From: Verrucomicrobium sp.
Lineage (GTDB): Bacteria > Verrucomicrobiota > Verrucomicrobiia > Methylacidiphilales > UBA1321
Reading direction: 5' to 3'
Length of the DNA: 64,000 nt
NCBI GenBank assembly: GCA_017849585.1
Contig: JAFIGT010000021.1
Coordinates: forward strand, 62,001-126,000
The position numbers and the translations under genes are program-made. The notes below the pieces were generated by a model. That model did no database searches. It was given only the letters and a program-made list of their open reading frames with translations, and was not told the DNA's origin. Positions 1 to 64,000 of the stretch are shown one piece after another; position 1 is the first letter of the stretch; the number at the start of each line of letters is the position of its first letter.

Positions 1-1
1 G

Positions 2-283
2 TTGGAGTTAGGTCGCATTCAACTCGCGCTCTCTCCATTCTGGCCGAAGCCGGACCCCCAGCCGGATCTGGTTGATCCCGGACGACGTACATTCGAAAAG
101 CTAAAGAATTTGCAGCAATTGACGATACAGAATCACTTACTCCTTGAACATCATTTGAATTTTTTACAGGAGATTCACCGAGAGGTTCTGGGAGTCGACC
201 GGAAGCCTTTTCTTTATAACGATAATGGTCTCGTCTCCGGAGAATGGATGGAGTCGGGTTGCCTGCTAAACGCCAAAGTTTAA
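2..283 (+). CDS. FlgN-like flagellar export chaperone, C-terminal part
   Basis: The frame is open to the left window edge, so only the last 93 or so residues are visible and the true start lies outside. The visible part is a leucine- and glutamine-rich helix (LQQLTIQNHLLLEHHLNFLQ) followed by a short glycine-containing tail, as in FlgN, the cytosolic chaperone that holds the hook-filament junction proteins FlgK and FlgL until export. It ends 27 bases before flgK, and flgN directly upstream of flgK-flgL is a common order. The identification rests mainly on this position plus the helical tail; sequence similarity alone would be weak. Confidence 0.55.
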   Translation: MELGRIQLALSPFWPKPDPQPDLVDPGRRTFEKLKNLQQLTIQNHLLLEHHLNFLQEIHREVLGVDRKPFLYNDNGLVSGEWMESGCLLNAKV

Positions 284-309
284 TCGTCTAACTACCAAAA
301 GAGAATGCT

Positions 310-1818
310 ATGTCATCCGGAGGATTAGGACTGAACGCGGCGCTGGCCATGGGGGCCAAATCGCTGAGCAATCAACGCATTGGCGTCGAGGTGACGGGCC
401 GTAATATTGCCAACGTCAACACGGCAGGCGCATCGCGCCAACGGGTTGACCTCGATGCCGACATCTCAATTGGTTACACCTATGGACAGCAGGGGACGGG
501 TTCCTACGTCGCGGGCATCCAGGCCTTGCGTAGCAAGGTGATTGACGCCTCTGTCGTGCGCGAAGGTTCGCTTACGGGCTACTACGACACGATGGAGGAC
601 CAGACGGCTCTGGCGCAGAGCGCATTGGGGGAAACGTTGTCGGGCACTGCGACTTCAGGGGTGACTTCCACTAGTGGCATTCAACTGGCGATGAATGAAT
701 TTTTTGACTCCTGGCAGGCCTTGTCCACTGCGCCGACCAGCCAGGCTAACCGACAGCAGGTACTGGCCAAAGCGCAGACCTTGGCGACGGATTTAAATAC
801 AGCCAGCCAGCGGTTACAGGAGCAGCGCGATGATGTCGCCACTGATGCCGAGGCTGTGACCAGTTCGATCAACCAATTGTCTGATACTATTGCCAACCTG
901 AATCTCCAGATCGTGCGTTCGGAAGCGAATGGCGGTACCGCCAATGACCTGCGCGATCAACGCCAGTCGGCTCTGGAGGCACTAGGGCAACTCGTCAATA
1001 TCAATGTCGACGACACGACCAATGCCAACGGCATGCTCATCGTCACGCTGGCTTCCACATCGTCGCCCACGCTGGTGACGCTCGTCAATGGAGCTGCGTC
1101 TGGTTCCACCGCGACGACGCAGAGTCTGGGCACCAATTACGCCTCCACTACGAATCCGCCGTTGACCATTACCTATACGGGGGGAAGCCCGGTAACGACT
1201 AGCACCATTGCCAATAGCGTGGCACTGACGTTGACGGGTGAACTCGGTGGCGATATCCAGATTGCCAACGTGGTCATCGGTTCGGAGTCCAACGCCACCG
1301 GCGGCGGTGCGGGCATGCTCGGTGAACTGGATGATCTTGCGGCGGACCTCGTTTCTGCGATCAATACCCAGCATGCGCTCGGGTATGACAACGAAACACC
1401 TCCACAGACCGGTATCGTTTTCTTTACAGCCGCCAATACCCGTGCGTCCAACATCTCTGTAGCCTCGGGCATTGTCTCGGATATTAACACCATCGCGGCC
1501 AGCAATAACACCGGCAAACTTGACGGTAGTAATGCCACCGCCCTGGCGAATTTGCGTAACGATCCGTCTATTTTGCCAGCCTATCAAGCCATTGTGGCCG
1601 ATATCGGACAGCAGGTGCAGCAGGCGGATCAGCAGGCCGCATCACAAGCAATCGTGACCAAGGCGGTCAAGGCCCAGCAGGACAGCGTCTCCGGCATCTC
1701 TCTCGACGAAGAAACCACCAATTTGCAGATGTACCAGAGGGCATACGAAGCTTCGGCCCGGTTCATCTCCGTCATCGACGAGATGCTAAACCGGGTGATA
1801 AACGGAATGGGAGCATGA
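310..1818 (+). CDS. flgK: Flagellar hook-associated protein 1 (FlgK)
   Basis: A 502-residue junction protein between the flagellar hook and filament, exported by the flagellar type III apparatus. The N-terminus (residues 5-45) carries the axial-protein pattern with the ANVNTAG segment near residue 36, and the C-terminus has the matching coiled-coil end with NLQMYQRAYEASARFISVID, the usual FlgK/FlgE ending. The middle (about 240-430) is rich in Ser, Thr, Gly and Asn, as expected for the variable surface domain. The length is close to the usual 450-650 residues. The stop is one base before the flgL start, so the two are probably translated together. Confidence 0.95.
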   Translation: MSSGGLGLNAALAMGAKSLSNQRIGVEVTGRNIANVNTAGASRQRVDLDADISIGYTYGQQGTGSYVAGIQALRSKVIDASVVREGSLTGYYDTMEDQTALAQSALGETLSGTATSGVTSTSGIQLAMNEFFDSWQALSTAPTSQANRQQVLAKAQTLATDLNTASQRLQEQRDDVATDAEAVTSSINQLSDTIANLNLQIVRSEANGGTANDLRDQRQSALEALGQLVNINVDDTTNANGMLIVTLASTSSPTLVTLVNGAASGSTATTQSLGTNYASTTNPPLTITYTGGSPVTTSTIANSVALTLTGELGGDIQIANVVIGSESNATGGGAGMLGELDDLAADLVSAINTQHALGYDNETPPQTGIVFFTAANTRASNISVASGIVSDINTIAASNNTGKLDGSNATALANLRNDPSILPAYQAIVADIGQQVQQADQQAASQAIVTKAVKAQQDSVSGISLDEETTNLQMYQRAYEASARFISVIDEMLNRVINGMGA

Positions 1819-1819
1819 G

Positions 1820-2788
1820 ATGAGAGTCACCAGTAATTCATTTCCGTCCACACTGACGGCACAGTTGCAGGATCTGCAGCAGAAACAAATCAAGTACCAA
1901 CAGCAATCAGCCACTGGTCTGCGCATTACCCAGTCATCCGACGATCCACTCGATTTCCAACGTGCCCAGGTTCGCCAGACGCAGTTATCGGCCAATCAAT
2001 CGTACCTCGATACAACGGCGGACGCTCAGACTCTCTGCGAGTACAATCATCAGGCCATGTCCGATCTTCAGACTGCCCTAAGCCGCGCTTCGGAGATTGC
2101 CACGAAGGTCAACGCTACCTACGACGCCAATGATTTGTTGGCGATGTCGAAGGACATTGATGGTATTCTGAAGCAGGTCGTGCTCATTGCCAACCGCCAG
2201 AAGGACGGCGCCAATCTTTTCGGAGGCACTTCGGGCAATCAACCGATTCAGGCATCGGGCACCACCTACGATTTTAACGGTTCGACCAATAGCTCAGTCA
2301 CCAGTGCCCAAATTGCCGCTGGTGGAACTGCGTTGAATACCGGTCTCGTGGCCGGGCGTTCCCCGCTAAATAACAGTACTTCGGCGGCAGCGTATGACGG
2401 CTTTCTTTATGACAGCGGTACCAGCACGGATACAATCAATAGCCTAATCCAGTTGCGCGACACGCTTGCCGCCGCCAACGCGGGAACACAAACAATCAGT
2501 CAGGTGGCGACAGCAGTGCAGAATACTTGGTTGCCAGGGGTCAATAAGGCGGTTGACCTGGCATCCCGCTACGTCGGCGTAACCGCCGCCAGCCTGGAAT
2601 CACTTTCTTTGAATAAAACGGCGCTCACCAACCAGGTAAAGGTCGATAAAGAGAATATGAGTGCGGTGACCAATGTGAATCTGGCCGAGGCGCTGACCAA
2701 CCTCCAGCAGACACAAACCAATTATGAGGCGGCGTTGCAGGCTGGCGCCAAAATTTTAACTCTGTCTCTGATGGACTATTTGAAATGA
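1820..2788 (+). CDS. flgL: Flagellar hook-associated protein 3 (FlgL)
   Basis: A 322-residue flagellin-related junction protein that joins FlgK to the filament. The N-terminal helix has the flagellin-like stretch with SATGLRITQSSDDP (about residues 31-44), and the C-terminus ends with the paired helix NVNLAEALTNLQQTQTNYEAAL, the standard FlgL/flagellin ending. It lies one base after flgK, and its stop codon overlaps the fliW start in an ATGA, which suggests translational coupling. Length is normal for the family. Confidence 0.95.
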   Translation: MRVTSNSFPSTLTAQLQDLQQKQIKYQQQSATGLRITQSSDDPLDFQRAQVRQTQLSANQSYLDTTADAQTLCEYNHQAMSDLQTALSRASEIATKVNATYDANDLLAMSKDIDGILKQVVLIANRQKDGANLFGGTSGNQPIQASGTTYDFNGSTNSSVTSAQIAAGGTALNTGLVAGRSPLNNSTSAAAYDGFLYDSGTSTDTINSLIQLRDTLAAANAGTQTISQVATAVQNTWLPGVNKAVDLASRYVGVTAASLESLSLNKTALTNQVKVDKENMSAVTNVNLAEALTNLQQTQTNYEAALQAGAKILTLSLMDYLK

Positions 2789-3243
2789 GCGCGTTACAAG
2801 AAAACATGCCGTCTACCAGCGAAACGGAACTCGGGGCGGAGGTCTTCGAGAAAATCCTGAATTTTCCCTTTGGAATTCCAGGTTTCCCGAGCGCCCATCG
2901 CTTTATCCTCACCCAGACCGAAAAAGAGCGCCCTTTTGCCTGGTTGCGCAGCATCGATCAGGAGTCAACCGCTTTTGCGGTGGTGGAGGCCTATCGGTTG
3001 GTACCGGATTATAGTATCGATATTTCCGATGATGAATTGGCTGAAATCGGCTCGCCCACCCCTCAAGAGTGCGCGATTTTGCTGATTTTGCGCATTGAAG
3101 TGGGGGAAACGGTCAAAATTTACGCCAATTTGCGTGCCCCCGTCGTCCTGAATATGACCCGGCGGATGGCCCGGCAAATCATACTTTCGGACGCCGACCA
3201 TTATTCGGAGTCGACGCTGTTCGAATTTGGCGTTAAGAAATAG
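2785..3243 (+). CDS. fliW: Flagellar assembly factor FliW
   Basis: A 152-residue cytosolic protein. In characterised bacteria FliW binds flagellin and, when free, binds CsrA and relieves its repression of flagellin translation. The N-terminal FPFGIPGFPSAHRFIL segment (about residues 28-43) is the family signature, followed by the conserved region with a Pro-rich turn and the ANLRAPVVLN segment (residues 114-123). The start overlaps the flgL stop, and csrA begins two bases after its own stop, the usual fliW-csrA pairing. An N-terminal extension of about 20 residues precedes the conserved core. Confidence 0.95.
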   Translation: MSALQENMPSTSETELGAEVFEKILNFPFGIPGFPSAHRFILTQTEKERPFAWLRSIDQESTAFAVVEAYRLVPDYSIDISDDELAEIGSPTPQECAILLILRIEVGETVKIYANLRAPVVLNMTRRMARQIILSDADHYSESTLFEFGVKK

Positions 3244-3245
3244 CC

Positions 3246-3494
3246 ATGCTGGTGCTCTCCCGCAAAGTTGGCGAGTCGGTTCGCGTAGCCGATAACATCG
3301 AACTTTTCATCATTGCCATTGATGGACAGCGCGTCCGTATTGGCATCAAGGCTCCCAAGGAGGTTCGAATCGTGCGCTCGGAATTGGCGGAGGAAATCGC
3401 CAAGTCGAACCAATCGGCCGCCGTTGAGGTGAAGGCTGAAGCTGGTTCCAGCTTGCTCTCCGAAGCAGCTCGCAGTGTTACCAAGCCAGTGTAA
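3246..3494 (+). CDS. csrA: Carbon storage regulator CsrA
   Basis: An 82-residue RNA-binding translational regulator that in other bacteria binds GGA-containing 5' leaders, including flagellin mRNA, and is antagonised by FliW. The first 60 residues contain the whole fold: MLVLSRKVGESV, the IGIKAPKEVRIVRSELAEEI segment and the RNA-contacting residues around it. The last 20 or so residues (Ala/Ser/Val-rich) are a tail beyond the roughly 60-residue core. It is the last gene of the flagellar operon and is followed by two hairpins. Confidence 0.96.
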   Translation: MLVLSRKVGESVRVADNIELFIIAIDGQRVRIGIKAPKEVRIVRSELAEEIAKSNQSAAVEVKAEAGSSLLSEAARSVTKPV

Positions 3495-3505
3495 TTCTGG
3501 ATTTT

Positions 3506-3557
3506 TCGAGCTATGGCAGACTCACGCCATAGTTCGAGAGCGTCTGAATCTCAGACG
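3506..3557. terminator. Double hairpin between csrA and the arsR-type gene
   Basis: Two adjacent inverted repeats lie between convergent genes. The first pairs 3506-3517 with 3526-3537 (12 base pairs including one G-U on the plus strand, 8-base loop). The second pairs CGTCTGA (3541-3547) with TCAGACG (3551-3557) and is followed by TGTTTTA on the plus strand. This fits a rho-independent terminator for the flagellar operon, possibly working in both directions because the minus-strand gene ends at 3562. Confidence 0.7.
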
Positions 3558-3561
3558 TGTT

Positions 3562-3909
3562 TTAGCCGGGGCGGGAGGTTAATTCCTGCAAACGCTTGTG
3601 GGCTTCCTGCTCGATGCGTCCGCACATGAGTTCGCACAGGGCGAAGAGATTGCTGTCGGCAATGGCGTAACGGGCGAAGTTACCCTCCTTTTCGCGAGCT
3701 ACAAATCGCGCCTCCAATAGTACCCCAAGATGCTTGGAGACATTTCCTTGCTTCATGCCAGTGGCTTCGATGAGTTCGGAAACCGTCATGGACCGTTCCA
3801 TCAGGGAACGCAGCAGGATCAGGCGGGAGGGTTCGGACAGGATGGCGAAGAGCCGGGCCGCTTCCTCCACTTGGGCGTCACTCATTTGTTTTTTCTTTTT
3901 CGCTTGCAT
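3562..3909 (-). CDS. ArsR/SmtB-family transcriptional regulator
   Basis: A 115-residue winged-helix repressor. I take the Met at 3909 as start (MQAKKKKQMSDAQ) because the family core begins soon after; the frame could open upstream but would then run through the palindromes. Residues about 12-80 hold the helix-turn-helix with ILSEPSRLILLRSLMERSMTVSELIEA and the recognition helix GMKQGNVSKHLGVL, then a beta wing (AREKEGNFARYAIAD). Two cysteines occur in the last helix (CELMC). Persulfide sensors BigR and SqrR use one cysteine near the first helices and one in the last helix; here only the C-terminal ones are visible. It faces the rhodanese gene across overlapping palindromes, so it probably represses that gene and itself. 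Confidence 0.85.
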   Translation of the reverse strand: MQAKKKKQMSDAQVEEAARLFAILSEPSRLILLRSLMERSMTVSELIEATGMKQGNVSKHLGVLLEARFVAREKEGNFARYAIADSNLFALCELMCGRIEQEAHKRLQELTSRPG

Positions 3910-3911
3910 AT

Positions 3912-3935
3912 TACTATTTAGTAGTATAGTTATAC
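3912..3935. promoter_or_regulatory. Overlapping palindromes, likely ArsR-type operator
   Basis: The 46-base gap between the arsR-type start and the rhodanese start contains TACTATTTAGTAGTA (3912-3926, arms TACTA/TAGTA) overlapping GTATAGTTATAC (3924-3935, arms GTATA/TATAC). AT-rich palindromes of this kind between an ArsR-family gene and its divergent target are the usual place for the operator. No clear -35/-10 pair could be assigned, so the promoters probably overlap the palindromes. Confidence 0.6.
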
Positions 3936-3955
3936 AGTAACACAATATAAAGCCT

Positions 3956-4519
3956 ATGACAAGACCAGAATCCAGTCCCTCTGTTATTTCCCCTGCTGAA
4001 GTCCATTCTTCCCAAGTGGAAGTTCTCCTGCTCGATGTGCGGACTCCCGGGGAGTATGCTGCGGCTCATATCGAAGGGGCTGTATTGCATCCGTTGGACC
4101 GACTTGATCCTGCGGTGGTGACTCAACTTGCCGTCGGGAAAAGCCGAACAGTGGTGATTTGCCAGTCTGGCAAGCGCGCGATGCAAGCGGCGGAGACGCT
4201 GAAGACGGCTGGACACTCGGCTGTCGCGGTATTGGGGGGCGGAGTGAATGCCTGGGATGCGGCGGGACTGCCGTTAATACACGGTCAGGGTGTGATTTCC
4301 TTGGAGCGTCAGGTACGGATCGCGGCGGGGATGTTGGTATTGACTGGGGCGCTGCTCGGTTTTTTTGTCAATACAGGGTGGATTGCGCTGTCCGGCTTCG
4401 TGGGCGCGGGATTGATCTTTGCCGGGATCACGGACACCTGTGGAATGGGAATGCTTCTGGCTCGCATGCCGTGGAATCAGGGTGGTAGCTGCGGCACGTG
4501 CTGTTCCGCTCGAAAATAG
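3956..4519 (+). CDS. Membrane rhodanese (YgaP-like: rhodanese plus DUF2892-type hairpin)
   Basis: A 187-residue sulfurtransferase anchored in the inner membrane. The N-terminal rhodanese domain (about residues 10-115) has the DVRTPGEYAAAHIEGA entry motif and the active-site loop CQSGKRA with the persulfide-forming Cys69. Residues about 120-175 form two hydrophobic helices typical of the DUF2892 hairpin of E. coli YgaP. The C-terminus has a Cys cluster (CGTCC), which could take part in sulfur transfer or metal binding. The enzyme gene 10 bases downstream also carries a rhodanese domain, and the divergent ArsR-type gene is the probable regulator. Confidence 0.88.
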   Translation: MTRPESSPSVISPAEVHSSQVEVLLLDVRTPGEYAAAHIEGAVLHPLDRLDPAVVTQLAVGKSRTVVICQSGKRAMQAAETLKTAGHSAVAVLGGGVNAWDAAGLPLIHGQGVISLERQVRIAAGMLVLTGALLGFFVNTGWIALSGFVGAGLIFAGITDTCGMGMLLARMPWNQGGSCGTCCSARK

Positions 4520-4529
4520 GAGGCGATAA

Positions 4530-6182
4530 ATGAGTGATTATCCGAAGAAAGTGGTGATTGTGGGCGGTGTGGCGGGTGGGGCATCGTGCGCGGCCCGGTT
4601 GCGGCGGCTGGATGAGCGGGCGGAGATTACTTTGGTGGATCGTGGACCGCATGTCTCTTTTGCCAATTGCGGATTGCCGTATTATGTCGGCGGGGTGATC
4701 GAGAAGGAACAGAGCCTGCTGATTGCCGACGCGGCGCTGTTTCATGATCGCTTTCGAATCGCGGTCAAGACTCACACGGAAGTGGTATCAATCGACCGGG
4801 AAAAGTGTGAGGTTGAGCTGCGCGATGTGAAGACGGGAGATACGCGCCGTCAATCCTACGATGCCTTGGTTCTCTCGCCGGGAGCATCTCCAGTGCGGCC
4901 CCCGTTGGCGGGGATTGATTTGCCGGGGATTTTTACTCTGCGAGGTATTCCGGATAGCCGTGAAATCAAGTCGTGGATTCAGGCTCGGCAGGCAAGGCGG
5001 GCGGTAATCGTTGGTGGTGGCTTTATCGGCCTGGAAATGGCGGAAAATCTGACGCATTTGGGCTTGAAGGTAACAGTGGTAGAGATGCTGGATCAGGTGA
5101 TGCCGCCCTTCGATCCGGAAATGGCGGCGTATGTGGCGGATCATTTGCGGCAGCGCGGAGTTACCCTGGCATTGGGCGATGGCGTGGCGGGTTTCAAAAA
5201 GAACGCAGACGGCAGCCTCGTCGTCGAAACAAAGAGCGGTGCGGAGCATGGAGCGGATCTGGTGATTCTTTCCATCGGTGTGCGGCCGGAGACATCGCTG
5301 GCCAAGGCGGCAGGGTTGGAACTGGGGCCTCGAGGTGGCATCAAGGTGGACGATCAGATGCGCACGAGCGATCCCCGGATCTGGGCGGTTGGCGATGCGG
5401 TCGAAGTGCGTGACTGGATTACTGGTCAGGACGCTTTGATTCCGTTGGCTGGTCCAGCTAATCGTCAGGGAAGGATTGCTGCCGATGTGATATGCGGTCG
5501 TGATTCGCGATTCCGTGGCGTGCAGGGCACGGCGATTTGCGGCGTGATGGGATTGATGGCCGCTTCGACGGGTGCGAGTGAAAAATCGTTGAAGCGCGCG
5601 GGTTTGACAGATTACGAGAAAATTTATCTGCACCCAGGCAGCCATGCCGCCTACTATCCCGGCGCCAAGCGGATGCATCTTAAGCTCCTTTTCCGTCGTT
5701 CGGATGGACGAATTCTTGGAGCCCAGGCCGTGGGCGAAGATGGGGTGGACAAGAGGATCGATGTGATTGCGATGGCGATGCAGATGCAGGGAACGGTTTA
5801 TGATTTGGAAGAGGCGGAGTTGTGCTATGCGCCGCAGTTTGGTGGGGCGAAAGACCCGGTGAATTTTGCCGGAATGATTGCTGCGGATGTGAGGCGTGAT
5901 GACATGCCGTTGGTGCATTGGAATGAGCCGGTCACGGAGCACACGGTTTTTCTCGATGTGCGAGATCCGGATGAAGTCGTGGCAGAAAACGTCCAAGGCT
6001 CGGTGAATATTCCCCTGAAGGATCTGCGGGATAAGATAGCGACCCTGCCACCGCAAGGTGATATACGGGTCTATTGCGCGGTAGGGCAGCGTGGTTATTT
6101 GGCGACCCGGTTGTTGAAACAGAGGGGTATTCGCGCAAGAAATATTTCGGGCGGGATGGCAATGCGCCGCGTCGTTACTTAG
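4530..6182 (+). CDS. CoA-disulfide-reductase-like flavoenzyme with C-terminal rhodanese domain
   Basis: A 550-residue FAD- and NAD(P)H-dependent enzyme. The FAD-binding GGVAGGASCAARLRR motif is at residues 12-26, the single redox cysteine sits in SFANCGLPYY (Cys47) as in coenzyme A-disulfide reductase, and the second nucleotide-binding glycine motif VIVGGGFIGLEMAE is near residue 160. A C-terminal rhodanese domain (about 450-550) has the loop CAVGQRG with Cys516. Known CoADR-rhodanese fusions reduce CoA persulfide or polysulfide, which suggests that this protein and the upstream rhodanese handle reactive sulfur. A good ribosome-binding site (AGGAGG) precedes the ATG. Confidence 0.88.
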   Translation: MSDYPKKVVIVGGVAGGASCAARLRRLDERAEITLVDRGPHVSFANCGLPYYVGGVIEKEQSLLIADAALFHDRFRIAVKTHTEVVSIDREKCEVELRDVKTGDTRRQSYDALVLSPGASPVRPPLAGIDLPGIFTLRGIPDSREIKSWIQARQARRAVIVGGGFIGLEMAENLTHLGLKVTVVEMLDQVMPPFDPEMAAYVADHLRQRGVTLALGDGVAGFKKNADGSLVVETKSGAEHGADLVILSIGVRPETSLAKAAGLELGPRGGIKVDDQMRTSDPRIWAVGDAVEVRDWITGQDALIPLAGPANRQGRIAADVICGRDSRFRGVQGTAICGVMGLMAASTGASEKSLKRAGLTDYEKIYLHPGSHAAYYPGAKRMHLKLLFRRSDGRILGAQAVGEDGVDKRIDVIAMAMQMQGTVYDLEEAELCYAPQFGGAKDPVNFAGMIAADVRRDDMPLVHWNEPVTEHTVFLDVRDPDEVVAENVQGSVNIPLKDLRDKIATLPPQGDIRVYCAVGQRGYLATRLLKQRGIRARNISGGMAMRRVVT

Positions 6183-6201
6183 CCCGGATCTAGGCTCGCG
6201 A

Positions 6202-6621
6202 TCAAACCGAGTTGGAGGGAATGTTTTTGCAAAGCGTCAGGACATTCCATTCATTCTGCCGCTCATAGCTCACCTGATCCATTTTCCGGCGGACGAAGAA
6301 AATGCCGAAACCACCCAATCGTTGTTGCTCGATGGGAACGTGAAGGGCAGGTGGGGGCGCTTGGGTGGGATCAAAGGCCACGCCGTTATCGCGCAGTATC
6401 GCGGAGAATACGCCTGCCTTATAATCCAGGATCAATTCGATGACGGGGTTGGGCTGGTGAGCCATTCCATAGGAGATGATGTTTGTGATGAGCTCATCCA
6501 GACTCAGGAGGATGGAATGATGCGTTTTGCTGTCAAAGTGGTGGTGCGTTGAGAAGGTATGCACCGCGTCGGAGAGTCGGCTCAATTCTGCCAAATCATT
6601 TGTGAGCTGGAATTGGAGCAT
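6202..6621 (-). CDS. RsbW-like anti-sigma-factor ATPase (HATPase_c domain)
   Basis: A 139-residue cytosolic protein consisting of a single GHKL ATPase domain. The N box is SLDELITNIISYG (about residues 40-52), the G1 box DNGVAFDP (78-85), and the G2 box GGFGIFFVRRKMDQVSYER (about 103-121). This matches the serine kinase/anti-sigma-factor family (RsbW, SpoIIAB, BtrW). No partner anti-sigma antagonist or sigma factor gene is adjacent, so its target is unknown. It is convergent with the CoADR-like gene. Confidence 0.85.
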   Translation of the reverse strand: MLQFQLTNDLAELSRLSDAVHTFSTHHHFDSKTHHSILLSLDELITNIISYGMAHQPNPVIELILDYKAGVFSAILRDNGVAFDPTQAPPPALHVPIEQQRLGGFGIFFVRRKMDQVSYERQNEWNVLTLCKNIPSNSV

Positions 6622-6709
6622 TATAATCCGGGTTGATGAAATTAGAGATGCCCTAGAGCTAACTGCAAGTCTAATGCGCTAATTCTCCTCGGAAATGAGC
6701 GGTAAGGCT

Positions 6710-6739
6710 CCGGGGTGGAAGGAGCATCTTCCGCCCCGG
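6710..6739. terminator. Long GC-rich hairpin in the 6622-6772 gap
   Basis: CCGGGGTGGAAG (6710-6721) pairs with CTTCCGCCCCGG (6728-6739) across a 6-base loop. Transcribed as plus strand all 12 pairs form (one G-U); as minus strand there is one C-A mismatch. It lies 34 bases after the stop of the minus-strand gene ending at 6773. It could terminate that gene although no T-run follows, or be a dispersed palindromic repeat. The rest of this 150-base gap shows nothing else. Confidence 0.45.
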
Positions 6740-6772
6740 TTGGGAGTCAGCCATTTTCCGCACGTGGGTTGA

Positions 6773-7072
6773 TCAGGCAGGCCGGGCCGTGTGGTGGTGG
6801 ACATGGTGACGGGAGTCGATGCAGTAAGCATGGCCCATGACACCGATCCAGAACATCACTGGCAAGATGAGTCCAAGCCCCAGAGTGCAGAAGCCGATGA
6901 GAATCCCCACAAAAAGCGAGAGCGGGAATCCCACGAGCATGAGTCCGAAGCCGAGTCCATAGTAACCTTTGAAGAGATGGCCAAGACCTGGAATCACGCT
7001 GAGGGCGGCGGCGGCCCAATCTTCCGCTTTTCGATCAATGGGGATATCGGGGGAGTGACGAGGGTCGATCAT
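6773..7072 (-). CDS. Small membrane protein of unknown function
   Basis: A 99-residue protein with two or three hydrophobic segments between about residues 20 and 80. The first contains VIPGLGHLFKGYYGLGFGLML, which resembles the proline/glycine pattern of TM2-type hairpins; the others are LSLFVGILIGFCTLG and LILPVMFWIGVM. The C-terminus is histidine-rich (HHVHHH), a possible metal-binding tail. I chose the start at 7072 because AGAGGTGAG stands four bases upstream of that ATG. A short upstream reading frame ends five bases before this start. Function is not known. Confidence 0.7.
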   Translation of the reverse strand: MIDPRHSPDIPIDRKAEDWAAAALSVIPGLGHLFKGYYGLGFGLMLVGFPLSLFVGILIGFCTLGLGLILPVMFWIGVMGHAYCIDSRHHVHHHTARPA

Positions 7073-7077
7073 ATTTC

Positions 7078-7119
7078 TCACCTCTTTTCCGTAAGGACCG
7101 GGGCCCAAAGGACGGACAT
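7078..7119 (-). CDS. Candidate 13-residue leader peptide upstream of the small membrane protein
   Basis: An ATG at 7119 is preceded by AGGAGGGGG at a good distance for a ribosome-binding site and opens a 13-codon frame (MSVLWAPVLTEKR) whose TGA lies five bases before the ATG of the next gene. Its last codons contain the ribosome-binding site of that gene. This arrangement would couple translation of the two, or let ribosome position on the leader control the downstream start. No functional peptide family is recognised. Confidence 0.4.
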   Translation of the reverse strand: MSVLWAPVLTEKR

Positions 7120-7140
7120 TTGCCCCCTCCTGACGGGGTT

Positions 7141-7170
7141 AATATAGCGCTTTTATCAGGTAAAAGTCAA
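7141..7170 (-). promoter_or_regulatory. Sigma-70-type promoter for the small membrane protein
   Basis: On the minus strand TTGACT (7170-7165) and TATATT (7146-7141) are separated by 18 bases, each matching five of six consensus positions. The predicted transcript would start near 7134, giving a leader of about 60 bases that contains the candidate leader peptide. Confidence 0.65.
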
Positions 7171-7242
7171 AACCAACCTGCGCGCAGCGTTACAGGAGCG
7201 GCGTCAGGCTTCTTTGAGTGTCGGCAGAGCCTGACAGCCCCG

Positions 7243-8946
7243 CTAGCGCAGTCCCTGGATGAGCTCGCGTTCCTGAGGCTTGAGTCGATCAAGGGGGATT
7301 TTTGCGGCGATCTGTTTGGCTTCGGCGGTGCGGTTATTATGGGCGAGGGTGTTGGCGTAAATCGCCTGCCAGCCGGGGAGTAAATCGGACGGGGAGAAGG
7401 TGATTCCCTGAAAAAGTTGCAAGGCTTGCGCGGGTTGATTGGCTTTGAGTTTGGCCAGTGCTAGTGTGACGCGGAAGGCGACAACATTGGGTTGCTGTGT
7501 AAAGAGCCGCTCCGCATTCGCTTGGGCGAGTTCGTTTTTTTCCCCGAGGAGGAGTTGGAGATAGGTGATGTCATTGCGCGGGGCGGGATCTTCCGGGTAA
7601 GCCTTGGCGGCGCGGGTGATGATTTCCAGCAGTCGGGCGGTCTCGCCTTCCTGCTCGGCCATGCGAACGAGGTTTTCGTAAGCCCGGCGTGCCGTTACAG
7701 GATTCTGGGAAAGCCGGTCGAAAATTTTCCATGCCTGCGCGCGTTCATTGATGCGGAGAGCGTAATCCGCGAGATACCAGAGGGTATTCGGATTGGAGTC
7801 GGTGGCAGCCTCTGTGATGGCGCGATTCCAGCGGGCTTCAGCATCGGCTTTCTGGCCGAGTTCCCGGGCGCAACGAGCCCGATAGAGTTCACGGATGGGG
7901 GCTGTCAGGGGAACTCTCGGGTTGGTGAGAAGGGTGTCGATTTCCTGCCATTGCTTGAGAGCGGCCATGGCGTCGACGCGGACGAGGAAAAAATTTTGCG
8001 AGAGGTAGAGCGTTTTGTCCGGAATAAGGGCAATGACGCGCTGGTATTCCTTTTGTTGGTTGAGCCAGCGGGCGAGAGTAAGCCGGTCGTCTTCGGTGCT
8101 GGAATACTGCTGGATGGCCGCGTCGAGAAGGGCGTTGCGGTCGGCGGGTTTGAGGCGCATGTCGACCTGTAGGGCGAGCAATTTTTGCGGTAATCGGCTC
8201 AAGGGATGATGTTGCAGGGCGTCGGCGGCGAGTCGGGCATCTTCCTCGGGAATGTCTGTGAGTTGTGCAAGAATCTGTAGCGAGTCGAGGCCGATCTGGT
8301 CCGCGCTCGGGATGGCAAGTTGAAGAAGGATCTTGGTGGCCTCGGCGTGGGTCTTGGAGTTCAGGGCGAGGAGTCGTCCGAGGGTGAATAGAACAGTGCG
8401 GTTGTGTGGATCAAGGCTGCGGGCACGATTGGCGTAGGTGGTGGCGGCGTTGAGGTCGCGAGTGGCAAGAGAGAGGTCGGAGGCGAGGAGGAGATTGTTG
8501 ACGTTGGTGGGGTCGTTCTTAAAAAGCGTGTTGAGGGTGTTTTGTGCGAGTTGCCATTTGCCGAGGGCGATGGCTAAGCGTGTCAGCTCCCGCAGATCAT
8601 CGGGCTTTGCCGTGGGAAGCTGGGCGAGGGTGAGGTAAAGATCGAGCGCGTCCGGAGGAGACATGCGGGCTTGAAGCCGCGCGAGAATGCGCAAGGTCTT
8701 AGCATCAGTGGAGGCCATTTGATAGGCGGCCTGGGCAGTTTGCAGCGCTTCGCGCCACTTTTGTTCTTTGGCGTATTGTTCGGCCTGACGGGCCAGTTGC
8801 TGGGCTCGGAATGTTTTCAATGCATGGTAGGACGGTCGGCCGAAGAAGAAGCCAAGAACAAGTAGAACAACGGCGACGGCGAGGATGACTCCGAGGTAGA
8901 GTCGCTTCCGGCTCGGGGATTCATCGTAATCGTCGGGGAGATTCAC
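7243..8946 (-). CDS. Membrane-anchored TPR protein
   Basis: About 567 residues when started at the GTG at 8946, which follows AGGATCAG and matches the start of recognisable protein (VNLPDDYDES); the longer open frame upstream would run into the exosortase gene region. One transmembrane helix lies near the N-terminus (LGVILAVAVVLLVLGFFFG, about residues 16-34), followed by a helical, alanine- and leucine-rich region with repeated 34-residue-like helix pairs typical of TPR repeats, extending to the C-terminus. It is divergent from the exosortase with 93 bases between starts. TPR proteins occur in many exosortase loci, but a direct role here is inference. Confidence 0.75.
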   Translation of the reverse strand: MNLPDDYDESPSRKRLYLGVILAVAVVLLVLGFFFGRPSYHALKTFRAQQLARQAEQYAKEQKWREALQTAQAAYQMASTDAKTLRILARLQARMSPPDALDLYLTLAQLPTAKPDDLRELTRLAIALGKWQLAQNTLNTLFKNDPTNVNNLLLASDLSLATRDLNAATTYANRARSLDPHNRTVLFTLGRLLALNSKTHAEATKILLQLAIPSADQIGLDSLQILAQLTDIPEEDARLAADALQHHPLSRLPQKLLALQVDMRLKPADRNALLDAAIQQYSSTEDDRLTLARWLNQQKEYQRVIALIPDKTLYLSQNFFLVRVDAMAALKQWQEIDTLLTNPRVPLTAPIRELYRARCARELGQKADAEARWNRAITEAATDSNPNTLWYLADYALRINERAQAWKIFDRLSQNPVTARRAYENLVRMAEQEGETARLLEIITRAAKAYPEDPAPRNDITYLQLLLGEKNELAQANAERLFTQQPNVVAFRVTLALAKLKANQPAQALQLFQGITFSPSDLLPGWQAIYANTLAHNNRTAEAKQIAAKIPLDRLKPQERELIQGLR

Positions 8947-9039
8947 AATGTCTGATCCTGAAACGGGAAGGCGACTGGGGCAATCCCAAAGTCGTGGGTG
9001 GTGCCTTGTATGCGCGGCGGTCCATGGTATGGTGGCCGC

Positions 9040-10602
9040 ATGAGCGAACAGATGGGGTGGAGACGAGAGTGGCCGACCTTTGTGGGGTTGACCGTCTTGG
9101 GCTCGCTCTGGTTTTTTCTGCTGAACCAACTGCGAGTCGAATGGACGGTGAACGAGCAGTATAATTACGGGTGGTTCGTGCCGGGACTGTCGCTCTATTT
9201 ATTCTGGGAAGCGTGGCAAACGCGACCAGCGGCAGTCCCACTGGCTTCAAAATACGGAATGGGACTGGTGTTCGGAGCGCTACTGGTTGGGTTGTTGCCT
9301 GTGCGGTTGATGCTGGAAGCCAATCCGGATTGGCGGCCGGCGAGTTGGGCGTTGGCAATTCTGGTGGTGGGGATCACTTGGTGCGGACTTTATGCGCGCG
9401 GTGGAGCACCGTGGTGGCGACACTTTGCGTTTTCTACCGCTTTCATTTTGGCGGCGGTGCCATGGCCATCCGTGGTCGAGCAACCGTTAGTGCGGGAACT
9501 GATGAACTGGGTGGCGACGTTCAGCGTAGAATGGCTCACGTGGCTTGGAATCCCGGCGCAGGCGAGGGGAAATGTGATCGCGTTGCCTGGGCAGCTGGTT
9601 GGTGTGGACGAGGCGTGCAGCGGAGTACGCTCGCTGCAGACGGTGATCATGGCAGCGCTTTTTTTGGGAGAGATTTATCGTCTGTCAGTGAAGCGGCGCG
9701 GTGCGTTGCTCGCTTTGAGCGTTGTATTGGCCTTTGTGGCGAACGTAGTGCGGGCTTTTGTTCTGGTGTGGATTGTAGCCCATGGCGGAGCTGCAGATTT
9801 GCCCAAATGGCACGATCCGATTGGGTACACGGTGTTGATCATTTCATTGGCGGGTGTCGCCTCTTTGGGGCATGTGCTGAGAAACCAGAAGGCGAATGTT
9901 CCAGTGACAGGTCAGGGTATGGAAACTGGAGAACGCGTATTCACTCCGGGAATGGCGTCCCTGCAGGTATGGGGTGCGATTTTTCTTTGGCTGGTGGCGG
10001 TGGAGGGCGCGACGGAGGCGTGGTATCGCTGGCATGAAGGTCGTGCCGTGCGGGCGACACCGTGGACGGTGCGATTGCCTTCAGGCGCAACGCAATTCCG
10101 GCCCGTGAAGTTGAGCGAGGCAGAGTCACGACTTCTGCGTGTGAACCAAGTGGAAGCGGGCGCGTGGCTGGATTCCGGGGTGGAGGTGATGACTTATTTT
10201 CTACGCTGGGAACCGGGCCGTACTGCGGCGCAATTGGCGCGGCTGCACCGTCCGGAAATTTGTTTGCCATCAGCAGGGTGTTTTCTCCGCTCGAACGAAG
10301 GAACGTGGACCGGCGAGGCAAACGGGGTGACGTTGCCATTCCGGCAACTTGTATTCGATTTCAACCGAACACCGTTATATGTCTTCTATTGCCTGCGCGA
10401 AGATCGGGTGACCGAAGGTGCGGACATCAGTGAGGATTGGACGATTCGCAGCCGGTGGCAGGCGATGATCGAAGGTCGTCGCAATCAGGGGCAGCAAGTG
10501 CTCGAAGTGATTCTCCGCGGACCGCAAACCTCCCCGCAGGCTGAGGAGGTCATGCGCCGGTTGCTACCGGTTTTGGTACAGGCCGCGCCGGCCAGAGATT
10601 AA
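9040..10602 (+). CDS. Exosortase fused to an EpsI-like C-terminal domain
   Basis: About 520 residues from the ATG at 9040; an earlier ATG at 8998 is possible. Residues up to about 290 form a multi-pass membrane domain with the three exosortase catalytic residues: Cys193 in VDEACSGVRS, Arg238 in ANVVRAF and His258 in WHDPIGY. This family is a transpeptidase-like enzyme thought to cleave and process proteins with a PEP-CTERM tail at the inner membrane. The remaining part (about 300-520) carries HRPEICLPSAG and a soluble beta-rich region like EpsI/DUF3485, which in many bacteria is a separate gene. A PEP-CTERM substrate is encoded at 26909 and an exopolysaccharide locus at 41608-53531. Confidence 0.88.
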   Translation: MSEQMGWRREWPTFVGLTVLGSLWFFLLNQLRVEWTVNEQYNYGWFVPGLSLYLFWEAWQTRPAAVPLASKYGMGLVFGALLVGLLPVRLMLEANPDWRPASWALAILVVGITWCGLYARGGAPWWRHFAFSTAFILAAVPWPSVVEQPLVRELMNWVATFSVEWLTWLGIPAQARGNVIALPGQLVGVDEACSGVRSLQTVIMAALFLGEIYRLSVKRRGALLALSVVLAFVANVVRAFVLVWIVAHGGAADLPKWHDPIGYTVLIISLAGVASLGHVLRNQKANVPVTGQGMETGERVFTPGMASLQVWGAIFLWLVAVEGATEAWYRWHEGRAVRATPWTVRLPSGATQFRPVKLSEAESRLLRVNQVEAGAWLDSGVEVMTYFLRWEPGRTAAQLARLHRPEICLPSAGCFLRSNEGTWTGEANGVTLPFRQLVFDFNRTPLYVFYCLREDRVTEGADISEDWTIRSRWQAMIEGRRNQGQQVLEVILRGPQTSPQAEEVMRRLLPVLVQAAPARD

Positions 10603-10610
10603 CAGCGGTG

Positions 10611-10629
10611 AGCCGCTTCCAATGCGGCT
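10611..10629 (+). terminator. Small hairpin after the exosortase gene
   Basis: AGCCGC (10611-10616) and GCGGCT (10624-10629) can pair around a 7-base loop, nine bases after the stop codon. The stem is short and only TT follows, so it is a weak terminator candidate between convergent genes. Confidence 0.3.
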
Positions 10630-10647
10630 TTCCACTACAGTCGATCC

Positions 10648-10953
10648 CTAACGACGGTGCTTGTGATGACCATGGCCACGGTGGTGGTAGTAATACGGTT
10701 GAGGTGCGGGCCGGTAATAGCCTTCACGCCAGTAGTAGCGATTTCCGCTATAATAGCGGTAGCTAGGAACCCAGATCGCGCCGGGGTAAGGTGCCGGATA
10801 GGGGCGTCCATAATAGTAGTTCGGGGTGTTGCCAAAGGTGACGCCAACACTGACAGATCCAGCTTTGGCCGGAATCGTTGTCGCGGCAAAGGCGAGCATG
10901 CCGGCAGCAATTCCCAAGATCAGGGGCTTGGCCCAGTGAGATGTCATTTTCAT
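10648..10953 (-). CDS. Small exported tyrosine- and histidine-rich protein
   Basis: A 101-residue protein starting with a clear signal peptide (MKMTSHWAKPLILGIAAG and onward, cleavage after the Ala-Lys-Ala near residue 32). The mature part begins with a short beta-like stretch (SVSVGVTFGN) and then is dominated by Tyr, Pro and Arg, with repeats such as YYSGNRYYWREGYYRPAP that resemble the YxWxxGxY-type repeats of small envelope proteins, ending in a His/Arg-rich tail (HHRGHGHHKHRR). It is probably periplasmic or bound to the outer membrane or cell wall. Function is unknown. It lies downstream of bioF on the same strand but with a 138-base gap, so it is probably separately transcribed. Confidence 0.7.
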   Translation of the reverse strand: MKMTSHWAKPLILGIAAGMLAFAATTIPAKAGSVSVGVTFGNTPNYYYGRPYPAPYPGAIWVPSYRYYSGNRYYWREGYYRPAPQPYYYHHRGHGHHKHRR

Positions 10954-11091
10954 AACCGTTATGACGCTACTCTCTGGTAGTGGCTTCAGATAAAAACTCT
11001 GAGCGGACCTAACTCGTTGGGATCGTGAGGGTGATAGCTTTTTTAAAAAAATGCATCCCACAGCGCAATCTGCGGGCTCTTCCCTCTCTCA

Positions 11092-12261
11092 TCACTGTTT
11101 CAGATGCTGGAGGAGTTGATCGATTTGTTCGGTGGAGTGGGCGGCGCTGATGGTCACGCGCAGGCGAGCTTGCTGGCGGGCGACGGTAGGGTAACGGATG
11201 GCGGGGACGAGAAATCCTTTTTCTTCGAGACTGCGCGAGAGGGCGAGGGCTTCGCCTTCGTCGCCGATCATGAGGGGGAAAATCGGGCTCTGCGGTTCGT
11301 CGCTGAGTTTCCACCGTGCGGGGAGTCGTTCGGCAAAGTAGTGGACGTTCTTCCAGAGCTTGGCGCATTGCTCTTCGCCTTCGGGGCCACCGACGAGCTC
11401 GACAGCGGCGTGGCTGGCAGCGGCAACGGCAGGTGAGGGTGCTGTGGAATAAATGAAGCTGCGGGCTTTATTGATGAGAATATTGATGAGTGCATGGGAG
11501 CCGGCGATGTAACCGCCGGAGCTGCCCATGGCTTTGCTAAGCGTGCCCATCTGGACTTCTACTTTGCTGCTGAGTCCGAGTTGCTCCACTAGGCCGCGAC
11601 GGTTGCGGCCATAGATGCCTGTGGCGTGGGCTTCGTCGACCATGAGCCACGCACCGAAGTTTTCTTTGACCTCGACGATGTCCGCGAGCTGACCGGAATC
11701 GCCATCCATCGAGAAGATCGATTCGGTGACGATGAGAATGCGCGAGGCATTCTTTTCCTGGCGTAGCACTTTTTTCAGATAGGCTATATTGTTGTGCGGG
11801 AAGGCGCGCAGACGGGCTTCGCTGAGGCGGGCACCGTCGATAAGGCAGGCATGGGCGAGTTTGTCGAGAATGACGGTATCGCCGCGACCCACGATGGCGG
11901 GAATGGTGCCGACGGCGGCGGTATAACCGGTGCTGAAACTGAGTGCGGATTCGGTTCCTTTGAAATGGGCGATGGATTGATCGAGGGATGTATGAGGGTC
12001 GAGGTTGCCGCAGATCAGGCGGGCCGACCCGGCGCCATTGCCATATTCCTTGAGCGCTTTCTGTGCGGCTTTGACGAGCTTGGGGTGATTGGCCAGACCG
12101 AGGTAATCGTTGGAAGAAAAATTGAGATAGCTCTGGGGACCAACGCTTACTTGGGCTCCCTGCGGGGAGGTCAGCGAACGCAGAGAGCGGCGCAGATTTT
12201 GTTCAGCCAGGGCGGCGAGCTCGTATTGCAGCGCCTGTTCGAAATTAATTTCCATTCTCAT
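11092..12261 (-). CDS. bioF: 8-amino-7-oxononanoate synthase-like PLP enzyme (BioF)
   Basis: A 389-residue alpha-oxoamine synthase, which in the biotin pathway condenses pimeloyl-ACP or pimeloyl-CoA with alanine. Visible features are the YLNFSSNDYLGL entry (45-56), the substrate region NGAGSARLICG, the PLP-phosphate contact region MVDEAHATGIYG (207-218) and the Schiff-base lysine in GTLSKAMGSSGG (Lys243). The ATG overlaps the stop of the preceding SDR gene (ATGA), so the two are coupled. No bioA, bioB or bioD is present nearby; another alpha-oxoamine synthase with a different acyl donor cannot be excluded, but bioF is the best fit. Confidence 0.85.
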   Translation of the reverse strand: MRMEINFEQALQYELAALAEQNLRRSLRSLTSPQGAQVSVGPQSYLNFSSNDYLGLANHPKLVKAAQKALKEYGNGAGSARLICGNLDPHTSLDQSIAHFKGTESALSFSTGYTAAVGTIPAIVGRGDTVILDKLAHACLIDGARLSEARLRAFPHNNIAYLKKVLRQEKNASRILIVTESIFSMDGDSGQLADIVEVKENFGAWLMVDEAHATGIYGRNRRGLVEQLGLSSKVEVQMGTLSKAMGSSGGYIAGSHALINILINKARSFIYSTAPSPAVAAASHAAVELVGGPEGEEQCAKLWKNVHYFAERLPARWKLSDEPQSPIFPLMIGDEGEALALSRSLEEKGFLVPAIRYPTVARQQARLRVTISAAHSTEQIDQLLQHLKQ

Positions 12262-12923
12262 GTCCAGCGATCAATCCTTGAGTCTAAAGTAAAAATTTGT
12301 CCGGAAACGTGGTCCAGCGTTGCAACAACTGTAACAAACCGGGCTACATTATCCACAGTATTAAAACGTGCCAGTACATTTTCGTTTTGATGGCGCAAAA
12401 CAACGTCGGCCGGGAGATGCCGATTCATTTTCGTCGGCAAATAGCCGGGGAAAATGACGTTGGAGCGGATATTGTCGGCTCCGTGTTCGCGTGCGAGTGA
12501 CTGGCTGAATGCGATCATTCCCGCTTTGGCGGCGGCGTAGTTGCTCTGGCCGCGGGGACCGGATTTGGCCGATCGGGAAGCGATGAAGAGGATGTGTCCT
12601 GAACGCTGCCGGACCATGAGCGGCAGAGCCGCCTGCGTGCAGAGAAAGCTGCCGCGCAGGGAGACGTTGACCACGCTGGTCCAATCCTCTTCGCTCATTT
12701 GCGCGAGCAGTTTGTCGCGAATGATCCCGGCGTTGTTAATCAGCAGATCGATGCGATCCAATTGGGAGAAGTAGTGTAACACATTCGCGGCGTCCGTGAC
12801 GTCGAGTTCGTCGCGGCCCGGTGCCAACACGTGCCAACCTTCAGCCTCCAGTTGCGGGCGCAGTGCCTTGGCCAGATCACCCTTGCCTCCCGTAATCACC
12901 CCAATTGGTGCTTTGTCAACCAT
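12258..12923 (-). CDS. Short-chain dehydrogenase (FabG-like), coupled to bioF
   Basis: A 221-residue NAD(P)-dependent oxidoreductase of the SDR fold. The catalytic Ser is in FIASRSAKSG, and Tyr and Lys in SNYAAAKAG; the NNAG motif is at LLINNAGII. The glycine-rich cofactor loop is GGKGDLA rather than the usual TGxxxGIG, an altered but still glycine-containing form. The C-terminus ends in a beta strand (GQIFTLDSRIDRW) as in other SDRs. It sits between the amidohydrolase (25 bases upstream) and bioF (4-base overlap). A 3-oxoacyl reductase making or editing the acyl chain used by the BioF-like enzyme is a plausible inference, not shown. Confidence 0.82.
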   Translation of the reverse strand: MVDKAPIGVITGGKGDLAKALRPQLEAEGWHVLAPGRDELDVTDAANVLHYFSQLDRIDLLINNAGIIRDKLLAQMSEEDWTSVVNVSLRGSFLCTQAALPLMVRQRSGHILFIASRSAKSGPRGQSNYAAAKAGMIAFSQSLAREHGADNIRSNVIFPGYLPTKMNRHLPADVVLRHQNENVLARFNTVDNVARFVTVVATLDHVSGQIFTLDSRIDRWT

Positions 12924-12948
12924 GCTTCGTTCTTAAGTTGACGTAGTT

Positions 12949-14169
12949 TCAGTCGTTCGGCGAGACGATTTTCCGGCCATTGACCATGAGCAGAAGAGGT
13001 TTCGCGTGAGAATGAATGAGCGCTTCGTAGGGGTTGGAGTGGAAATCCATGGGGAATGCGACCAGATCGGCGAGGGCGTGTTCGGTGAGTTCGCCAAGGC
13101 GACCTTCCTGATTGAGCGCTTTCGCGGGGTTGAGTGTGGCCATCTCCAGACACTGGCGGTTGGTTAGCGTGGGATGCTTGAATAACGCTTCGCGCATCTC
13201 GGCGCGCATGTCGAGAGAGTTGTTGCTGGCGAGGCTGTCCGTGCCGAGGCAGATGTTGACTCCATGTTCGCGAAGCCGCTCGAGTTCAAATTTGCGGTGA
13301 CCGAAATAGGTGTGGCATTTGGGACAGTAAACGATGTGCACGCCGGCTTCAGCGAGAGCGGGGAAATCGTAGTCCTGAAGGTAATTAACATGTACGGCGA
13401 GGCAATTGTGTGTGAGGAGTCCAAGCTCCAGCAGATGCGAGACGGAGGAGCCTTGACCGCAGTCGGTGCAGTCGCGGCCGAGGCTTTTCATCAGATCGTA
13501 GAGATCGCCGCGTGCATTGGCGAACATCTCGTGCTCCTGCACGGATTCGGCCACATGGGTGGTGAAGGGCATCTGAAGGCGTTCGCTGCAACTTTTCGCA
13601 AGGCGGTAAAGTTCCGGTGAGGCGGTGTAGGGCGCATGAGGCGAGAGACCGAAGCCGCCGAGCCAATTCGGGTGTTGCTCGAAAAAGCTGAGAGCACCGA
13701 TGAGACCAGTCTCGTCATAGAGCCGGTTGCGCACGTCGATGAGTTCAAGGAACCACCATGTGCGAATGGGCGGTGGCGCAAGATGCGGCAGGATTTCGGG
13801 GAACGATTCGATGTTACCAACCGTGGTGGTGCCACCTTCCATGAGCAGGTCGAATCCCTTCATCACGGAATTCAAATAATCGGTGGTAGTGAAGTCGCGT
13901 TTGAGCGCATTGATACTCTTGATCCAATCGGTGAAGCCATCAGGCGGTGCGATGCTGCCGCGCAGGATGGTGTAGTCGAGGTGACAATGGGCATTAATCA
14001 GGCCTGGGGATAACACCGACTGGCCGAGGTCGATGATCTCCTCGTTGGGGAGGGGGGCGATTTTCGCGCGTGGGCCGACATAAGCAATATGTTCATCATC
14101 CACCCGCACAGCCCCGTTAAAGATGGGATCGCCCTTCATGGGCACTACCCATTCCGCCTGAATAATCAT
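12949..14169 (-). CDS. Amidohydrolase of the TrzN/MtaD/aminofutalosine deaminase type
   Basis: A 406-residue metal-dependent hydrolase. It has the HxH metal motif (NAHCHLD, about residues 61-67), SPHAPYT (about 176), a third histidine in THVAES, and the metal-binding aspartate in LGTDSLASN; the small beta-sandwich wraps around with the N-terminal strand and the C-terminal DLVAF segment. Members deaminate or dechlorinate adenine-like or triazine-like compounds, including 5'-methylthioadenosine, S-adenosylhomocysteine and 6-amino-6-deoxyfutalosine (menaquinone pathway). The substrate cannot be told from the sequence. It is the first gene of the three-gene operon with the SDR and bioF. Confidence 0.8.
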   Translation of the reverse strand: MIIQAEWVVPMKGDPIFNGAVRVDDEHIAYVGPRAKIAPLPNEEIIDLGQSVLSPGLINAHCHLDYTILRGSIAPPDGFTDWIKSINALKRDFTTTDYLNSVMKGFDLLMEGGTTTVGNIESFPEILPHLAPPPIRTWWFLELIDVRNRLYDETGLIGALSFFEQHPNWLGGFGLSPHAPYTASPELYRLAKSCSERLQMPFTTHVAESVQEHEMFANARGDLYDLMKSLGRDCTDCGQGSSVSHLLELGLLTHNCLAVHVNYLQDYDFPALAEAGVHIVYCPKCHTYFGHRKFELERLREHGVNICLGTDSLASNNSLDMRAEMREALFKHPTLTNRQCLEMATLNPAKALNQEGRLGELTEHALADLVAFPMDFHSNPYEALIHSHAKPLLLMVNGRKIVSPND

Positions 14170-14399
14170 AAAAATCGGTACAACTCCCTATACATCAAAT
14201 TATCCCAAATGCAGCTTTAATACCATCTCCCCAAGCAAGCAATCTTTTGTCAGATAAATTTCTCTTCATGTTCGGAATTCCATCGTGTAGAGGCTCTGTG
14301 TAGAGGAGGCGCGGTCGTGGCGCGGATACGAGCTGAAAATTTGATTGGCAGCAGGGGTGGCTTAAACCTAGGGTGATCTTTCCAACAAGCTGTGCGCCT

Positions 14400-15878
14400 A
14401 TGATTTCCCCCAATCGCGACGAATTTTTCGCCCTGGCCCAAAAAGGCAATCTCATTCCGGTCAGCCGTGAGATTATGGCTGATTTGGAAACTCCGGTTTC
14501 CGCCTATCTCAAGATCGATACGGGGGATCATTCCTTCCTGCTCGAGTCAGTGGAGCGTGGGGGCCGCTTCGCGCGCTACTCGTTCCTCGGGGCGAGTCCG
14601 GGGATCATTTTCACGGCACGCGAAGGCCAGGTCACGATCACGGAAAACGGACAGACGCGCACGTTCCAATCCGACACCGATCCGCTCAGCGAATTGCAAA
14701 AGCTGATGGGCCGTTTCAAACCGGTGGAGTCGGAGCATCTGCCGCTCTTCTCCGGTGGCGCGGTGGGTTACCTATCGTACGAGGCGGTGACGTATTTCGA
14801 AAAGACGGTGCCGCGCGCGAAACTGGATGATCTGCAAATTCCGGACGCCTATTTCGTGATCAGCGACACGCTCCTGATTTTCGATCACCTCGAACACCGG
14901 ATCAAGATCGTGGCGAACGCGTACGTCGAGGGCGACACGGGCAAGGCCTACGACGAAGCGGTGCGCAAGATCGATGAATTGACGGAGCGCTTGAAGCGGT
15001 CGGTCAGTCACAAGGTGCTTTCCGCGCGGGCCAATGTGACCGAGTTGAAGCCATCAGTGAATATCACGCAAGCCGAGTATATTTCGATGACCGAGTCGAT
15101 GCAGGAGTACATCAAGTCGGGCGATATTTTCCAGGTCGTCCCCTCGCAACGCTTCGAGGTTCCGTTCGAAAGCGATCCGGTCGATCTCTACCGCTCGCTG
15201 CGCCTGATCAATCCGTCGCCGTACATGTTCTGCCTGAAGTTTAACGGCATGGCGGTCGTCGGCGCTTCGCCCGAAGTGCACGTGCGTTGCGTGGATGGCA
15301 AGGTGGAGATTCGTCCGATCGCAGGCACGCGTCCGCGCCGCGAGAACGAGGCGGAAGATAACGCGATGGCCGAGGAATTGTTAGCCGATCCAAAGGAACG
15401 CGCGGAGCATGTGATGCTGGTGGATCTCGCGCGCAATGACGTGGGCCGCGTGTGCGAGTATAACACAGTGAAGGTCACGGACCTGATGATTATCGAGCGG
15501 TATTCGCACGTGATGCATATCGTGTCAAATGTGGAGGGTCATCTCAAACCCGAGCAGAACGCGTATGACGTAATGCGGGCCACGTTCCCGGCAGGAACGG
15601 TGAGCGGTTCGCCGAAGGTCCGTGCGATGCAGATCATCGCGGAAAAGGAAAAGACTTGCCGCGGGACGTACGCGGGCGCGGTCGGTTATTTTGGTTTCAA
15701 TGGCAACTTGGATTCGTGCATCGCGATTCGTACGGTTCTCATCAAGGATGGTCGCGCGTACCTGCAGGCGGGTGGCGGTCTCGTGGCGGACTCAACCCCG
15801 ATGGGTGAGTACAACGAGAGCGTGAATAAAGCCAAGGCGGGCATGAAAGGCCTCGCCATGGCCAAGGGTGTGAAGTAG
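14400..15878 (+). CDS. trpE: Anthranilate synthase component I (TrpE)
   Basis: A 492-residue chorismate-utilising enzyme making anthranilate for tryptophan synthesis, with the glutaminase subunit encoded elsewhere. I start it at the ATG at 14400, giving MISPNRDEFFALAQKGNLIP, a typical TrpE beginning. The LLES tryptophan-feedback motif is near residue 41, and the chorismate-binding domain contains GASPEVHVR, PIAGTRPRR, LLADPKERAEHVMLVDLARND and the FPAGTVSGSPKVRAM motif. The 230-base gap to the divergent amidohydrolase shows no tryptophan-rich leader peptide. A hairpin follows the stop. Confidence 0.95.
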   Translation: MISPNRDEFFALAQKGNLIPVSREIMADLETPVSAYLKIDTGDHSFLLESVERGGRFARYSFLGASPGIIFTAREGQVTITENGQTRTFQSDTDPLSELQKLMGRFKPVESEHLPLFSGGAVGYLSYEAVTYFEKTVPRAKLDDLQIPDAYFVISDTLLIFDHLEHRIKIVANAYVEGDTGKAYDEAVRKIDELTERLKRSVSHKVLSARANVTELKPSVNITQAEYISMTESMQEYIKSGDIFQVVPSQRFEVPFESDPVDLYRSLRLINPSPYMFCLKFNGMAVVGASPEVHVRCVDGKVEIRPIAGTRPRRENEAEDNAMAEELLADPKERAEHVMLVDLARNDVGRVCEYNTVKVTDLMIIERYSHVMHIVSNVEGHLKPEQNAYDVMRATFPAGTVSGSPKVRAMQIIAEKEKTCRGTYAGAVGYFGFNGNLDSCIAIRTVLIKDGRAYLQAGGGLVADSTPMGEYNESVNKAKAGMKGLAMAKGVK

Positions 15879-15894
15879 CAGGGCTGAGCCCTGC
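15878..15894 (+). terminator. Hairpin at the end of trpE
   Basis: GCAGGGC (15878-15884) and GCCCTGC (15888-15894) form a perfect 7-base-pair stem with a 3-base loop starting at the last base of the trpE stop, followed by ATAAAAGTTTT. It is a plausible but not canonical terminator because the T-run is short and offset. Confidence 0.5.
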
Positions 15895-15958
15895 ATAAAA
15901 GTTTTCGTAGGGCATTGAGTCTTGACGTGACTCGCGCGTGAGGCTAGGGGAAAAGGGA

Positions 15959-16267
15959 ATGAAACTTCGCCTACGTCGGTTTAATCCGTGGTCTTTGGCC
16001 TTGTTGCTGGCCAAGATGTACTTCTTCATCGGAGCGTTGTTCGCCTTGGTCTTTGTACCGCTGGCGCTCCTAGCGCCTCAAAAGGGTGCTGGCAGCCCGG
16101 TGGTCATGGCGATCATCATGGGCTTGTTCATGCTGTTTTTCTACCCGCTGATGGGGTACCTTTCCGGCTTGATTGGTGGCTACCTTTACAATTTTATCAG
16201 TGGCCAAAAGGGTGGTATTGAGGTCGAATTTGATGCCATTGATGAGGAATCGAAGAATTCCCAGTAG
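15959..16267 (+). CDS. Small membrane protein with YNxxSGxxGGIEVE ending
   Basis: A 102-residue protein from the ATG at 15959, which has AAAAGGGA just upstream. Two long hydrophobic segments (about residues 12-40 and 48-82) contain MYFFIGALFALVFVPLALL and MAIIMGLFMLFFYPLMGYL. The C-terminus continues into YNFISGQKGGIEVEFD, a motif shared by small membrane proteins in many bacteria that I cannot name with certainty. It lies alone between trpE and glgA. Function unknown. Confidence 0.7.
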   Translation: MKLRLRRFNPWSLALLLAKMYFFIGALFALVFVPLALLAPQKGAGSPVVMAIIMGLFMLFFYPLMGYLSGLIGGYLYNFISGQKGGIEVEFDAIDEESKNSQ

Positions 16268-16332
16268 TCGGAGGCTGGTTTTTCTTGAGTTTACGCCCCC
16301 CCAGCCTTTAGCGGGGTAGGAGTGGTGTTTTA

Positions 16333-17763
16333 CTAGCTCTTGAGCGCGGCGGTGTAGACTTTTTCGTACTCGGCGGCGCTGGCATCCCATGAGAACGATT
16401 GGGTCATGCCTGAATGACGCAACGTGGCGAGGGCCTTGGGTTGTGCATAGACCTTGAGCGCGCGCTGGATGGCCTGGCGCAGGCCGCCGGCTTCGTACCA
16501 ACTGAACTTAAAGCCGGTTCCGGTGCCGGTGTCCTCGTTGTAATCTTCCACGGAATCGGCGAGGCCGCCGGTGTTGTGGACGATGGGCGGTGTGCCGTAG
16601 CGCAGGCTGTAGAGTTGGTTCAGGCCGCACGGTTCGAATTGCGACGGCATGAGGAAGAAATCGCTGCCCGCCTCGATGAGATGGGCGAGACCTTCGTCGA
16701 ACCCGATTTTCACACCCACTTGCTTTGGATATTTTTTGGCGAGATTGGTGAAGTAGGCTTCGAAGTAGGGATCACCAGAGCCGAGCAGCACGAACTTTGC
16801 GCCGATGTTGAGTAATGAATCCTCAATGGTCTGCTGAATCAGGTCGAAACCCTTTTGCGTGGTCAAGCGCGACACCATGCCGAAGAGTGGGCTGTTGCCA
16901 GAGGGGAGATGAAAGCTATTGAGCAATGCCTTTTTGTTTTCGGCTTTGCCCTTGAGCTGTTCGGCGGAGTAGGGAGCGGCGAGGAAATGATCGTGTTGTG
17001 GGTCCCACAAATCGCAGTCGACGCCGTTGAGGATGCCGGTGAGCTTGTGATGATTCTGGCGCAGCACACCGTCGAGGGAGCAGCCGTAGGCGGGGGTCTG
17101 GATTTCCTGCGCGTAGGAGGGGCTCACCGTGGTGATCTGGTGGGAGAGCAGGAGCGCGGCCTTCATCAAATTCAGGCGACCAAAGAATTCCACGCCGGGC
17201 GGGGAGAAGTATTCGCCGGGGAGATTGGTCAGATCAAAATCGAAGGCCCAGAAGCTTCCCTGAAATGCGAGGTTGTGGATGGTGAAGATGGTCTTCAGTG
17301 CGTATTGTTTGGAGCGGACGATGGCCGGGACGAGACCGGTCTGCCAGTCGTGCAGGTGGAGAATTTCCGGTGTGGGCTGGATGTAGCGGGCGAGTTCGAC
17401 GACAGCTTTGTTGAAGAAAATAAAGCGGGCGGCGTTGTCGGCGTAGTCACCAGTCTGGGTGCCGTAGAGATGCGAGCGATCGTAGAATTCGTCGCGCTCG
17501 ATGAAGAATAGGTGGACGCCTGATTCTGAAACACCTTCCCACACGCGGGCGCTGAGTTGCTCGCGGTTGAGTGTGAGGTTGAGGAAAAGGCTGGAGGGTT
17601 TCAGGTTGGGGAGTTTCTCCCGCACGCCGCGATAGAGTGGAAGAACCACGCTGACACTATGACCGCGCGCCCGCAAGGCAGCGGGCAGGGCGGCCAGTAC
17701 GTCCCCCAATCCGCCGGTTTTGGCGTAGGGCGACATTTCACTGGCGGCGAATAAGATGTTCAT
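16333..17763 (-). CDS. glgA: Glycogen synthase (GlgA)
   Basis: A 476-residue ADP-glucose-dependent starch/glycogen synthase of family GT5, from the ATG at 17763 (MNILFAASEMSPYAKTGGLG). The ADP-glucose loop KTGGLGDV is at residues 15-22, the HLHDWQTGL segment near residue 140, and the C-terminal nucleotide-binding region has FEPCGLNQLYSLRYG and TGGLADSV. It works in the cytosol and adds alpha-1,4-linked glucose to glycogen. Its start is only 28 bases from the start of the divergent RNase R gene, so the promoters of the two must lie within each other's coding regions. Confidence 0.95.
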   Translation of the reverse strand: MNILFAASEMSPYAKTGGLGDVLAALPAALRARGHSVSVVLPLYRGVREKLPNLKPSSLFLNLTLNREQLSARVWEGVSESGVHLFFIERDEFYDRSHLYGTQTGDYADNAARFIFFNKAVVELARYIQPTPEILHLHDWQTGLVPAIVRSKQYALKTIFTIHNLAFQGSFWAFDFDLTNLPGEYFSPPGVEFFGRLNLMKAALLLSHQITTVSPSYAQEIQTPAYGCSLDGVLRQNHHKLTGILNGVDCDLWDPQHDHFLAAPYSAEQLKGKAENKKALLNSFHLPSGNSPLFGMVSRLTTQKGFDLIQQTIEDSLLNIGAKFVLLGSGDPYFEAYFTNLAKKYPKQVGVKIGFDEGLAHLIEAGSDFFLMPSQFEPCGLNQLYSLRYGTPPIVHNTGGLADSVEDYNEDTGTGTGFKFSWYEAGGLRQAIQRALKVYAQPKALATLRHSGMTQSFSWDASAAEYEKVYTAALKS

Positions 17764-17791
17764 TCCGGGGAGATCCTTTACCCTCATCACC

Positions 17792-19915
17792 ATGCCTTTG
17801 ATTGATTCCCTGTATCAAGCCATTTCCGACGATAATTACCAACCGCTGAACCGGGAGAGTCTGGCCCGCAAGCTCAAGGTTGCGCCGCGCGAGTTGGCGA
17901 ATTTCACCAAGCTGCTTGAGGAAGAGGTGGCGGAGGGCAAGCTGATCTCGATCCGCAACGGTCTTTATGTGCTCCCGATTCGGGTGGGGCTCGTCGCGGG
18001 AAAGCTGCAAATGAACGAGCGCGGTTTCGGTTTTCTAATCGCGGATAATTATGACGGAGCGGACATCTACATCGCGCGCGAAGATACGTCCAACGCGTTT
18101 CATGGCGACCGCGTGCTGGTGCGTCTGAACGAAGCGCCGCGGAGCCGCCGCCGTGGTGAGGAAGCGCGTGTCAGCGGGCAGGTGATCAAGGTTCTGCGCC
18201 GGGCTCGGACGCAATTGGTCGGCACGCTGCAGCAGACCAAGCTCTTTTATTACGTCGTGCCGGACGATTCACGGATCATTCACGACGTCTATGTTCCCAA
18301 GCCGAAGCTGACGGTGCCGCTGGGGCACAAGGTGGTGGTGAAACTTTCCGATTGGCCGTCGCGCAATGTGAATCCCGAAGGCGTGGTGACCGAGGTGCTC
18401 GGACCGCCCGACGCCCCCGGCGTGGATATTATTTCGATCATGCGCAAGTACGAGTTGCCGACCGATTTTCCGGAAGAAGTGCTGGCGGCAGCGCGGGCGA
18501 TTCCGACGGCTATTCCGAAGGAGGAGATCGCCCGGCGCGAGGATTTCCGCAAGCATTTCGTTTTCACGATCGACCCGGACGACGCGAAGGATTTCGACGA
18601 TGCGCTCTCGTACATCGAGCACCGCAATGGCGATCTGGAAGTCTTCGTGCACATCGCCGATGTGTCGCATTTCGCGCCTCCCGGCTCTGCGCTGGATCGC
18701 GAAGCGTCGCGCCGTGGGAACAGTGTTTATCTCGTCGATCGCGTGATTCCGATGTTGCCGGAAAAATTGAGCAACGGCATTTGCTCGCTGCAGCCGAATG
18801 TGGATCGTCTCGTCAAAACGGTGGTGGTCCGGCTCAGCCGCGACGGCCGTATTTTGAATTACCGCTTCGCGCAGGGGGTGATTCACAGCCGCCAACGCCT
18901 TACCTACGCGCAGGCGTACAAACTCATTCTTAAGCCGACCGACAGCATCATCGGCCGGTACATCCAGAAGCTGCATACCACGGCGCAGGTTCTGCGCAAA
19001 AAAAGGTTCGCGAATGGGTCGCTGGAACTTGATTTCCCAGAGGTAAAGGTCCGGCTCGACGGCGAAGGTCGCCCGGTGAAGCTGGAGAAGATCGAGAACG
19101 ACGAATCGCACCAGTTGATTGAAGAATACATGCTGCTCGCCAACGAGGTCGTCGCGAAGCATTTGAAGGACACGCAACGTCCCTCCATCTATCGCGTGCA
19201 CGAACAGCCCGAGCAATCGCGGCTCGAGGAGTTGCGGGTGCAGTTGAAGTTCATGGGCATTCAGGTTGGCAACCTCAGCCAGCGCGGCGAGATCCAAAAG
19301 ATGTTGCGCAAAGTAAAGGGAACGACGAACGAGAGCGTGGTGAAAATCAATCTGCTCAAGTCGCTCATGCGCGCACGGTACGATCATCGCCCGACGGGGC
19401 ACTTCGGTCTGTCGAAGGTGAATTATACGCACTTTACCTCGCCGATCCGGCGCTATGCGGACTTGATGGTGCATCGCGGGGTCTTCGCGAAAACGCCGAA
19501 GGATTACGGGTACGACATTTCGCGATTGGCGCAGATCGCTGTTACGATTTCCCAAACGGAGCGGAACGCGGCGGAAGCCGAGCAGGAATCGGTGAAGCAG
19601 AAGAAATTGCAATTTTTCCTGCTCCAAACCAAGGCTTCCAAGGCTCCCGAATTCAAGGCGATGATAGTCGAAGTGAAGAGCATGGGACTGCTTGTCGAAC
19701 TGCCGGAGTTCCAAGTGCAGGGACTTGTACGCATCAGCGACATTCCGGGCGATGTCTACATCTGGGATGGGAATCGGCAGGAGATCGCGGGACGTAGCAA
19801 TCACGAGGTATTCCGGGCGGGGCAAGTGATTACCGTTAAAGTAGTAACTGTCGATTTGCTGAAAAGACAAATAAACTTTACGACCCTGCCACGCTATACT
19901 AAGATCAAGCATTGA
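17792..19915 (+). CDS. rnr: Ribonuclease R (RNB family exoribonuclease)
   Basis: A 707-residue 3'-5' exoribonuclease that degrades structured RNA. I start at the ATG at 17792 (MPLIDSLYQAISDDNY). It begins with a winged-helix-like region (1-70), cold-shock OB folds (about 70-210), the RNB catalytic domain (about 250-590) with the metal-binding DPDDAKDFDDALS motif and HFTSPIRRYADL near its end, and a C-terminal S1 RNA-binding domain (about 625-705). The domain order and length match RNase R rather than RNase II. The lysine-rich tail of some RNase R proteins is missing. Confidence 0.94.
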   Translation: MPLIDSLYQAISDDNYQPLNRESLARKLKVAPRELANFTKLLEEEVAEGKLISIRNGLYVLPIRVGLVAGKLQMNERGFGFLIADNYDGADIYIAREDTSNAFHGDRVLVRLNEAPRSRRRGEEARVSGQVIKVLRRARTQLVGTLQQTKLFYYVVPDDSRIIHDVYVPKPKLTVPLGHKVVVKLSDWPSRNVNPEGVVTEVLGPPDAPGVDIISIMRKYELPTDFPEEVLAAARAIPTAIPKEEIARREDFRKHFVFTIDPDDAKDFDDALSYIEHRNGDLEVFVHIADVSHFAPPGSALDREASRRGNSVYLVDRVIPMLPEKLSNGICSLQPNVDRLVKTVVVRLSRDGRILNYRFAQGVIHSRQRLTYAQAYKLILKPTDSIIGRYIQKLHTTAQVLRKKRFANGSLELDFPEVKVRLDGEGRPVKLEKIENDESHQLIEEYMLLANEVVAKHLKDTQRPSIYRVHEQPEQSRLEELRVQLKFMGIQVGNLSQRGEIQKMLRKVKGTTNESVVKINLLKSLMRARYDHRPTGHFGLSKVNYTHFTSPIRRYADLMVHRGVFAKTPKDYGYDISRLAQIAVTISQTERNAAEAEQESVKQKKLQFFLLQTKASKAPEFKAMIVEVKSMGLLVELPEFQVQGLVRISDIPGDVYIWDGNRQEIAGRSNHEVFRAGQVITVKVVTVDLLKRQINFTTLPRYTKIKH

Positions 19916-19934
19916 AAATTAACCAGCCTAAACC

Positions 19935-20336
19935 ATGACTCTTGAAGAAGCCTTGCGAGATGTAGAGACAAGAGAGAATCAGCTGCGGCTCCATATCATC
20001 CGTTCGGAGGAATATGTGCGCCGGTTTGAGCGTGATTTTAAACGTCAGGTTTTCATGTTGTATTTGGCGATCGTGTTACTGTTGTTATTCCAGAGCCTGT
20101 TCGCCATCAGCATTGCAGGCCATTTGAAATTTGGGGAAATGGCGCTGGTTTTGACCACTAGTTTTCTTGCGATCCTGAATTGTGTCCTCCTGATCAACAC
20201 GAAGAGCTGGCTGAAGCGCATCAATGAATCGTGGATCGAGCCGCAGGAGAAAACGGCGCTCGATATGATCCGCATGCAGCGCCGTGAGATCATGGAAAAG
20301 ATCGTCACCAGCCCGGTGATTCCACAGGATACATAA
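19935..20336 (+). CDS. Small membrane protein with coiled-coil ends, unknown
   Basis: A 133-residue protein. The N-terminal 35 residues are a charged helix (EEALRDVETRENQLRLHIIRSEEYV), then two hydrophobic segments (about 38-60 and 70-95) and a second charged helix to the end. This is the layout of a two-helix inner-membrane protein with both ends in the cytosol. It follows RNase R by 19 bases and precedes the DUF456 gene by 12, so the three may form one transcript. No family was recognised. Confidence 0.7.
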   Translation: MTLEEALRDVETRENQLRLHIIRSEEYVRRFERDFKRQVFMLYLAIVLLLLFQSLFAISIAGHLKFGEMALVLTTSFLAILNCVLLINTKSWLKRINESWIEPQEKTALDMIRMQRREIMEKIVTSPVIPQDT

Positions 20337-20348
20337 CCCCTTCCTCCC

Positions 20349-20834
20349 ATGCCTGAAGCGCTCACTTGGTGCCTCAGTCTGGTTCTGATCTTTCTGGGAC
20401 TACTGGGAATGGTGGTGCCTGTCCTGCCCGGCTTGCCTTTGGTTTATCTGGGCACCGCACTGCACAAGTTTGCTTTTTTTACGGCCCATCCGATTTCGTG
20501 GACCACCTTTTGGGTGCTCACGGCGCTCTTTATCGTGGCGCAATTGATTGAACTCTTCGCTGGCTTTTTTGGAGCAGCCTCGGTGGGAATGAACCGATGG
20601 GGATTAATAGGCGGGGTGATTGGGCTGTTCGTGGGATTTTTCTTCAGCCTACTAGGGCTGATTTTTGGCCCGCTGATCGGTCTCTTCCTTGGCCAGCTAT
20701 TTGGCGGTCAACCGCATCAGCAAGCCTTGCGCGCGACGTTCGCTTTTGCGGTCGGTTCGGTCGTGGGTTTCGCGGTGAAGTTCTCCGCCGCGATGGCTAT
20801 GGTGGCGGTGCTGCTCTTCGCGGTTCTTTTTTAA
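20349..20834 (+). CDS. DUF456 family membrane protein
   Basis: A 161-residue, almost wholly hydrophobic protein with four or more membrane segments. The repeated glycine-rich pattern is typical of DUF456: GLLGMVVPVLPGLPLVYLG near residue 18, and the paired GGVIGLFVGFFFSLLGLIFGP and GLFLGQLFGG in the middle. Its role is not established in the family. It ends 8 bases before the convergent aldo/keto reductase gene. Confidence 0.82.
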   Translation: MPEALTWCLSLVLIFLGLLGMVVPVLPGLPLVYLGTALHKFAFFTAHPISWTTFWVLTALFIVAQLIELFAGFFGAASVGMNRWGLIGGVIGLFVGFFFSLLGLIFGPLIGLFLGQLFGGQPHQQALRATFAFAVGSVVGFAVKFSAAMAMVAVLLFAVLF

Positions 20835-20842
20835 GAACCCGC

Positions 20843-22027
20843 TTAGTCGGTTTTGCTGAGACGTTCGACCGGTTTGTCGTAAAGCATCGTGTGGGCTTCC
20901 GCGAGCACTTCGAGGATGCGATCCGCGTAGGGGCTTTTCGCGAGGCAGGGACGTAAATCGAATTCGGAGAGCTTGAGTGCGTTTTCGCCGGGGAACCAAT
21001 GCTCCGCATTGCCGAGGAGATTGTAGCGCATCTTGCCCCACGCGATGAGATCGAGCCCTTTCGCGTAGACCCAGAGCCGGACGATTTCCTGAATATTGAT
21101 GTGGCCCGGTACGTCGATCCACTCGGGCAGGCCGTCCATCCAGTTGCGATAAAAGTCTTCGCCAATCGTGGCGATGATGGCGGCGTCGAGCCGGTGATGG
21201 ATGGGACGCATGACGGCCGCCGCGCGCTCGTAGTGCTCGAGACTGTTCACGTGCTCGTCGAAATCCGAGGGGCGCGCCACGCCGAGACTGAGCGTGTGGA
21301 TGTGCGGGCGGGAGAGGCAGTAGAGATTATTGAACGCCATCGGCGAGAGTGGCTCGCAGAGGTCAGCGAGTTTCGCTGACGGCTCGTAGAGTTTCCCGCC
21401 CTTGTCATTGGGGCTGATGATGAATACGCCCATGTCGTGTTTCGTCGCGGCTTCGACGCACGACCAATTCAGATCGTTCACGTAGTACCAATGGAGATTC
21501 ACGTAGTCGAATGCGTCCGTCTCGATCGTCTTCGTGATCGTGCGGGTGAGTCCGTGCGTGGAGAAGCCGATATGCTTCACGCGACCCTGCTGCTGGAGTT
21601 TTTTCGCCGCATCGAGACAGCCACCCGGCGTGATGGCCCAATCGAGAATTTCGTCAGTATTGATACCATGCAGGGAGAAGAGGTCGACATGGTCGAGCTT
21701 CAGATAGGCCATCGACTTCTCGAAGTTCTCGAGAAAAACCTTCACGTCCTTGTTGGGCGCGACTTTCGTCTGCACGATGATTTCATCGCGGGGGAACTGC
21801 GGCAGAATCTTGCCGAGTTGCATCTCAGAGGAACCGTAACCGCGGGCCGTCTCGATGTGATTGATGCCGAGCTCCACTGAACGACGGATGCACGCTTCGA
21901 GATTTTCCTGATTCGCCGCGGGAACGTCCTCGGGCGGCACGTCCTTCCACGCGTGTTGATACCGCATGCCTCCGCAGGAGAAGACGGGGATCTGCAAATT
22001 CGTGCGACCAAAGCGGCGGTAATACAT
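20843..22027 (-). CDS. Aldo/keto reductase family protein
   Basis: A 394-residue protein. The first 290 or so residues are an AKR barrel with RFGRTNLQIPVFSCGG, the tyrosine in ARGYGSSE, the lysine in VQTKVAP and the histidine in LFSLHG. The usual aspartate before the tyrosine (DTAxxYG) is a glutamate here (ETARGYG). After the barrel there is an extra segment of about 100 residues with a Trp-rich region and no iron-sulfur cysteine pattern, unlike AKR-ferredoxin fusions. The substrate is unknown. The last part of the upstream exported-protein gene is 71 bases away on the same strand. Confidence 0.82.
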   Translation of the reverse strand: MYYRRFGRTNLQIPVFSCGGMRYQHAWKDVPPEDVPAANQENLEACIRRSVELGINHIETARGYGSSEMQLGKILPQFPRDEIIVQTKVAPNKDVKVFLENFEKSMAYLKLDHVDLFSLHGINTDEILDWAITPGGCLDAAKKLQQQGRVKHIGFSTHGLTRTITKTIETDAFDYVNLHWYYVNDLNWSCVEAATKHDMGVFIISPNDKGGKLYEPSAKLADLCEPLSPMAFNNLYCLSRPHIHTLSLGVARPSDFDEHVNSLEHYERAAAVMRPIHHRLDAAIIATIGEDFYRNWMDGLPEWIDVPGHINIQEIVRLWVYAKGLDLIAWGKMRYNLLGNAEHWFPGENALKLSEFDLRPCLAKSPYADRILEVLAEAHTMLYDKPVERLSKTD

Positions 22028-22098
22028 CCCGTAATGCGACCGGGTTCGGGAACCCTTGTCAAGCGTTGGCCATTCGTCCCGCGAAGTTTACGACTGGA

Positions 22099-23295
22099 TC
22101 AATATTTCTTCCAAAGGGTCTTTTTATAGGGGGCCGGCGTGCGATAAAAGGGATCCATGGTGTCATTCATATAACCGGGCATATGGGGCTGTGACGGGAA
22201 TCTTCCATAGAGATGTGTGCCGCGAGCATCTTCCTTGCGGGGGAAGATTGGGGAATTCATGCCATTGGCATAGTCTTCTGGAAATGTCTTTTTGATTTCT
22301 TCCAACCGGGTGGAGATGAAGTGGATGATTTCCGGCGCGGCTTCCCTGTGTAGTGCGGAGCGATAATAGATGACGGCGACGTTATATTGATTAGCCGCCT
22401 CTTTGGCTCTCCCGTACAGACAGAAATCGAGGCATTCGATTTGCTCCCGGTCCCATTCAGTGGGGTCGTGCTTGAGCGTCTGTTCGTAGGTGCGAATTTT
22501 CCAGAGCGTTCTCATGTCGCCTTGCTGAAGGGCCAACTCGTTGAGTCTGGATAGAAAGTCCGGTGCTTTCTCATCTTCTTTGGGAGGGAGTTGATATTCT
22601 TTTCCGAGATCGAGGGCTGTAGCGACTTTGAATGGCAGGACCAGCATTTTCAAATTGGTAATATAACCGTCCTCATTTGGATCGGGGTTGCAGAGGCTGG
22701 TGACTTCATCTTCACGAGGTTGAGAATTTTGGGCCAACTTTTCCAATTGCTGGAGAATCTTCAACTGTTTGTCGAGTGCGTCAGGGTTGTCCAATTGCTG
22801 CTGGAATTTGAGTATGGCATCAATGGCCTTTGGGAGATCGCTGTAGTGCTCGTCAGGAATACTAACAAATTCGAGTTGGTAGCATTTTTCGTAACGGGAC
22901 AAGACTTCGGAACGCGGCATCAGAGTCAGCCACTGCTGGTTTCCCATGAGATTGTGAAGGGTTCGGTAAGCGGCGGTTCTATTGCCTTTGCTCAGGGCGT
23001 CCAGATACTCACGCCATTGATTCATGAGGTAGAGCGCATGATGAAACTCCTGAAATTCGTTGAGGGGCAGACCGTGCTTCGTCCATAAAACCGAAGCATC
23101 CATCTTGCTCAAGGCGGATACTTTGGCATAGAGGGAGTCAAGGTCAGAGGGGATCTTGGCTGCGAGGCAGCACGGACCGACATCAGCGATGAGTTTGCGG
23201 AGATGGACTGGTGAGGCTTCCGATTCCTGGGGTGGTTCGGCGCGGCCGAAGGAAAGCAAAAGGAGGAATGCAAAGATGAATGACGCGGAGCGCAC
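22099..23295 (-). CDS. Exported protein of unknown function, paralogue 2 of a tandem pair
   Basis: About 398 residues if started at the GTG at 23295, four bases after the stop of the neighbouring paralogue; this start gives a clean signal peptide (VRSASFIFAFLLLLSFGRA). The mature part is helical and glutamine/leucine-rich without recognisable catalytic motifs. Two segments match the upstream neighbour: MPRSEVLSRYEKC against VPRSEILSRIRDV, and a C-terminal TPR-like helix pair ending IKKTFPEDYA against IKREHPEDFA. The last 50 residues are rich in Pro, Tyr and Lys. Possibly a periplasmic scaffold; no family recognised. Confidence 0.65.
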   Translation of the reverse strand: MRSASFIFAFLLLLSFGRAEPPQESEASPVHLRKLIADVGPCCLAAKIPSDLDSLYAKVSALSKMDASVLWTKHGLPLNEFQEFHHALYLMNQWREYLDALSKGNRTAAYRTLHNLMGNQQWLTLMPRSEVLSRYEKCYQLEFVSIPDEHYSDLPKAIDAILKFQQQLDNPDALDKQLKILQQLEKLAQNSQPREDEVTSLCNPDPNEDGYITNLKMLVLPFKVATALDLGKEYQLPPKEDEKAPDFLSRLNELALQQGDMRTLWKIRTYEQTLKHDPTEWDREQIECLDFCLYGRAKEAANQYNVAVIYYRSALHREAAPEIIHFISTRLEEIKKTFPEDYANGMNSPIFPRKEDARGTHLYGRFPSQPHMPGYMNDTMDPFYRTPAPYKKTLWKKY

Positions 23296-23299
23296 GGCG

Positions 23300-24718
23300 T
23301 TATCGCGGTACGTTGAAGGCTGGATTATTCGTGGTGGGTGGGGGATAGGAGACCGGATAGGTTGGCACGGCTTTATCAGCCGCGGCAAAATCCTCCGGAT
23401 GTTCCCGCTTGATGGCTTCCATGCGATCAGTGGCTTCCTTCAGAGGCAGATTTTCGCCGGGTTGGGAGATCACGCGCCGATAGGATCGAACGGCGTCGGT
23501 ATAGAGCCCGGCCTTTTCTTGATTTTGGCCAATAATAAAGTAGGAGCAGCCTTGGATGTCGGCGGTCAGCCAGCCTGGAGTTGTTCCGTTGTAGAAGGCG
23601 ACACTACGGTAGACTTCCAATGTTTTCCAAGTGAGTCGCCAATCGGCTTTTTCGCGAGATTCCTTGATGACGCGAAGAAGATAATCGGTGGGAGAGTCCT
23701 TTGGCGTGGCTGGATAGGATTTGGATATGCCAAGATAGACCGGCAGGACTTTCATCAGTAATTCCTGGCGCAACGGTGAGAGTTGCTCGATGAGCCCGGA
23801 GTTGTTGCCGTAGGTTGTGACGCGTGTGCAATAGTTAAATGCGTCGCTGATGAGTCCATTATCCAGCTGATTTTTTGCGCGGATCAGGGCGCCAACAGCT
23901 TCATTCAACTGATTGAGTGGATTCGAATTCGGATTCTTGGTGCGCAAGATATCGATCTGATTCTGAATGGAGTCCAAATCTGCAAGAGTCTTGCCGCTCA
24001 AAACGGGCATTTTCTCCGGGGTGGAAACAGCTTCCGGAACATCTCGGATACGAGACAGTATTTCCGAGCGTGGAACGAAAGGATAGGAGGACGTATTTTG
24101 GGAAATTTCCTTCAACGCTTGCTGTGCCGCAGCCGCGTTTCCGGATTTGGCTTGCATCAGGTAATCCTGCCAGCGGCAGAGAAAGGTAGTGGCGGAACCG
24201 CATTTTTCAGACGTCCGCCGCATCAGTTCAGACTGGTTGTATTCGGTAGGCCTCCGGCTTAGTCGACTGAGCTCCAGAATCAACGGATCCAGTTCCTTAG
24301 GCTCCTTGGCTGCGAAGGCGGCTTTCACAGCCTTGTCGATTAGCGCATCGGATTTTTCCAGAAACTCCTGCTCGCGATCCGCAGCTTCCTTTTGCACGGT
24401 TTCCAAGAGAGTATCACACAATTTACCGATGGCCTCATCGGGAAAGGCCATTTTGATTTGCGCGAGACTTTGCTGTAGCGAATTGATGTCACCGCGAGCG
24501 ATCGTTTGCCGAATATTCGCCATCAAGTACGTGGAGCTTTCGACGTAACGCATGCCGGAAGGCGTATTGGGGCTGTCTGACTTGGCCTTGGCGGCGGCGG
24601 TGAGGGATTGTTGGAGTTTATCCACCAGTTCGGCGGTCGAACTGGGAGTGGTGGCCGCCCATGTGGAGCTGACGAGCAGCCACACTACAACAACGAATAC
24701 TGACCCCTTGATATCCAC
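23300..24718 (-). CDS. Exported protein of unknown function, paralogue 1 of a tandem pair
   Basis: About 472 residues from the GTG at 24718, the first start after the tRNA and terminator that gives a proper signal peptide (VDIKGSVFVVVVWLLVSSTWA). The longer open frame runs through the tRNA gene and is not credible. The mature protein is alpha-helical with charged repeats, two cysteines (SEKCGSATTFLCRW) and a TPR-like C-terminal part (QEKAGLYTDAVRSYRRVI). The tail is Pro/Thr/Asn-rich. It shares the PRSEILSR and PEDFA segments with the next gene, so the pair arose by duplication. Function unknown. Confidence 0.68.
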   Translation of the reverse strand: MDIKGSVFVVVVWLLVSSTWAATTPSSTAELVDKLQQSLTAAAKAKSDSPNTPSGMRYVESSTYLMANIRQTIARGDINSLQQSLAQIKMAFPDEAIGKLCDTLLETVQKEAADREQEFLEKSDALIDKAVKAAFAAKEPKELDPLILELSRLSRRPTEYNQSELMRRTSEKCGSATTFLCRWQDYLMQAKSGNAAAAQQALKEISQNTSSYPFVPRSEILSRIRDVPEAVSTPEKMPVLSGKTLADLDSIQNQIDILRTKNPNSNPLNQLNEAVGALIRAKNQLDNGLISDAFNYCTRVTTYGNNSGLIEQLSPLRQELLMKVLPVYLGISKSYPATPKDSPTDYLLRVIKESREKADWRLTWKTLEVYRSVAFYNGTTPGWLTADIQGCSYFIIGQNQEKAGLYTDAVRSYRRVISQPGENLPLKEATDRMEAIKREHPEDFAAADKAVPTYPVSYPPPTTNNPAFNVPR

Positions 24719-24786
24719 AAGGGCAGTTATCTCCAGTAGCGGGAGAAATGCAATAAAATTGCACGACAGAGTTTGGTAGAAATGAA

Positions 24787-24804
24787 CACCCTTGGAGGCA
24801 AGGG

Positions 24805-24806
<2 letters not shown>
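24787..24806 (-). terminator. Terminator directly after tRNA-Pro
   Basis: On the minus strand CACCCTTG (24806-24799) pairs perfectly with CAAGGGTG (24794-24787) around a 4-base loop and is followed by TTCATTTCT. The stem begins inside the encoded CCA end of the tRNA, so folding would trim right at the tRNA 3' end. Confidence 0.7.
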
Positions 24807-24881
<75 letters not shown>

Positions 24882-24896
24882 TTTGGGGAGAGGCAG

Positions 24897-24926
24897 ACAA
24901 TACGCGGAACTGACCCGATACCGCAA
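24897..24926 (-). promoter_or_regulatory. Probable tRNA-Pro promoter
   Basis: On the minus strand TTGCGG (24926-24921) and TATTGT (24902-24897) are 18 bases apart, and the -10 box lies 15 bases before the tRNA 5' end. Matches to consensus are partial, but position and spacing fit. Confidence 0.45.
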
Positions 24927-25012
24927 GGACAATTCCGCTTTTTCTTTTTGGGATAGAGAGAAGACGGCCTTCACGCCTTGACTGTCGCTCAGGAGCCGTT
25001 GAGCATTGTGCT

Positions 25013-25432
25013 ATGTGGAGCACGCTTGTTACGCCGGAAGATGCCGATCATTTGACAGAATTATTTGGCCGCTTTCATGACAGTTGCCTTCGAGAGATTT
25101 ATATTTGGGCAGAGAGCTCCGTTGGCGATGACTTTACGATGACTTGCAACGCACACCTAGATTCACATGTTAGGATTTATTTCCAACGCCAGTCTGCGGC
25201 ACCCTCTGCGATTGAATTGCAATTTGATGAGGTGATCGGACTTCAATTGCTGCCGACGTCGGAAAATTGCGATTCGATTATCCTGGGTGCAAAGATATCT
25301 TTTGAAAATGGAGTTTTTTACTGGCGTCAAGAGGCGTCAGATCGCGGGAATTGGATTGGTGGAAAAAAGTTGAAATGGCGTGATGTCAGTTTCTGGATGG
25401 GCTCTGAAATGAGATACGGCCAAAAAAGTTAA
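25013..25432 (+). CDS. Hypothetical protein, FHDSCL-type
   Basis: A 139-residue soluble protein with no signal peptide or membrane segment. It begins with LVTPEDADHLTELFGRFHDSCLREIYIW, has a beta-rich middle (VRIYFQRQSAAPSAIELQFDEVIGLQL), and ends with tryptophan-containing strands (FYWRQEASDRGNWI, VSFWMG). The combination of a short N-terminal helix and alternating strands resembles small single-domain proteins often found as orphan genes. It stands alone, with tRNA-Pro divergent on one side and the 12-base palindrome just after its stop. No function can be assigned. Confidence 0.65.
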   Translation: MWSTLVTPEDADHLTELFGRFHDSCLREIYIWAESSVGDDFTMTCNAHLDSHVRIYFQRQSAAPSAIELQFDEVIGLQLLPTSENCDSIILGAKISFENGVFYWRQEASDRGNWIGGKKLKWRDVSFWMGSEMRYGQKS

Positions 25433-25443
25433 TGTCTAGACAT
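25432..25443. promoter_or_regulatory. Perfect palindrome ATGTCTAGACAT, possible GntR-type operator
   Basis: ATGTCTAGACAT (25432-25443) is a perfect 12-base palindrome overlapping the end of the preceding gene. GTCTAGAC-centred palindromes are bound by several HutC-subfamily GntR regulators such as DasR and NagR. A regulator with a GntR-type DNA-binding domain is encoded 350 bases downstream, but a link is inference. Confidence 0.4.
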
Positions 25444-25457
25444 GGTATTTTTATCAC

Positions 25458-25598
25458 ATGGCGCATTCGTCGCGAATAGCTTCGGAGCTTTTGAAGACGG
25501 CGTTGCGTGAGTTGGTCCATGGGGAGAGGAAGACGACCGACCGATCCCTCGTAGAGCGTGATTTCGATAAAGTCGTCGTGTCCTTTAGTGTGAGGTAG
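25458..25598 (+). CDS. Possible 46-residue small protein
   Basis: An ATG at 25458, 15 bases after the ATGTCTAGACAT palindrome, opens a 46-codon frame beginning MAHSSRIASELLKTALREL. The first part could form an amphipathic helix and the rest is charged. There is no good ribosome-binding site and no recognised family, so it may be a chance frame or the remnant of a larger gene. Confidence 0.25.
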   Translation: MAHSSRIASELLKTALRELVHGERKTTDRSLVERDFDKVVVSFSVR

Positions 25599-25720
25599 CG
25601 CGAGGGCATTCTGATTTTAATTTTCGACGTATAAGGCTATTGCTATCGATCTTTTGAGATTCTTCGCTCTTAATTATCTCATTTTAAAGGTATTAGGATA
25701 AGTTCGCTCCATTTGTATTT
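25599..25720. other. AT-rich non-coding stretch ahead of the GntR/LacI regulator
   Basis: If the 46-codon frame is not real, the whole stretch from 25433 to 25792 (360 bases) lacks a gene. This part is markedly AT-rich compared with the coding DNA around it and shows no further repeat, tRNA or convincing promoter. The palindromes on either side are listed separately. Confidence 0.6.
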
Positions 25721-25733
25721 TTTGTAGTACAAA
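25721..25733. promoter_or_regulatory. Palindrome TTTGTAGTACAAA upstream of the regulator
   Basis: Arms TTTGTA and TACAAA surround a single G. It lies 59 bases before the regulator start, upstream of the proposed -35 box, a position suited to an operator or activator site. Confidence 0.45.
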
Positions 25734-25756
25734 GATTTAATTTGTATGATAAAGTG

Positions 25757-25791
25757 TTGACTAGATGGGCTAAGTTTGATATTGTATCAAA
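25757..25791 (+). promoter_or_regulatory. Promoter overlapping the palindrome TTTGATATTGTATCAAA at the regulator start
   Basis: TTGACT (25757-25762) and TATTGT (25780-25785) are 17 bases apart and form a fair sigma-70 promoter. The -10 box lies inside a perfect palindrome, arms TTTGATA (25775-25781) and TATCAAA (25785-25791) around TTG, ending one base before the ATG at 25793. Binding of the regulator here would block its own transcription. The predicted RNA start coincides with the start codon, so the message may have no leader. Confidence 0.5.
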
Positions 25792-25792
25792 T

Positions 25793-26887
25793 ATGGCGAC
25801 CACAGTGAGCGCAAAGCTAGAGCAGATTTATAACCCGCTTCGCGAGGGAATACTTTCAGGGCGTTGGAAGGTAGGGGATCGAATCCCGACGGAAAACGAG
25901 CTATCGGCTGAGTATCATTGCAGCCGCGGCACCGTGGGGCGCGCGTTGGCGAGATTGGTTCAAGAGGGGTTGGTGGAGCGGCGTACGAGCGATGGCACTC
26001 GGGTGCTTCGGAATGCGGTGAATCCCACGGTCACTCCATTGGAGTTGGATGCCTGTGCGTTTGTCTACCCGAGTCAGCGCCACGAAGGAATGTGGCGGAC
26101 ATTGTTGGGCTTTCAGGAAGCGGCGGCTGGAGTGAATCGTCGTGTGGTCAGTCTTTCCACAGGAACGGATTTTCGCAAGGAGGCTGAGATTATCGGTCGA
26201 TTGGATGATTTTTCTGTATTGGGGGCTGTGTTGTTACCGGTGATCGTTGGGCCGAAGGAAATGGCTTATTACACGCAGACGTTATTGGCCTGCCGTCTGC
26301 CCGTCGTGCTGGTGACGATGAATATTCCTTCGATGGAGCGACCGGCGGTGATCTCGGACCGGTTTCATGCCGGATACACCATGACGCAATATTTAATAGG
26401 CAAGGGGCAGCGCAAGATTGGTTTTCTCGATAACACGACGTGGACGCGCCGGGAGAATTACCTCGGATATCGGCAGGCGATGGAAGAGGGGGGGATTACC
26501 GATTTTCAGAAGTGGGTGCAGTTGGACTCCTCGATGGTTCCGCATTTTGAGGATCCTACGCGCCAGCCCATTGAATTGGCCAAGGCCTATTTGCTCGCGC
26601 ACCCGGACGTCGAAGCGGTCGTTGGGGCGGACGACTTCATTGCTCGCGGGCTTGTTCTGGCGGCGGAAGAACTCGGTCGCCACGTGCCGACAGACCTGCG
26701 AGTCGTGGGTTTGAATCACTATCAAATTGCGAAAGTGGGTGGGATCAGTTTGACCACCTACAGCGTGGACTATGAGAAGATGGGGCGACTTTCGTTCGAG
26801 ATTCTGAATCGGATGATTACCGAGAAGGTGACGACGGCAGAGGAAGTCCAGATTCGGGGCGAAATCATTCCGGGACAGAGCGCTTAA
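25793..26887 (+). CDS. GntR/LacI hybrid transcriptional regulator
   Basis: A 364-residue regulator from the ATG at 25793. Residues about 8-72 form a GntR-type winged helix (LREGILSGRWKVGDRIPTEN, then SAEYHCSRGTVGRALARLVQ). The rest is a LacI-type periplasmic-binding-protein fold that would bind a sugar: it includes the YLIGKGQRKIGFL segment, VEAVVGADDFIARGLVLAAEELG and LRVVGLNHYQIAKVGGISLTTYSVDYEKMG. The same architecture is known in AraR. As first gene of the plus-strand arm it probably controls the carbohydrate genes that follow and itself through the palindromes upstream. The ligand is unknown. Confidence 0.88.
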   Translation: MATTVSAKLEQIYNPLREGILSGRWKVGDRIPTENELSAEYHCSRGTVGRALARLVQEGLVERRTSDGTRVLRNAVNPTVTPLELDACAFVYPSQRHEGMWRTLLGFQEAAAGVNRRVVSLSTGTDFRKEAEIIGRLDDFSVLGAVLLPVIVGPKEMAYYTQTLLACRLPVVLVTMNIPSMERPAVISDRFHAGYTMTQYLIGKGQRKIGFLDNTTWTRRENYLGYRQAMEEGGITDFQKWVQLDSSMVPHFEDPTRQPIELAKAYLLAHPDVEAVVGADDFIARGLVLAAEELGRHVPTDLRVVGLNHYQIAKVGGISLTTYSVDYEKMGRLSFEILNRMITEKVTTAEEVQIRGEIIPGQSA

Positions 26888-26908
26888 TTATCAACCAACA
26901 CAATTATC

Positions 26909-27781
26909 ATGAATAAAAATCTCTCCATTCGAATTGTAGCTTGTAAAGCGATGCTGCTGGCTGCGTGTGCGAGCGCGTCCGCTCAAATTGTAGTCTATAA
27001 CTTCAATCAAACGGGCACGACTGTGTCAAATAGCGGAACGAGTACGGAGGCGCTTGCGCTGGCGAACTCATCGGGTGTGGCGACCGATCTTCACTCGGGT
27101 GATGCCTTGGGAGTTTCAGGGAGGCCCGGAGATCGTGCCTTTGATAATTCGGCTTCCACGGCGATGGGGAATATTGGAACTGGAGGATATGGAAAGAGCA
27201 CGTCGGCGATTAGTGCGGATCTCGGAGCTCTGAAATCGTTCACAATCCAAGGCTGGTACAAGACCGATGGTTCCGTGATCGGTGCGGGTGCGCAATTGGT
27301 GAACTATAAAAATGGAAGCTCCGGGTTCTTGGTGAACGCGTCGAACACAGGAAGCTTGTCGCTGGAAGTAAATGGGGTTGGCGCCTACGGTTCGGGATCT
27401 GCATATAGCGCCGCATCGGAATGGACCTTTTTTGCGGTTACTTATGATGGCACCAAGACCACGGGTAATGTGAAATTCTATGTAGGAAGCACCGCATCTT
27501 CAGTGACGCTGGCGTATACTTTAAATCTGAATGGCGGGACGATGGTTTTGCCGGGCGGGACGACGGCACTTGGAATTGGCAATAATTATGGCTCTCCCAA
27601 TCGTCCTTTTGATGGGCTGATTGATAACGTGCGGATCTATGGATCCACAACGGATGCGACTGGCGTTTTGAGCCTGACGGAGCTGGAATCGATTCGCTCC
27701 CTTGATGTCGTACCCGAGCCATCGAGCGCTGCTCTGATGATCGGCGCTGTCTCACTATTCGCGGCATTTAAGCGCCGCTAA
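26909..27781 (+). CDS. LamG-domain protein with PEP-CTERM sorting signal
   Basis: A 290-residue exported protein. A signal peptide covers the first 25 residues (cleavage near ASASA-Q). Residues about 60-255 form a laminin-G/concanavalin-like beta sandwich with FTIQGWYKTDG, WTFFAVTYDGT and FDGLIDNVRIYG, the usual LamG landmarks. The C-terminus has VPEPSSAAL, a hydrophobic stretch and a basic end (FKRR), the PEP-CTERM tripartite signal recognised by exosortase. It is the only clear substrate in the window for the exosortase at 9040. It may bind a polysaccharide outside the cell, in keeping with the catabolic genes that follow. Confidence 0.9.
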   Translation: MNKNLSIRIVACKAMLLAACASASAQIVVYNFNQTGTTVSNSGTSTEALALANSSGVATDLHSGDALGVSGRPGDRAFDNSASTAMGNIGTGGYGKSTSAISADLGALKSFTIQGWYKTDGSVIGAGAQLVNYKNGSSGFLVNASNTGSLSLEVNGVGAYGSGSAYSAASEWTFFAVTYDGTKTTGNVKFYVGSTASSVTLAYTLNLNGGTMVLPGGTTALGIGNNYGSPNRPFDGLIDNVRIYGSTTDATGVLSLTELESIRSLDVVPEPSSAALMIGAVSLFAAFKRR

Positions 27782-27845
27782 ACGGCGCGAGTGTTCCTGT
27801 TCCAGGTGATTCGATCGGTTGATTGCGAACCGCAGAATGGAGTTG

Positions 27846-28505
27846 ATGTACCTCCTCAGACCAAGATCAATTCAGCGAGGATTTTCGCTGATCGAGTTGC
27901 TGGTCGTCGTGGCGATCATCGGAATCATGATCGCGCTTTTATTGCCGTCAATTACACAATACCGCAAGCTGAGTTCAGCCTCGGTCTGCTCCGGGCAGAT
28001 GCGTCAGTTGTATACCGTCCTGGTCAGTTATGCGGGGGATAATAACGGTGAATGTTATCCCGCCTTTAACGAATCACTGCCGGGAGATCAAGCGGTGTGG
28101 TACTACAAACTCGCACCGTTGAGTGCCTATGCCTCCAGTGGAAAACAACTGCAGAAATTGTCGGTGTGTCCCGAGATTCGCAGTCCCGCTCCGCTGGGCA
28201 TCGATAACGGCCAGTACGTGAACAACGATTACGGCTATCCGTATGTGGTGAATTATAATGTGATGCGCAATAACGGGACCTTGCGGCGGCCCCGCTTCGG
28301 CACCATCAATTCTCCGGCGCAAGTGGTGCTGATGACCGACACGAAGAAGATGTCCGGTTGGGGTTATGGGTTCGGCGATACGAGCCTGACGACGATCAAC
28401 CGGATCGGGGAGCCGCACGTGGAGAAGGCCAATATTCTCTGGTGCGATGGTCATAGCACCCGCGAGAAGCGGGACGCGATCACAAACACGAATCTCTATC
28501 CTTGA
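27846..28505 (+). CDS. Pseudopilin-like protein with H-X9-DG ending
   Basis: A 219-residue protein. The start at 27846 is favoured by GGAG at six bases; earlier ATGs exist. Residues 12-35 form a type IV pilin-like N-terminus: the Gly-Phe cleavage site with Glu at +5 in GFSLIELLVVVAIIGIMIAL. The rest is a globular domain ending in the H-X9-DG motif (His, nine residues, then Asp-Gly, in HVEKANILWCDGH). Large families of such proteins occur in Planctomycetota and Verrucomicrobiota, often beside polysaccharide-degrading enzymes; their role is not established. It lies between the PEP-CTERM protein and the GH5 gene. Confidence 0.88.
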   Translation: MYLLRPRSIQRGFSLIELLVVVAIIGIMIALLLPSITQYRKLSSASVCSGQMRQLYTVLVSYAGDNNGECYPAFNESLPGDQAVWYYKLAPLSAYASSGKQLQKLSVCPEIRSPAPLGIDNGQYVNNDYGYPYVVNYNVMRNNGTLRRPRFGTINSPAQVVLMTDTKKMSGWGYGFGDTSLTTINRIGEPHVEKANILWCDGHSTREKRDAITNTNLYP

Positions 28506-28532
28506 GAGAGTCCAAACGCGAAGAACGATTTT

Positions 28533-29702
28533 ATGAAGAAAATTGCCATTTCACTATCTGTAATCCTTTTTACCTGGGCGCTCGGTCAGTCATGGGGAGC
28601 CCCGCCTGTTTCTGTTGCCAAAGATGAAAATTCACAGCAAGCGACACCGCCAGCGCGGGCGGTCAAATATCGGGGGCTCACCATTCGCTTGCTGGATGAA
28701 AAAACATTGCGCGATGCCAAGGAGAAATGGGGCGCCAATATTGTGCGTATCCAGTTTCCGATGGATCACCTAGTCAAGAATTACAACCTGAGTTGGGATG
28801 AGGCGTGGAAGAAGAATCTGGAGGATATCGATCGCGGGCTCGATATCGCCAATCAGCTCGGCATCACTGTCGTGTTGACGATGCCTTTCATGGGAGCTGA
28901 GCAGTATGACCGCAATGCCAGTCGTTGGGCTAATCTCGAAAGGCTCTGGGACAATGATGTGAATCTGGACCATATGAAAATGCGGTGGCATCAGATCGCT
29001 GCGGTGGCGGCCAAAAAGAACGTCGCGGTGTGGTATGACTTATTGAACGAGCCGCTGGATCGTCGTGATTGGCCGCGCGCTCCGAAGAAGTGGCCGGTAT
29101 GGGCACAAGCGTTGATTGATGAAATCCGCGCGGTGGACAAAAAGAACTGGATCGTGGTTGAGTCTGGTCCCGGTGGCGAAATGTGGGAGGGGATCAAGTC
29201 CTTTCCGCGACTCAAGGACGATAAATTGATTTATTCCATCCACCTGTATGCACCGATGAAATACACCCATCAGGGTGTGCATGACACCCAGTATACGGAT
29301 CTGACGGCACCGGTCATGGTGGTGAACAAGACATGGCCGGGGGAATATACAGACACGTGGGGTAATGGCTATTGGGACAAGGCGCGGTTGATGCGCTTGC
29401 TGCAGCCGGTGATTGAGTTTTCAAAAAAGAACCCCGATATCCCCATCTACATGGGCGAATTCAGCGTGGCGCGTTGGGCACCCAAGGGAGCGGACTATTT
29501 GAAGGATTGTCTGGAAATTTTTGAAGAACTGGGATGGGACTGGACCTATCACGCTTTGCGCGAATCGCCGATTTGGAGCCTGGAGCATACGGAGGAGTAT
29601 AGTTTGGATAAACCGCAGCTTGCCGAAAAGATGACCGAGCGTGGAATCGTGGTGAAATCTTTTCTGGATAAGAACGTACCGAATGGCGGGCGCACTCCCT
29701 GA
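28533..29702 (+). CDS. Exported glycoside hydrolase family 5 enzyme
   Basis: A 389-residue protein with a signal peptide (MKKIAISLSVILFTWALGQS, cleavage near residue 22). The catalytic domain is a TIM barrel of the GH5 (endoglucanase/mannanase) family: the acid/base glutamate is in YDLLNEP (Glu173) and the nucleophile in IYMGEFS (Glu309), with HLYAP (His237) between them. The specificity (cellulose, mannan, xyloglucan or another beta-glycan) cannot be read from the sequence. It is probably periplasmic or secreted and sits in the same transcript direction as the regulator and the lyase-like gene. Confidence 0.88.
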   Translation: MKKIAISLSVILFTWALGQSWGAPPVSVAKDENSQQATPPARAVKYRGLTIRLLDEKTLRDAKEKWGANIVRIQFPMDHLVKNYNLSWDEAWKKNLEDIDRGLDIANQLGITVVLTMPFMGAEQYDRNASRWANLERLWDNDVNLDHMKMRWHQIAAVAAKKNVAVWYDLLNEPLDRRDWPRAPKKWPVWAQALIDEIRAVDKKNWIVVESGPGGEMWEGIKSFPRLKDDKLIYSIHLYAPMKYTHQGVHDTQYTDLTAPVMVVNKTWPGEYTDTWGNGYWDKARLMRLLQPVIEFSKKNPDIPIYMGEFSVARWAPKGADYLKDCLEIFEELGWDWTYHALRESPIWSLEHTEEYSLDKPQLAEKMTERGIVVKSFLDKNVPNGGRTP

Positions 29703-29729
29703 GCGCGACATTATATAGGAATTGTTATT

Positions 29730-30950
29730 ATGCAGGATCAGCCTTTTGAGCAGTTACTTCATAATCCGGATTTCTTTTCGCGATGGGTCGATCCGAAAAC
29801 GAAGGTGGAGAGTTACATTCTGAATCAACATGTAGCACCGGTTCAGCAATCGTTTTACTATACGAGCCCGAGCCTCACTCGCGACGGGAATTACTATTGG
29901 TTTTACTGCAGCTTTCCGCCGAGCGGCGATGCACGGTTGGGGCGAACTCTGGGTGTGCTGGACGTACAAGCGCAAGAGATTCGACATTGTCCCGAGACGC
30001 AGTTTTCCGAGGCATCTCCGCTGGTCGATGTGGAGAGCGGGGAGGTTTACTGGTGCAGTGGTGCGGTGATCTGGAAGCGCAAGCCGGAAAAGTCGGCGAT
30101 GCCCGAAAAAGTGAACGAGTTGCCTGCGGAGATTGTCCAGCATCGGCGGGTGGCACATGTGGCGACGCATCTGACTTTTTCTGCAACCAAAAAACGCCTC
30201 AATTTCGATGCGCGAATCGGAGAGGATTGGTACATCGGCAGCGTACCACTGGATGGATCGCCGGGTAACGTGTGGCAGAAGATGGACCGTTGCTATAACC
30301 ATGCGCAGTTTTCGCCGACGGACGAACATTTGCTACTCTTCGCACAGGATTTTTATGCGAATAGCCTCACTGGGAAAGTAACGCGTTATGAGAACCGGAT
30401 GTGGTTGATTCGCGAGGGCGAAGCGCCCACGTCGGTATTTTCGGATGAGTGGGCAAGTCATTATCAGGGCTACAAGGGGACGACCTTTAACGCGCATACG
30501 CCACAGGCCGGGGCATTGCTAGTTTCAGACCCGCGCGCGATGCATGGTCATGAATGGTGGGCAGCGGACGGGACCGGTATTTATTATGTGCACTATGGAC
30601 AGGGAGTGGAACGGGTAAGTCTGACGGATCGCAAGCCGGTGATGATCTGGCCGCTGAAGACGATCTCGCATGCGCATGCGACGATGAAGGGTGATTATTT
30701 GGTCGGGGACAATCAACCGCAGCAAGATCTGGCGGACAGTCGCGTGGTGTTTTTCAACCCGAAATCCGGACATGAAATCAATATTGTTTCGGATCTGCCT
30801 CGGGTACCAGCAGAGTTAAAGCCGTACCATCTGGATCCCCATCCGCAGTTTTGTATGGGGGATCAAATGATCTGCTACACCACGACCATTCTGGGGCGGA
30901 TGGATGTGGCGTTTACGCCAGTGGATGCTCTGGTCGAGGCGACGCGGTAA
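29730..30950 (+). CDS. Oligogalacturonate-lyase-like beta-propeller protein (PL22 type)
   Basis: A 406-residue protein without signal peptide. The repeated strand pattern with Trp/Tyr-rich segments fits a seven-bladed propeller, and the regions MHGHEWWAADGTGIYYVHYG and SHAHATMKGDYLVGDNQPQ resemble those holding the metal-binding histidines in oligogalacturonate lyases, with a further YHLDPHPQF near the C-terminus. PL22 enzymes cleave short unsaturated galacturonides in the cytosol. This fits the mannonate dehydratase on the other strand, but distant propeller relatives with other roles exist. Confidence 0.7.
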   Translation: MQDQPFEQLLHNPDFFSRWVDPKTKVESYILNQHVAPVQQSFYYTSPSLTRDGNYYWFYCSFPPSGDARLGRTLGVLDVQAQEIRHCPETQFSEASPLVDVESGEVYWCSGAVIWKRKPEKSAMPEKVNELPAEIVQHRRVAHVATHLTFSATKKRLNFDARIGEDWYIGSVPLDGSPGNVWQKMDRCYNHAQFSPTDEHLLLFAQDFYANSLTGKVTRYENRMWLIREGEAPTSVFSDEWASHYQGYKGTTFNAHTPQAGALLVSDPRAMHGHEWWAADGTGIYYVHYGQGVERVSLTDRKPVMIWPLKTISHAHATMKGDYLVGDNQPQQDLADSRVVFFNPKSGHEINIVSDLPRVPAELKPYHLDPHPQFCMGDQMICYTTTILGRMDVAFTPVDALVEATR

Positions 30951-30956
30951 CGCGCG

Positions 30957-31925
30957 CTAGACGTAGGGAATGCGGTAGGCATCCATGATGCCCTTCATGT
31001 AGCCGATGGCGAAGAGGCGACCGAGCGTGGCGTAACCGTGCTGGGAGTTGTCTTCGCCTTCCATGGTGGGGACGTGATCAACGCGGATGGGGACGTTAAG
31101 TCCGGCTTGATGGTAGCAATGGAGAATATGCGCCATGTCGGTCGGGCCGTTATCGTGGAAAGTTTCTTCGAAATTTTCGGCCGTGCCGCGCACATCGCGG
31201 AAGTGGACGAACTTGATGCGTGGCGCGAAGAAATTAATGCACGCTTCGAGATCGGCGCCCATGGCGACGAAATTCGCCTGACAAAAAGTGATGCCGTGCG
31301 CGGGACTGGTGGAAAGACTCATCGCGCGGGCAAACGCGTCCGGTGAGGTGAGGATGCGGCCCACGCCACGGAGCGGGCTCATGGGCGGATCGTCGGGGTG
31401 CAGGCCCATCGAGACACCAGCTTTTTCCGCGACGGGAATCACATTGCGAATAAAGTATTCGTAGTTTTCCCAGAGTTTATCTTCCGTCACACGATCGGCT
31501 TCCGGCACGGGCGTAGGATCGAGTTCGGAGAGGACAAAGCGATTGGTGAATGCGCCGCCGCGAGTGGGGACGGCGACCTGTGTGCGGCACCAGCCGATGG
31601 TGGCCATGAAATTATAGCAGAGGAGGGGAATACCGAGTTCTCCCATGTTACGGAGCATGGCGACGTACTGGGCGAGATCTTCATCACGGCCATCGAGGCC
31701 GAGTTTGATCCGCTGCATGTTGAATTGATCGCCTTCCATCCCGGAGAGTTTGAATCCGGCGTCTTCGAAACGTTTTTGTACGGTTCGCAAGGCGTCGATA
31801 TCCGAGGGCGGTTTGAGTCCGGTCAATTCGGGCGCGGCCTTGACAATGGCGTGGGTGACGCCGAGTTGGGCGGCGAGTTTCCACGATTTATCAGGAACGG
31901 CAGGGAGAAAGTCGGCGATGATCAT
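30957..31925 (-). CDS. uxuA: Mannonate dehydratase (UxuA-like)
   Basis: A 322-residue TIM-barrel enzyme converting D-mannonate to 2-keto-3-deoxygluconate, the step after reduction of fructuronate in glucuronate breakdown. The segments GVSMGLHPDDPPMSPL, GRILTSPDAFARAM and KFVHFRDVRGTAENFEETFHDNG are characteristic, and the metal-binding His/Cys/Asp residues are in these. It is the last gene of the minus-strand arm headed by the IclR gene. It is shorter than the roughly 390-residue E. coli UxuA and more like the compact type found in other phyla. Confidence 0.88.
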   Translation of the reverse strand: MIIADFLPAVPDKSWKLAAQLGVTHAIVKAAPELTGLKPPSDIDALRTVQKRFEDAGFKLSGMEGDQFNMQRIKLGLDGRDEDLAQYVAMLRNMGELGIPLLCYNFMATIGWCRTQVAVPTRGGAFTNRFVLSELDPTPVPEADRVTEDKLWENYEYFIRNVIPVAEKAGVSMGLHPDDPPMSPLRGVGRILTSPDAFARAMSLSTSPAHGITFCQANFVAMGADLEACINFFAPRIKFVHFRDVRGTAENFEETFHDNGPTDMAHILHCYHQAGLNVPIRVDHVPTMEGEDNSQHGYATLGRLFAIGYMKGIMDAYRIPYV

Positions 31926-31935
31926 GGGTGGGAGA

Positions 31936-32736
31936 CTATTTCAAGGGATCGGACGCATGGTCTTTTTTGAGTCGAACGGGTAAGATCGAGGCGAGGTGAT
32001 CCATCTCCTCGTCGGTGAGGGTGCGGTCGAAAACCGCAATGCCGCCGATGATGCCGGTAAACCAATTGCCGATGGAGCCGAGGCGGTCGACGGCGCCGAC
32101 GGTGAAATCGCCGCCGACATCGCCCGCGTCGAAGATGCCGAGTTTGTAAGGATATGGATTCAACTTTTCGCGGACGTCGAGAATGCCGTTGTGGTAGGCC
32201 TTGGTGAATTCGCCATCGTAGGTGAAGCCGCCGCAGTACCAGTTCTCGAAGTAGGTGACATCGCTGTAAGTAATCGCGGCATCCATGCACCAGCGGTTGC
32301 CGGGGGTGGGACCGCCGAGGCCGGAGACGTGACCGGCAATTTGATCTGCGCTATTGTGAATGCGGAGGTCGAGGAAAAGTCCGTACTGGCGTTTCGCGCG
32401 CGTTTCGTCCCAGATACCGGCGAGGAATTCGCATTGAATCTCGGGTTTGCGATAGCGCTTAAACCACGCCACAACGCTGACCTGGGCTTGGGGACCGTGG
32501 ATGTTCAGCGCCGGGCAATCCTTGCGGCTGGCAGAGAGCCACTGCTTGGGTCGCAAGAAAGCGGCGTGCGGTCCGAACAGACCGCCGTCGACGCGTTCGA
32601 TGGCCCCGGCCATTTCCTGCAGGACGTAGGGATGGGCTCCCTTCGCCACGCGGGGCTTGCCGGTGGGTTCCTGAAAATCCCAGAAGCTGATGAGGTTCGG
32701 GAATTGCTGGATTGAATCGGACGTCAAGGCGGTCAT
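31936..32736 (-). CDS. LamG-like protein without a signal peptide
   Basis: A 266-residue concanavalin/LamG-type beta sandwich. Landmarks are NLISFWDFQEPTG near the start, QVSVVAWFKRY, YCGGFTYDGEFTKAYHNG and the C-terminal GIIGGIAVFDRTLTDEEM, which is a typical LamG ending. No signal peptide or membrane helix is seen, so it should be cytosolic, which is unusual for LamG proteins. It lies between the RraA-type gene (27 bases) and uxuA (10 bases) and is clearly in the same operon. The function is unknown; a role in binding or trimming an imported saccharide is inference. Confidence 0.8.
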   Translation of the reverse strand: MTALTSDSIQQFPNLISFWDFQEPTGKPRVAKGAHPYVLQEMAGAIERVDGGLFGPHAAFLRPKQWLSASRKDCPALNIHGPQAQVSVVAWFKRYRKPEIQCEFLAGIWDETRAKRQYGLFLDLRIHNSADQIAGHVSGLGGPTPGNRWCMDAAITYSDVTYFENWYCGGFTYDGEFTKAYHNGILDVREKLNPYPYKLGIFDAGDVGGDFTVGAVDRLGSIGNWFTGIIGGIAVFDRTLTDEEMDHLASILPVRLKKDHASDPLK

Positions 32737-32763
32737 GATGCGGCGATTTTGTTGCGCGATGGC

Positions 32764-33507
32764 TTAGAAGTAACCACCCTTTTCTGTGATCTGGTGGATG
32801 CTCTGGCCTTCGGCGACCCAACCGAAAATCTTCTTTTCGTTCGCTTTGATTTCCTCAGCGCGCAGGAGCACGTCGTAGGCAATCTCGCGGGGTACAATGA
32901 GCACGCCGTCGATGTCACCGAGAACAACGTCGCCGGGCTTGATCGTGGTGTCACCGATCTTGACGGGGATTTGGTAGTGGGTGATCAGGCAACGGCCGAG
33001 GCTGCCATTGGAGATGCGGTATTTGTAGAAGAGCGGGAAATCCTTCTCGAGGATCTGGTGCGTATCGCGGATGCCTCCGTCGATGCAGGCCGCTTTCACT
33101 TTCTTGCCGACGGCGGTGGCGGTCATGACGCCGCCCCAGAGGGTGGCTTTCTCATCCTTGCTGGTGTCCCAGACGACGAAGTGATTTTCGCCCATCTCGT
33201 CGAGCATCTGCGTGCGGAATTCCATTTCGCCGCGAATTTTGACATTCGGCGCGCTCTTCACGGTGAAGGCGAAACCGGCTACGGTGCGGTATTCGCGCAG
33301 GGGTAGGATGTGACCGGGGAGAGCCTGCTCGAGGAGACAGAACTCACGCAGCACATCGTTGACGGCTCCGGTGTAGAGTTGCTCAAAACGGGAGAGTAAT
33401 TCCTGATCAGAAACGGGGAAGGTCTTTGTCGATACGCCTTCGCGTGTCTCGATGAGCTTTTCCAGTTTCATCATTCCAACTTCTTTTTTGTAGGTGTCGA
33501 CTGACAT
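32764..33507 (-). CDS. RraA / HMG-CHA aldolase family protein
   Basis: A 247-residue protein of the RraA fold. The phosphate/metal site segment WGGVMTATAVGKKVKAACID with GGIRDTHQI and the C-terminal GDIDGVLIVPREI are typical. Family members include 4-hydroxy-4-methyl-2-oxoglutarate aldolase and others of unknown substrate; in sugar-acid operons they are usually taken to be aldolases or decarboxylases of 2-keto acids. True RraA proteins that inhibit RNase E are shorter (about 160 residues). An alternative start is the Met at residue 12. Confidence 0.82.
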   Translation of the reverse strand: MSVDTYKKEVGMMKLEKLIETREGVSTKTFPVSDQELLSRFEQLYTGAVNDVLREFCLLEQALPGHILPLREYRTVAGFAFTVKSAPNVKIRGEMEFRTQMLDEMGENHFVVWDTSKDEKATLWGGVMTATAVGKKVKAACIDGGIRDTHQILEKDFPLFYKYRISNGSLGRCLITHYQIPVKIGDTTIKPGDVVLGDIDGVLIVPREIAYDVLLRAEEIKANEKKIFGWVAEGQSIHQITEKGGYF

Positions 33508-33559
33508 GGTGTGGGGGTGGGTTAGGTGTGTAGGGTTGAGGTGAAAAAGTGAGGAGGGA

Positions 33560-34324
33560 TTACAGGCTCATGCCGCCATCGACAAAGAGATTCTGTCCGG
33601 TGATGTAGCGGCCCGCTTCGGAAGCGAGCAACAGCGCGGCGCCGGTGCAATCCTGCGGTTCGCCGAGGAAGCCGACTGGAATGGCATTGAGCACTTTTTT
33701 CGCATAGGCCGCATCGGCAAGGCGATCGACATTGCGGTCGGTCTGGATCACCCCTGGCGCGATGTTATTGGCGGTAATGCCGAAGGGCGCGAGTTGCTTG
33801 GCCAGGCTGACGATCATGGCGGTCTGCGCGCATTTGAGGGAGGAGTAAACGAGCATGTCCGGGTGCGGCACGGTTTCCTGCACACTGCCAATGCTGATCA
33901 CGCGACCCCAGCGTCGTTCCTGCATGGCGGGAACAGCTTGGTGCAATAGGTCGAGCGTGCGGCGATAGTTGATCACCATCTGCTTGTCGAACGCTTCGGG
34001 GGTGATCTCGCGCCAGTTGATGGGGATTTGCACGGAGGCGTTCAGTACGAGGATGTCGAGCTGTCCGAGCGCGGCGACAGTTTCATTGTAGAGATAAGAG
34101 GCGGCATCGGCTTCGTAGAGATCCTTGTGCACAACGGTAGTTTTCACTCCGAATGTGGCCGCTTTTTTCGCGACGTCGCGGGCCTGCTCGGCTTTGCCGG
34201 TGTAATGAATGGCCACATCGGCGCCCGCTTCGGCTAAAGACAAGGCGATCGCAGCTCCGATGCCACGGCTGGAGCCAGTGACGAGGGCTTTTCGGTTTTT
34301 TAGGGAGAAGAGTTCGCTGTTCAT
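33560..34324 (-). CDS. Short-chain dehydrogenase in the uronate operon
   Basis: A 254-residue SDR with a normal cofactor motif TGSSRGIG (about residues 16-23), NAS in place of NAG (LVLNASVQ), the catalytic Ser in ISIGSVQE and Tyr/Lys in YSSLK. The C-terminus GQNLFVDGGMSL is standard. The start overlaps the iclR stop. It could be a KduD-type ketodeoxyuronate reductase, or reduce fructuronate to mannonate in place of UxuB, which would supply the substrate for UxuA in this operon; both are inference. Confidence 0.85.
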   Translation of the reverse strand: MNSELFSLKNRKALVTGSSRGIGAAIALSLAEAGADVAIHYTGKAEQARDVAKKAATFGVKTTVVHKDLYEADAASYLYNETVAALGQLDILVLNASVQIPINWREITPEAFDKQMVINYRRTLDLLHQAVPAMQERRWGRVISIGSVQETVPHPDMLVYSSLKCAQTAMIVSLAKQLAPFGITANNIAPGVIQTDRNVDRLADAAYAKKVLNAIPVGFLGEPQDCTGAALLLASEAGRYITGQNLFVDGGMSL

Positions 34325-35103
34325 AAAGTGGGATTGAGTTCGCGGAAGCGGCGGGTGATGGCATTCGCGCAGAGCACCATTTCCTTTTTCAACTTGGGAT
34401 GTCGCGAGTTCGGCAAATCGTTGGGGAAACCAATGGCGGTCAGCGAAGCGATGACCTCATTATTCAGTCCGAGCACCGGCACGGAAATGGCGTAATGGCT
34501 GGGATTGAAGATACCCGCATCGACGCAGTAGCCGTTTTTCTTCAGGAATTTCAAACGGTCCTGTACGATCTGCTGGGTCTGATGTTTCCAGCAGGTGGTC
34601 GGCATGCGTTGCAGAATCGCGGCAATCTCCTTCGGCTCCAGTCGGCTCAGCAGGACGGCCCCGGAGGAACCTTCCGCGAGTGGGAAAGTGGCGCCTTCGC
34701 GAGTGGAGACGGAGGTTTCTTTGGGCGATTCGTGACGGCAGAGTGCGACGGCGAGATCGTCGCGACGGATGGAAAGTTTTACCGTGAGTTCTATCTTTTC
34801 CGCCAACTTGGCCAGTTCCGGGCGGCTGACGGCGATGAGGCCTTCGAGCGGTTGACCTTGCTGCACCAGTGTAAGCAGACCGAGGGAAAGTTCGTGGCCA
34901 CCACCGGGAATGGGGCGGATCCAGTCGTGGGCCATTAAGGTGCGCAGAATGCGGTAGCACGTGACGGAAGGAATGCCGGTCTCGGCTGCGAGCGCCTTGG
35001 CCGTGAGGTTAGCGCGGCCCTGTGAGCGGGCAATGGTCTGGATGACCTGAAGCGTCCGATGAACTACGGGAACTGTGTGCGGTAATTCCTTTGGAGCGAT
35101 CAT
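34321..35103 (-). CDS. IclR-family transcriptional regulator
   Basis: A 260-residue regulator with an N-terminal winged helix (about 10-75; VVHRTLQVIQTIARSQG and ETGIPSVTCYRILRTLM) and a C-terminal effector domain (about 85-255; ASLTAIGFP near the end). IclR proteins such as KdgR respond to small acids or keto sugars, which fits an operon for uronate use. It is the first gene of the minus-strand arm and overlaps the SDR gene by four bases, so it is probably made in step with its targets and regulates its own promoter. Confidence 0.9.
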   Translation of the reverse strand: MIAPKELPHTVPVVHRTLQVIQTIARSQGRANLTAKALAAETGIPSVTCYRILRTLMAHDWIRPIPGGGHELSLGLLTLVQQGQPLEGLIAVSRPELAKLAEKIELTVKLSIRRDDLAVALCRHESPKETSVSTREGATFPLAEGSSGAVLLSRLEPKEIAAILQRMPTTCWKHQTQQIVQDRLKFLKKNGYCVDAGIFNPSHYAISVPVLGLNNEVIASLTAIGFPNDLPNSRHPKLKKEMVLCANAITRRFRELNPTL

Positions 35104-35336
35104 TTCGTTTCCAAACCTATTCCAGTTGATTTTAAAATCGAATAAATTCTGAAAATTAATTTTTCATTAGAGATAATTCAAATGAGAAATTTGGGCCTTC
35201 AGCTTTTTAACTCACTATCACCCTGATTATGCGATTTGACGTTTAATGGGACTCTTTTGAAATTCGTTGAAACTCGTTATGTAACACCTGTTTACTATTG
35301 TAGAGAGTGCCACTCTTCCCGAGGATCAGCACAATT
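35104..35336. promoter_or_regulatory. AT-rich divergent promoter region between iclR and the pseudopilin cassette
   Basis: This 233-base gap contains two palindromes near the iclR side: GATTTTAAAATC (35128-35139), and CAAAT-GAGAA-ATTTG (35179-35193). IclR regulators commonly bind 15-base inverted repeats of this type. Further to the right it serves as promoter region for the plus-strand cassette, but no convincing -35/-10 pair was found there. Confidence 0.45.
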
Positions 35337-35819
35337 ATGTCGGCATGCATGGGGCATCGCGGGAGACAAGGGGAAGGCAAATGGAGGCGGGCTGGTGGAT
35401 TCAGTCTCGTCGAGGTGGTGTCGTCTTTAGGGATCATTTCGTTTGGTCTCATTGCGCTCCTGGGATTGCTGCCGGTGGGCTTGCAGGTCTCGCGCGACGC
35501 GCGGGAATCGACCGCGGAGGCGCAGATCAACCAATATCTGACCAATCTGGCGCGACAGACAGCGCCCGCACACTGGAAGGATATTGTAGAGCCCCGCGTG
35601 TTCACCTTCGACCGGCAGGGACTGAATGTGCCGGAGAATTCCGATGAGGTTTTTTACCTGGCGTCGCTGTCGATGGAAGCGAGCACTGGGACGGTGCTTC
35701 CGTCCGACTCGAATTATGTGAGCGCGAGCTTGTCGACGCTGCGAGTGACTTTGAAAAAGAGCAACGGCTCGGGTACGGCACGGATCACGGCCCTGCATCT
35801 GGTGACGGCGGGGAATTAA
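35337..35819 (+). CDS. Verru_Chthon cassette protein B, GspI-like pseudopilin
   Basis: A 160-residue protein from the ATG at 35337 (a GTG at 35307 is in frame too). The N-terminus carries a prepilin cleavage site, GG before FSLVEVVSSLGIISFGLIALLG, with Glu at +5, followed by a hydrophobic helix and a small beta-rich domain. This is the prepilin-type processing signal. The combination with the next two genes is the Verru_Chthon cassette, in which this member is protein B. By position and type it corresponds to the minor pseudopilin GspI of type II secretion. Confidence 0.8.
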   Translation: MSACMGHRGRQGEGKWRRAGGFSLVEVVSSLGIISFGLIALLGLLPVGLQVSRDARESTAEAQINQYLTNLARQTAPAHWKDIVEPRVFTFDRQGLNVPENSDEVFYLASLSMEASTGTVLPSDSNYVSASLSTLRVTLKKSNGSGTARITALHLVTAGN

Positions 35820-35820
35820 G

Positions 35821-36837
35821 ATGAAGTCGAACGCCGAACGAGGTCGCTACGGCGCTTATACGCTGATCGAGCTTTTGGCCGCGATGGCCACCTTGTGCGT
35901 GATTTTACTGATGCTCTTTACGACGACGGGCATGGCGACTTTGGCTTGGAAGGAGAACTCGGCTTCGACGGAGACATTTCAGCAGGCGCGGACGGCGTTC
36001 TCCACCGTTACACGGCGGTTGAGCCAGGCCACGCTGAACAGTTACCGGGATTATTACAACACCGCGTCGAGCCAAGGGTTCACGTACCCGGATTTACCGG
36101 CAGGAAAGACGGAGTATCGCCAGCGATCGGAACTTCATTTTCTTATCGGTCATGCTGCAGACTTGATGCCAGATGCGGGGGCGACGCGACCCACGCATGC
36201 GGTTTTTTTTCAAGCTCCGTTCGGATACCAGAAGAAAGCAGACGGTTTGCGTTCGCTCCTGAATGTCTGCGGTTATTACGTGGAATACGGGGATGATAGT
36301 CAAAACCGGCCCAGTTTTTCGGCCCTGTCGAGCGAAGCAAAAAAGCGCAGCCGCTTGTACGAGATCATGCAGCCGAGCGAGGAGTTTGCGCTCTACAAAT
36401 CCGGCACGGCACGGGGATGGCTGACCGGACTCATCACCTCGTCACTCGCCGCGAACTCGCACGCGTTGGCGGAGAATATCGTCGCATTGATCTTGTTGCC
36501 CCAGCGCCGGCCGGATGACATGGAGCTGGCTCCTCGTTACGCATACGATTCGCGTGCCTGGTTGAAAGGGCGGACAACGCTGGGGGATTTGACGCAGAAT
36601 CAATTACCGCCGCTGGTGCAGGTGACGATGGTGGTGATCGACGAGCCTTCGGCGAAGCGACTACAAGATCAGGATCAATTGAAGGATCTGGTCGACACTT
36701 CGTTATTCCAGGACGCCGCGCAGTTCAGTGCGGATTGGCAACGGCTGCAGGACAAGTTGAAGAGCCAGTGCCGTTACCGCTGTTTTCAAACCACGGTGAG
36801 CCTAGCGTCCTCCACCTGGAGCGAGAGCGCTCCGTAG
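35821..36837 (+). CDS. Verru_Chthon cassette protein C, GspJ-like pseudopilin
   Basis: A 338-residue protein, one base after the previous gene. The pseudopilin N-terminus is YTLIELLAAMATLCVILLML (Glu at +5 of the mature protein), followed by FQQARTAFSTVTRRLSQATLNSYRDYY, which matches both the Verru_Chthon C pattern and the first helix of GspJ. The remaining 250 residues are globular with no known catalytic motif. It is about 140 residues longer than ordinary GspJ. Confidence 0.82.
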   Translation: MKSNAERGRYGAYTLIELLAAMATLCVILLMLFTTTGMATLAWKENSASTETFQQARTAFSTVTRRLSQATLNSYRDYYNTASSQGFTYPDLPAGKTEYRQRSELHFLIGHAADLMPDAGATRPTHAVFFQAPFGYQKKADGLRSLLNVCGYYVEYGDDSQNRPSFSALSSEAKKRSRLYEIMQPSEEFALYKSGTARGWLTGLITSSLAANSHALAENIVALILLPQRRPDDMELAPRYAYDSRAWLKGRTTLGDLTQNQLPPLVQVTMVVIDEPSAKRLQDQDQLKDLVDTSLFQDAAQFSADWQRLQDKLKSQCRYRCFQTTVSLASSTWSESAP

Positions 36838-36840
36838 GAG

Positions 36841-39800
36841 GTGGAAGTGGCTATGCTGACAAACCCTACCAGCGCGAGGAGGGCGTCGCGTTCGGGCATG
36901 GCATTGATACTCGTGATGTTCTTGCTCGTGCTGCTTTCGTGTTTATTCATGGGCTATTTTTCGTCCATCACAGCGGAGCGGATCAGTGCGAAGAATTTTG
37001 CCGTGACGAATGAAACGCGGATGCTGGCCGAATCAGCTGTGAACATCGTGATGTCGCAGATCGTGGAGGCGACGACGCGCGAACCCGATGCGGCGTGGAC
37101 GTCACAACCGGGTATGATCCGGACTTTTGACGCCGACGGGAAGCCACTTTACTGCTACAAACTGTATTCTTCGAACAAGATGGTGGTGAAGGGGGGATTT
37201 AATGCGCGAGCTCTCGCTTCACAGGAAATACCGGACGACTGGTCCAGCCGAAAAGGGGAGTTCATCGATTTGAATGCGCCATCAAAACGGTTGACTGGCT
37301 GGCGTTATCCGATAGTGGACCCGGCCGCTGCCAAGCAAGTGGAGGGATTCGCTCTGGATCCGAAGTTCGAAGTGGCGATGCCGGTGCGCTGGATTTACGT
37401 GTTGCGGGGCGGCCAGCTGACGGTGGGGGTGCCACTGGGGCGGGGACGTTTGAAGATTGCTGCGGCAACGACGGAGAATCCGGTGGTGGGGCGTATCGCG
37501 TTTTGGACTGACGATGAAACCTGCAAGGTGAATATCAATACCGCTTCCGAGGGCGTATTTTGGGAGACGCCGCGCACGCAGTCATTGGCGGACCAGACGA
37601 TGGCCGGTCGTCAACCCCGGAAGGGCGAATTTTCCCGTTTCGCGGGGCATCCCGCGACGGTTTGCCTGAGCACGGTGCTTCCTAGTCTGGTGGGAAACGG
37701 AGTGCCACGTTATGGCAAAATTTACGCAATGACCCCGCGTCTCGGTGCCACAGGTGGTTCGCAGGAAGGGACCATCGAAATCGCCAATCAGAGCAACATC
37801 GCGGACAAGCAGGACCGGTTGTACGGAAGTCTGGATGAATTGCTATACACGATGCCGCGGCAAACGAATAGCGGGTTGGTTGCCAGTGAGATCGAGCGGG
37901 GGCGATTTTTTCTCACGGTGGCGAGTCGCTCTCCTGAGTTGAATTTATTCAACCGACCGCGCGTGACACTCTGGCCGATCTCTTTCAGTGAGTCGAAGCG
38001 GAGCCCCTTGGACAGGCTCATGGTGTTGTGCTCGACAATTCCCGGAGCGGGCAATGCGCGACTGTATTTCACCCGGCAGGATAATCGGAACGCTACGGTT
38101 GATTTTGCGGGCGATGCCAAAAATCGAAAGCTTTACGAATATTTGCAGCAGTTGACCTCGCAGCCCGTGCCGGGATTTGGGGGTGGATCGCTAGCATCGA
38201 AATACGGTGGCACTGCGGGGCGGGATCAAATTCTGACGGAAATCTTCGACTTCGTCCGCTGCGCGAATTTGTTCGATCCGAACTTACTCAAGAGCAGTGA
38301 TCTCTTCACCGCAAAGACTCCGGGACAGGTGGTTCCTATCGCGATCGGCACTACACATGGATTGGGTCGCTATCCCACGTTGGCAGAAGCCGCCATTCAA
38401 TTCTACGCCACGTCGACTGACAGTAGTACCGGGAAGGTGAATGGCATGCGGGCGGCCTTGCTGCTGGCCTTGAATAACCCGGCCCAAGGCTATGGGGCGA
38501 CTGCTCCAAGCTATACGATTCGTGTGGCAACGAAGGCCCCTTTTTCCACTGACACGACGCCGACTTTTTCATTCACCGGCGACATCGAGCGAAAGGGAGT
38601 CATGTCCACCGATTCGTCACGGTTAGGTGGCGAGGAGAGTTTTGCACGGCTCCTCTCCGCTTCCTATCCCTATGTGTTGAAGACGGATATTCCGGTGGTG
38701 GACGAGAAATTCAGTTTTGGCGGAGGTGTCATCGAAGTCTCTTTTCTTTCCAACGCCACGTCCACGCAGCCCGTACAAATAGTCCGGGTGAAATTTCCAA
38801 AGGTCGAAGGCTCTCTCGCTGCTCCGCTCATGCCACCCGCAACGGAAAGTTACGCGGGCTGGTCCGATTACACGAAGCGCATGGGACATGAGGATGATCC
38901 GAATTTCTTTCAGTTCGACGTGGTGCGGAGCGTGACGCCACCCGGTGGTGATAGTCGCCTGACAGCCGGAATGCCGATGGTATTGACTCCGGAAGAGGGT
39001 GGTGCCGCGTGTTTTGCTCCACTCTCTGCGAATGACTATCTGGACGTAGCGAAGGCACGGGTCTTTAGCCTGCGCACTCCCGGCGGTGAATACTATACCG
39101 ATGCGAAGGGCCCCAATCTTGGGGCAGGAGATTGGGATAATGGCGTCGGCAATACCCCGGATGGGGCCTACATCGGGAAGCCGGATGAGGGCTGCGTTAC
39201 GACTAATAGTGGTGGGGTGCCGTACTTCAATGGCGACGCGACGGTGGTGAGCGAGAAATACTATTTCAATCAACGACAGATCGCGTCGCCTGTCGCTCTG
39301 GGTTCTCTGCCCACGGGCATTGTCTCCGGGACACCCTGGCAGACGTTGCTGTTCAATCCGCATCCGTTGTCGAATGTCCATCCTGGAGGAAATGCGCCGC
39401 ATGATTTTCTGTGGCTTGATCTATTCAGCGTGCCGACGGTCGAGCCGTATGCGCTGAGTAGTCCACTGACAGCCAGTGGACGGGTGAATTTAAATTACGA
39501 GATGGTTCCTTTCACGGGAATGATACGGACAACGGCACTGCGGGCGGCGTTGAAGTCGACGAAGATTCTGGCGATCCCGACGGGCGAGACGACCTACAAA
39601 AAAGGGAGTCCGGTGGCGAGTTCCTACTATCATCCGATTTCGACCGAAGAGACATTGAAGGGAGTGGATCAGCGTTTTTCCGGTGGCGACGTTTATCGTG
39701 CGGCAGCAGAAATTTGCACTCTGGAACTTGTTCCGGACGGTGTGACCTTCGAGGGCGTGAAAGCATGGTGGCAGGGGCAGACTTTGACCGGAGACAATTC

Positions 39801-40083
39801 GCGGGAGATGCCGTACAACCATTTGTATTCCTTGCTCACGACTCAATCGAATGGCTATCAGGTCCATTGCCGTGCCCAGTCCCTAATCAAGGCGTCAGGT
39901 TCCGATCCGCAGATCTGGGAGGAAGGCCGTGATGTGATCAGTGGCGAATACCGCGTGTCTTCCGTGATCGAGCGTTGGATTGATCCGGTTGATTCGCGAT
40001 TGCAGGCGGTGAATGTGTTTGAGAAGAGTCTTACGCCGTACTATCGCTTTCGCATTGTGAGTACGACGCCGTTCGTGCCATAG
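36841..40083 (+). CDS. Verru_Chthon cassette protein A, giant GspK-like protein
   Basis: A 1080-residue protein starting three bases after the previous stop. The N-terminus is SGMALILVMFLLVLLSCLF, the GspK-type helix without Glu at +5, then a helical region (ISAKNFAVTNETRMLAESAV) like that of GspK. Near residue 229 CKVNINTASEGVF matches the NINTA motif of the GspK SAM-like domain. The remaining roughly 700 residues are a large beta-rich extracytoplasmic domain with no recognised family. Ordinary GspK is about 300 residues, so this is a much enlarged tip protein. Confidence 0.82.
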   Translation: MEVAMLTNPTSARRASRSGMALILVMFLLVLLSCLFMGYFSSITAERISAKNFAVTNETRMLAESAVNIVMSQIVEATTREPDAAWTSQPGMIRTFDADGKPLYCYKLYSSNKMVVKGGFNARALASQEIPDDWSSRKGEFIDLNAPSKRLTGWRYPIVDPAAAKQVEGFALDPKFEVAMPVRWIYVLRGGQLTVGVPLGRGRLKIAAATTENPVVGRIAFWTDDETCKVNINTASEGVFWETPRTQSLADQTMAGRQPRKGEFSRFAGHPATVCLSTVLPSLVGNGVPRYGKIYAMTPRLGATGGSQEGTIEIANQSNIADKQDRLYGSLDELLYTMPRQTNSGLVASEIERGRFFLTVASRSPELNLFNRPRVTLWPISFSESKRSPLDRLMVLCSTIPGAGNARLYFTRQDNRNATVDFAGDAKNRKLYEYLQQLTSQPVPGFGGGSLASKYGGTAGRDQILTEIFDFVRCANLFDPNLLKSSDLFTAKTPGQVVPIAIGTTHGLGRYPTLAEAAIQFYATSTDSSTGKVNGMRAALLLALNNPAQGYGATAPSYTIRVATKAPFSTDTTPTFSFTGDIERKGVMSTDSSRLGGEESFARLLSASYPYVLKTDIPVVDEKFSFGGGVIEVSFLSNATSTQPVQIVRVKFPKVEGSLAAPLMPPATESYAGWSDYTKRMGHEDDPNFFQFDVVRSVTPPGGDSRLTAGMPMVLTPEEGGAACFAPLSANDYLDVAKARVFSLRTPGGEYYTDAKGPNLGAGDWDNGVGNTPDGAYIGKPDEGCVTTNSGGVPYFNGDATVVSEKYYFNQRQIASPVALGSLPTGIVSGTPWQTLLFNPHPLSNVHPGGNAPHDFLWLDLFSVPTVEPYALSSPLTASGRVNLNYEMVPFTGMIRTTALRAALKSTKILAIPTGETTYKKGSPVASSYYHPISTEETLKGVDQRFSGGDVYRAAAEICTLELVPDGVTFEGVKAWWQGQTLTGDNSREMPYNHLYSLLTTQSNGYQVHCRAQSLIKASGSDPQIWEEGRDVISGEYRVSSVIERWIDPVDSRLQAVNVFEKSLTPYYRFRIVSTTPFVP

Positions 40084-40095
40084 GCGAAAGAGACT

Positions 40096-41481
40096 TTAGA
40101 CGGATGGAAGCGGTCCCGAAACAATGCGGCGGGCGGCTTCCTGAATGGCTTCGGAAAGGGTGGGGCGGGCGCAGATCGAGCGGGCCAGTTGCTGCACTGT
40201 AGCGTCGAGCTTGAGTGCGAGCGTGACTTGGGCAATCAACTCCGACGCATGCGAACCGATGATCAATCCACCCAAGAGACGGCCCGTGTCTTCTTCTGCG
40301 ACAAGTTTGACAAAGCCATCGAGCTCGCCCATGGCGAGGGCGCGACCCACATTGCGGAAAGGGCAGCGGCCCACACGAATGCGCAGGCCCATTTCCAAAG
40401 CCGTGCTCTCGCTGATGCCAACGGATGTGATTTCCGGGTTGGTCAGCACGCAGAAGGGGATGTGTTTGAAATCCATGCTGGAGGTATCGCCCAATGCATG
40501 GTTGACGGCGACTTCGGCCTGGGCGGCGGCGGAATGCGAGAGGAGGCTGCGGCCATTGACGTCGCCAATGGCGTAGACATGGCGCAGGTTGGTCTGGAGA
40601 TGTTCGTTAACATCGATGGCACGACCGTGGGCGATGCTCACGCGGTCGAGACCGAGAGTGTCGATATTGGGGTGGCGGCCAATGCTGATGAGGATTTTTT
40701 CTTCCTGCAGGAGCGTGCCGCCTTCGAGATGGGCTACAGCGCGGGAGGAACTGGCATCGTAGGTGATTTTTTCCACTCGGGAATTCAGCAGGACGCGCAC
40801 CCCGGTCTGTTCGAATTTTCCCTGGAGATATTGTCCCGCCTCGGGTTCGATTTCGGGCAGAAGATGGGTACCCGCTTCGACAATGGTAACTTTGGCCCCA
40901 AGCGTGCTGTAGACACCGCAGAGTTCGCAGCCAATGTAGCCGCCGCCGATGATGAGCAGGCGAGGGGGAAGCGTGGTGAGGTGAACGAAATCATTGCTGG
41001 TGCCAGTAAGGGGATGGGCGGCTGCCTCAATATTTGGGAAGGGGGCCGCATGCGAACCGGTGGCGAGAATGATTTTTTTACCCTCGATCATTTCCTCGTG
41101 ACCGTTGTGACGGATCTTGAGGACGTTGGGTGATTCGAAGGAGGCGGTGCCGCGGAGAACCTCCACGCCGTTACGGTGCAGGAGCCGGTCGAGCTCCTCG
41201 GCGAGCTTGGCGATGACGAGACGCTGGCGATTGACCCATGTGGCCAGGCTGGCACTGACGTGGGGAATCGCGACGCCATAGTCTTCACCATGACGGGCAT
41301 GCAGCAACATCTTGGCGCTGGCGACAAGGCTTTTAACCGGGATGCAGCCCCAGTGGAGGTTGACTCCGCCGATTTGGTTGCGTTCGATCAGCGCCACACT
41401 GGCTTTGCGCTGTGCGGCGAGAATTGCCGCAGTGCTTCCCCCGGAGCCCGAACCGACGATGACAAAATCGTATTTTTTCAT
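40096..41481 (-). CDS. Lipoamide-dehydrogenase-like flavoprotein lacking the redox disulfide
   Basis: A 461-residue two-dinucleotide-binding flavoprotein. The FAD motif is VGSGSGGSTAA (residues 9-19), the NAD motif IIGGGYIGCELCG (about 177-189), and YAIGDVNG is the second FAD contact. In the active site the expected C-x4-C is N-L-H-W-G-C: the first cysteine is Asn41 and only Cys46 remains. The C-terminal catalytic His-Glu motif (HPxxSE) reads RPTLSE, with Arg439 in place of His. E. coli transhydrogenase SthA also has the HWG sequence and lacks a disulfide, but loses the other cysteine. It probably transfers electrons without a dithiol step; it stands alone between the cassette and the polysaccharide genes. 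Confidence 0.85.
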   Translation of the reverse strand: MKKYDFVIVGSGSGGSTAAILAAQRKASVALIERNQIGGVNLHWGCIPVKSLVASAKMLLHARHGEDYGVAIPHVSASLATWVNRQRLVIAKLAEELDRLLHRNGVEVLRGTASFESPNVLKIRHNGHEEMIEGKKIILATGSHAAPFPNIEAAAHPLTGTSNDFVHLTTLPPRLLIIGGGYIGCELCGVYSTLGAKVTIVEAGTHLLPEIEPEAGQYLQGKFEQTGVRVLLNSRVEKITYDASSSRAVAHLEGGTLLQEEKILISIGRHPNIDTLGLDRVSIAHGRAIDVNEHLQTNLRHVYAIGDVNGRSLLSHSAAAQAEVAVNHALGDTSSMDFKHIPFCVLTNPEITSVGISESTALEMGLRIRVGRCPFRNVGRALAMGELDGFVKLVAEEDTGRLLGGLIIGSHASELIAQVTLALKLDATVQQLARSICARPTLSEAIQEAARRIVSGPLPSV

Positions 41482-41607
41482 GAGACAGTCCCCAAGCTGT
41501 TCCCCATTGTTGCCTGAATCGACTTAAAGTTTCAATGCCGTCCTTTGCTATTGAGGCCTTTTTTTACCGGACTTGAGTTTCTCCAGTGTGGCTGAGTAAA
41601 GTAGAGC

Positions 41608-42543
41608 ATGGAAAAGCCGTTGGTGAGCTTCTGCATTCCCGTGCGCAATACCGAACGGTGGTTGCGGCAGGCGGTGGACAGCGCCCTTGGGCAGTCATGG
41701 GGGCAGCAGGAGGTCATTGTGGTGGATGATGGCTCCACGGATGGCACCCGTGCGATACTGGAGTCCTACGGATCACGCCTGCGCTGGCAGTCGACGCCGC
41801 CTCGCGGAGGGAATGCTGCCCGCAATCTCGCACTTTCGCTTTCCCGCGGGGAATGGATTCAGTTTCTTGACGCGGATGATTATTTGCTGCCGGATAAAGT
41901 CGAATCACAGTGGCGCGAGACCAATGGATTTCAGAATGCGGACTTGATTCTCTCTCCGGAATGGCGCGAAATGTGGTTGGACGAAGAAGTGGTGGGGCGG
42001 ACGCAGCAGCCCGTGCCGGATGGTCATGACTTATTCGAACAATGGCTGCGCTGGGAATGGCCAGGGACGCAGGGCGGTCTCTGGCGTCGGAGTGTGTTGG
42101 AAGCACTCGGCGCATGGAATCAAGCGATTCCCTGCTGTCAGGATTACGAATTGTATGCGCGCGCGTTGCGACAGGAAGTAGAAATACGGTGGACTCAGCA
42201 GCCCTTGAGCGTGTATCGACTCTGGTCGGAGCAAACGGTATGTCGTCGCGATCCAAAGCAACTCATCGAAATCAAGACAGCCTTGATTGATTCCATGATT
42301 GATTTCCTGAAGGAACAGAATCGCTGGAACGATTCACTTGCCGCGGCCGCCGGGCAGACCTGTTTTGAAATGTGCCGCACGCTGGCGCTGACGGACTTGA
42401 AACTCGCGACCCAGTATTATAAACAACGCGAGATGCGTGGATTGATTCAACTAACAGGACCAGCGGCAACGGGACGCTATCGCCTGGCACATCGCTGTCT
42501 TGGTTTTACTGGAGCCGAACGTTTGGCCCGGATATTGCGATGA
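41608..42543 (+). CDS. Family 2 glycosyltransferase
   Basis: A 311-residue cytosolic GT-A enzyme: VSFCIPVRNTERWLRQAV, IVVDDGSTDGTRAI and the DxD-type LDADDY near residue 91 are all present. No membrane segment. It is the first of six plus-strand genes for sugar assembly. The stop overlaps the next start (ATGA). The sugar donor is unknown. Confidence 0.9.
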   Translation: MEKPLVSFCIPVRNTERWLRQAVDSALGQSWGQQEVIVVDDGSTDGTRAILESYGSRLRWQSTPPRGGNAARNLALSLSRGEWIQFLDADDYLLPDKVESQWRETNGFQNADLILSPEWREMWLDEEVVGRTQQPVPDGHDLFEQWLRWEWPGTQGGLWRRSVLEALGAWNQAIPCCQDYELYARALRQEVEIRWTQQPLSVYRLWSEQTVCRRDPKQLIEIKTALIDSMIDFLKEQNRWNDSLAAAAGQTCFEMCRTLALTDLKLATQYYKQREMRGLIQLTGPAATGRYRLAHRCLGFTGAERLARILR

Positions 42544-43430
42544 GCACGCTTGCTTACACGATCATCATTGCCACCTGCCAGCGCCCCGAGCCTTTACGCC
42601 GGGCTTTGGCCAGTATCGTGGGGCAGACATGTCCGCCGGAACGTGTGATTGTGGTGGATGCCCAGGTGGGTTTGAGCTCAGAACCGGTCGTGCGCGAGTT
42701 TACCCGGCAACTTCCTGTGCATTATGTGCGCAGCACCGTGGCAAGCGCGGCACAGCAGCGCAATCAGGGGATGGATTTGTGCGACTCGCCTTATGTGGTG
42801 TTTCTTGATGACGATGCGGTGCTGTATCCGACTACGTTGGAGCAACTGGGAATGGTATTTCACGAATTGGGAGAGGCCGTGGGCGGCGTCTCTGCACGGA
42901 TGGAAGGTTTTGAGCTGCCGGTGCCAGGGGGATTGCTCTGGTGGTATTACCGTTTACAGGCAGGGTATGGCCATCCGACGTACGGAGGAAAATTGTTCGG
43001 CCCAGCCATCAATACCATTGCCTGTTACGAAGGATCGAGCGAGGCATTGCTTCCGGCGGATTGGCTGTCAACCTGTTGTGTGATGTACCGGACCGATCTT
43101 GTGCGCCGGGAGAGATTTCCTGATTTCTCCGGCTACAGTTACATGGAGGATGTTCATCTTTCCGCGCGAATTGCCCGGACGCATGCGCTCTACTGGCATG
43201 CCTTGGTGCCATTCAAGCATGAGGACGCTTCGAGCGCATTCAAACGCTCCCGCGTGGCCATGGTGCGTCACCGCTTGCAAAATCAGCGCCGCGTGGCGCA
43301 TGAAGTGATGGGGCAATCGGGTGTGATCTTTGAATTGAAATTCCTTTTACATCGGATCGTGACGACATTGGCAGTGGTGCGAAGACGCGCGCCGGGATGG
43401 ATGGACGAGTTGACCGGATTGTGGACATGA
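42540..43430 (+). CDS. Family 2 glycosyltransferase
   Basis: A 296-residue GT2 enzyme starting IIIATCQRPEPLRRALASIV, with IVVDAQVG instead of the usual DDxS, the DxD-type FLDDDAV (about residue 85), and the acceptor-side acidic pair in YMEDVHLSAR. The pattern fits a rhamnosyl- or galactofuranosyltransferase-like relative, but the sugar cannot be told. It overlaps genes on both sides by four bases. Confidence 0.88.
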   Translation: MSTLAYTIIIATCQRPEPLRRALASIVGQTCPPERVIVVDAQVGLSSEPVVREFTRQLPVHYVRSTVASAAQQRNQGMDLCDSPYVVFLDDDAVLYPTTLEQLGMVFHELGEAVGGVSARMEGFELPVPGGLLWWYYRLQAGYGHPTYGGKLFGPAINTIACYEGSSEALLPADWLSTCCVMYRTDLVRRERFPDFSGYSYMEDVHLSARIARTHALYWHALVPFKHEDASSAFKRSRVAMVRHRLQNQRRVAHEVMGQSGVIFELKFLLHRIVTTLAVVRRRAPGWMDELTGLWT

Positions 43431-45520
43431 CGTTGTACTCGGTTCATTACCCGTTGCGTTGCGCGGTGTCCATTGCCACCCACAACCGCCTTTCCGAACT
43501 GGAGCGGACGTGCCGGATCGTGGCTTCATTGAATCCGGCCCCGGACGAAGTATGGGTGGTGGCGGACGGCTGCACCGATGGTACGATGACCTTTCTCCGG
43601 GAACGATATCCTTTTTTTCGCGCCATTGAGCATTTAGTGTCTCAGGGACATGTGAAGTCGCGCGATGAAATCATGCGGCGCACAGATTGCGATATAGTGC
43701 TGGTGCTCGACGATGACAGTCATCCAGTGGAAAAAGATTTCATCACGCGTCTACGTCAGCTTTTTACGTGGAGGCCGAAGCTGGCGGTGGCGTCAATTCC
43801 GCAGCAGACGGATGAATTTCCCGATACGTTAACCTGCGCGGATTTTGGTCCGCCGCAGTTTGTCGGAACTTATTCGAATGCAAGTGCGGCGCTGCGACGC
43901 AGTGTGTATCTGCAATTAGGTGGGTACGACATGGATTTTTACCACGCCTATGACGAGGTGGATTATGCTCTGCGGGCTGTGGCTGCTGGGTATGAAATTT
44001 ATCGACCGGCGCATTTAACGATTCGTCACCGCTTTTCTGCGTTGAACCGCAATGAAGTACGGATGCACCATCTCCATAGCCGCTATGAACAAGCCAGTAT
44101 CTGGCGTCGTTGCCCGTGGCCGCAGGCATGCCTAGTGGCGCTTTTTCGAGCCGCTCGACAGGCTCAATATGCATGGAAACGCGGCTGGTTCACCCGCGAG
44201 CCGGAATGGTGGAAGCAGGCCATTGCCGATTTTTCACGCAATCTCCAACGGCGTAAGCCAGTGACATGGTCCGCTTACCGCGGATGGATGCGTTTGATGA
44301 GGCGTCCTGCCCGTAGCGAAGCGGAATGGAGCCGGATGCAAACTGCCATGGGGATAATCCAGGAAGTAGAGGACCAATTGGAACGGCCGCGGGTTTCCAT
44401 CGCCGCGACGAATCCGTGTCACCTCTATTCGTTGGCCCGGGTCTTGGCGCGCGAAAATGCCTTGGGTACTTATTATTCCGGTTATCCGAAATGGAAGTTG
44501 CCGGGGAGTGAATCGGTGCCAGTGCAGACGCACAGTCTGCGCACCCTGGCGGTGTATGGATCATTGCGAATTCTGCCGCCGTCTCTGCGCCCACCCTCGG
44601 GCTGGATGTTTCGTTGGCAGGATGAAGCCTTTGACCGATGGGTTTCACGCCATTTGAGCTCGGTTGATTTCCTGCACGGGTTGCCTGGGCAATGCCTGCA
44701 ATCCTTCCGTGCTGCGCGCGAAAGGGGCATTCGCACCGTATTGAATCATGCGACCGGGCCGGTGCCGAGTTTGTTGCGGATATTGAAGCCCGAATATGAG
44801 CGGGCCGGGCTCAATGTGAATGAGGTCACTTCATGGGATGAAGACGCTCAGCGATTGCGCCGGGCGGAAATGGCTCTGGCTGACTATCATTGTGTCGCGT
44901 CGACGATTGTCCGCGACCAGCTTATTCAAGACGAAGGAGTGGCGGCGGATCGCATTTGGGTGATTCCGTACGGAGCGGATCAGGATATTTTTTATCCGCG
45001 CCACACGGATGGTCCGAAGGATTTCCGCATCGTCTATGCAGGGCAATATACCTTGCGCAAGGGGCTCCGCTTCTTGCTGGCCGCTTTGGCGGAAGTCGGC
45101 CAGCCGGATTGGCGGCTCGACTGCTATGGTCCGCAAATTGACAGCACACCGCCGAATTTCACGGAACGTCCGCGTTGCCCTGTGCATTACCACGGAGCCG
45201 TTTCCGCCCGGCAATTGGCGCGAGTTTTCAGGGAGAGCTCAGTGCTCGTCCTGCCTTCCTTGGAGGAAGGATTTGGGCTCGTTGTGGTTCAGGCGTTAAA
45301 TTGTGGAGTGCCCTGTATCGTCAGCGATAGTGTTGGCGCCAAGGACTTGATCGAGCCGCGCAAGAATGGATCGATTTTTCCCTCAGGAGATGCTAAAGCC
45401 TTGGCCGAGGAGCTCGCCTGGTGGCAGGCGCATCCGCAAGGTGCGGCAAACCGCCTTTATCCATGGGAAGAACCGGCGCGCAAACTCATTGAATTAAGCC
45501 AATTGGCCGTCACTGCATGA
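43427..45520 (+). CDS. Two-domain glycosyltransferase, GT2 fused to GT4
   Basis: A 697-residue protein from the ATG at 43427, which overlaps the preceding stop. The first 260 or so residues are a GT2 domain (AVSIATHNRLSELERTCRIV, VVADGCTDGTMTFL, VLDDDSHP). After a helical linker a GT4-type domain begins near residue 320: CPVHYHGAVSARQLARVF, the E-x7-E segment in EEGFGLVVVQALNCGVP and the preceding IVYAGQYTLRKGLRFLLAAL. It would add two sugars with one polypeptide. Both halves look complete. Confidence 0.88.
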   Translation: MTLYSVHYPLRCAVSIATHNRLSELERTCRIVASLNPAPDEVWVVADGCTDGTMTFLRERYPFFRAIEHLVSQGHVKSRDEIMRRTDCDIVLVLDDDSHPVEKDFITRLRQLFTWRPKLAVASIPQQTDEFPDTLTCADFGPPQFVGTYSNASAALRRSVYLQLGGYDMDFYHAYDEVDYALRAVAAGYEIYRPAHLTIRHRFSALNRNEVRMHHLHSRYEQASIWRRCPWPQACLVALFRAARQAQYAWKRGWFTREPEWWKQAIADFSRNLQRRKPVTWSAYRGWMRLMRRPARSEAEWSRMQTAMGIIQEVEDQLERPRVSIAATNPCHLYSLARVLARENALGTYYSGYPKWKLPGSESVPVQTHSLRTLAVYGSLRILPPSLRPPSGWMFRWQDEAFDRWVSRHLSSVDFLHGLPGQCLQSFRAARERGIRTVLNHATGPVPSLLRILKPEYERAGLNVNEVTSWDEDAQRLRRAEMALADYHCVASTIVRDQLIQDEGVAADRIWVIPYGADQDIFYPRHTDGPKDFRIVYAGQYTLRKGLRFLLAALAEVGQPDWRLDCYGPQIDSTPPNFTERPRCPVHYHGAVSARQLARVFRESSVLVLPSLEEGFGLVVVQALNCGVPCIVSDSVGAKDLIEPRKNGSIFPSGDAKALAEELAWWQAHPQGAANRLYPWEEPARKLIELSQLAVTA

Positions 45521-47013
45521 ATCCGGAGCATCCCCGCAAAGCGCCTTCACCCAAGCTGACATTGGGGCGTGTTCCCAAGATAATGGACTCGAATGAGTCC
45601 GAAATCCCGAAAGCGAGCGCGCTTTCCACTTTGATCTTGCTGGTCGGATTATTCATCACGATATCAACCGTCCAGGGAACGGTTTCCAGCAAGATTGCTG
45701 CCTACATGGCATGGGGTATTGGCTTGAGCTTGATCGCCAGCATCGCGACCGATTTGCATCAAGGTGTTCGCAATTTGGTGCGAACCGATGTCATGGCACT
45801 TTGCTCTCTCTACTTCCTCACTTTTTTCGAATTCCTCACGCCGCAAACGCGTTTTGACCAGATTCTCGCTCCACCCTCGGTTTATGCTGGAGGGACGGCC
45901 TGTGCGTGGGGCTTTGCGGGGATGGCTATCGGCCGGCACTTGACTGCGACGGGCAAGGGGCATTTCACCTCGCTGTTCGAACGACCAGTGTCCACGCAGT
46001 TCATCGTCAAGCTCTATTGGTTTTGCTTGGTGGCGGGCTATTTTTACATTTTTTTCTCCGTCAACTTCAACCCGATAGAAGTAATTTCGCAGAGTATGGA
46101 TGCGCGATTTTCACAGGCATGGTCTCGGGGACGATTTGGAGACTGGAGGGCCATTCTGGGCGAGCTTGGATTGCTGATTTATGTCATTCCGGCGATTGCC
46201 GGAGTCGTTCTGGCCAAGCGTGAAATTTATACGAAATCACAATTGATTCAGGTCATGAGTGGTTTTGCTTTTACGTTGTTCTATGGATTTGCAGGCGGGA
46301 CTCGTAATGTATTCGCCTCGTATTTGGTGACATTTCTGATTGGCTTCGCTTTTTCCCTGCCCCGGCGCAAAACGATGCAACTGATCGTGGTATCAGCCGT
46401 CGCCGCCTGCTTGCTGCTTCTGGCTTCCCGGGTGATGCTAGAGTTTCGCACGATCGGACTGAAGTACTATCTCGCAGGTGGAATAGATAAGGCTCTAGAG
46501 TCGGAGGGCGAATTCTTTATCGATTACAATCTTTACGTCATCTGCGAACTGACCGAAGTTTTTCCCAAACGCTATCAGTATATGGGTTGGGAGATTCCCT
46601 ATTTGGCAATCATTCGCCCCATTCCGCGGGCGATTTGGCCGGGAAAACCGGAGGGTATGAGTCTCAGCATCGAGGAGGTGCTCGGAGCTGAGGGGTTAAC
46701 GTTGGCGTCGAGCTTTGTCGGTGAGGCCTATGTATCTTTTGGTTTTGGTGGGGTTTTTGCCACAGGTCTATTTTTTGGCGCGATCTTTGGATGGTGGAGT
46801 CGATTGGCTTCGCCGCGTAATTCGGATTTTGGCGTTCTGGTTTATGCCTCTGGCTTTTTCGCAGCGGTGATTTCCATGCGCAGCCTCTTTGTATTTACTA
46901 CCGCGGTATTGCCGACAGTGGGAGCCATCGTGATCGGTCAATTCTTCCTGAATCAAAAGCAGCATCGCGCCTTGACCCTGGGCGGACAGAAGAAGCGGAG
47001 ATCTGGACCGTGA
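45517..47013 (+). CDS. Polytopic membrane protein, Wzy-like polymerase or ligase
   Basis: A 498-residue protein with about ten hydrophobic segments and a larger extracytoplasmic loop after the middle (GGIDKALESEGEFFIDYNLY, then YLAIIRPIPRAIWPGKPEG). The WPGKPEG-type loop and the layout resemble O-antigen polymerases and related proteins (EpsG/Wzy). It stands among glycosyltransferases in the exopolysaccharide operon, and no other polymerase candidate is present, so polymerisation of repeat units is the likely role. No flippase (Wzx) gene is seen in the window. Confidence 0.72.
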   Translation: MNPEHPRKAPSPKLTLGRVPKIMDSNESEIPKASALSTLILLVGLFITISTVQGTVSSKIAAYMAWGIGLSLIASIATDLHQGVRNLVRTDVMALCSLYFLTFFEFLTPQTRFDQILAPPSVYAGGTACAWGFAGMAIGRHLTATGKGHFTSLFERPVSTQFIVKLYWFCLVAGYFYIFFSVNFNPIEVISQSMDARFSQAWSRGRFGDWRAILGELGLLIYVIPAIAGVVLAKREIYTKSQLIQVMSGFAFTLFYGFAGGTRNVFASYLVTFLIGFAFSLPRRKTMQLIVVSAVAACLLLLASRVMLEFRTIGLKYYLAGGIDKALESEGEFFIDYNLYVICELTEVFPKRYQYMGWEIPYLAIIRPIPRAIWPGKPEGMSLSIEEVLGAEGLTLASSFVGEAYVSFGFGGVFATGLFFGAIFGWWSRLASPRNSDFGVLVYASGFFAAVISMRSLFVFTTAVLPTVGAIVIGQFFLNQKQHRALTLGGQKKRRSGP

Positions 47014-48107
47014 ATAACAAGGCTCGCCGCGTAGGCATCCTCTCCGTCGTGCCATCTCCGTACCAGCGGGATTTGTTTGAGGCTCTGTCCCGGCGGCCTG
47101 AAGTGGACTTGTCGGTTTTCTATCAGGAGCGACAGTCGCACGATTCGCCGTGGCCGGAGGCACCCCTTGCCGCATACGAGAAAATTCTACCCGGTTTTTA
47201 TCTGCGAATCGGTACAGTGCGAAGTCATGTCAATTGGTCCTTACCCTCCATACCGAATTTTGATCTGTGGATCATTAACGCCTCATTGACCTCTGCTACA
47301 GCGCAAGGATTGATGCGTGGCGGATTGGCAGGGGAAAAGTGGTTGTTCTGGGGAGAGCGATTGACCCGATCGGATTCGCCTTGGCGAACGTGGATGCAGG
47401 ATTATCTGGCGTCGGCTTTGGATGGGGCGACAGCCATCCTTTCGATCGGGTCGCTGGCGCGGCGAGATTATGAGCGACGTTTTCCGACGTTACAGCATGC
47501 GACAATCCCGTATTGCACGCGATTGGAGGATTTTTCGCGCGCCGCGGAAAAGCGCAGGGAGTCGTCGGATGTGACCTTTTTGTTTTGCGGCCAGATGATT
47601 CCCCGCAAAGGAATTGATCTTTTGCTGGCCTCCTTTGCGCGTTTGGTGGAGGAGGGAATACCAGTCAGGCTCCGCCTCGTAGGGCGCGAGGCTGGATTGC
47701 CTAAATTACTGAAATCGTACTCGTCTTGTGTGACGCAGCGTATACAGTACGCAGGCTTTTGTGCGCCAGCCGATTTGCCGTCCGAATTTGCGCAGGCGGA
47801 TGTCTTTGTCATCCCGAGTCGCCACGACGGCTGGGGTGTGGTGGTCAATCAGGCGTTGGCTTCGGGGCTTCCGGTTCTAGCATCGGATCAAGTGGGTGCG
47901 GCGCGCGATTATGTGATATCCGGTGAGAATGGATTGCTCTTTCCCGCTGGAAATGAAGAAGCTCTGTATCTGGCCATGAAGCAAATTGCGACTCATCGCG
48001 AATGGATTCGCCCGTGGGGAGAGAAATCGGTCCGTCTGGCGAACGAGTTGACTCCTGAGGTCGGTGCGGAAAAAATGGTTCAAGCCATATATCAAGCCCT
48101 GTCATGA
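47010..48107 (+). CDS. Family 4 glycosyltransferase
   Basis: A 365-residue GT-B enzyme starting with GTG in a four-base overlap with the previous gene. The C-terminal domain has TFLFCGQMIPRKGIDLLL and FVIPSRHDGWGVVVNQALASG, the retaining GT4 signature with E replaced by G at the first acidic position of E-x7-E. The N-terminal domain begins RVGILSVVPSPYQRDLF. Donor unknown. Confidence 0.87.
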   Translation: MNNKARRVGILSVVPSPYQRDLFEALSRRPEVDLSVFYQERQSHDSPWPEAPLAAYEKILPGFYLRIGTVRSHVNWSLPSIPNFDLWIINASLTSATAQGLMRGGLAGEKWLFWGERLTRSDSPWRTWMQDYLASALDGATAILSIGSLARRDYERRFPTLQHATIPYCTRLEDFSRAAEKRRESSDVTFLFCGQMIPRKGIDLLLASFARLVEEGIPVRLRLVGREAGLPKLLKSYSSCVTQRIQYAGFCAPADLPSEFAQADVFVIPSRHDGWGVVVNQALASGLPVLASDQVGAARDYVISGENGLLFPAGNEEALYLAMKQIATHREWIRPWGEKSVRLANELTPEVGAEKMVQAIYQALS

Positions 48108-48129
48108 TTCCTCTGCATAAGGTAAAGCG

Positions 48130-49287
48130 ATGAAGATTCTCCTCGTGAGTAGCAGTTCCGGATCGCGGGGCGGTGGAGAGAAGTTTCTCATATCACTGGC
48201 GAAATCACTCACCGATATCGGGCATGAAGTATTGCTTTGGACTTCCGAGCATTCGCGAATGGATGAGCTATGCGACGAATTTGAGCCATATGGCAAAGTG
48301 CTGAGATCCGCCTATCACAACACGTACGATTATTTAACCCGCCCTTTGGCGACATTGTGGAATGGCGCTGATGTCCGCCGGTTTGCGTCGGAATGGGATG
48401 CGCTGGATGTGGATGTCGTCCATGTGAACAAGCAGAATCTGGAGGATGGCCTGGACTTGTTGCGGGCGACCCGACTATGCCGGGCGCCTTCGATTTGCAC
48501 GGTTCATTTAACCCAAGGTGAAGTCATTTTTGGCGCCAAATTTGGATGGTTCCGCGATTGGATATCAGCACGTGAGCTCAGACGATATGCGGGTCATTAT
48601 GTAACGGTGCTGGAGAGTCGTAGCGCGGAATTACGCCGTGTAGTAGCCAGCCCGGAGCGAGTGACCACCATCGACAACGGAGTGGCCCCGTTTGATTTTA
48701 ATCGCAAGGAAGGGTGGCGACTGGACGTGCGGAAGCGTTTTCGGTGGAGCGAGGAGCACTTTGTCATTTGCTGCGTGGCGCGCATGGTCGAGCAGAAGCG
48801 ACCGCAACTTTTCCTCGATCTGGCCTTGCGTTATCATCAACGAAATCGACAGGCACGATTTCTGTGGGTGGGAGATGGTACACATACTGAGGAGTGGGAT
48901 GAGCGGGTGCGGGAAGCTGGTGCGGGTGAGTGGATTCATCGATTGCCGTGGCAGCAGGAGGTGGCTCCGTATCTGGCGGCCGCAGATCTTTATTTGCACA
49001 CGGCGGCTTACGAGGGATGCCCGTTTTCGCTTCTAGAGGCGATGGCGGCGGGGCTGCCGTGTCTTGTCGCGCGCGATCTTTTGGAGACGATGCCTTCTTT
49101 CACCGAGGGAGAACTGACCGCCGTCGATTCGGAAAAGGGATTGGAAACGCTGGATCTTTCAGGAGCAGCATTACAGAAAATGCAGGAGCGTACGCAGCAA
49201 ATTGTGGCCGAGCGTTTCTCGCTGCAGGCGATGGCCCGGCGGTACGAAGCCGTCTACCGTCAGGTCGCTCGGGCCCCGCGATTGTAG
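48130..49287 (+). CDS. Family 4 glycosyltransferase
   Basis: A 385-residue GT-B enzyme: ILLVSSSSGSRGGGEKFLISLAK at the start, ICCVARMVEQKRPQLFLDLA in the middle, and HTAAYEGCPFSLLEAMAAGLP with the E-x7-E motif. It is the last plus-strand sugar gene and its 3' end overlaps that of the convergent tyrosine-kinase gene by 28 bases. Confidence 0.88.
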   Translation: MKILLVSSSSGSRGGGEKFLISLAKSLTDIGHEVLLWTSEHSRMDELCDEFEPYGKVLRSAYHNTYDYLTRPLATLWNGADVRRFASEWDALDVDVVHVNKQNLEDGLDLLRATRLCRAPSICTVHLTQGEVIFGAKFGWFRDWISARELRRYAGHYVTVLESRSAELRRVVASPERVTTIDNGVAPFDFNRKEGWRLDVRKRFRWSEEHFVICCVARMVEQKRPQLFLDLALRYHQRNRQARFLWVGDGTHTEEWDERVREAGAGEWIHRLPWQQEVAPYLAAADLYLHTAAYEGCPFSLLEAMAAGLPCLVARDLLETMPSFTEGELTAVDSEKGLETLDLSGAALQKMQERTQQIVAERFSLQAMARRYEAVYRQVARAPRL

Positions 49288-51401
49288 TATTCCTTATACT
49301 GATAGTAGTAGTACTCGGGCAGATTGGTATCCACGAAATTCATGACCAAACCGAGGATGTTGACTTGACGCTGGTAGAGCAAATCCATTGCGTTGCGCGA
49401 TAACCGTGCGGATGTGTACGACGTGCGCATGAGAAAAATGGTTCCATCCAGTTTGGGCGCAAGACTGGCGGTATCGTCCGTGGCCAAAATTGGGGCGCTG
49501 TCGACGACGACGTAATCATATTCATTGCGCATTTCTTGGAAGATGGAGGGTACGAGCGAGGAGAGAAAGAGTTCGCCGGGATTGGGGGGAGTTGCCCCAC
49601 GGGGAATGATGTGGAAATGGTAGGCGGCGCTTTCTTGAATTGCATCGCGCCAGTTCATTTGGTTGCTAAGGATGTCGCTTAGACCGTGTTGATTGTTCAC
49701 GGAAAAGGCATCGTGGATGCGTCCGCGACGCAGATCCGCATCGACAAGGAGGACTCGGGATCCGGCAAACGCCATGGTGATGGCCAGATTGGAGGCGAAG
49801 GTTGATTTGCCTTCATTGGGAATGGCGCTGGTGATGAGAAGCGTCTTGGGGCGCGTTCCATCAATGGCCATGAAGAGGAGTGAGGAACGGACATTGCGAA
49901 ACGATTCGGCGTAGACATGACGCCGATCGTCCTGCACCAGGAGACTCGGGCCGCCTTTTTTACGGGCAAGAGTCGGATCCATCGGAATTTGTCCCAGCAC
50001 AGGTTCTTCGAAATGATCGCGTAACTCGGTGAATGAATTGATGCGATCGTCGATTCGGTCTAGGAGGAAGAGGATAGCGACGCCGGCCAGCGCTCCGAGG
50101 AGGAGTCCCTGAAATAACATGCCGCTCATGCCCACATGAACCGCTTGGGCGAGTCCTGGGCGCTCCATGATGGAGATCATTTCCTGATCGATATTCTGGC
50201 TCAAATCGACGCTTTGCACGCTGCTGACAAGTCGCTCATAGAGTCCCTGCAGGCGTTGCTTCTTGGACTTCATCCGCTGGTAATCGGCCATGCGGCGGTT
50301 CACATCGAGGGCCTTGACTTCCTCACTCTTAATCAGTTCCTGCAGGTTCTGGATTTGGAGTCTAAGTCCTTCGCGGCGATTGTTGAGTTGCTCAAGACTT
50401 TGCTTTTTGAACATATCCAGCAGGGTTTGCTGGCGCTGGATTTCAGCGTTCAGCGCAATGATCCTGGGATGTTTCGGTTTGAGGTATTGGGAGAGTTCGT
50501 CGCGTTGGATGAGGAGCAGCTGGATCTGCTGGTTGGAATTACGGTACTCCGATTCGGGGCTGAGGAGGTCGCCGGCCGCCGCTTTGATTTCCTCGGTATC
50601 GGGCGTCCGCTTATCGGATGGGACTGCGTTTGAAGAGCTTTTGGCGGGGGATTGGGGTTTGGGGCTGTTGGTGGACCGGCGTTCAATATTCTGGTCCAGT
50701 GTGAGCTTGCTTAGGAGCTGAAATTCGGTGTTGAGGTCGTCGAGTTGCTTGTTGAGGTTGATGAGATAGGTGGCGTTTTTGTTGCCTTGCTCCTCCATGA
50801 AAATGACATTGTTTTCCTTTTGAAAACTGAGCATTTCCTCATCGACTTGATTAATTTCCTTTTCAATTTTATCCACCTGTTCCTTGATGGCTAGGAGGGC
50901 GCTTTGAGATTTTTCCGTGCGGGTTTCCTTGCGGCGGCTGATGTACTCCTCCATGACGGCGTCGAGAAAGGCCTGCGTGTAGTTCGGCTCGGATCCGGAT
51001 GCCTGAAGGGTGAAGATGGACGTGCGGGGTTGCTGGTAGGCGCTAATGGAGACTGGGATCGGCGCGAGGTCGGGCTTCAATGCTTGAACCCGGGCGCGGG
51101 CGCGGGCGCGAACCTCGGCGCTTTGCATGAGCTCGAGCTGGGTGCCGATGAAGTTGACGCTTTCATCGCTGACAACCGCATTCTCGGGTAGGAACATGCG
51201 TGGGCTGACGATGAGTTTGCCACTGGAAATGTAGGTGGGTTGAATTTGGGCAAAACGGTACGCTTGGATGCAAAGACCCACAGAAATCGTCAGCAGGGGG
51301 ACATACCATCGGCGCTTGACCAAGGCGCGATAGCGGTGAAGCTTCGTAAAGAAAGCGGCCGACCAGCTCGAGAGGGTAGGTGGGGCAGTGATGGAGGACA
51401 T
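49260..51401 (-). CDS. Wzc-like polysaccharide co-polymerase / bacterial tyrosine kinase
   Basis: A 713-residue inner-membrane protein controlling chain length and export. Two transmembrane helices (about 34-50 and 430-450) flank a periplasmic coiled-coil region. The cytosolic C-terminal kinase has the Walker A motif SAIPNEGKST (about 525-534), Walker A' LLVDADLRRG (about 551-560), Walker B YVVVDSAP and a terminal tyrosine cluster (EYYYYQYKEYYN) for autophosphorylation. The kinase is fused to the chain-length domain as in Wzc, not split as in Gram-positive bacteria. It is the last gene of the export operon. Confidence 0.93.
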   Translation of the reverse strand: MSSITAPPTLSSWSAAFFTKLHRYRALVKRRWYVPLLTISVGLCIQAYRFAQIQPTYISSGKLIVSPRMFLPENAVVSDESVNFIGTQLELMQSAEVRARARARVQALKPDLAPIPVSISAYQQPRTSIFTLQASGSEPNYTQAFLDAVMEEYISRRKETRTEKSQSALLAIKEQVDKIEKEINQVDEEMLSFQKENNVIFMEEQGNKNATYLINLNKQLDDLNTEFQLLSKLTLDQNIERRSTNSPKPQSPAKSSSNAVPSDKRTPDTEEIKAAAGDLLSPESEYRNSNQQIQLLLIQRDELSQYLKPKHPRIIALNAEIQRQQTLLDMFKKQSLEQLNNRREGLRLQIQNLQELIKSEEVKALDVNRRMADYQRMKSKKQRLQGLYERLVSSVQSVDLSQNIDQEMISIMERPGLAQAVHVGMSGMLFQGLLLGALAGVAILFLLDRIDDRINSFTELRDHFEEPVLGQIPMDPTLARKKGGPSLLVQDDRRHVYAESFRNVRSSLLFMAIDGTRPKTLLITSAIPNEGKSTFASNLAITMAFAGSRVLLVDADLRRGRIHDAFSVNNQHGLSDILSNQMNWRDAIQESAAYHFHIIPRGATPPNPGELFLSSLVPSIFQEMRNEYDYVVVDSAPILATDDTASLAPKLDGTIFLMRTSYTSARLSRNAMDLLYQRQVNILGLVMNFVDTNLPEYYYYQYKEYYNRGARAT

Positions 51402-51404
51402 GGA

Positions 51405-52235
51405 TCAGAAATTGATGAGGCGCTGTGGAATGATAATCAGGTCTTCTGGTTTGACGACCGGATCATGGCTGGTGTCGCCTTTATCAAAAACTTCCGTGCA
51501 GTCTACAATGGTTGTTTCGGTTTCCTTGGAATCCAGTGCCTTCTTGCGGACGAGTTTCACTTTGCGTTTGTCCGCAAAGTCACCGAATCCCCCGGCACGC
51601 AACACTGCCTTGCTGACGGTATAGTTCTCATCCTCGCGAATATCCTGGGCGCCGGGGGAGCGTACTTGGCCGACGACATAAATCTTTCCCATCTTGGCCC
51701 GGGAACGGGCCGTAACGTCCATGGAAAGCAGGACGGTGGCTTGGTAATAATAATCCTTTTCGAACAAGGCCTTGAGTTCCTCGGCTAGTTTTTTCAGGGT
51801 TTTGCCTGCAGCCGGTATGCGACCCAGAAGAGGTACTTCAATTTCCCCCGAGTCATTCAAGGGCAGGGACCGGGGAGCTTCGTGATCTTCAACAACGCGG
51901 AAATTAATGACATCTCCCACGATGAGGGGGCGTTTGTCGTCGATTTTGTCCATGCTGGGGGGCATGACGACATTTTTGGGGCCGCTGCTTGTGGGAGATT
52001 GGGTGGGTTGCGAGCTGGTGGACGGCGCTAGGGGGGAATTGGTCGGAGCCGTGGCGGAAGTAGTAGATTCAAGAGCGGGGCGTAAGGCCGGGGGAGGGGG
52101 AATGGGCGGCGTGGTGTTTGGCGGATTATATTGCGCAAAGACGGCCCCACTGGGAAGCATCAGGGTGATTGCCAAAACCACGATCACAGCGGACGAGCGC
52201 ATGATATATAAAGTCGGCCTTTTACCAGCAATCAT
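51405..52235 (-). CDS. Wza-like polysaccharide export protein
   Basis: A 276-residue protein with a signal peptide (cleavage near residue 35) and a Pro/Ser/Thr-rich stretch before the export domain. The PES domain begins at IVGDVINFRVVEDHEAPRSL (about 105-125) and an SLBB-like domain follows (KIYVVGQVRSPGAQDI). No lipobox is seen, so it may not be a lipoprotein like Wza. It forms the outer part of the export channel with the Wzc-like kinase, whose gene lies 3 bases downstream. Confidence 0.87.
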   Translation of the reverse strand: MIAGKRPTLYIMRSSAVIVVLAITLMLPSGAVFAQYNPPNTTPPIPPPPALRPALESTTSATAPTNSPLAPSTSSQPTQSPTSSGPKNVVMPPSMDKIDDKRPLIVGDVINFRVVEDHEAPRSLPLNDSGEIEVPLLGRIPAAGKTLKKLAEELKALFEKDYYYQATVLLSMDVTARSRAKMGKIYVVGQVRSPGAQDIREDENYTVSKAVLRAGGFGDFADKRKVKLVRKKALDSKETETTIVDCTEVFDKGDTSHDPVVKPEDLIIIPQRLINF

Positions 52236-53531
52236 TTAGAACGCATAATTAGCGCCAAGTGTCAGGACGTTCTGGGTATAGTCGCGGTCCACGGCGTTGG
52301 ATTCGCGCATGGTCAGGGTATACGTCAGGGACAGGCTCAACTTTTGAGTCAAATTGTAACCGAGATTGACCGAGCCGCCATAGCGCCAGACATTTTCCGC
52401 CAGGCTGCCGCCCGAGTCGGACCCGTATTCGATGAATTCGGTCGTTCCGAGAGAGACATCGCGGATGAGCTGCCAGGAGAAGGAGTGTTGAAGGGAAGTG
52501 AGTCCGACGAAATTGGAGTTAAGGCCAGTGGGATTGGATTGCGACAGCGATACTGTCTGATTCATGTAATTATTGATGCGATGGGTGACACTGAGCGAGC
52601 CGTACCAGGAAATTTCGTTTCCGGTCGTATCGTTGACCTGTCCCCCCGTGGAGGCTCCGAGGAGCTGTACACCAGTCGTGGCGCTGACACTGACATAGGG
52701 ACTCAATTGGATTGAGGCAAAGGGACCACTCATCAGCGTCCAGCTATTATTGAGGAAATCTTGATCGTAGTTGGTGAAGGCAATCGAATTACTTAATCCC
52801 GCGGTCAGAGTAGGGGTAATGGTAAAGGAAGTACGCTGCGTCACCATGTCGGTTGTGCTGTCGAGATACTCAAAGGCGGCGGAAGTGGCCATGAAATTAG
52901 TGTGGCTGTAACCGAGGGAAAGAATGACGTCATTGAGATCCCAATCGACGTTGGCGCTGGCGGTATTGGAGATGCGTCCGAACGTGGTGACGTTGGCCAG
53001 CCCGATTTCACTCACAGGATCTTGCTGGAAATAAAAGCCATCGGAGAAAGTGAATTTAAAGTCACCCATGTAAGCCACGAAGGTCAGGTTCGACCCCGGC
53101 GAGACATTCAAAAAACTGCTATCCGCCGAGGAATTATTGAGATATTTGGAGTAGCCCAGCCCGACGTTGAGATCGACACTGTTGAGGCTCGTCAAAGGCC
53201 AGTGATTCGTAATGTCGACCCGAGGTGTGATGATAAAATCGGACTTTTTATCGGTTTGGGAGAGATTGATGTTGTCGTTGTAGCTGAAGCTCACGCCGCC
53301 AGTGACGTTCATGAGCACGGGGCCCACCTTCATATTATAGCGCGAATCGAAGGCTTGATTGCGGTTAAGACCTTCACCCCCACCACTGCTTGCCAGAGAA
53401 GGGCGAATCGTTTCTTGGGCATGGCTGGTTATCGACATTAAAATCGTAAAAAGAAAAATAACGAGGTGCCCCAGTGCAGTTTGGCACGAAGCAGTTTTTT
53501 TCGGATCGGAGCTTTGAGAAATCGTGTTCAA
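52236..53531 (-). CDS. Outer-membrane beta-barrel protein of the exopolysaccharide export operon
   Basis: A 431-residue protein with a signal peptide (cleavage near residue 39). The mature part is made of alternating strands rich in Asn, Ser, Thr and Tyr, as in MNVTGGVSFSYNDNINLSQT, and ends with a strand containing aromatic residues (VLTLGANYAF), the signature of barrel proteins assembled by BAM. Proteins of this type are common in exosortase-linked exopolysaccharide loci. It is the first gene of the operon, with the stop directly adjoining the next start. Confidence 0.75.
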   Translation of the reverse strand: MNTISQSSDPKKTASCQTALGHLVIFLFTILMSITSHAQETIRPSLASSGGGEGLNRNQAFDSRYNMKVGPVLMNVTGGVSFSYNDNINLSQTDKKSDFIITPRVDITNHWPLTSLNSVDLNVGLGYSKYLNNSSADSSFLNVSPGSNLTFVAYMGDFKFTFSDGFYFQQDPVSEIGLANVTTFGRISNTASANVDWDLNDVILSLGYSHTNFMATSAAFEYLDSTTDMVTQRTSFTITPTLTAGLSNSIAFTNYDQDFLNNSWTLMSGPFASIQLSPYVSVSATTGVQLLGASTGGQVNDTTGNEISWYGSLSVTHRINNYMNQTVSLSQSNPTGLNSNFVGLTSLQHSFSWQLIRDVSLGTTEFIEYGSDSGGSLAENVWRYGGSVNLGYNLTQKLSLSLTYTLTMRESNAVDRDYTQNVLTLGANYAF

Positions 53532-53661
53532 GGAGTTATTTTATTTAAACTCGTACCTTGTTTAGATCGATAGCACAATTATGGCCAAAGTTGGGGTGAA
53601 TAAGAAATTCTTTCAAGAAGATTAAGTTGTTGTTTACAACTTGCAATTAAATTTAGCTCGG

Positions 53662-53679
53662 AATACTATTTTTAGTATT
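53662..53679. promoter_or_regulatory. Inverted repeat just before the start at 53685
   Basis: AATACTA (53662-53668) and TAGTATT (53673-53679) flank TTTT. The repeat ends 5 bases before the ATG, where a ribosome-binding site would be, and none is visible. It could be an operator, or as RNA a hairpin covering the start region. It lies within the 153-base gap between divergent genes, in which another interrupted palindrome, GTTGT-TT-ACAAC, is seen further upstream. Confidence 0.4.
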
Positions 53680-53684
53680 AAATT

Positions 53685-55079
53685 ATGTTGAGTGCCTCGA
53701 TGCTCGTCCTAATGACGTCCTTAATCGGCGCGGTTCCATCACCGAGCCCGGCATCTTCTATTTCATCGCCCCCGTCCGGGAAATCTCAAGTTGAATTACT
53801 GCCAGCCTCGACCCCGGAGGATAGTCAGGCGCAGTTGCTGCCGATTAATCTAGCCAGAATCTACTTGGGAACCAAGGTGTCCATGCTGGGGCTTGATCCC
53901 AAAGCACAGGCCAACTTAGTGGGGCTTATTTGCGATGATACCACCTATCGCTATAGCCTTCCGGCGGGTAAATCGACATTGATCCTGAGTTTGAGCCAGA
54001 ATGTGGCGACGAATCGCTTTTGCTTCCTCATCAATGGAACGGAAGGAAGCGTTCAAGTAAGCGCTGCCACAATGGATGTGGCGCCTGCGAGTGCTTGGTG
54101 GCAGATTCTGGCGGCGAAGAATAATTTTGTGGCCAATGTGCAAAACACCATCGAATGGGGTTGGTCCGACGTGCGGTATGTTAAGGTGGAGTTAGATCTG
54201 AAATCCGTTGGAACGTTGAGTCCTGTGGGATTGTTCGGTACGCCCAGTGTGAAGGATGTCAAAGTAGTCAAGGCCAAGCCCGGAACAACCAAGCCGGGGG
54301 CGACTCCGAATAAATCGACGGATCTTGATGCGGCGCGGGTGACGGAACAAATCAATGTGGCCAGTCTCGCTTCACGTGGTCGCGTGGCGTATGTAAGCTC
54401 CGGTCTGGAGCGCCCCCAATCGGCCGCGATCATGATCGATAATGACCTGGGCACGGCCTATACTTTTGACGATCAGGATAAGAATCCTACATTCGTGGTG
54501 GAAATGTCGGAGGTTCACCCCATTTGCCGTATTTCGACTTATTATGAGGCGCAAAGCCCGGGAGCTTGGGAGGTTTACCCTCTGGCGGGCTTGCCGAAAG
54601 AGGATTCTCCGGCAGCACCTGCGTCGCCCAAACCCACGGCGACAGCAACAAATCGCCCTGTGAACGCGAATCTGCGTGTCACTCTCGCTTCCTTATTATG
54701 GGGCCAGTCTGCGCTTCGCCCGTTAAAAATGCCGTCTGGTTTTTTTGAGCAGAATAAGCCGATGGAACGGATTTCCAGTAATTCCGGAGATCCCTTTGGC
54801 GCGATTGAATTCAAACCTCAACAGTGTCGCTATGTCTTGTTGCGCTGGGTAACGGACCAACCGAATACGCCATCGGGTGTGAAGGTTTACCAAGTCAGTA
54901 TCTTTACGGATCCACAGGATGAGAGGCTTGACGCTCTTCCGGTCGTCAATTTTGCTTCGATTGGACCGGACCTCAGCGGAGCGCAAGGCCTAGCGGGTGG
55001 AAATACGCCGACGGTACCAACCATTCCGACAGACCCGCCCCGGCTTCCTATTCCCAAGCCGCCGGTAGTGAGTCCTTAA
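53685..55079 (+). CDS. Exported protein with discoidin-like domain
   Basis: A 464-residue protein with a short hydrophobic N-terminus (MLSASMLVLMTSLIGAVPSP), probably a signal peptide, then a Pro/Ser-rich stretch. A region at about 225-400 (VNVASLASRGRVAYVSSG in outline, AIMIDNDLGTAYTFDDQDKN, FVVEMSEVHPICRISTYY and YVLLRWVTDQ) has the layout of an F5/8 type C (discoidin) carbohydrate-binding domain. The C-terminus is Pro-rich. It is divergent from the export operon, so it may bind the polysaccharide made there, but this is inference. Confidence 0.65.
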   Translation: MLSASMLVLMTSLIGAVPSPSPASSISSPPSGKSQVELLPASTPEDSQAQLLPINLARIYLGTKVSMLGLDPKAQANLVGLICDDTTYRYSLPAGKSTLILSLSQNVATNRFCFLINGTEGSVQVSAATMDVAPASAWWQILAAKNNFVANVQNTIEWGWSDVRYVKVELDLKSVGTLSPVGLFGTPSVKDVKVVKAKPGTTKPGATPNKSTDLDAARVTEQINVASLASRGRVAYVSSGLERPQSAAIMIDNDLGTAYTFDDQDKNPTFVVEMSEVHPICRISTYYEAQSPGAWEVYPLAGLPKEDSPAAPASPKPTATATNRPVNANLRVTLASLLWGQSALRPLKMPSGFFEQNKPMERISSNSGDPFGAIEFKPQQCRYVLLRWVTDQPNTPSGVKVYQVSIFTDPQDERLDALPVVNFASIGPDLSGAQGLAGGNTPTVPTIPTDPPRLPIPKPPVVSP

Positions 55080-55102
55080 AAAGACCGGTAATAGCCTCGC
55101 TC

Positions 55103-56401
55103 TTACGGAGCGGCGGCGGCGCTGGCAACAAACAGGGTGGAAGCGAGCGGACGGCCAAAGGCCACGAAGTGGCCTTTACGGCGGACAAAACCCAACCACG
55201 TGCTGTATCCACCGGCGGTTTTCATCGGGTCAAAAAGATAGATGTCGGGACCGCCGCGCGTATTCCCGTATTTACCGACGCTGCTACTTTGAGAACCGGC
55301 CATGATCCAGTTACCCTTGGCATCGGTGCCGAGGAAAATAGTGACGTGGGTGATGGGCGGATCGCGTTCGGGTTTATAGGTGTTTTCCCAAAATAACAAA
55401 TCGCCGACGCGCAGATTGCGTTGGAGGTAGGCCATGTCGGGTTTATCGTTGGCATCAAGGGGAACATCCCAAGCCCGGTCTTGAATTTTCAAATTGTAGT
55501 ATTGGTCCGAAGCGGTGCGGGGCAATTCAATTCCCGTTGCCTTCTTGTAAAGATAGCGGCTCGTGTTGGAGCAATCCATGTCCCAGGCTTTGCCTTCACC
55601 CGGCGGCACCCAGCTTTCGTCGTAACCGAGATCGAGCTTTGCCAGATTTTCCGCTTCGGCTAGCAGCCGGGCCTGCGCTTCATTGGGTGTTAACTTGTGC
55701 GGAATACGAATCACGGCATTGGGAGAAACGGGGTTCACGGGGGCAGCCATAGGAGCTGCGGCTACCTTGGCCGGAGTCGGAGGGGCTTCCGTTTTCACCA
55801 CAGGAACGGGAGTGGGGAGTGGGGTGGGAGTTGTGGCGACCACGGTCGGAACTGGTTGAGGAATCGGCATCGGGGTCGGGGTAGGAAGTGCCTGAGCTTG
55901 AGGTTGCGCAGTCGTCGTCGGGGGGCGATAGCTAAAACCGGGTTGGGGCAACATCAGGACTTGGCCCACATAGATGTTATCGTTCTTCATCCGGTTCAGA
56001 GCCTTGATCGCTTCGAGCGTCGTACCATTCGCTTTGCCGATGCGGTAGAGGTTGTCGCCGGGTTTGACGGTGTACTTCTTGCCCGAGGCCGGTGGCAGGG
56101 TGCTGCTGGAAACGCTGGGCGTGGGGATTGCCGGGCGTGGTGTGGGAGTGGGTGTTGAAATAGTTGGGGCGGGAGCGACGACGGGTTGGACTGTGGCCAC
56201 GGGGCGTTGCGGTTCCGGGGTGACTTGCAAGCGTGTGGCGGAATCGCTCGTGATGCGAGCGGGTGATGTCACGACGGGCGGTACTCGGGTAGGGGGCGTC
56301 GAGGGTTCTGCGCCATAAATGATGGCGGTATCATTCCCCTTCATAACCTGTGGCAAGAGAAGGAGTAGCAAGGGCCAGATGAATACGCTGCCACGGTTCA
56401 T
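55103..56401 (-). CDS. LysM and NlpC/P60 peptidoglycan hydrolase
   Basis: A 432-residue exported protein from the ATG at 56401 with a signal peptide (MNRGSVFIWPLLLLLLPQV). After a Pro/Thr-rich linker a LysM domain (about 105-155; YTVKPGDNLYRIGKANGTTL, NIYVGQVLMLP) binds peptidoglycan. A second long Pro/Thr linker follows, then an NlpC/P60-like domain (about 260-410) with the catalytic Cys in MDCSNTSRYLY and His in THVTIFLG. Probably a periplasmic endopeptidase. A third catalytic residue was not assigned by eye. Confidence 0.8.
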   Translation of the reverse strand: MNRGSVFIWPLLLLLLPQVMKGNDTAIIYGAEPSTPPTRVPPVVTSPARITSDSATRLQVTPEPQRPVATVQPVVAPAPTISTPTPTPRPAIPTPSVSSSTLPPASGKKYTVKPGDNLYRIGKANGTTLEAIKALNRMKNDNIYVGQVLMLPQPGFSYRPPTTTAQPQAQALPTPTPMPIPQPVPTVVATTPTPLPTPVPVVKTEAPPTPAKVAAAPMAAPVNPVSPNAVIRIPHKLTPNEAQARLLAEAENLAKLDLGYDESWVPPGEGKAWDMDCSNTSRYLYKKATGIELPRTASDQYYNLKIQDRAWDVPLDANDKPDMAYLQRNLRVGDLLFWENTYKPERDPPITHVTIFLGTDAKGNWIMAGSQSSSVGKYGNTRGGPDIYLFDPMKTAGGYSTWLGFVRRKGHFVAFGRPLASTLFVASAAAAP

Positions 56402-56534
56402 GACGAGAATTATACGCCAGATTTTACACTTATGAAAGTAAAAACTCATCATGGCCCGATTCCTTTGGTTGTCTTATTAGACGCGACCCGCGGGACAAAA
56501 GTAGAATAAAAGATCGATCGGGGCAAAAAATCGG

Positions 56535-56930
56535 TCAGGCGAGGGGCGGAACGAAAACACGGAGCGGATAGCGCAGCTTGAGTTCATCGTCGAGGTAAAC
56601 TTCGACGTGATAGATGCCTTCGTCGCCGAATTCGAGCCCGGCAAAAATATTGACGTTGGTGACGTGGGAATCTTGATCGCCCAGGGTGAACTCGGTGGTG
56701 GCGTGGACGAGGGTCTTGTCTTCGTCGGGATACACGATCTTGGTGAGCTGGGTGAAACGGCCGGAGCCGGAACACCAGCGGGTCCAGACGCAAAACTTGA
56801 GCAGGCGCACGGGTAGCGACGGCGCGCCGATGCCGTTGATGATTCCCACAATGGTGTGCGAGCCGCTGGCTTCGACGCGGACATCTTCGCAAACAAACGA
56901 GGCTTGGAGGTCGGGGATCATGGAGGGCAT
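56535..56930 (-). CDS. DUF6941-type hypothetical protein
   Basis: A 131-residue soluble protein with a beta-sandwich pattern: FVCEDVRVEASGSHTIVGII at the start, VTNVNIFAGLEFGDEGIYHVEVYLDDE near the end. This looks like the DUF6941 family of small proteins (CEDVR followed by a VGI strand), but the name is given from memory. Function unknown. It stands alone between the LysM protein and the opp genes, with short heptamer-like repeats just upstream. Confidence 0.65.
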   Translation of the reverse strand: MPSMIPDLQASFVCEDVRVEASGSHTIVGIINGIGAPSLPVRLLKFCVWTRWCSGSGRFTQLTKIVYPDEDKTLVHATTEFTLGDQDSHVTNVNIFAGLEFGDEGIYHVEVYLDDELKLRYPLRVFVPPLA

Positions 56931-56941
56931 AGGGAAGGTAT

Positions 56942-56974
56942 TAAGTACGAAGTAGTAGGTACTAAGTAGGGAGT
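56942..56974. repeat. AAGTA-type heptamer repeat, copy 1
   Basis: A run of near-repeats of about seven bases (TAAGTAC, GAAGTAG, TAGGTAC, TAAGTAG) lies between oppC and the DUF6941 gene. A similar run is found at 58840-58873 between oppB and oppA. Such runs can arise by slippage. Confidence 0.5.
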
Positions 56975-56997
56975 TGCAACCTTAATCGCGAGGGGAA

Positions 56998-57903
56998 CTA
57001 TTTCTTCTGCGATCGGGGGTCCAGCGCATCGCGCAACGTGTCGCCGATGAAGTTGAGTGCAAGGAGGGTGAGCGCCATGAATCCAGCGGGGAAGACGAGG
57101 AGCCACCAGTAGATGCGGAGCGGGTTGATGTATTGGGCTGATTCGGAAAGGATCGACCCCCAGCTGGGCGCGGGGGCTTGGACGCCGAGGCCGAGGAAGC
57201 TGAGGAACGATTCTTCGAGAATGACGACGGGAATGGTGAGGGTGAGGTAAATGAGAATGATGCCGAGCATATTTGGCAAGAGGTGTTGCCAAAGGATGCG
57301 GGCATGAGATTGGCCGAGGGCTTTGGCGGCTTGCACGAAGCTGAGCTCCTTGAGGACGAGTACCTGGCCGCGCACGATGCGGGCCATGGTGAGCCATTCG
57401 ACGAGACCGAGACCGATGAAGAGCAGGAGCAATCGCGCGTCGGGAATGATGTCGTGCAGTCCGAGTTTGGTGATCCAGATATTACTGGGCTTTTCGAGTG
57501 CCGCGACGAGTACGATGACGAACACAATGCGGGGCAGTGAGTAGAGGACATCCAGCGCGCGCATCAGCACATTATCGACCCAGCCGCCGATGTAACCGGA
57601 GATGGCCCCGTAAGCAACGCCGATGGTCAAGCTGACGAACGCGCCGACGAAACCGACGAGGAGAGAAATGCGTGCGCCATAGAGCAGGCGGGTGAGCAGA
57701 TCGTAACCGAGGAAATCGGTGCCGCACCAATGTTTCCAGCTTGGCGGCGAGAATTGCGGTCCCATCTCGTCGTAGCGATAACCGGTGAAGCTCGGTCCGG
57801 CAATGGCTGCGATCACCAGCGCGACGACAAACCCCACGCAGGCGAGGAATGACGGATCGCGCCAGCAAGGCAGCTTGAGAAGATGCGGTTGATCGGAGGT
57901 CAT
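56998..57903 (-). CDS. oppC: Peptide ABC transporter permease, OppC/DppC type
   Basis: A 301-residue inner-membrane protein with about six transmembrane helices and the binding-protein-dependent transport motif near residue 195 (AAKALGQSHARILWQHLLPN). The N-terminal region before the first membrane helix and the GTDFLGYDLLTRLLYGARISL segment are typical for OppC/DppC. It is the last of three genes oppA-oppB-oppC; the ATPase genes oppD and oppF are not in the window. Confidence 0.9.
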   Translation of the reverse strand: MTSDQPHLLKLPCWRDPSFLACVGFVVALVIAAIAGPSFTGYRYDEMGPQFSPPSWKHWCGTDFLGYDLLTRLLYGARISLLVGFVGAFVSLTIGVAYGAISGYIGGWVDNVLMRALDVLYSLPRIVFVIVLVAALEKPSNIWITKLGLHDIIPDARLLLLFIGLGLVEWLTMARIVRGQVLVLKELSFVQAAKALGQSHARILWQHLLPNMLGIILIYLTLTIPVVILEESFLSFLGLGVQAPAPSWGSILSESAQYINPLRIYWWLLVFPAGFMALTLLALNFIGDTLRDALDPRSQKK

Positions 57904-57906
57904 ACG

Positions 57907-58827
57907 TCAGCTATCGAGTTTGATTCTCCGGTCGAGGACGAAGTAGAGCACATCGACGACAATGTTAAAGAGGATGAGGGCGACGCTGTAAACGAGTACC
58001 GTGCCGCCGACCATGAAGAGGTCGCGGTTGAGTACGCTATTGATAAAGAATGGTCCGAGGCCGGGGATTTTGAAAATTTGCTCCACGACAATCGAACCGG
58101 TCAGGATGCTCGCGGCGAGAGGTCCGCTATAAGAAACGACCGGAAGAATCGCCACCTTGAGGGCATGGCGGAAGATGACGACGTGTTCAGGAAGTCCCTT
58201 CGCTCGAGCGGTGCGGACGAAGTCGAGTCGCAATACTTCGAGCATGCTCGTGCGCATAAGTCGCGCGATGGTCGCAGCGAAGGGCAGGGCGAGACAGATG
58301 GCTGGGAGGACGATTTGGTCAAGGTCTCCCCACCCGGCGACCGGAAAAAGAGGGAGGTAAATCGCGAAGAGGAGAATCGCGAGCGGGGCGAGAATAAAGG
58401 CGGGCAACGAGATGCCGAGGAGAGCGGTGAACATGGCGGCGCGGTCCTGCCAGCCGTTTTGATGGACAGCCGCATAGGAGCCGAGCACCACGCCGCTACC
58501 AAGGGCGATGACAAAAGCGAGACTGCCAAGCGTGGCGGAAACGGGCAGTGTTTGCGCGAGGATTTCGTTCACGCTGCGATTGAGGTATTTCGTCGAGAGC
58601 CGCAGATCGCCGCGTGCGAGATCGGAAAGATAACCGGTGTATTGCTGCCACAGCGTCCCGTCGAGTTGATATTTGGCTTCCAGTTTTTTCAACACGGCGG
58701 GCGGGATGGCGCGATCGGCGGAAAAGGGATTTCCCGGCGTGAGGCGCATCAGCAAAAACGTGAGGGAGATCACCACAAACAACACCGGGATCGCAAGGAG
58801 CAGGCGGCGTAGGATGAAGGTGAACAT
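57907..58827 (-). CDS. oppB: Peptide ABC transporter permease, OppB/DppB type
   Basis: A 306-residue inner-membrane protein starting FILRRLLLAIPVLFVVISLTF, the normal OppB beginning, with the coupling motif LRLDFVRTARAKGLPEHVVI (about 193-212) and YSGPLAASILTGSIVVEQIF. The stop is 3 bases before the oppC start. Together they form the translocation channel for peptides bound by the lipoprotein encoded upstream. Confidence 0.92.
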   Translation of the reverse strand: MFTFILRRLLLAIPVLFVVISLTFLLMRLTPGNPFSADRAIPPAVLKKLEAKYQLDGTLWQQYTGYLSDLARGDLRLSTKYLNRSVNEILAQTLPVSATLGSLAFVIALGSGVVLGSYAAVHQNGWQDRAAMFTALLGISLPAFILAPLAILLFAIYLPLFPVAGWGDLDQIVLPAICLALPFAATIARLMRTSMLEVLRLDFVRTARAKGLPEHVVIFRHALKVAILPVVSYSGPLAASILTGSIVVEQIFKIPGLGPFFINSVLNRDLFMVGGTVLVYSVALILFNIVVDVLYFVLDRRIKLDS

Positions 58828-58839
58828 GGCGGCGGGGGA

Positions 58840-58873
58840 GTACTAAGTACGAAGTTCTAGGTAGGAAGTAGGA
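58840..58873. repeat. AAGTA-type heptamer repeat, copy 2
   Basis: Between oppB and oppA there is a run related to copy 1: GTACTAAGTAC, a palindrome at 58840-58850, followed by GAAGTTCTAGGTAGGAAGT. Both copies lie at the edges of the opp permease genes. Confidence 0.5.
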
Positions 58874-58890
58874 AAGGCAAAAGTCTTTTC

Positions 58891-60468
58891 TCAGTTTCGG
58901 CGATAGAGTTCCCTGAGCGGATGCTCATCCACGACGTTCGGTTCAAAGCCGCCAATCTTGGCGGGGTCGAAGAGAGCGATACCAATGTAGTAGTAGAGAG
59001 GCGCAATTGGAGCGTCGCGTTCGATGAGGATAGTTTCAGCTTGTTTCAATTTGTCCATGCGGGCGGCGGGATCGCGCAGGGTGTTCGCTTCGGCCACGAG
59101 TCGATCGTACTCGGGATTACTGTAACCGGTGCGGTTGTTGCCGCGACCAGTGATGTAGCAATCGAGAAAGGTGTTGGGATCGTTGTAATCGCCGACCCAC
59201 GAGGAGCGTGCGACGTCGTAGTCGAGCGAGTCGAGGGTGTTGAGATAGACTTTCCACTCCTGCGTGCGCAGGCCGACTTGCAGGCCGAGTTGATCATGCC
59301 ACATCGATTGAATTTCCGTGGCGATCTGTTTGTTCAGCTCGGAGTTGTTGTAGAGGATTTCAAATTTGGGGAAGCCTTTGCCGTTTGGGAATCCGGCCTG
59401 AGCGAGGAGTTCACGCGCTTTGGCGAGATTGAGTTCGAGGCCGGCCGGTGGCGTGTAACCGGGGATGCCGGGAGGGGTGAAGGACCCGGCGGGTTGTTCG
59501 CCGGCTTTGGTGATGCGCGTGACGATCCGATCCTTGTCGATGGCAAGAGCGAGCGCCTGCCGCACGCGTGGATCGTTGAATGGTTTGCGGGTGGTGTTGA
59601 ATCGATAGAAATAGGTGGCGAGAAAGGGATTGGCCTGGAAGTAAGGTTGTTGGCGGATTTCGCTGAGGAGCAGGGTGGGGATCAGGCTCTTGTCGATGAT
59701 CATGTCGGCCTTGCCCGCGTAGAAGAGATTGAAAGCGGTGCTGGCGTTGGAAATGGGGAGGGCGTCGATGATTTTGAGGCGGACGGTGTCGGCGCGCCAG
59801 TAGTGGGGATTCGCTTTGAGCCGAATGAAATTATCAATGCGCCAATCCTCGAGTTGGTAAGCGCCGTTGGAAACGAGCTTGCCCGGCTTGATCCAGTCAT
59901 CACCCCACTTGGCAATGCTCGGGAGGTGGACGGGCAGCAGGGTGGTGAAGGAGCAGAGATCGAGGAAGAACGGCGTGGGATTTTTCAGCCGGACTTCCAG
60001 CGTGCGATCATCGAGGGCGCGGACACCGACCTGCTTGAAATCGGTGACTTTGCCGAGTTTGTATTCCTCGCCCCGGTCGATGTAGTAAAGCTGCTCGGCG
60101 TACTTCGAGACGAAGTTTGGATTGAGCACGCGCTCCCACGATTTCTCGAAGTCGTGCGCGGTGACGGGATCGCCATTACTCCACTTCGTGTCGCGGAGAT
60201 GGAAGGTGTAGGTCTTGCCGTCCGGTGAAATCTCCCAACGCTCGGCCATGCCGGGTTGAATCGCTCCGGCGGCATTGCGGGAGGTCAGACCTTCAAAGAG
60301 AGCGAGACAGATGCGGCCGTCGGGTTGACCAGTGACGATGGCGGGATCGAGACTTTCGGGTTCGACTCCGTTGATGAAAGTGAAGTCGGCCTTTTCGACG
60401 AGACGGGTGCAGGCGGAGAAAAGAACGAGCAGGCAAAAAGAAGTCAGAATGAAGAGGCGAGCTCGCAT
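58891..60468 (-). CDS. oppA: Peptide-binding lipoprotein, OppA/DppA type
   Basis: A 525-residue solute-binding protein of SBP family 5. A signal peptide ends in the lipobox FSAC (Cys20). Key segments are EPESLDPAIVTGQPDGRICLALFEGL, the RDTKWSNGDPVTAHDFEKSWERVL motif (about residues 97-119), and RVRQALALAIDKDRIV. It binds oligopeptides in the periplasm and hands them to the OppBC channel. It follows secG on the same strand after a hairpin-containing gap, so it is likely a separate unit. Confidence 0.92.
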   Translation of the reverse strand: MRARLFILTSFCLLVLFSACTRLVEKADFTFINGVEPESLDPAIVTGQPDGRICLALFEGLTSRNAAGAIQPGMAERWEISPDGKTYTFHLRDTKWSNGDPVTAHDFEKSWERVLNPNFVSKYAEQLYYIDRGEEYKLGKVTDFKQVGVRALDDRTLEVRLKNPTPFFLDLCSFTTLLPVHLPSIAKWGDDWIKPGKLVSNGAYQLEDWRIDNFIRLKANPHYWRADTVRLKIIDALPISNASTAFNLFYAGKADMIIDKSLIPTLLLSEIRQQPYFQANPFLATYFYRFNTTRKPFNDPRVRQALALAIDKDRIVTRITKAGEQPAGSFTPPGIPGYTPPAGLELNLAKARELLAQAGFPNGKGFPKFEILYNNSELNKQIATEIQSMWHDQLGLQVGLRTQEWKVYLNTLDSLDYDVARSSWVGDYNDPNTFLDCYITGRGNNRTGYSNPEYDRLVAEANTLRDPAARMDKLKQAETILIERDAPIAPLYYYIGIALFDPAKIGGFEPNVVDEHPLRELYRRN

Positions 60469-60504
60469 GGCGGGTGATCTTACATATCCCGGCAGGAATC
60501 GTCA

Positions 60505-60560
60505 CCCCTCTTCGTGCAAGGAGAGGGGATTAAGCAAACAGAAGGCAGCCGAAGTGCTGC
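60505..60560 (-). terminator. Two hairpins after secG
   Basis: Directly after the secG stop, GCAGC (60560-60556) and GCTGC (60549-60545) pair around 6 bases. Further on CCCCTCT pairs with AGAGGGG (60528-60522 with 60511-60505) around a 10-base loop. Neither is followed by a long T-run on the minus strand, so termination is likely but not certain. Confidence 0.45.
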
Positions 60561-60955
60561 TATTTCTTGGCTGGAGCGGGCGTGGCGGCGGGGGCCGTCA
60601 GCGGGGAGGCGGTGCTGTCCGCCGCCGGGGTTGTCGTCGCAGACGGAGTGGCGGGAGCGGTGACCGGGGCCGCCAAGAGCGCCTTTTGCAAGGCATTGTC
60701 CGTATTGTTGCGGGTGGCGTACAGCCGGGCGAGAATGATGGTCAATCCAAAGAAGAGGATGGCCAGCCAGACGGTCGCCCGGACGAGCACCTGCGAGGTT
60801 TGCGCACCGAACATCGAATCGGTAATGCCACCACCAAAGGCGGCGCCGAGTCCTTCCTGCTTGCTGCGTTGCATGAGGATGATGGTGACCATGAGCAGGC
60901 ACACCACGATGTGGATGCTCAGGAAAATACCGATAGCGATGTTCGACCAGTTCAT
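60560..60955 (-). CDS. secG: Preprotein translocase subunit SecG
   Basis: A 131-residue membrane protein with two transmembrane helices (about 6-27 and 58-80) separated by the conserved loop QRSKQEGLGAAFGGG (about 29-43), typical of SecG. The C-terminal 40 residues are an Ala/Pro/Thr-rich tail. Its place after tpiA, in the order gap-pgk-tpiA-secG, is common in many bacteria. Confidence 0.92.
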   Translation of the reverse strand: MNWSNIAIGIFLSIHIVVCLLMVTIILMQRSKQEGLGAAFGGGITDSMFGAQTSQVLVRATVWLAILFFGLTIILARLYATRNNTDNALQKALLAAPVTAPATPSATTTPAADSTASPLTAPAATPAPAKK

Positions 60956-60983
60956 AAGAGGAGGGGCACTATGGAGTGGTGGC

Positions 60984-61754
60984 CTATTTCTCGCAAGAGT
61001 TTTTCACAATCGCGGTAAAGGAACGGGCATCCAGGCTGGCTCCGCCGACGAGGGCGCCGTCGATGTCAGGCTGGTTGAGGAGTTCCTTGGCGTTCTCGGG
61101 TTTGACGCTGCCGCCGTATTGGATGCGGAGTTTGTCCGAGATGGCTTGGCCGTAGATGTCCTTGAAGATGCCGCGGGCAAAGGCGTGCACTTCCTGGGCT
61201 TGTTCGCCCGTGGCGACTTTGCCGGTGCCGATGGCCCAGACGGGTTCATAGGCGACGACGACTTCGGAGATTTCCTTTTCCTCGAGGCCGCTGATGCCGC
61301 CGCGGATTTGGGTCTCGATGACTTTCTTCCACTGGTTGGATTCGCGTTCGGCGAGGGTTTCACCAATGCAAACGATGGGCTTGAGGGCGGCGCCGAGGGC
61401 GGCTTTGATTTTTTCCGCAACGAGCTTGTCGGTTTCGCCGAAGTACTGACGGCGTTCGGAATGGCCGATGATGACGTAGCGGACGTAGAGGTCGCGCAGC
61501 ATCGAGGCGGAGATTTCACCGGTGTAAGCGCCGCTGGCGGCTTGGTGAAGGTTCTGCGCACCGAGCTTGATGTTCTGCACATCGAGGAGCATTTCGCTTA
61601 CGACGGAGAGGGCGGTGAAGGGAGGGGCGAGGACGATGTCGGCGTCGTCGAACTTGCCGATTTCCAGGATGAGGTCGTGCACGAGCACTTTGGCCTCACT
61701 GGCGGTCTTGTTCATTTTCCAATTGCCGGCGATGATTTTTTTGCGGTATGCCAT
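60984..61754 (-). CDS. tpiA: Triosephosphate isomerase
   Basis: A 256-residue TIM-barrel enzyme that interconverts dihydroxyacetone phosphate and glyceraldehyde 3-phosphate. The catalytic residues are all present: Lys in GNWKMNKT, His in IIGHSERRQYFGE and Glu in YEPVWAIGTGK; the phosphate loop GGSVKPEN is near residue 215. It follows pgk after a 105-base gap that holds a long inverted repeat. Confidence 0.96.
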   Translation of the reverse strand: MAYRKKIIAGNWKMNKTASEAKVLVHDLILEIGKFDDADIVLAPPFTALSVVSEMLLDVQNIKLGAQNLHQAASGAYTGEISASMLRDLYVRYVIIGHSERRQYFGETDKLVAEKIKAALGAALKPIVCIGETLAERESNQWKKVIETQIRGGISGLEEKEISEVVVAYEPVWAIGTGKVATGEQAQEVHAFARGIFKDIYGQAISDKLRIQYGGSVKPENAKELLNQPDIDGALVGGASLDARSFTAIVKNSCEK

Positions 61755-61763
61755 TGTCTTAGC

Positions 61764-61838
61764 AGACGGCAGTAGCTGGCTCGCGATGCTCGCCGCTGGG
61801 GTGTCCAGCGGCGCTTTCGGAAATCCGTACTGTCGTCT
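61764..61838. repeat. Nested inverted repeat between pgk and tpiA
   Basis: Outer arms AGACGGCAGTA (61764-61774) and TACTGTCGTCT (61828-61838) enclose inner arms CGCCGCTGG (61791-61799) and CCAGCGGCG (61805-61813). The inner stem is perfect with a 5-base loop. The outer stem has 11 pairs including one G-U if transcribed as plus strand, but one A-C mismatch on the minus strand, where the surrounding genes lie. The unit of 75 bases looks like a small palindromic element (REP-like or miniature element) rather than a simple terminator. Confidence 0.55.
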
Positions 61839-61859
61839 AATTGAGTTTTTGTTTGGTGA

Positions 61860-63077
<1,218 letters not shown>

Positions 63078-63106
63078 ATATAACCCGGGTAGGTGCGACG
63101 TTCCGG

Positions 63107-64000
<894 letters not shown>

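Follow-up and report, generated by a model that had tools for sequence, protein, structure and literature searches.

The three tightly packed genes described here, namely those of proteins B, C and A, largely fit a minor-pseudopilin tip whose subunits resemble GspI, GspJ and GspK, respectively, and in which the GspK-like one is giant and variable. Since an ordinary type II secretion system (T2SS) is coded separately in the same genome, the ten cassettes of this kind that the genome carries represent additional tip sets, and we consider it rather probable that they act as alternative, locus-specific tips for the shared T2SS. The genes lie in a stretch of 64,000 nucleotides (hereafter called the window; G000:C2:62001-126000) of a 4.79 Mb assembly.

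Results

Protein B (160 amino acids) is encoded at 35337-35819, protein C (338 amino acids) at 35821-36837 and protein A (1080 amino acids) at 36841-40083, all on the + strand, with a gap of 1 base between B and C and of 3 bases between C and A; the frame of B is likewise open from a GTG at 35307, which could be its start instead. When compared with the curated NCBIfam models, B scored 61.8 bits against TIGR02598 (cut-off, 51.4), C scored 264 bits against TIGR02599 (cut-off, 256.5), and A scored 822.6 bits against TIGR02600 (cut-off, 332.3), the last being far above chance (E = 7e-247). By these cut-offs, therefore, the three proteins are members of Verru_Chthon B, C and A, as had been claimed in the original prediction. 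Together with Verru_Chthon D (TIGR02596), these families carry the name of a cassette with no function attached, and our literature search found no paper naming Verru_Chthon or TIGR02600. A Pfam scan detected sub-threshold N-methylation motifs and nothing else in B and C, and gave no match for A.

The N-terminal motifs on which the prediction was built were verified, namely GFSLVEVV in B, YTLIELL and FQQARTAFSTVTRRLSQATL in C, and GMALILVMFLLVLL without Glu5 in A. Glu5 was present in 149 of 149 B, C and D sequences (49 of 49 for B alone), and Glu at position +5 of mature A was found in none of 61 sequences; A thus lacks Glu5, as does GspK. The NINTA motif noticed near residue 229 of A is part of KVNINTA (residues 229-235; 37525-37545, + strand), the first of two GspK-like motifs, and the second is GRVNLN at residues 880-885. 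Asn231, Asn233, Thr234, Gly880 and Asn885 in these motifs are invariant among the 61 sequences.

An AlphaFold2 model of A, which was built with 61 relatives (mean pLDDT 87.5, pTM 0.87), was compared with 999 solved chains, and the best two were XcpX (6utu_F; Z 10.9, 216 of 238 residues aligned) and GspK (3ci0_K; Z 10.5, 259 of 280 residues aligned), followed by an unrelated chain at Z 5.5. As both matches span residues 48-1080 of the model, the GspK fold (i.e., a pilin domain with an inserted alpha domain) is threaded through the whole of predicted A, with extra segments between its parts. The GspK domains that the original prediction demanded of A are hence present from end to end in the model, in a protein three to four times as large as GspK (about 300 versus 1080 residues in that prediction). 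By Foldseek alone, GspK was ranked second with an E value of 0.4, which is not significant against the PDB, and a PDB sequence search with the profiles of A and B gave no pilin relative worth using.

In the hhalign comparison of mature-protein profiles, the best partner of A was GspK (E = 2e-6), with G, H, I and J at 0.013 or worse. Against the GspK equivalog model NF037980, A scored 18.8 bits over residues 18-90 only, where the model demands 130 bits or more along the entire protein; ordinary verrucomicrobial GspKs from 14 genomes likewise remained below this cut-off (44-85 bits). Because the similarity does not extend past the first helix and the score stays below the equivalog cut-off, A is a GspK-fold homologue and not a GspK orthologue, and we do not file it as GspK proper. 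PF03934 (T2SSK) was also considered as a phylum-wide marker and was dropped, because unrelated large ORFs and T2SS-free controls matched it as well.

Residues 508-760 of A (38362-39120, + strand) form a hypervariable insert, where the mean pairwise identity among relatives is 0.24-0.27 with 39-66 inserted residues per 100. In the rest of A, except for a short linker (residues 481-507), the identity is 0.41-0.51 and the inserted residues do not exceed 17 per 100. Ig-like structures matched residues 507-727 with Z of 4-5.5, and the predicted beta-sandwich of the insert (about residues 508-660) resembles, among others, the Ig-like domains found in GH2 enzymes, too weakly for the domain to be named. 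A specificity element would be expected to look like this, with a single variable module set in a conserved scaffold.

The AlphaFold model of C (pLDDT 87.7) has, in turn, the fold of GspJ: its top ten solved structures included eight of GspJ/EpsJ/XcpW plus a Thermus pilin (TTHA1219), which ties with them, at Z of 10.4-11.6, and the next was at 4.5. Foldseek alone also placed GspJ first but with an insignificant E value of 0.013, and the mature profile of C had GspJ as its best partner (E = 5e-10). With the profile of B, GspI (E = 5e-9) tied with GspJ (E = 7e-9), and the signal was confined to the first ~52 residues. For D, G and H tied in the same comparison, 26 of the 48 sequences matched Pfam GspH, and TIGR01708 was matched with an E value of 2.5e-10 over residues 13-98. 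When the first 32 residues were removed, hhalign detected no signal for any pair of A-D and the pseudopilin profiles, and PDB sequence searches with the profiles of C and D matched pilin N-termini only. With no signal beyond the N-terminal helix, the choice among I, J, H and G cannot be made from sequence in the case of B and D. We thus regard B as putatively GspI-like from its N-terminal profile and gene position, and D, where present, as probably GspH-like from its N-terminus, the gene order and the GspH models. The proposed correspondence of B-C-A to I-J-K is therefore largely supported, with A and C placed by their predicted folds and B by profile and position.

As originally noted, D is absent from the window cassette; a scan of the window with the D profile revealed no D gene (TIGR02596) adjoining B, C and A. 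The sole match was at 27810-28502 with 37 bits, as compared with 144-252 bits for the D genes of TIGR02600-type cassettes, and this candidate for a hidden D was rejected as an H-X9-DG/GspG-like prepilin. The prepilin-type gene (+ strand) sits 7 kb upstream of the cassette between genes of a LamG PEP-CTERM protein and a GH5 protein. An orthologous cassette (locus L086), from Verrucomicrobia bacterium Tous-C9LFEB, encodes A, B and C with 88%, 92% and 94% identity, respectively, also in the order B-C-A; D is likewise missing there, and its absence is hence stable. Since the loss of XcpU, the GspH homologue, is reported to have hardly any effect on secretion (PMC6211770), a tip without D is credible.

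In the genome, the TIGR02600 model detected four full copies of A and six divergent ones, and ten cassettes were found when fetched regions were scanned with the profiles of relatives. D, which had been suggested as a target for searching elsewhere in the genome, is included in the other nine. The gene orders are B-C-A (one, in the window), B-C-A-D (two), B-C-D-A (one) and D-B-C-A (six, all divergent), the last being the order of gspH-I-J-K. Among 81 cassettes, i.e., those of this genome and its relatives that showed more than A alone, B-C-A-D (23), D-B-C-A (17) and B-C-D-A (16) were the commonest. The correspondence of B-C-A to the canonical gspI-J-K order thus extends to H-I-J-K in the 17 D-B-C-A loci. 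At one locus (L160:7509-20915), a TIGR02600-type and a divergent cassette follow in succession, about 1.4 kb apart.

Beside the window cassette, no T2SS core genes (GspC-G, L and M) were found; the core, for which a search of gspD-G had been suggested, is located on contig C7 as a complete operon composed of gspE, gspF, a gene for 353 amino acids, gspG, H, I, J, K, L and M, a gspC-like gene for 242 amino acids, and gspD. These genes were assigned by position, size and N-terminus, and GspG and GspK were confirmed by models. I, J and K of this ordinary T2SS are small (131 amino acids for I and about 300 for K). In this respect, the original prediction needs to be corrected: the cassette is not the tip set of the genome's T2SS, which has its own, and is instead one of ten extra sets. 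A related genome on a single contig (G078) similarly has 11 cassettes (8 with D), one T2SS operon and only two GspF/PilC platform proteins, i.e., one besides that of the T2SS.

As for other filament systems, PilM/N/O-like genes and secretins are present on contig C43, pilB-type ATPases on C7 and a Tad-like locus on C25. On C43 (L084; G000:C43:107000-126000), two large secretin genes stand in tandem after the PilM/N/O-like genes. Also, a second, very divergent T2SS-like locus (L082; G000:C3:113000-130801) has genes of a secretin, an ATPase, a platform and prepilin-like proteins, and its K-like protein of 551 amino acids matched no NCBIfam model.

TIGR02600 is present in 9 of the 240 genomes sampled across the phylum, all nine of which have GspG. 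In genomes that have no TIGR02600 match (e.g., G045 and G039), giant frames are also recognised by the GspK model at their N-termini, and giant GspK-like proteins are thus broader than the named family. Multiple frames of this type, 1000-1475 amino acids long, were seen in G045 and G039. GspG was found in 25 of 25 genomes with at least five GspK-model matches versus 204 of 240 overall (relatedness not corrected); with GspG so widespread, the association is a weak one.

The window cassette is preceded by a sugar-acid utilisation locus (25742-35103) with genes of a GntR/LacI-type regulator, a LamG PEP-CTERM protein, GH5, mannonate dehydratase (UxuA), an RraA-like protein, SDR and IclR; a 406-amino-acid gene at 29730 and a 266-amino-acid gene at 31936 in this locus matched no Pfam family. 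Across the loci, strict PEP-CTERM genes made up 11% of the genes within 350 bp of cassettes versus 3.5-4.6% of those more than 1 kb away (odds ratio 2.8, p 0.006, with the distance bin chosen afterwards). PATR autotransporter-like repeats occurred in 5 of 95 near genes and in fewer far genes, and several glycoside hydrolases were among the nearest genes, with fewer among the far genes. LacI regulators (7 of 95 near versus 3 of 93 far genes) showed a consistent direction but no convincing enrichment. Cassettes tend to adjoin sugar-utilisation and PEP-CTERM/autotransporter-like genes, and the enrichment is modest.

Discussion

Compared with the T2SS tip GspH-I-J-K (XcpU-V-W-X), the cassettes are alike in the gene order of D-B-C-A, in Glu5 of three subunits that is missing in K, and in the predicted K fold of A and J fold of C. 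In contrast, A has 854-1740 amino acids with a hypervariable insert versus about 300 in K, and C has 240-400 versus about 200-250 in J; furthermore, the cassettes are multiple orphan copies without core genes, and their sequence similarity is confined to the N-terminal helix. The window cassette differs from the Verru_Chthon A/B/C/D set, of which its proteins are members, in having no D. The modular pilins PilB and PilC of Streptococcus sanguinis are likewise tip pilins that carry a large additional module, but their module serves in type IV pilus adhesion and that of A is placed inside the GspK fold.

Based on what was found directly, namely the gene content and number of the cassettes, the T2SS coded elsewhere, the variable insert and the folds predicted for A and C, we propose that B, C and A would be processed by prepilin peptidase, assemble in the inner membrane by way of their N-terminal helices and prime the polymerisation of the major pseudopilin, as I-J-K do in the ordinary pseudopilus. 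The tip would then stand at the filament end with A and its insert outermost. The cassette itself encodes neither an ATPase or platform nor a major pseudopilin or secretin, so that the corresponding parts are most likely taken from the T2SS on C7. In the T2SS, GspK is the proposed contact for the choice of cargo, and the variable insert of A may confer a tip-specific choice of cargo or surface ligand. If the insert gives each tip its own specificity, the ten cassettes would supply interchangeable tips for one common machine, each regulated with its own locus, much as though the cell changed the tip according to the job. The fullest form of this proposal, in which one T2SS core serves about ten interchangeable tips, the giant GspK insert picks the cargo or ligand, and each tip is induced with its local carbohydrate locus, is put forward more tentatively. 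A precedent for several minor-pilin sets on one machine is Myxococcus, where three minor-pilin/PilY1 clusters are used with a single major pilin and a single pilus machine (PMC7541494). In an isolate of the Verrucomicrobiota, moreover, there are 67 PulG-like pseudopilin homologues, and a pseudopilin is over-expressed on alginate (PMC13274419), which would fit locus-linked pseudopilin use but concerns a different subunit family.

Alternatively, the cassettes might be tips of type IV pili, with A as a PilX-like protein joined to an adhesin and each cassette having a different ligand, like PilY1 elsewhere. The type IVa pilus tip (FimU-PilV-PilW-PilX-PilY1) is a homologous four-subunit set, several of which are known to share one machine (PMC7541494). 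In the cassettes no PilY1 was seen, and PilY1 was not one of the 25 commonest Pfam families among the 95 adjacent genes. The insert of A includes a variable beta-sandwich, PilX_N is matched weakly (E 0.01) by 2 of 10 A proteins, pilus-type genes are present on C43 and C7 of the same genome, and Glu5 is missing from PilX, too. Nonetheless, A covers nearly all of GspK/XcpX including the large alpha domain, which PilX does not have, and itself bears this extra domain along with a large insert; and for divergent A copies, the N-terminus scores higher with the GspK model (2.7e-9) than with PilX_N. Furthermore, Methylacidiphilum-like and Akkermansia-like genomes free of GspG have no TIGR02600 match, despite the type IV pilus genes of Akkermansia, and we consider this explanation unlikely.

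Less probable still is that every cassette works on its own as a system for surface proteins, in which a dedicated tip helps to export or place the adjacent PEP-CTERM or autotransporter-like protein. Such a role would suit the PEP-CTERM enrichment within 350 bp, the PATR repeats in near genes, and the large co-directional PEP-CTERM genes with gaps below 100 bp at L103, L104, L122, L127, L133 and L157, but a PEP-CTERM gene lies within 600 bp at only 15 of 71 loci, not including the window cassette, and most of the 79 PEP-CTERM matches in the genome are away from cassettes. The very many copies per genome could also suggest decaying or selfish duplicates of the T2SS tip with no function; this is highly improbable, given that the genes are kept open and tightly packed in orthologues of 88-94% identity and that the motifs are invariant despite deep divergence. 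If the cassettes are indeed alternative tips on the shared T2SS, tip-determined specificity would be directly testable by swaps and deletions, for which ten or more tips, a conserved scaffold, a variable insert and one ordinary T2SS per genome provide the basis, and four protein families bearing cassette names only would obtain a concrete role.

Elsewhere in the window, an exosortase (TIGR02602; 111 bits, above cut-off) is encoded at 8998-10602 (+ strand) as the partner of the 79 PEP-CTERM matches in the genome, and two genes at 310-2788 (+ strand) read as those of the flagellar hook-associated proteins FlgK and FlgL.
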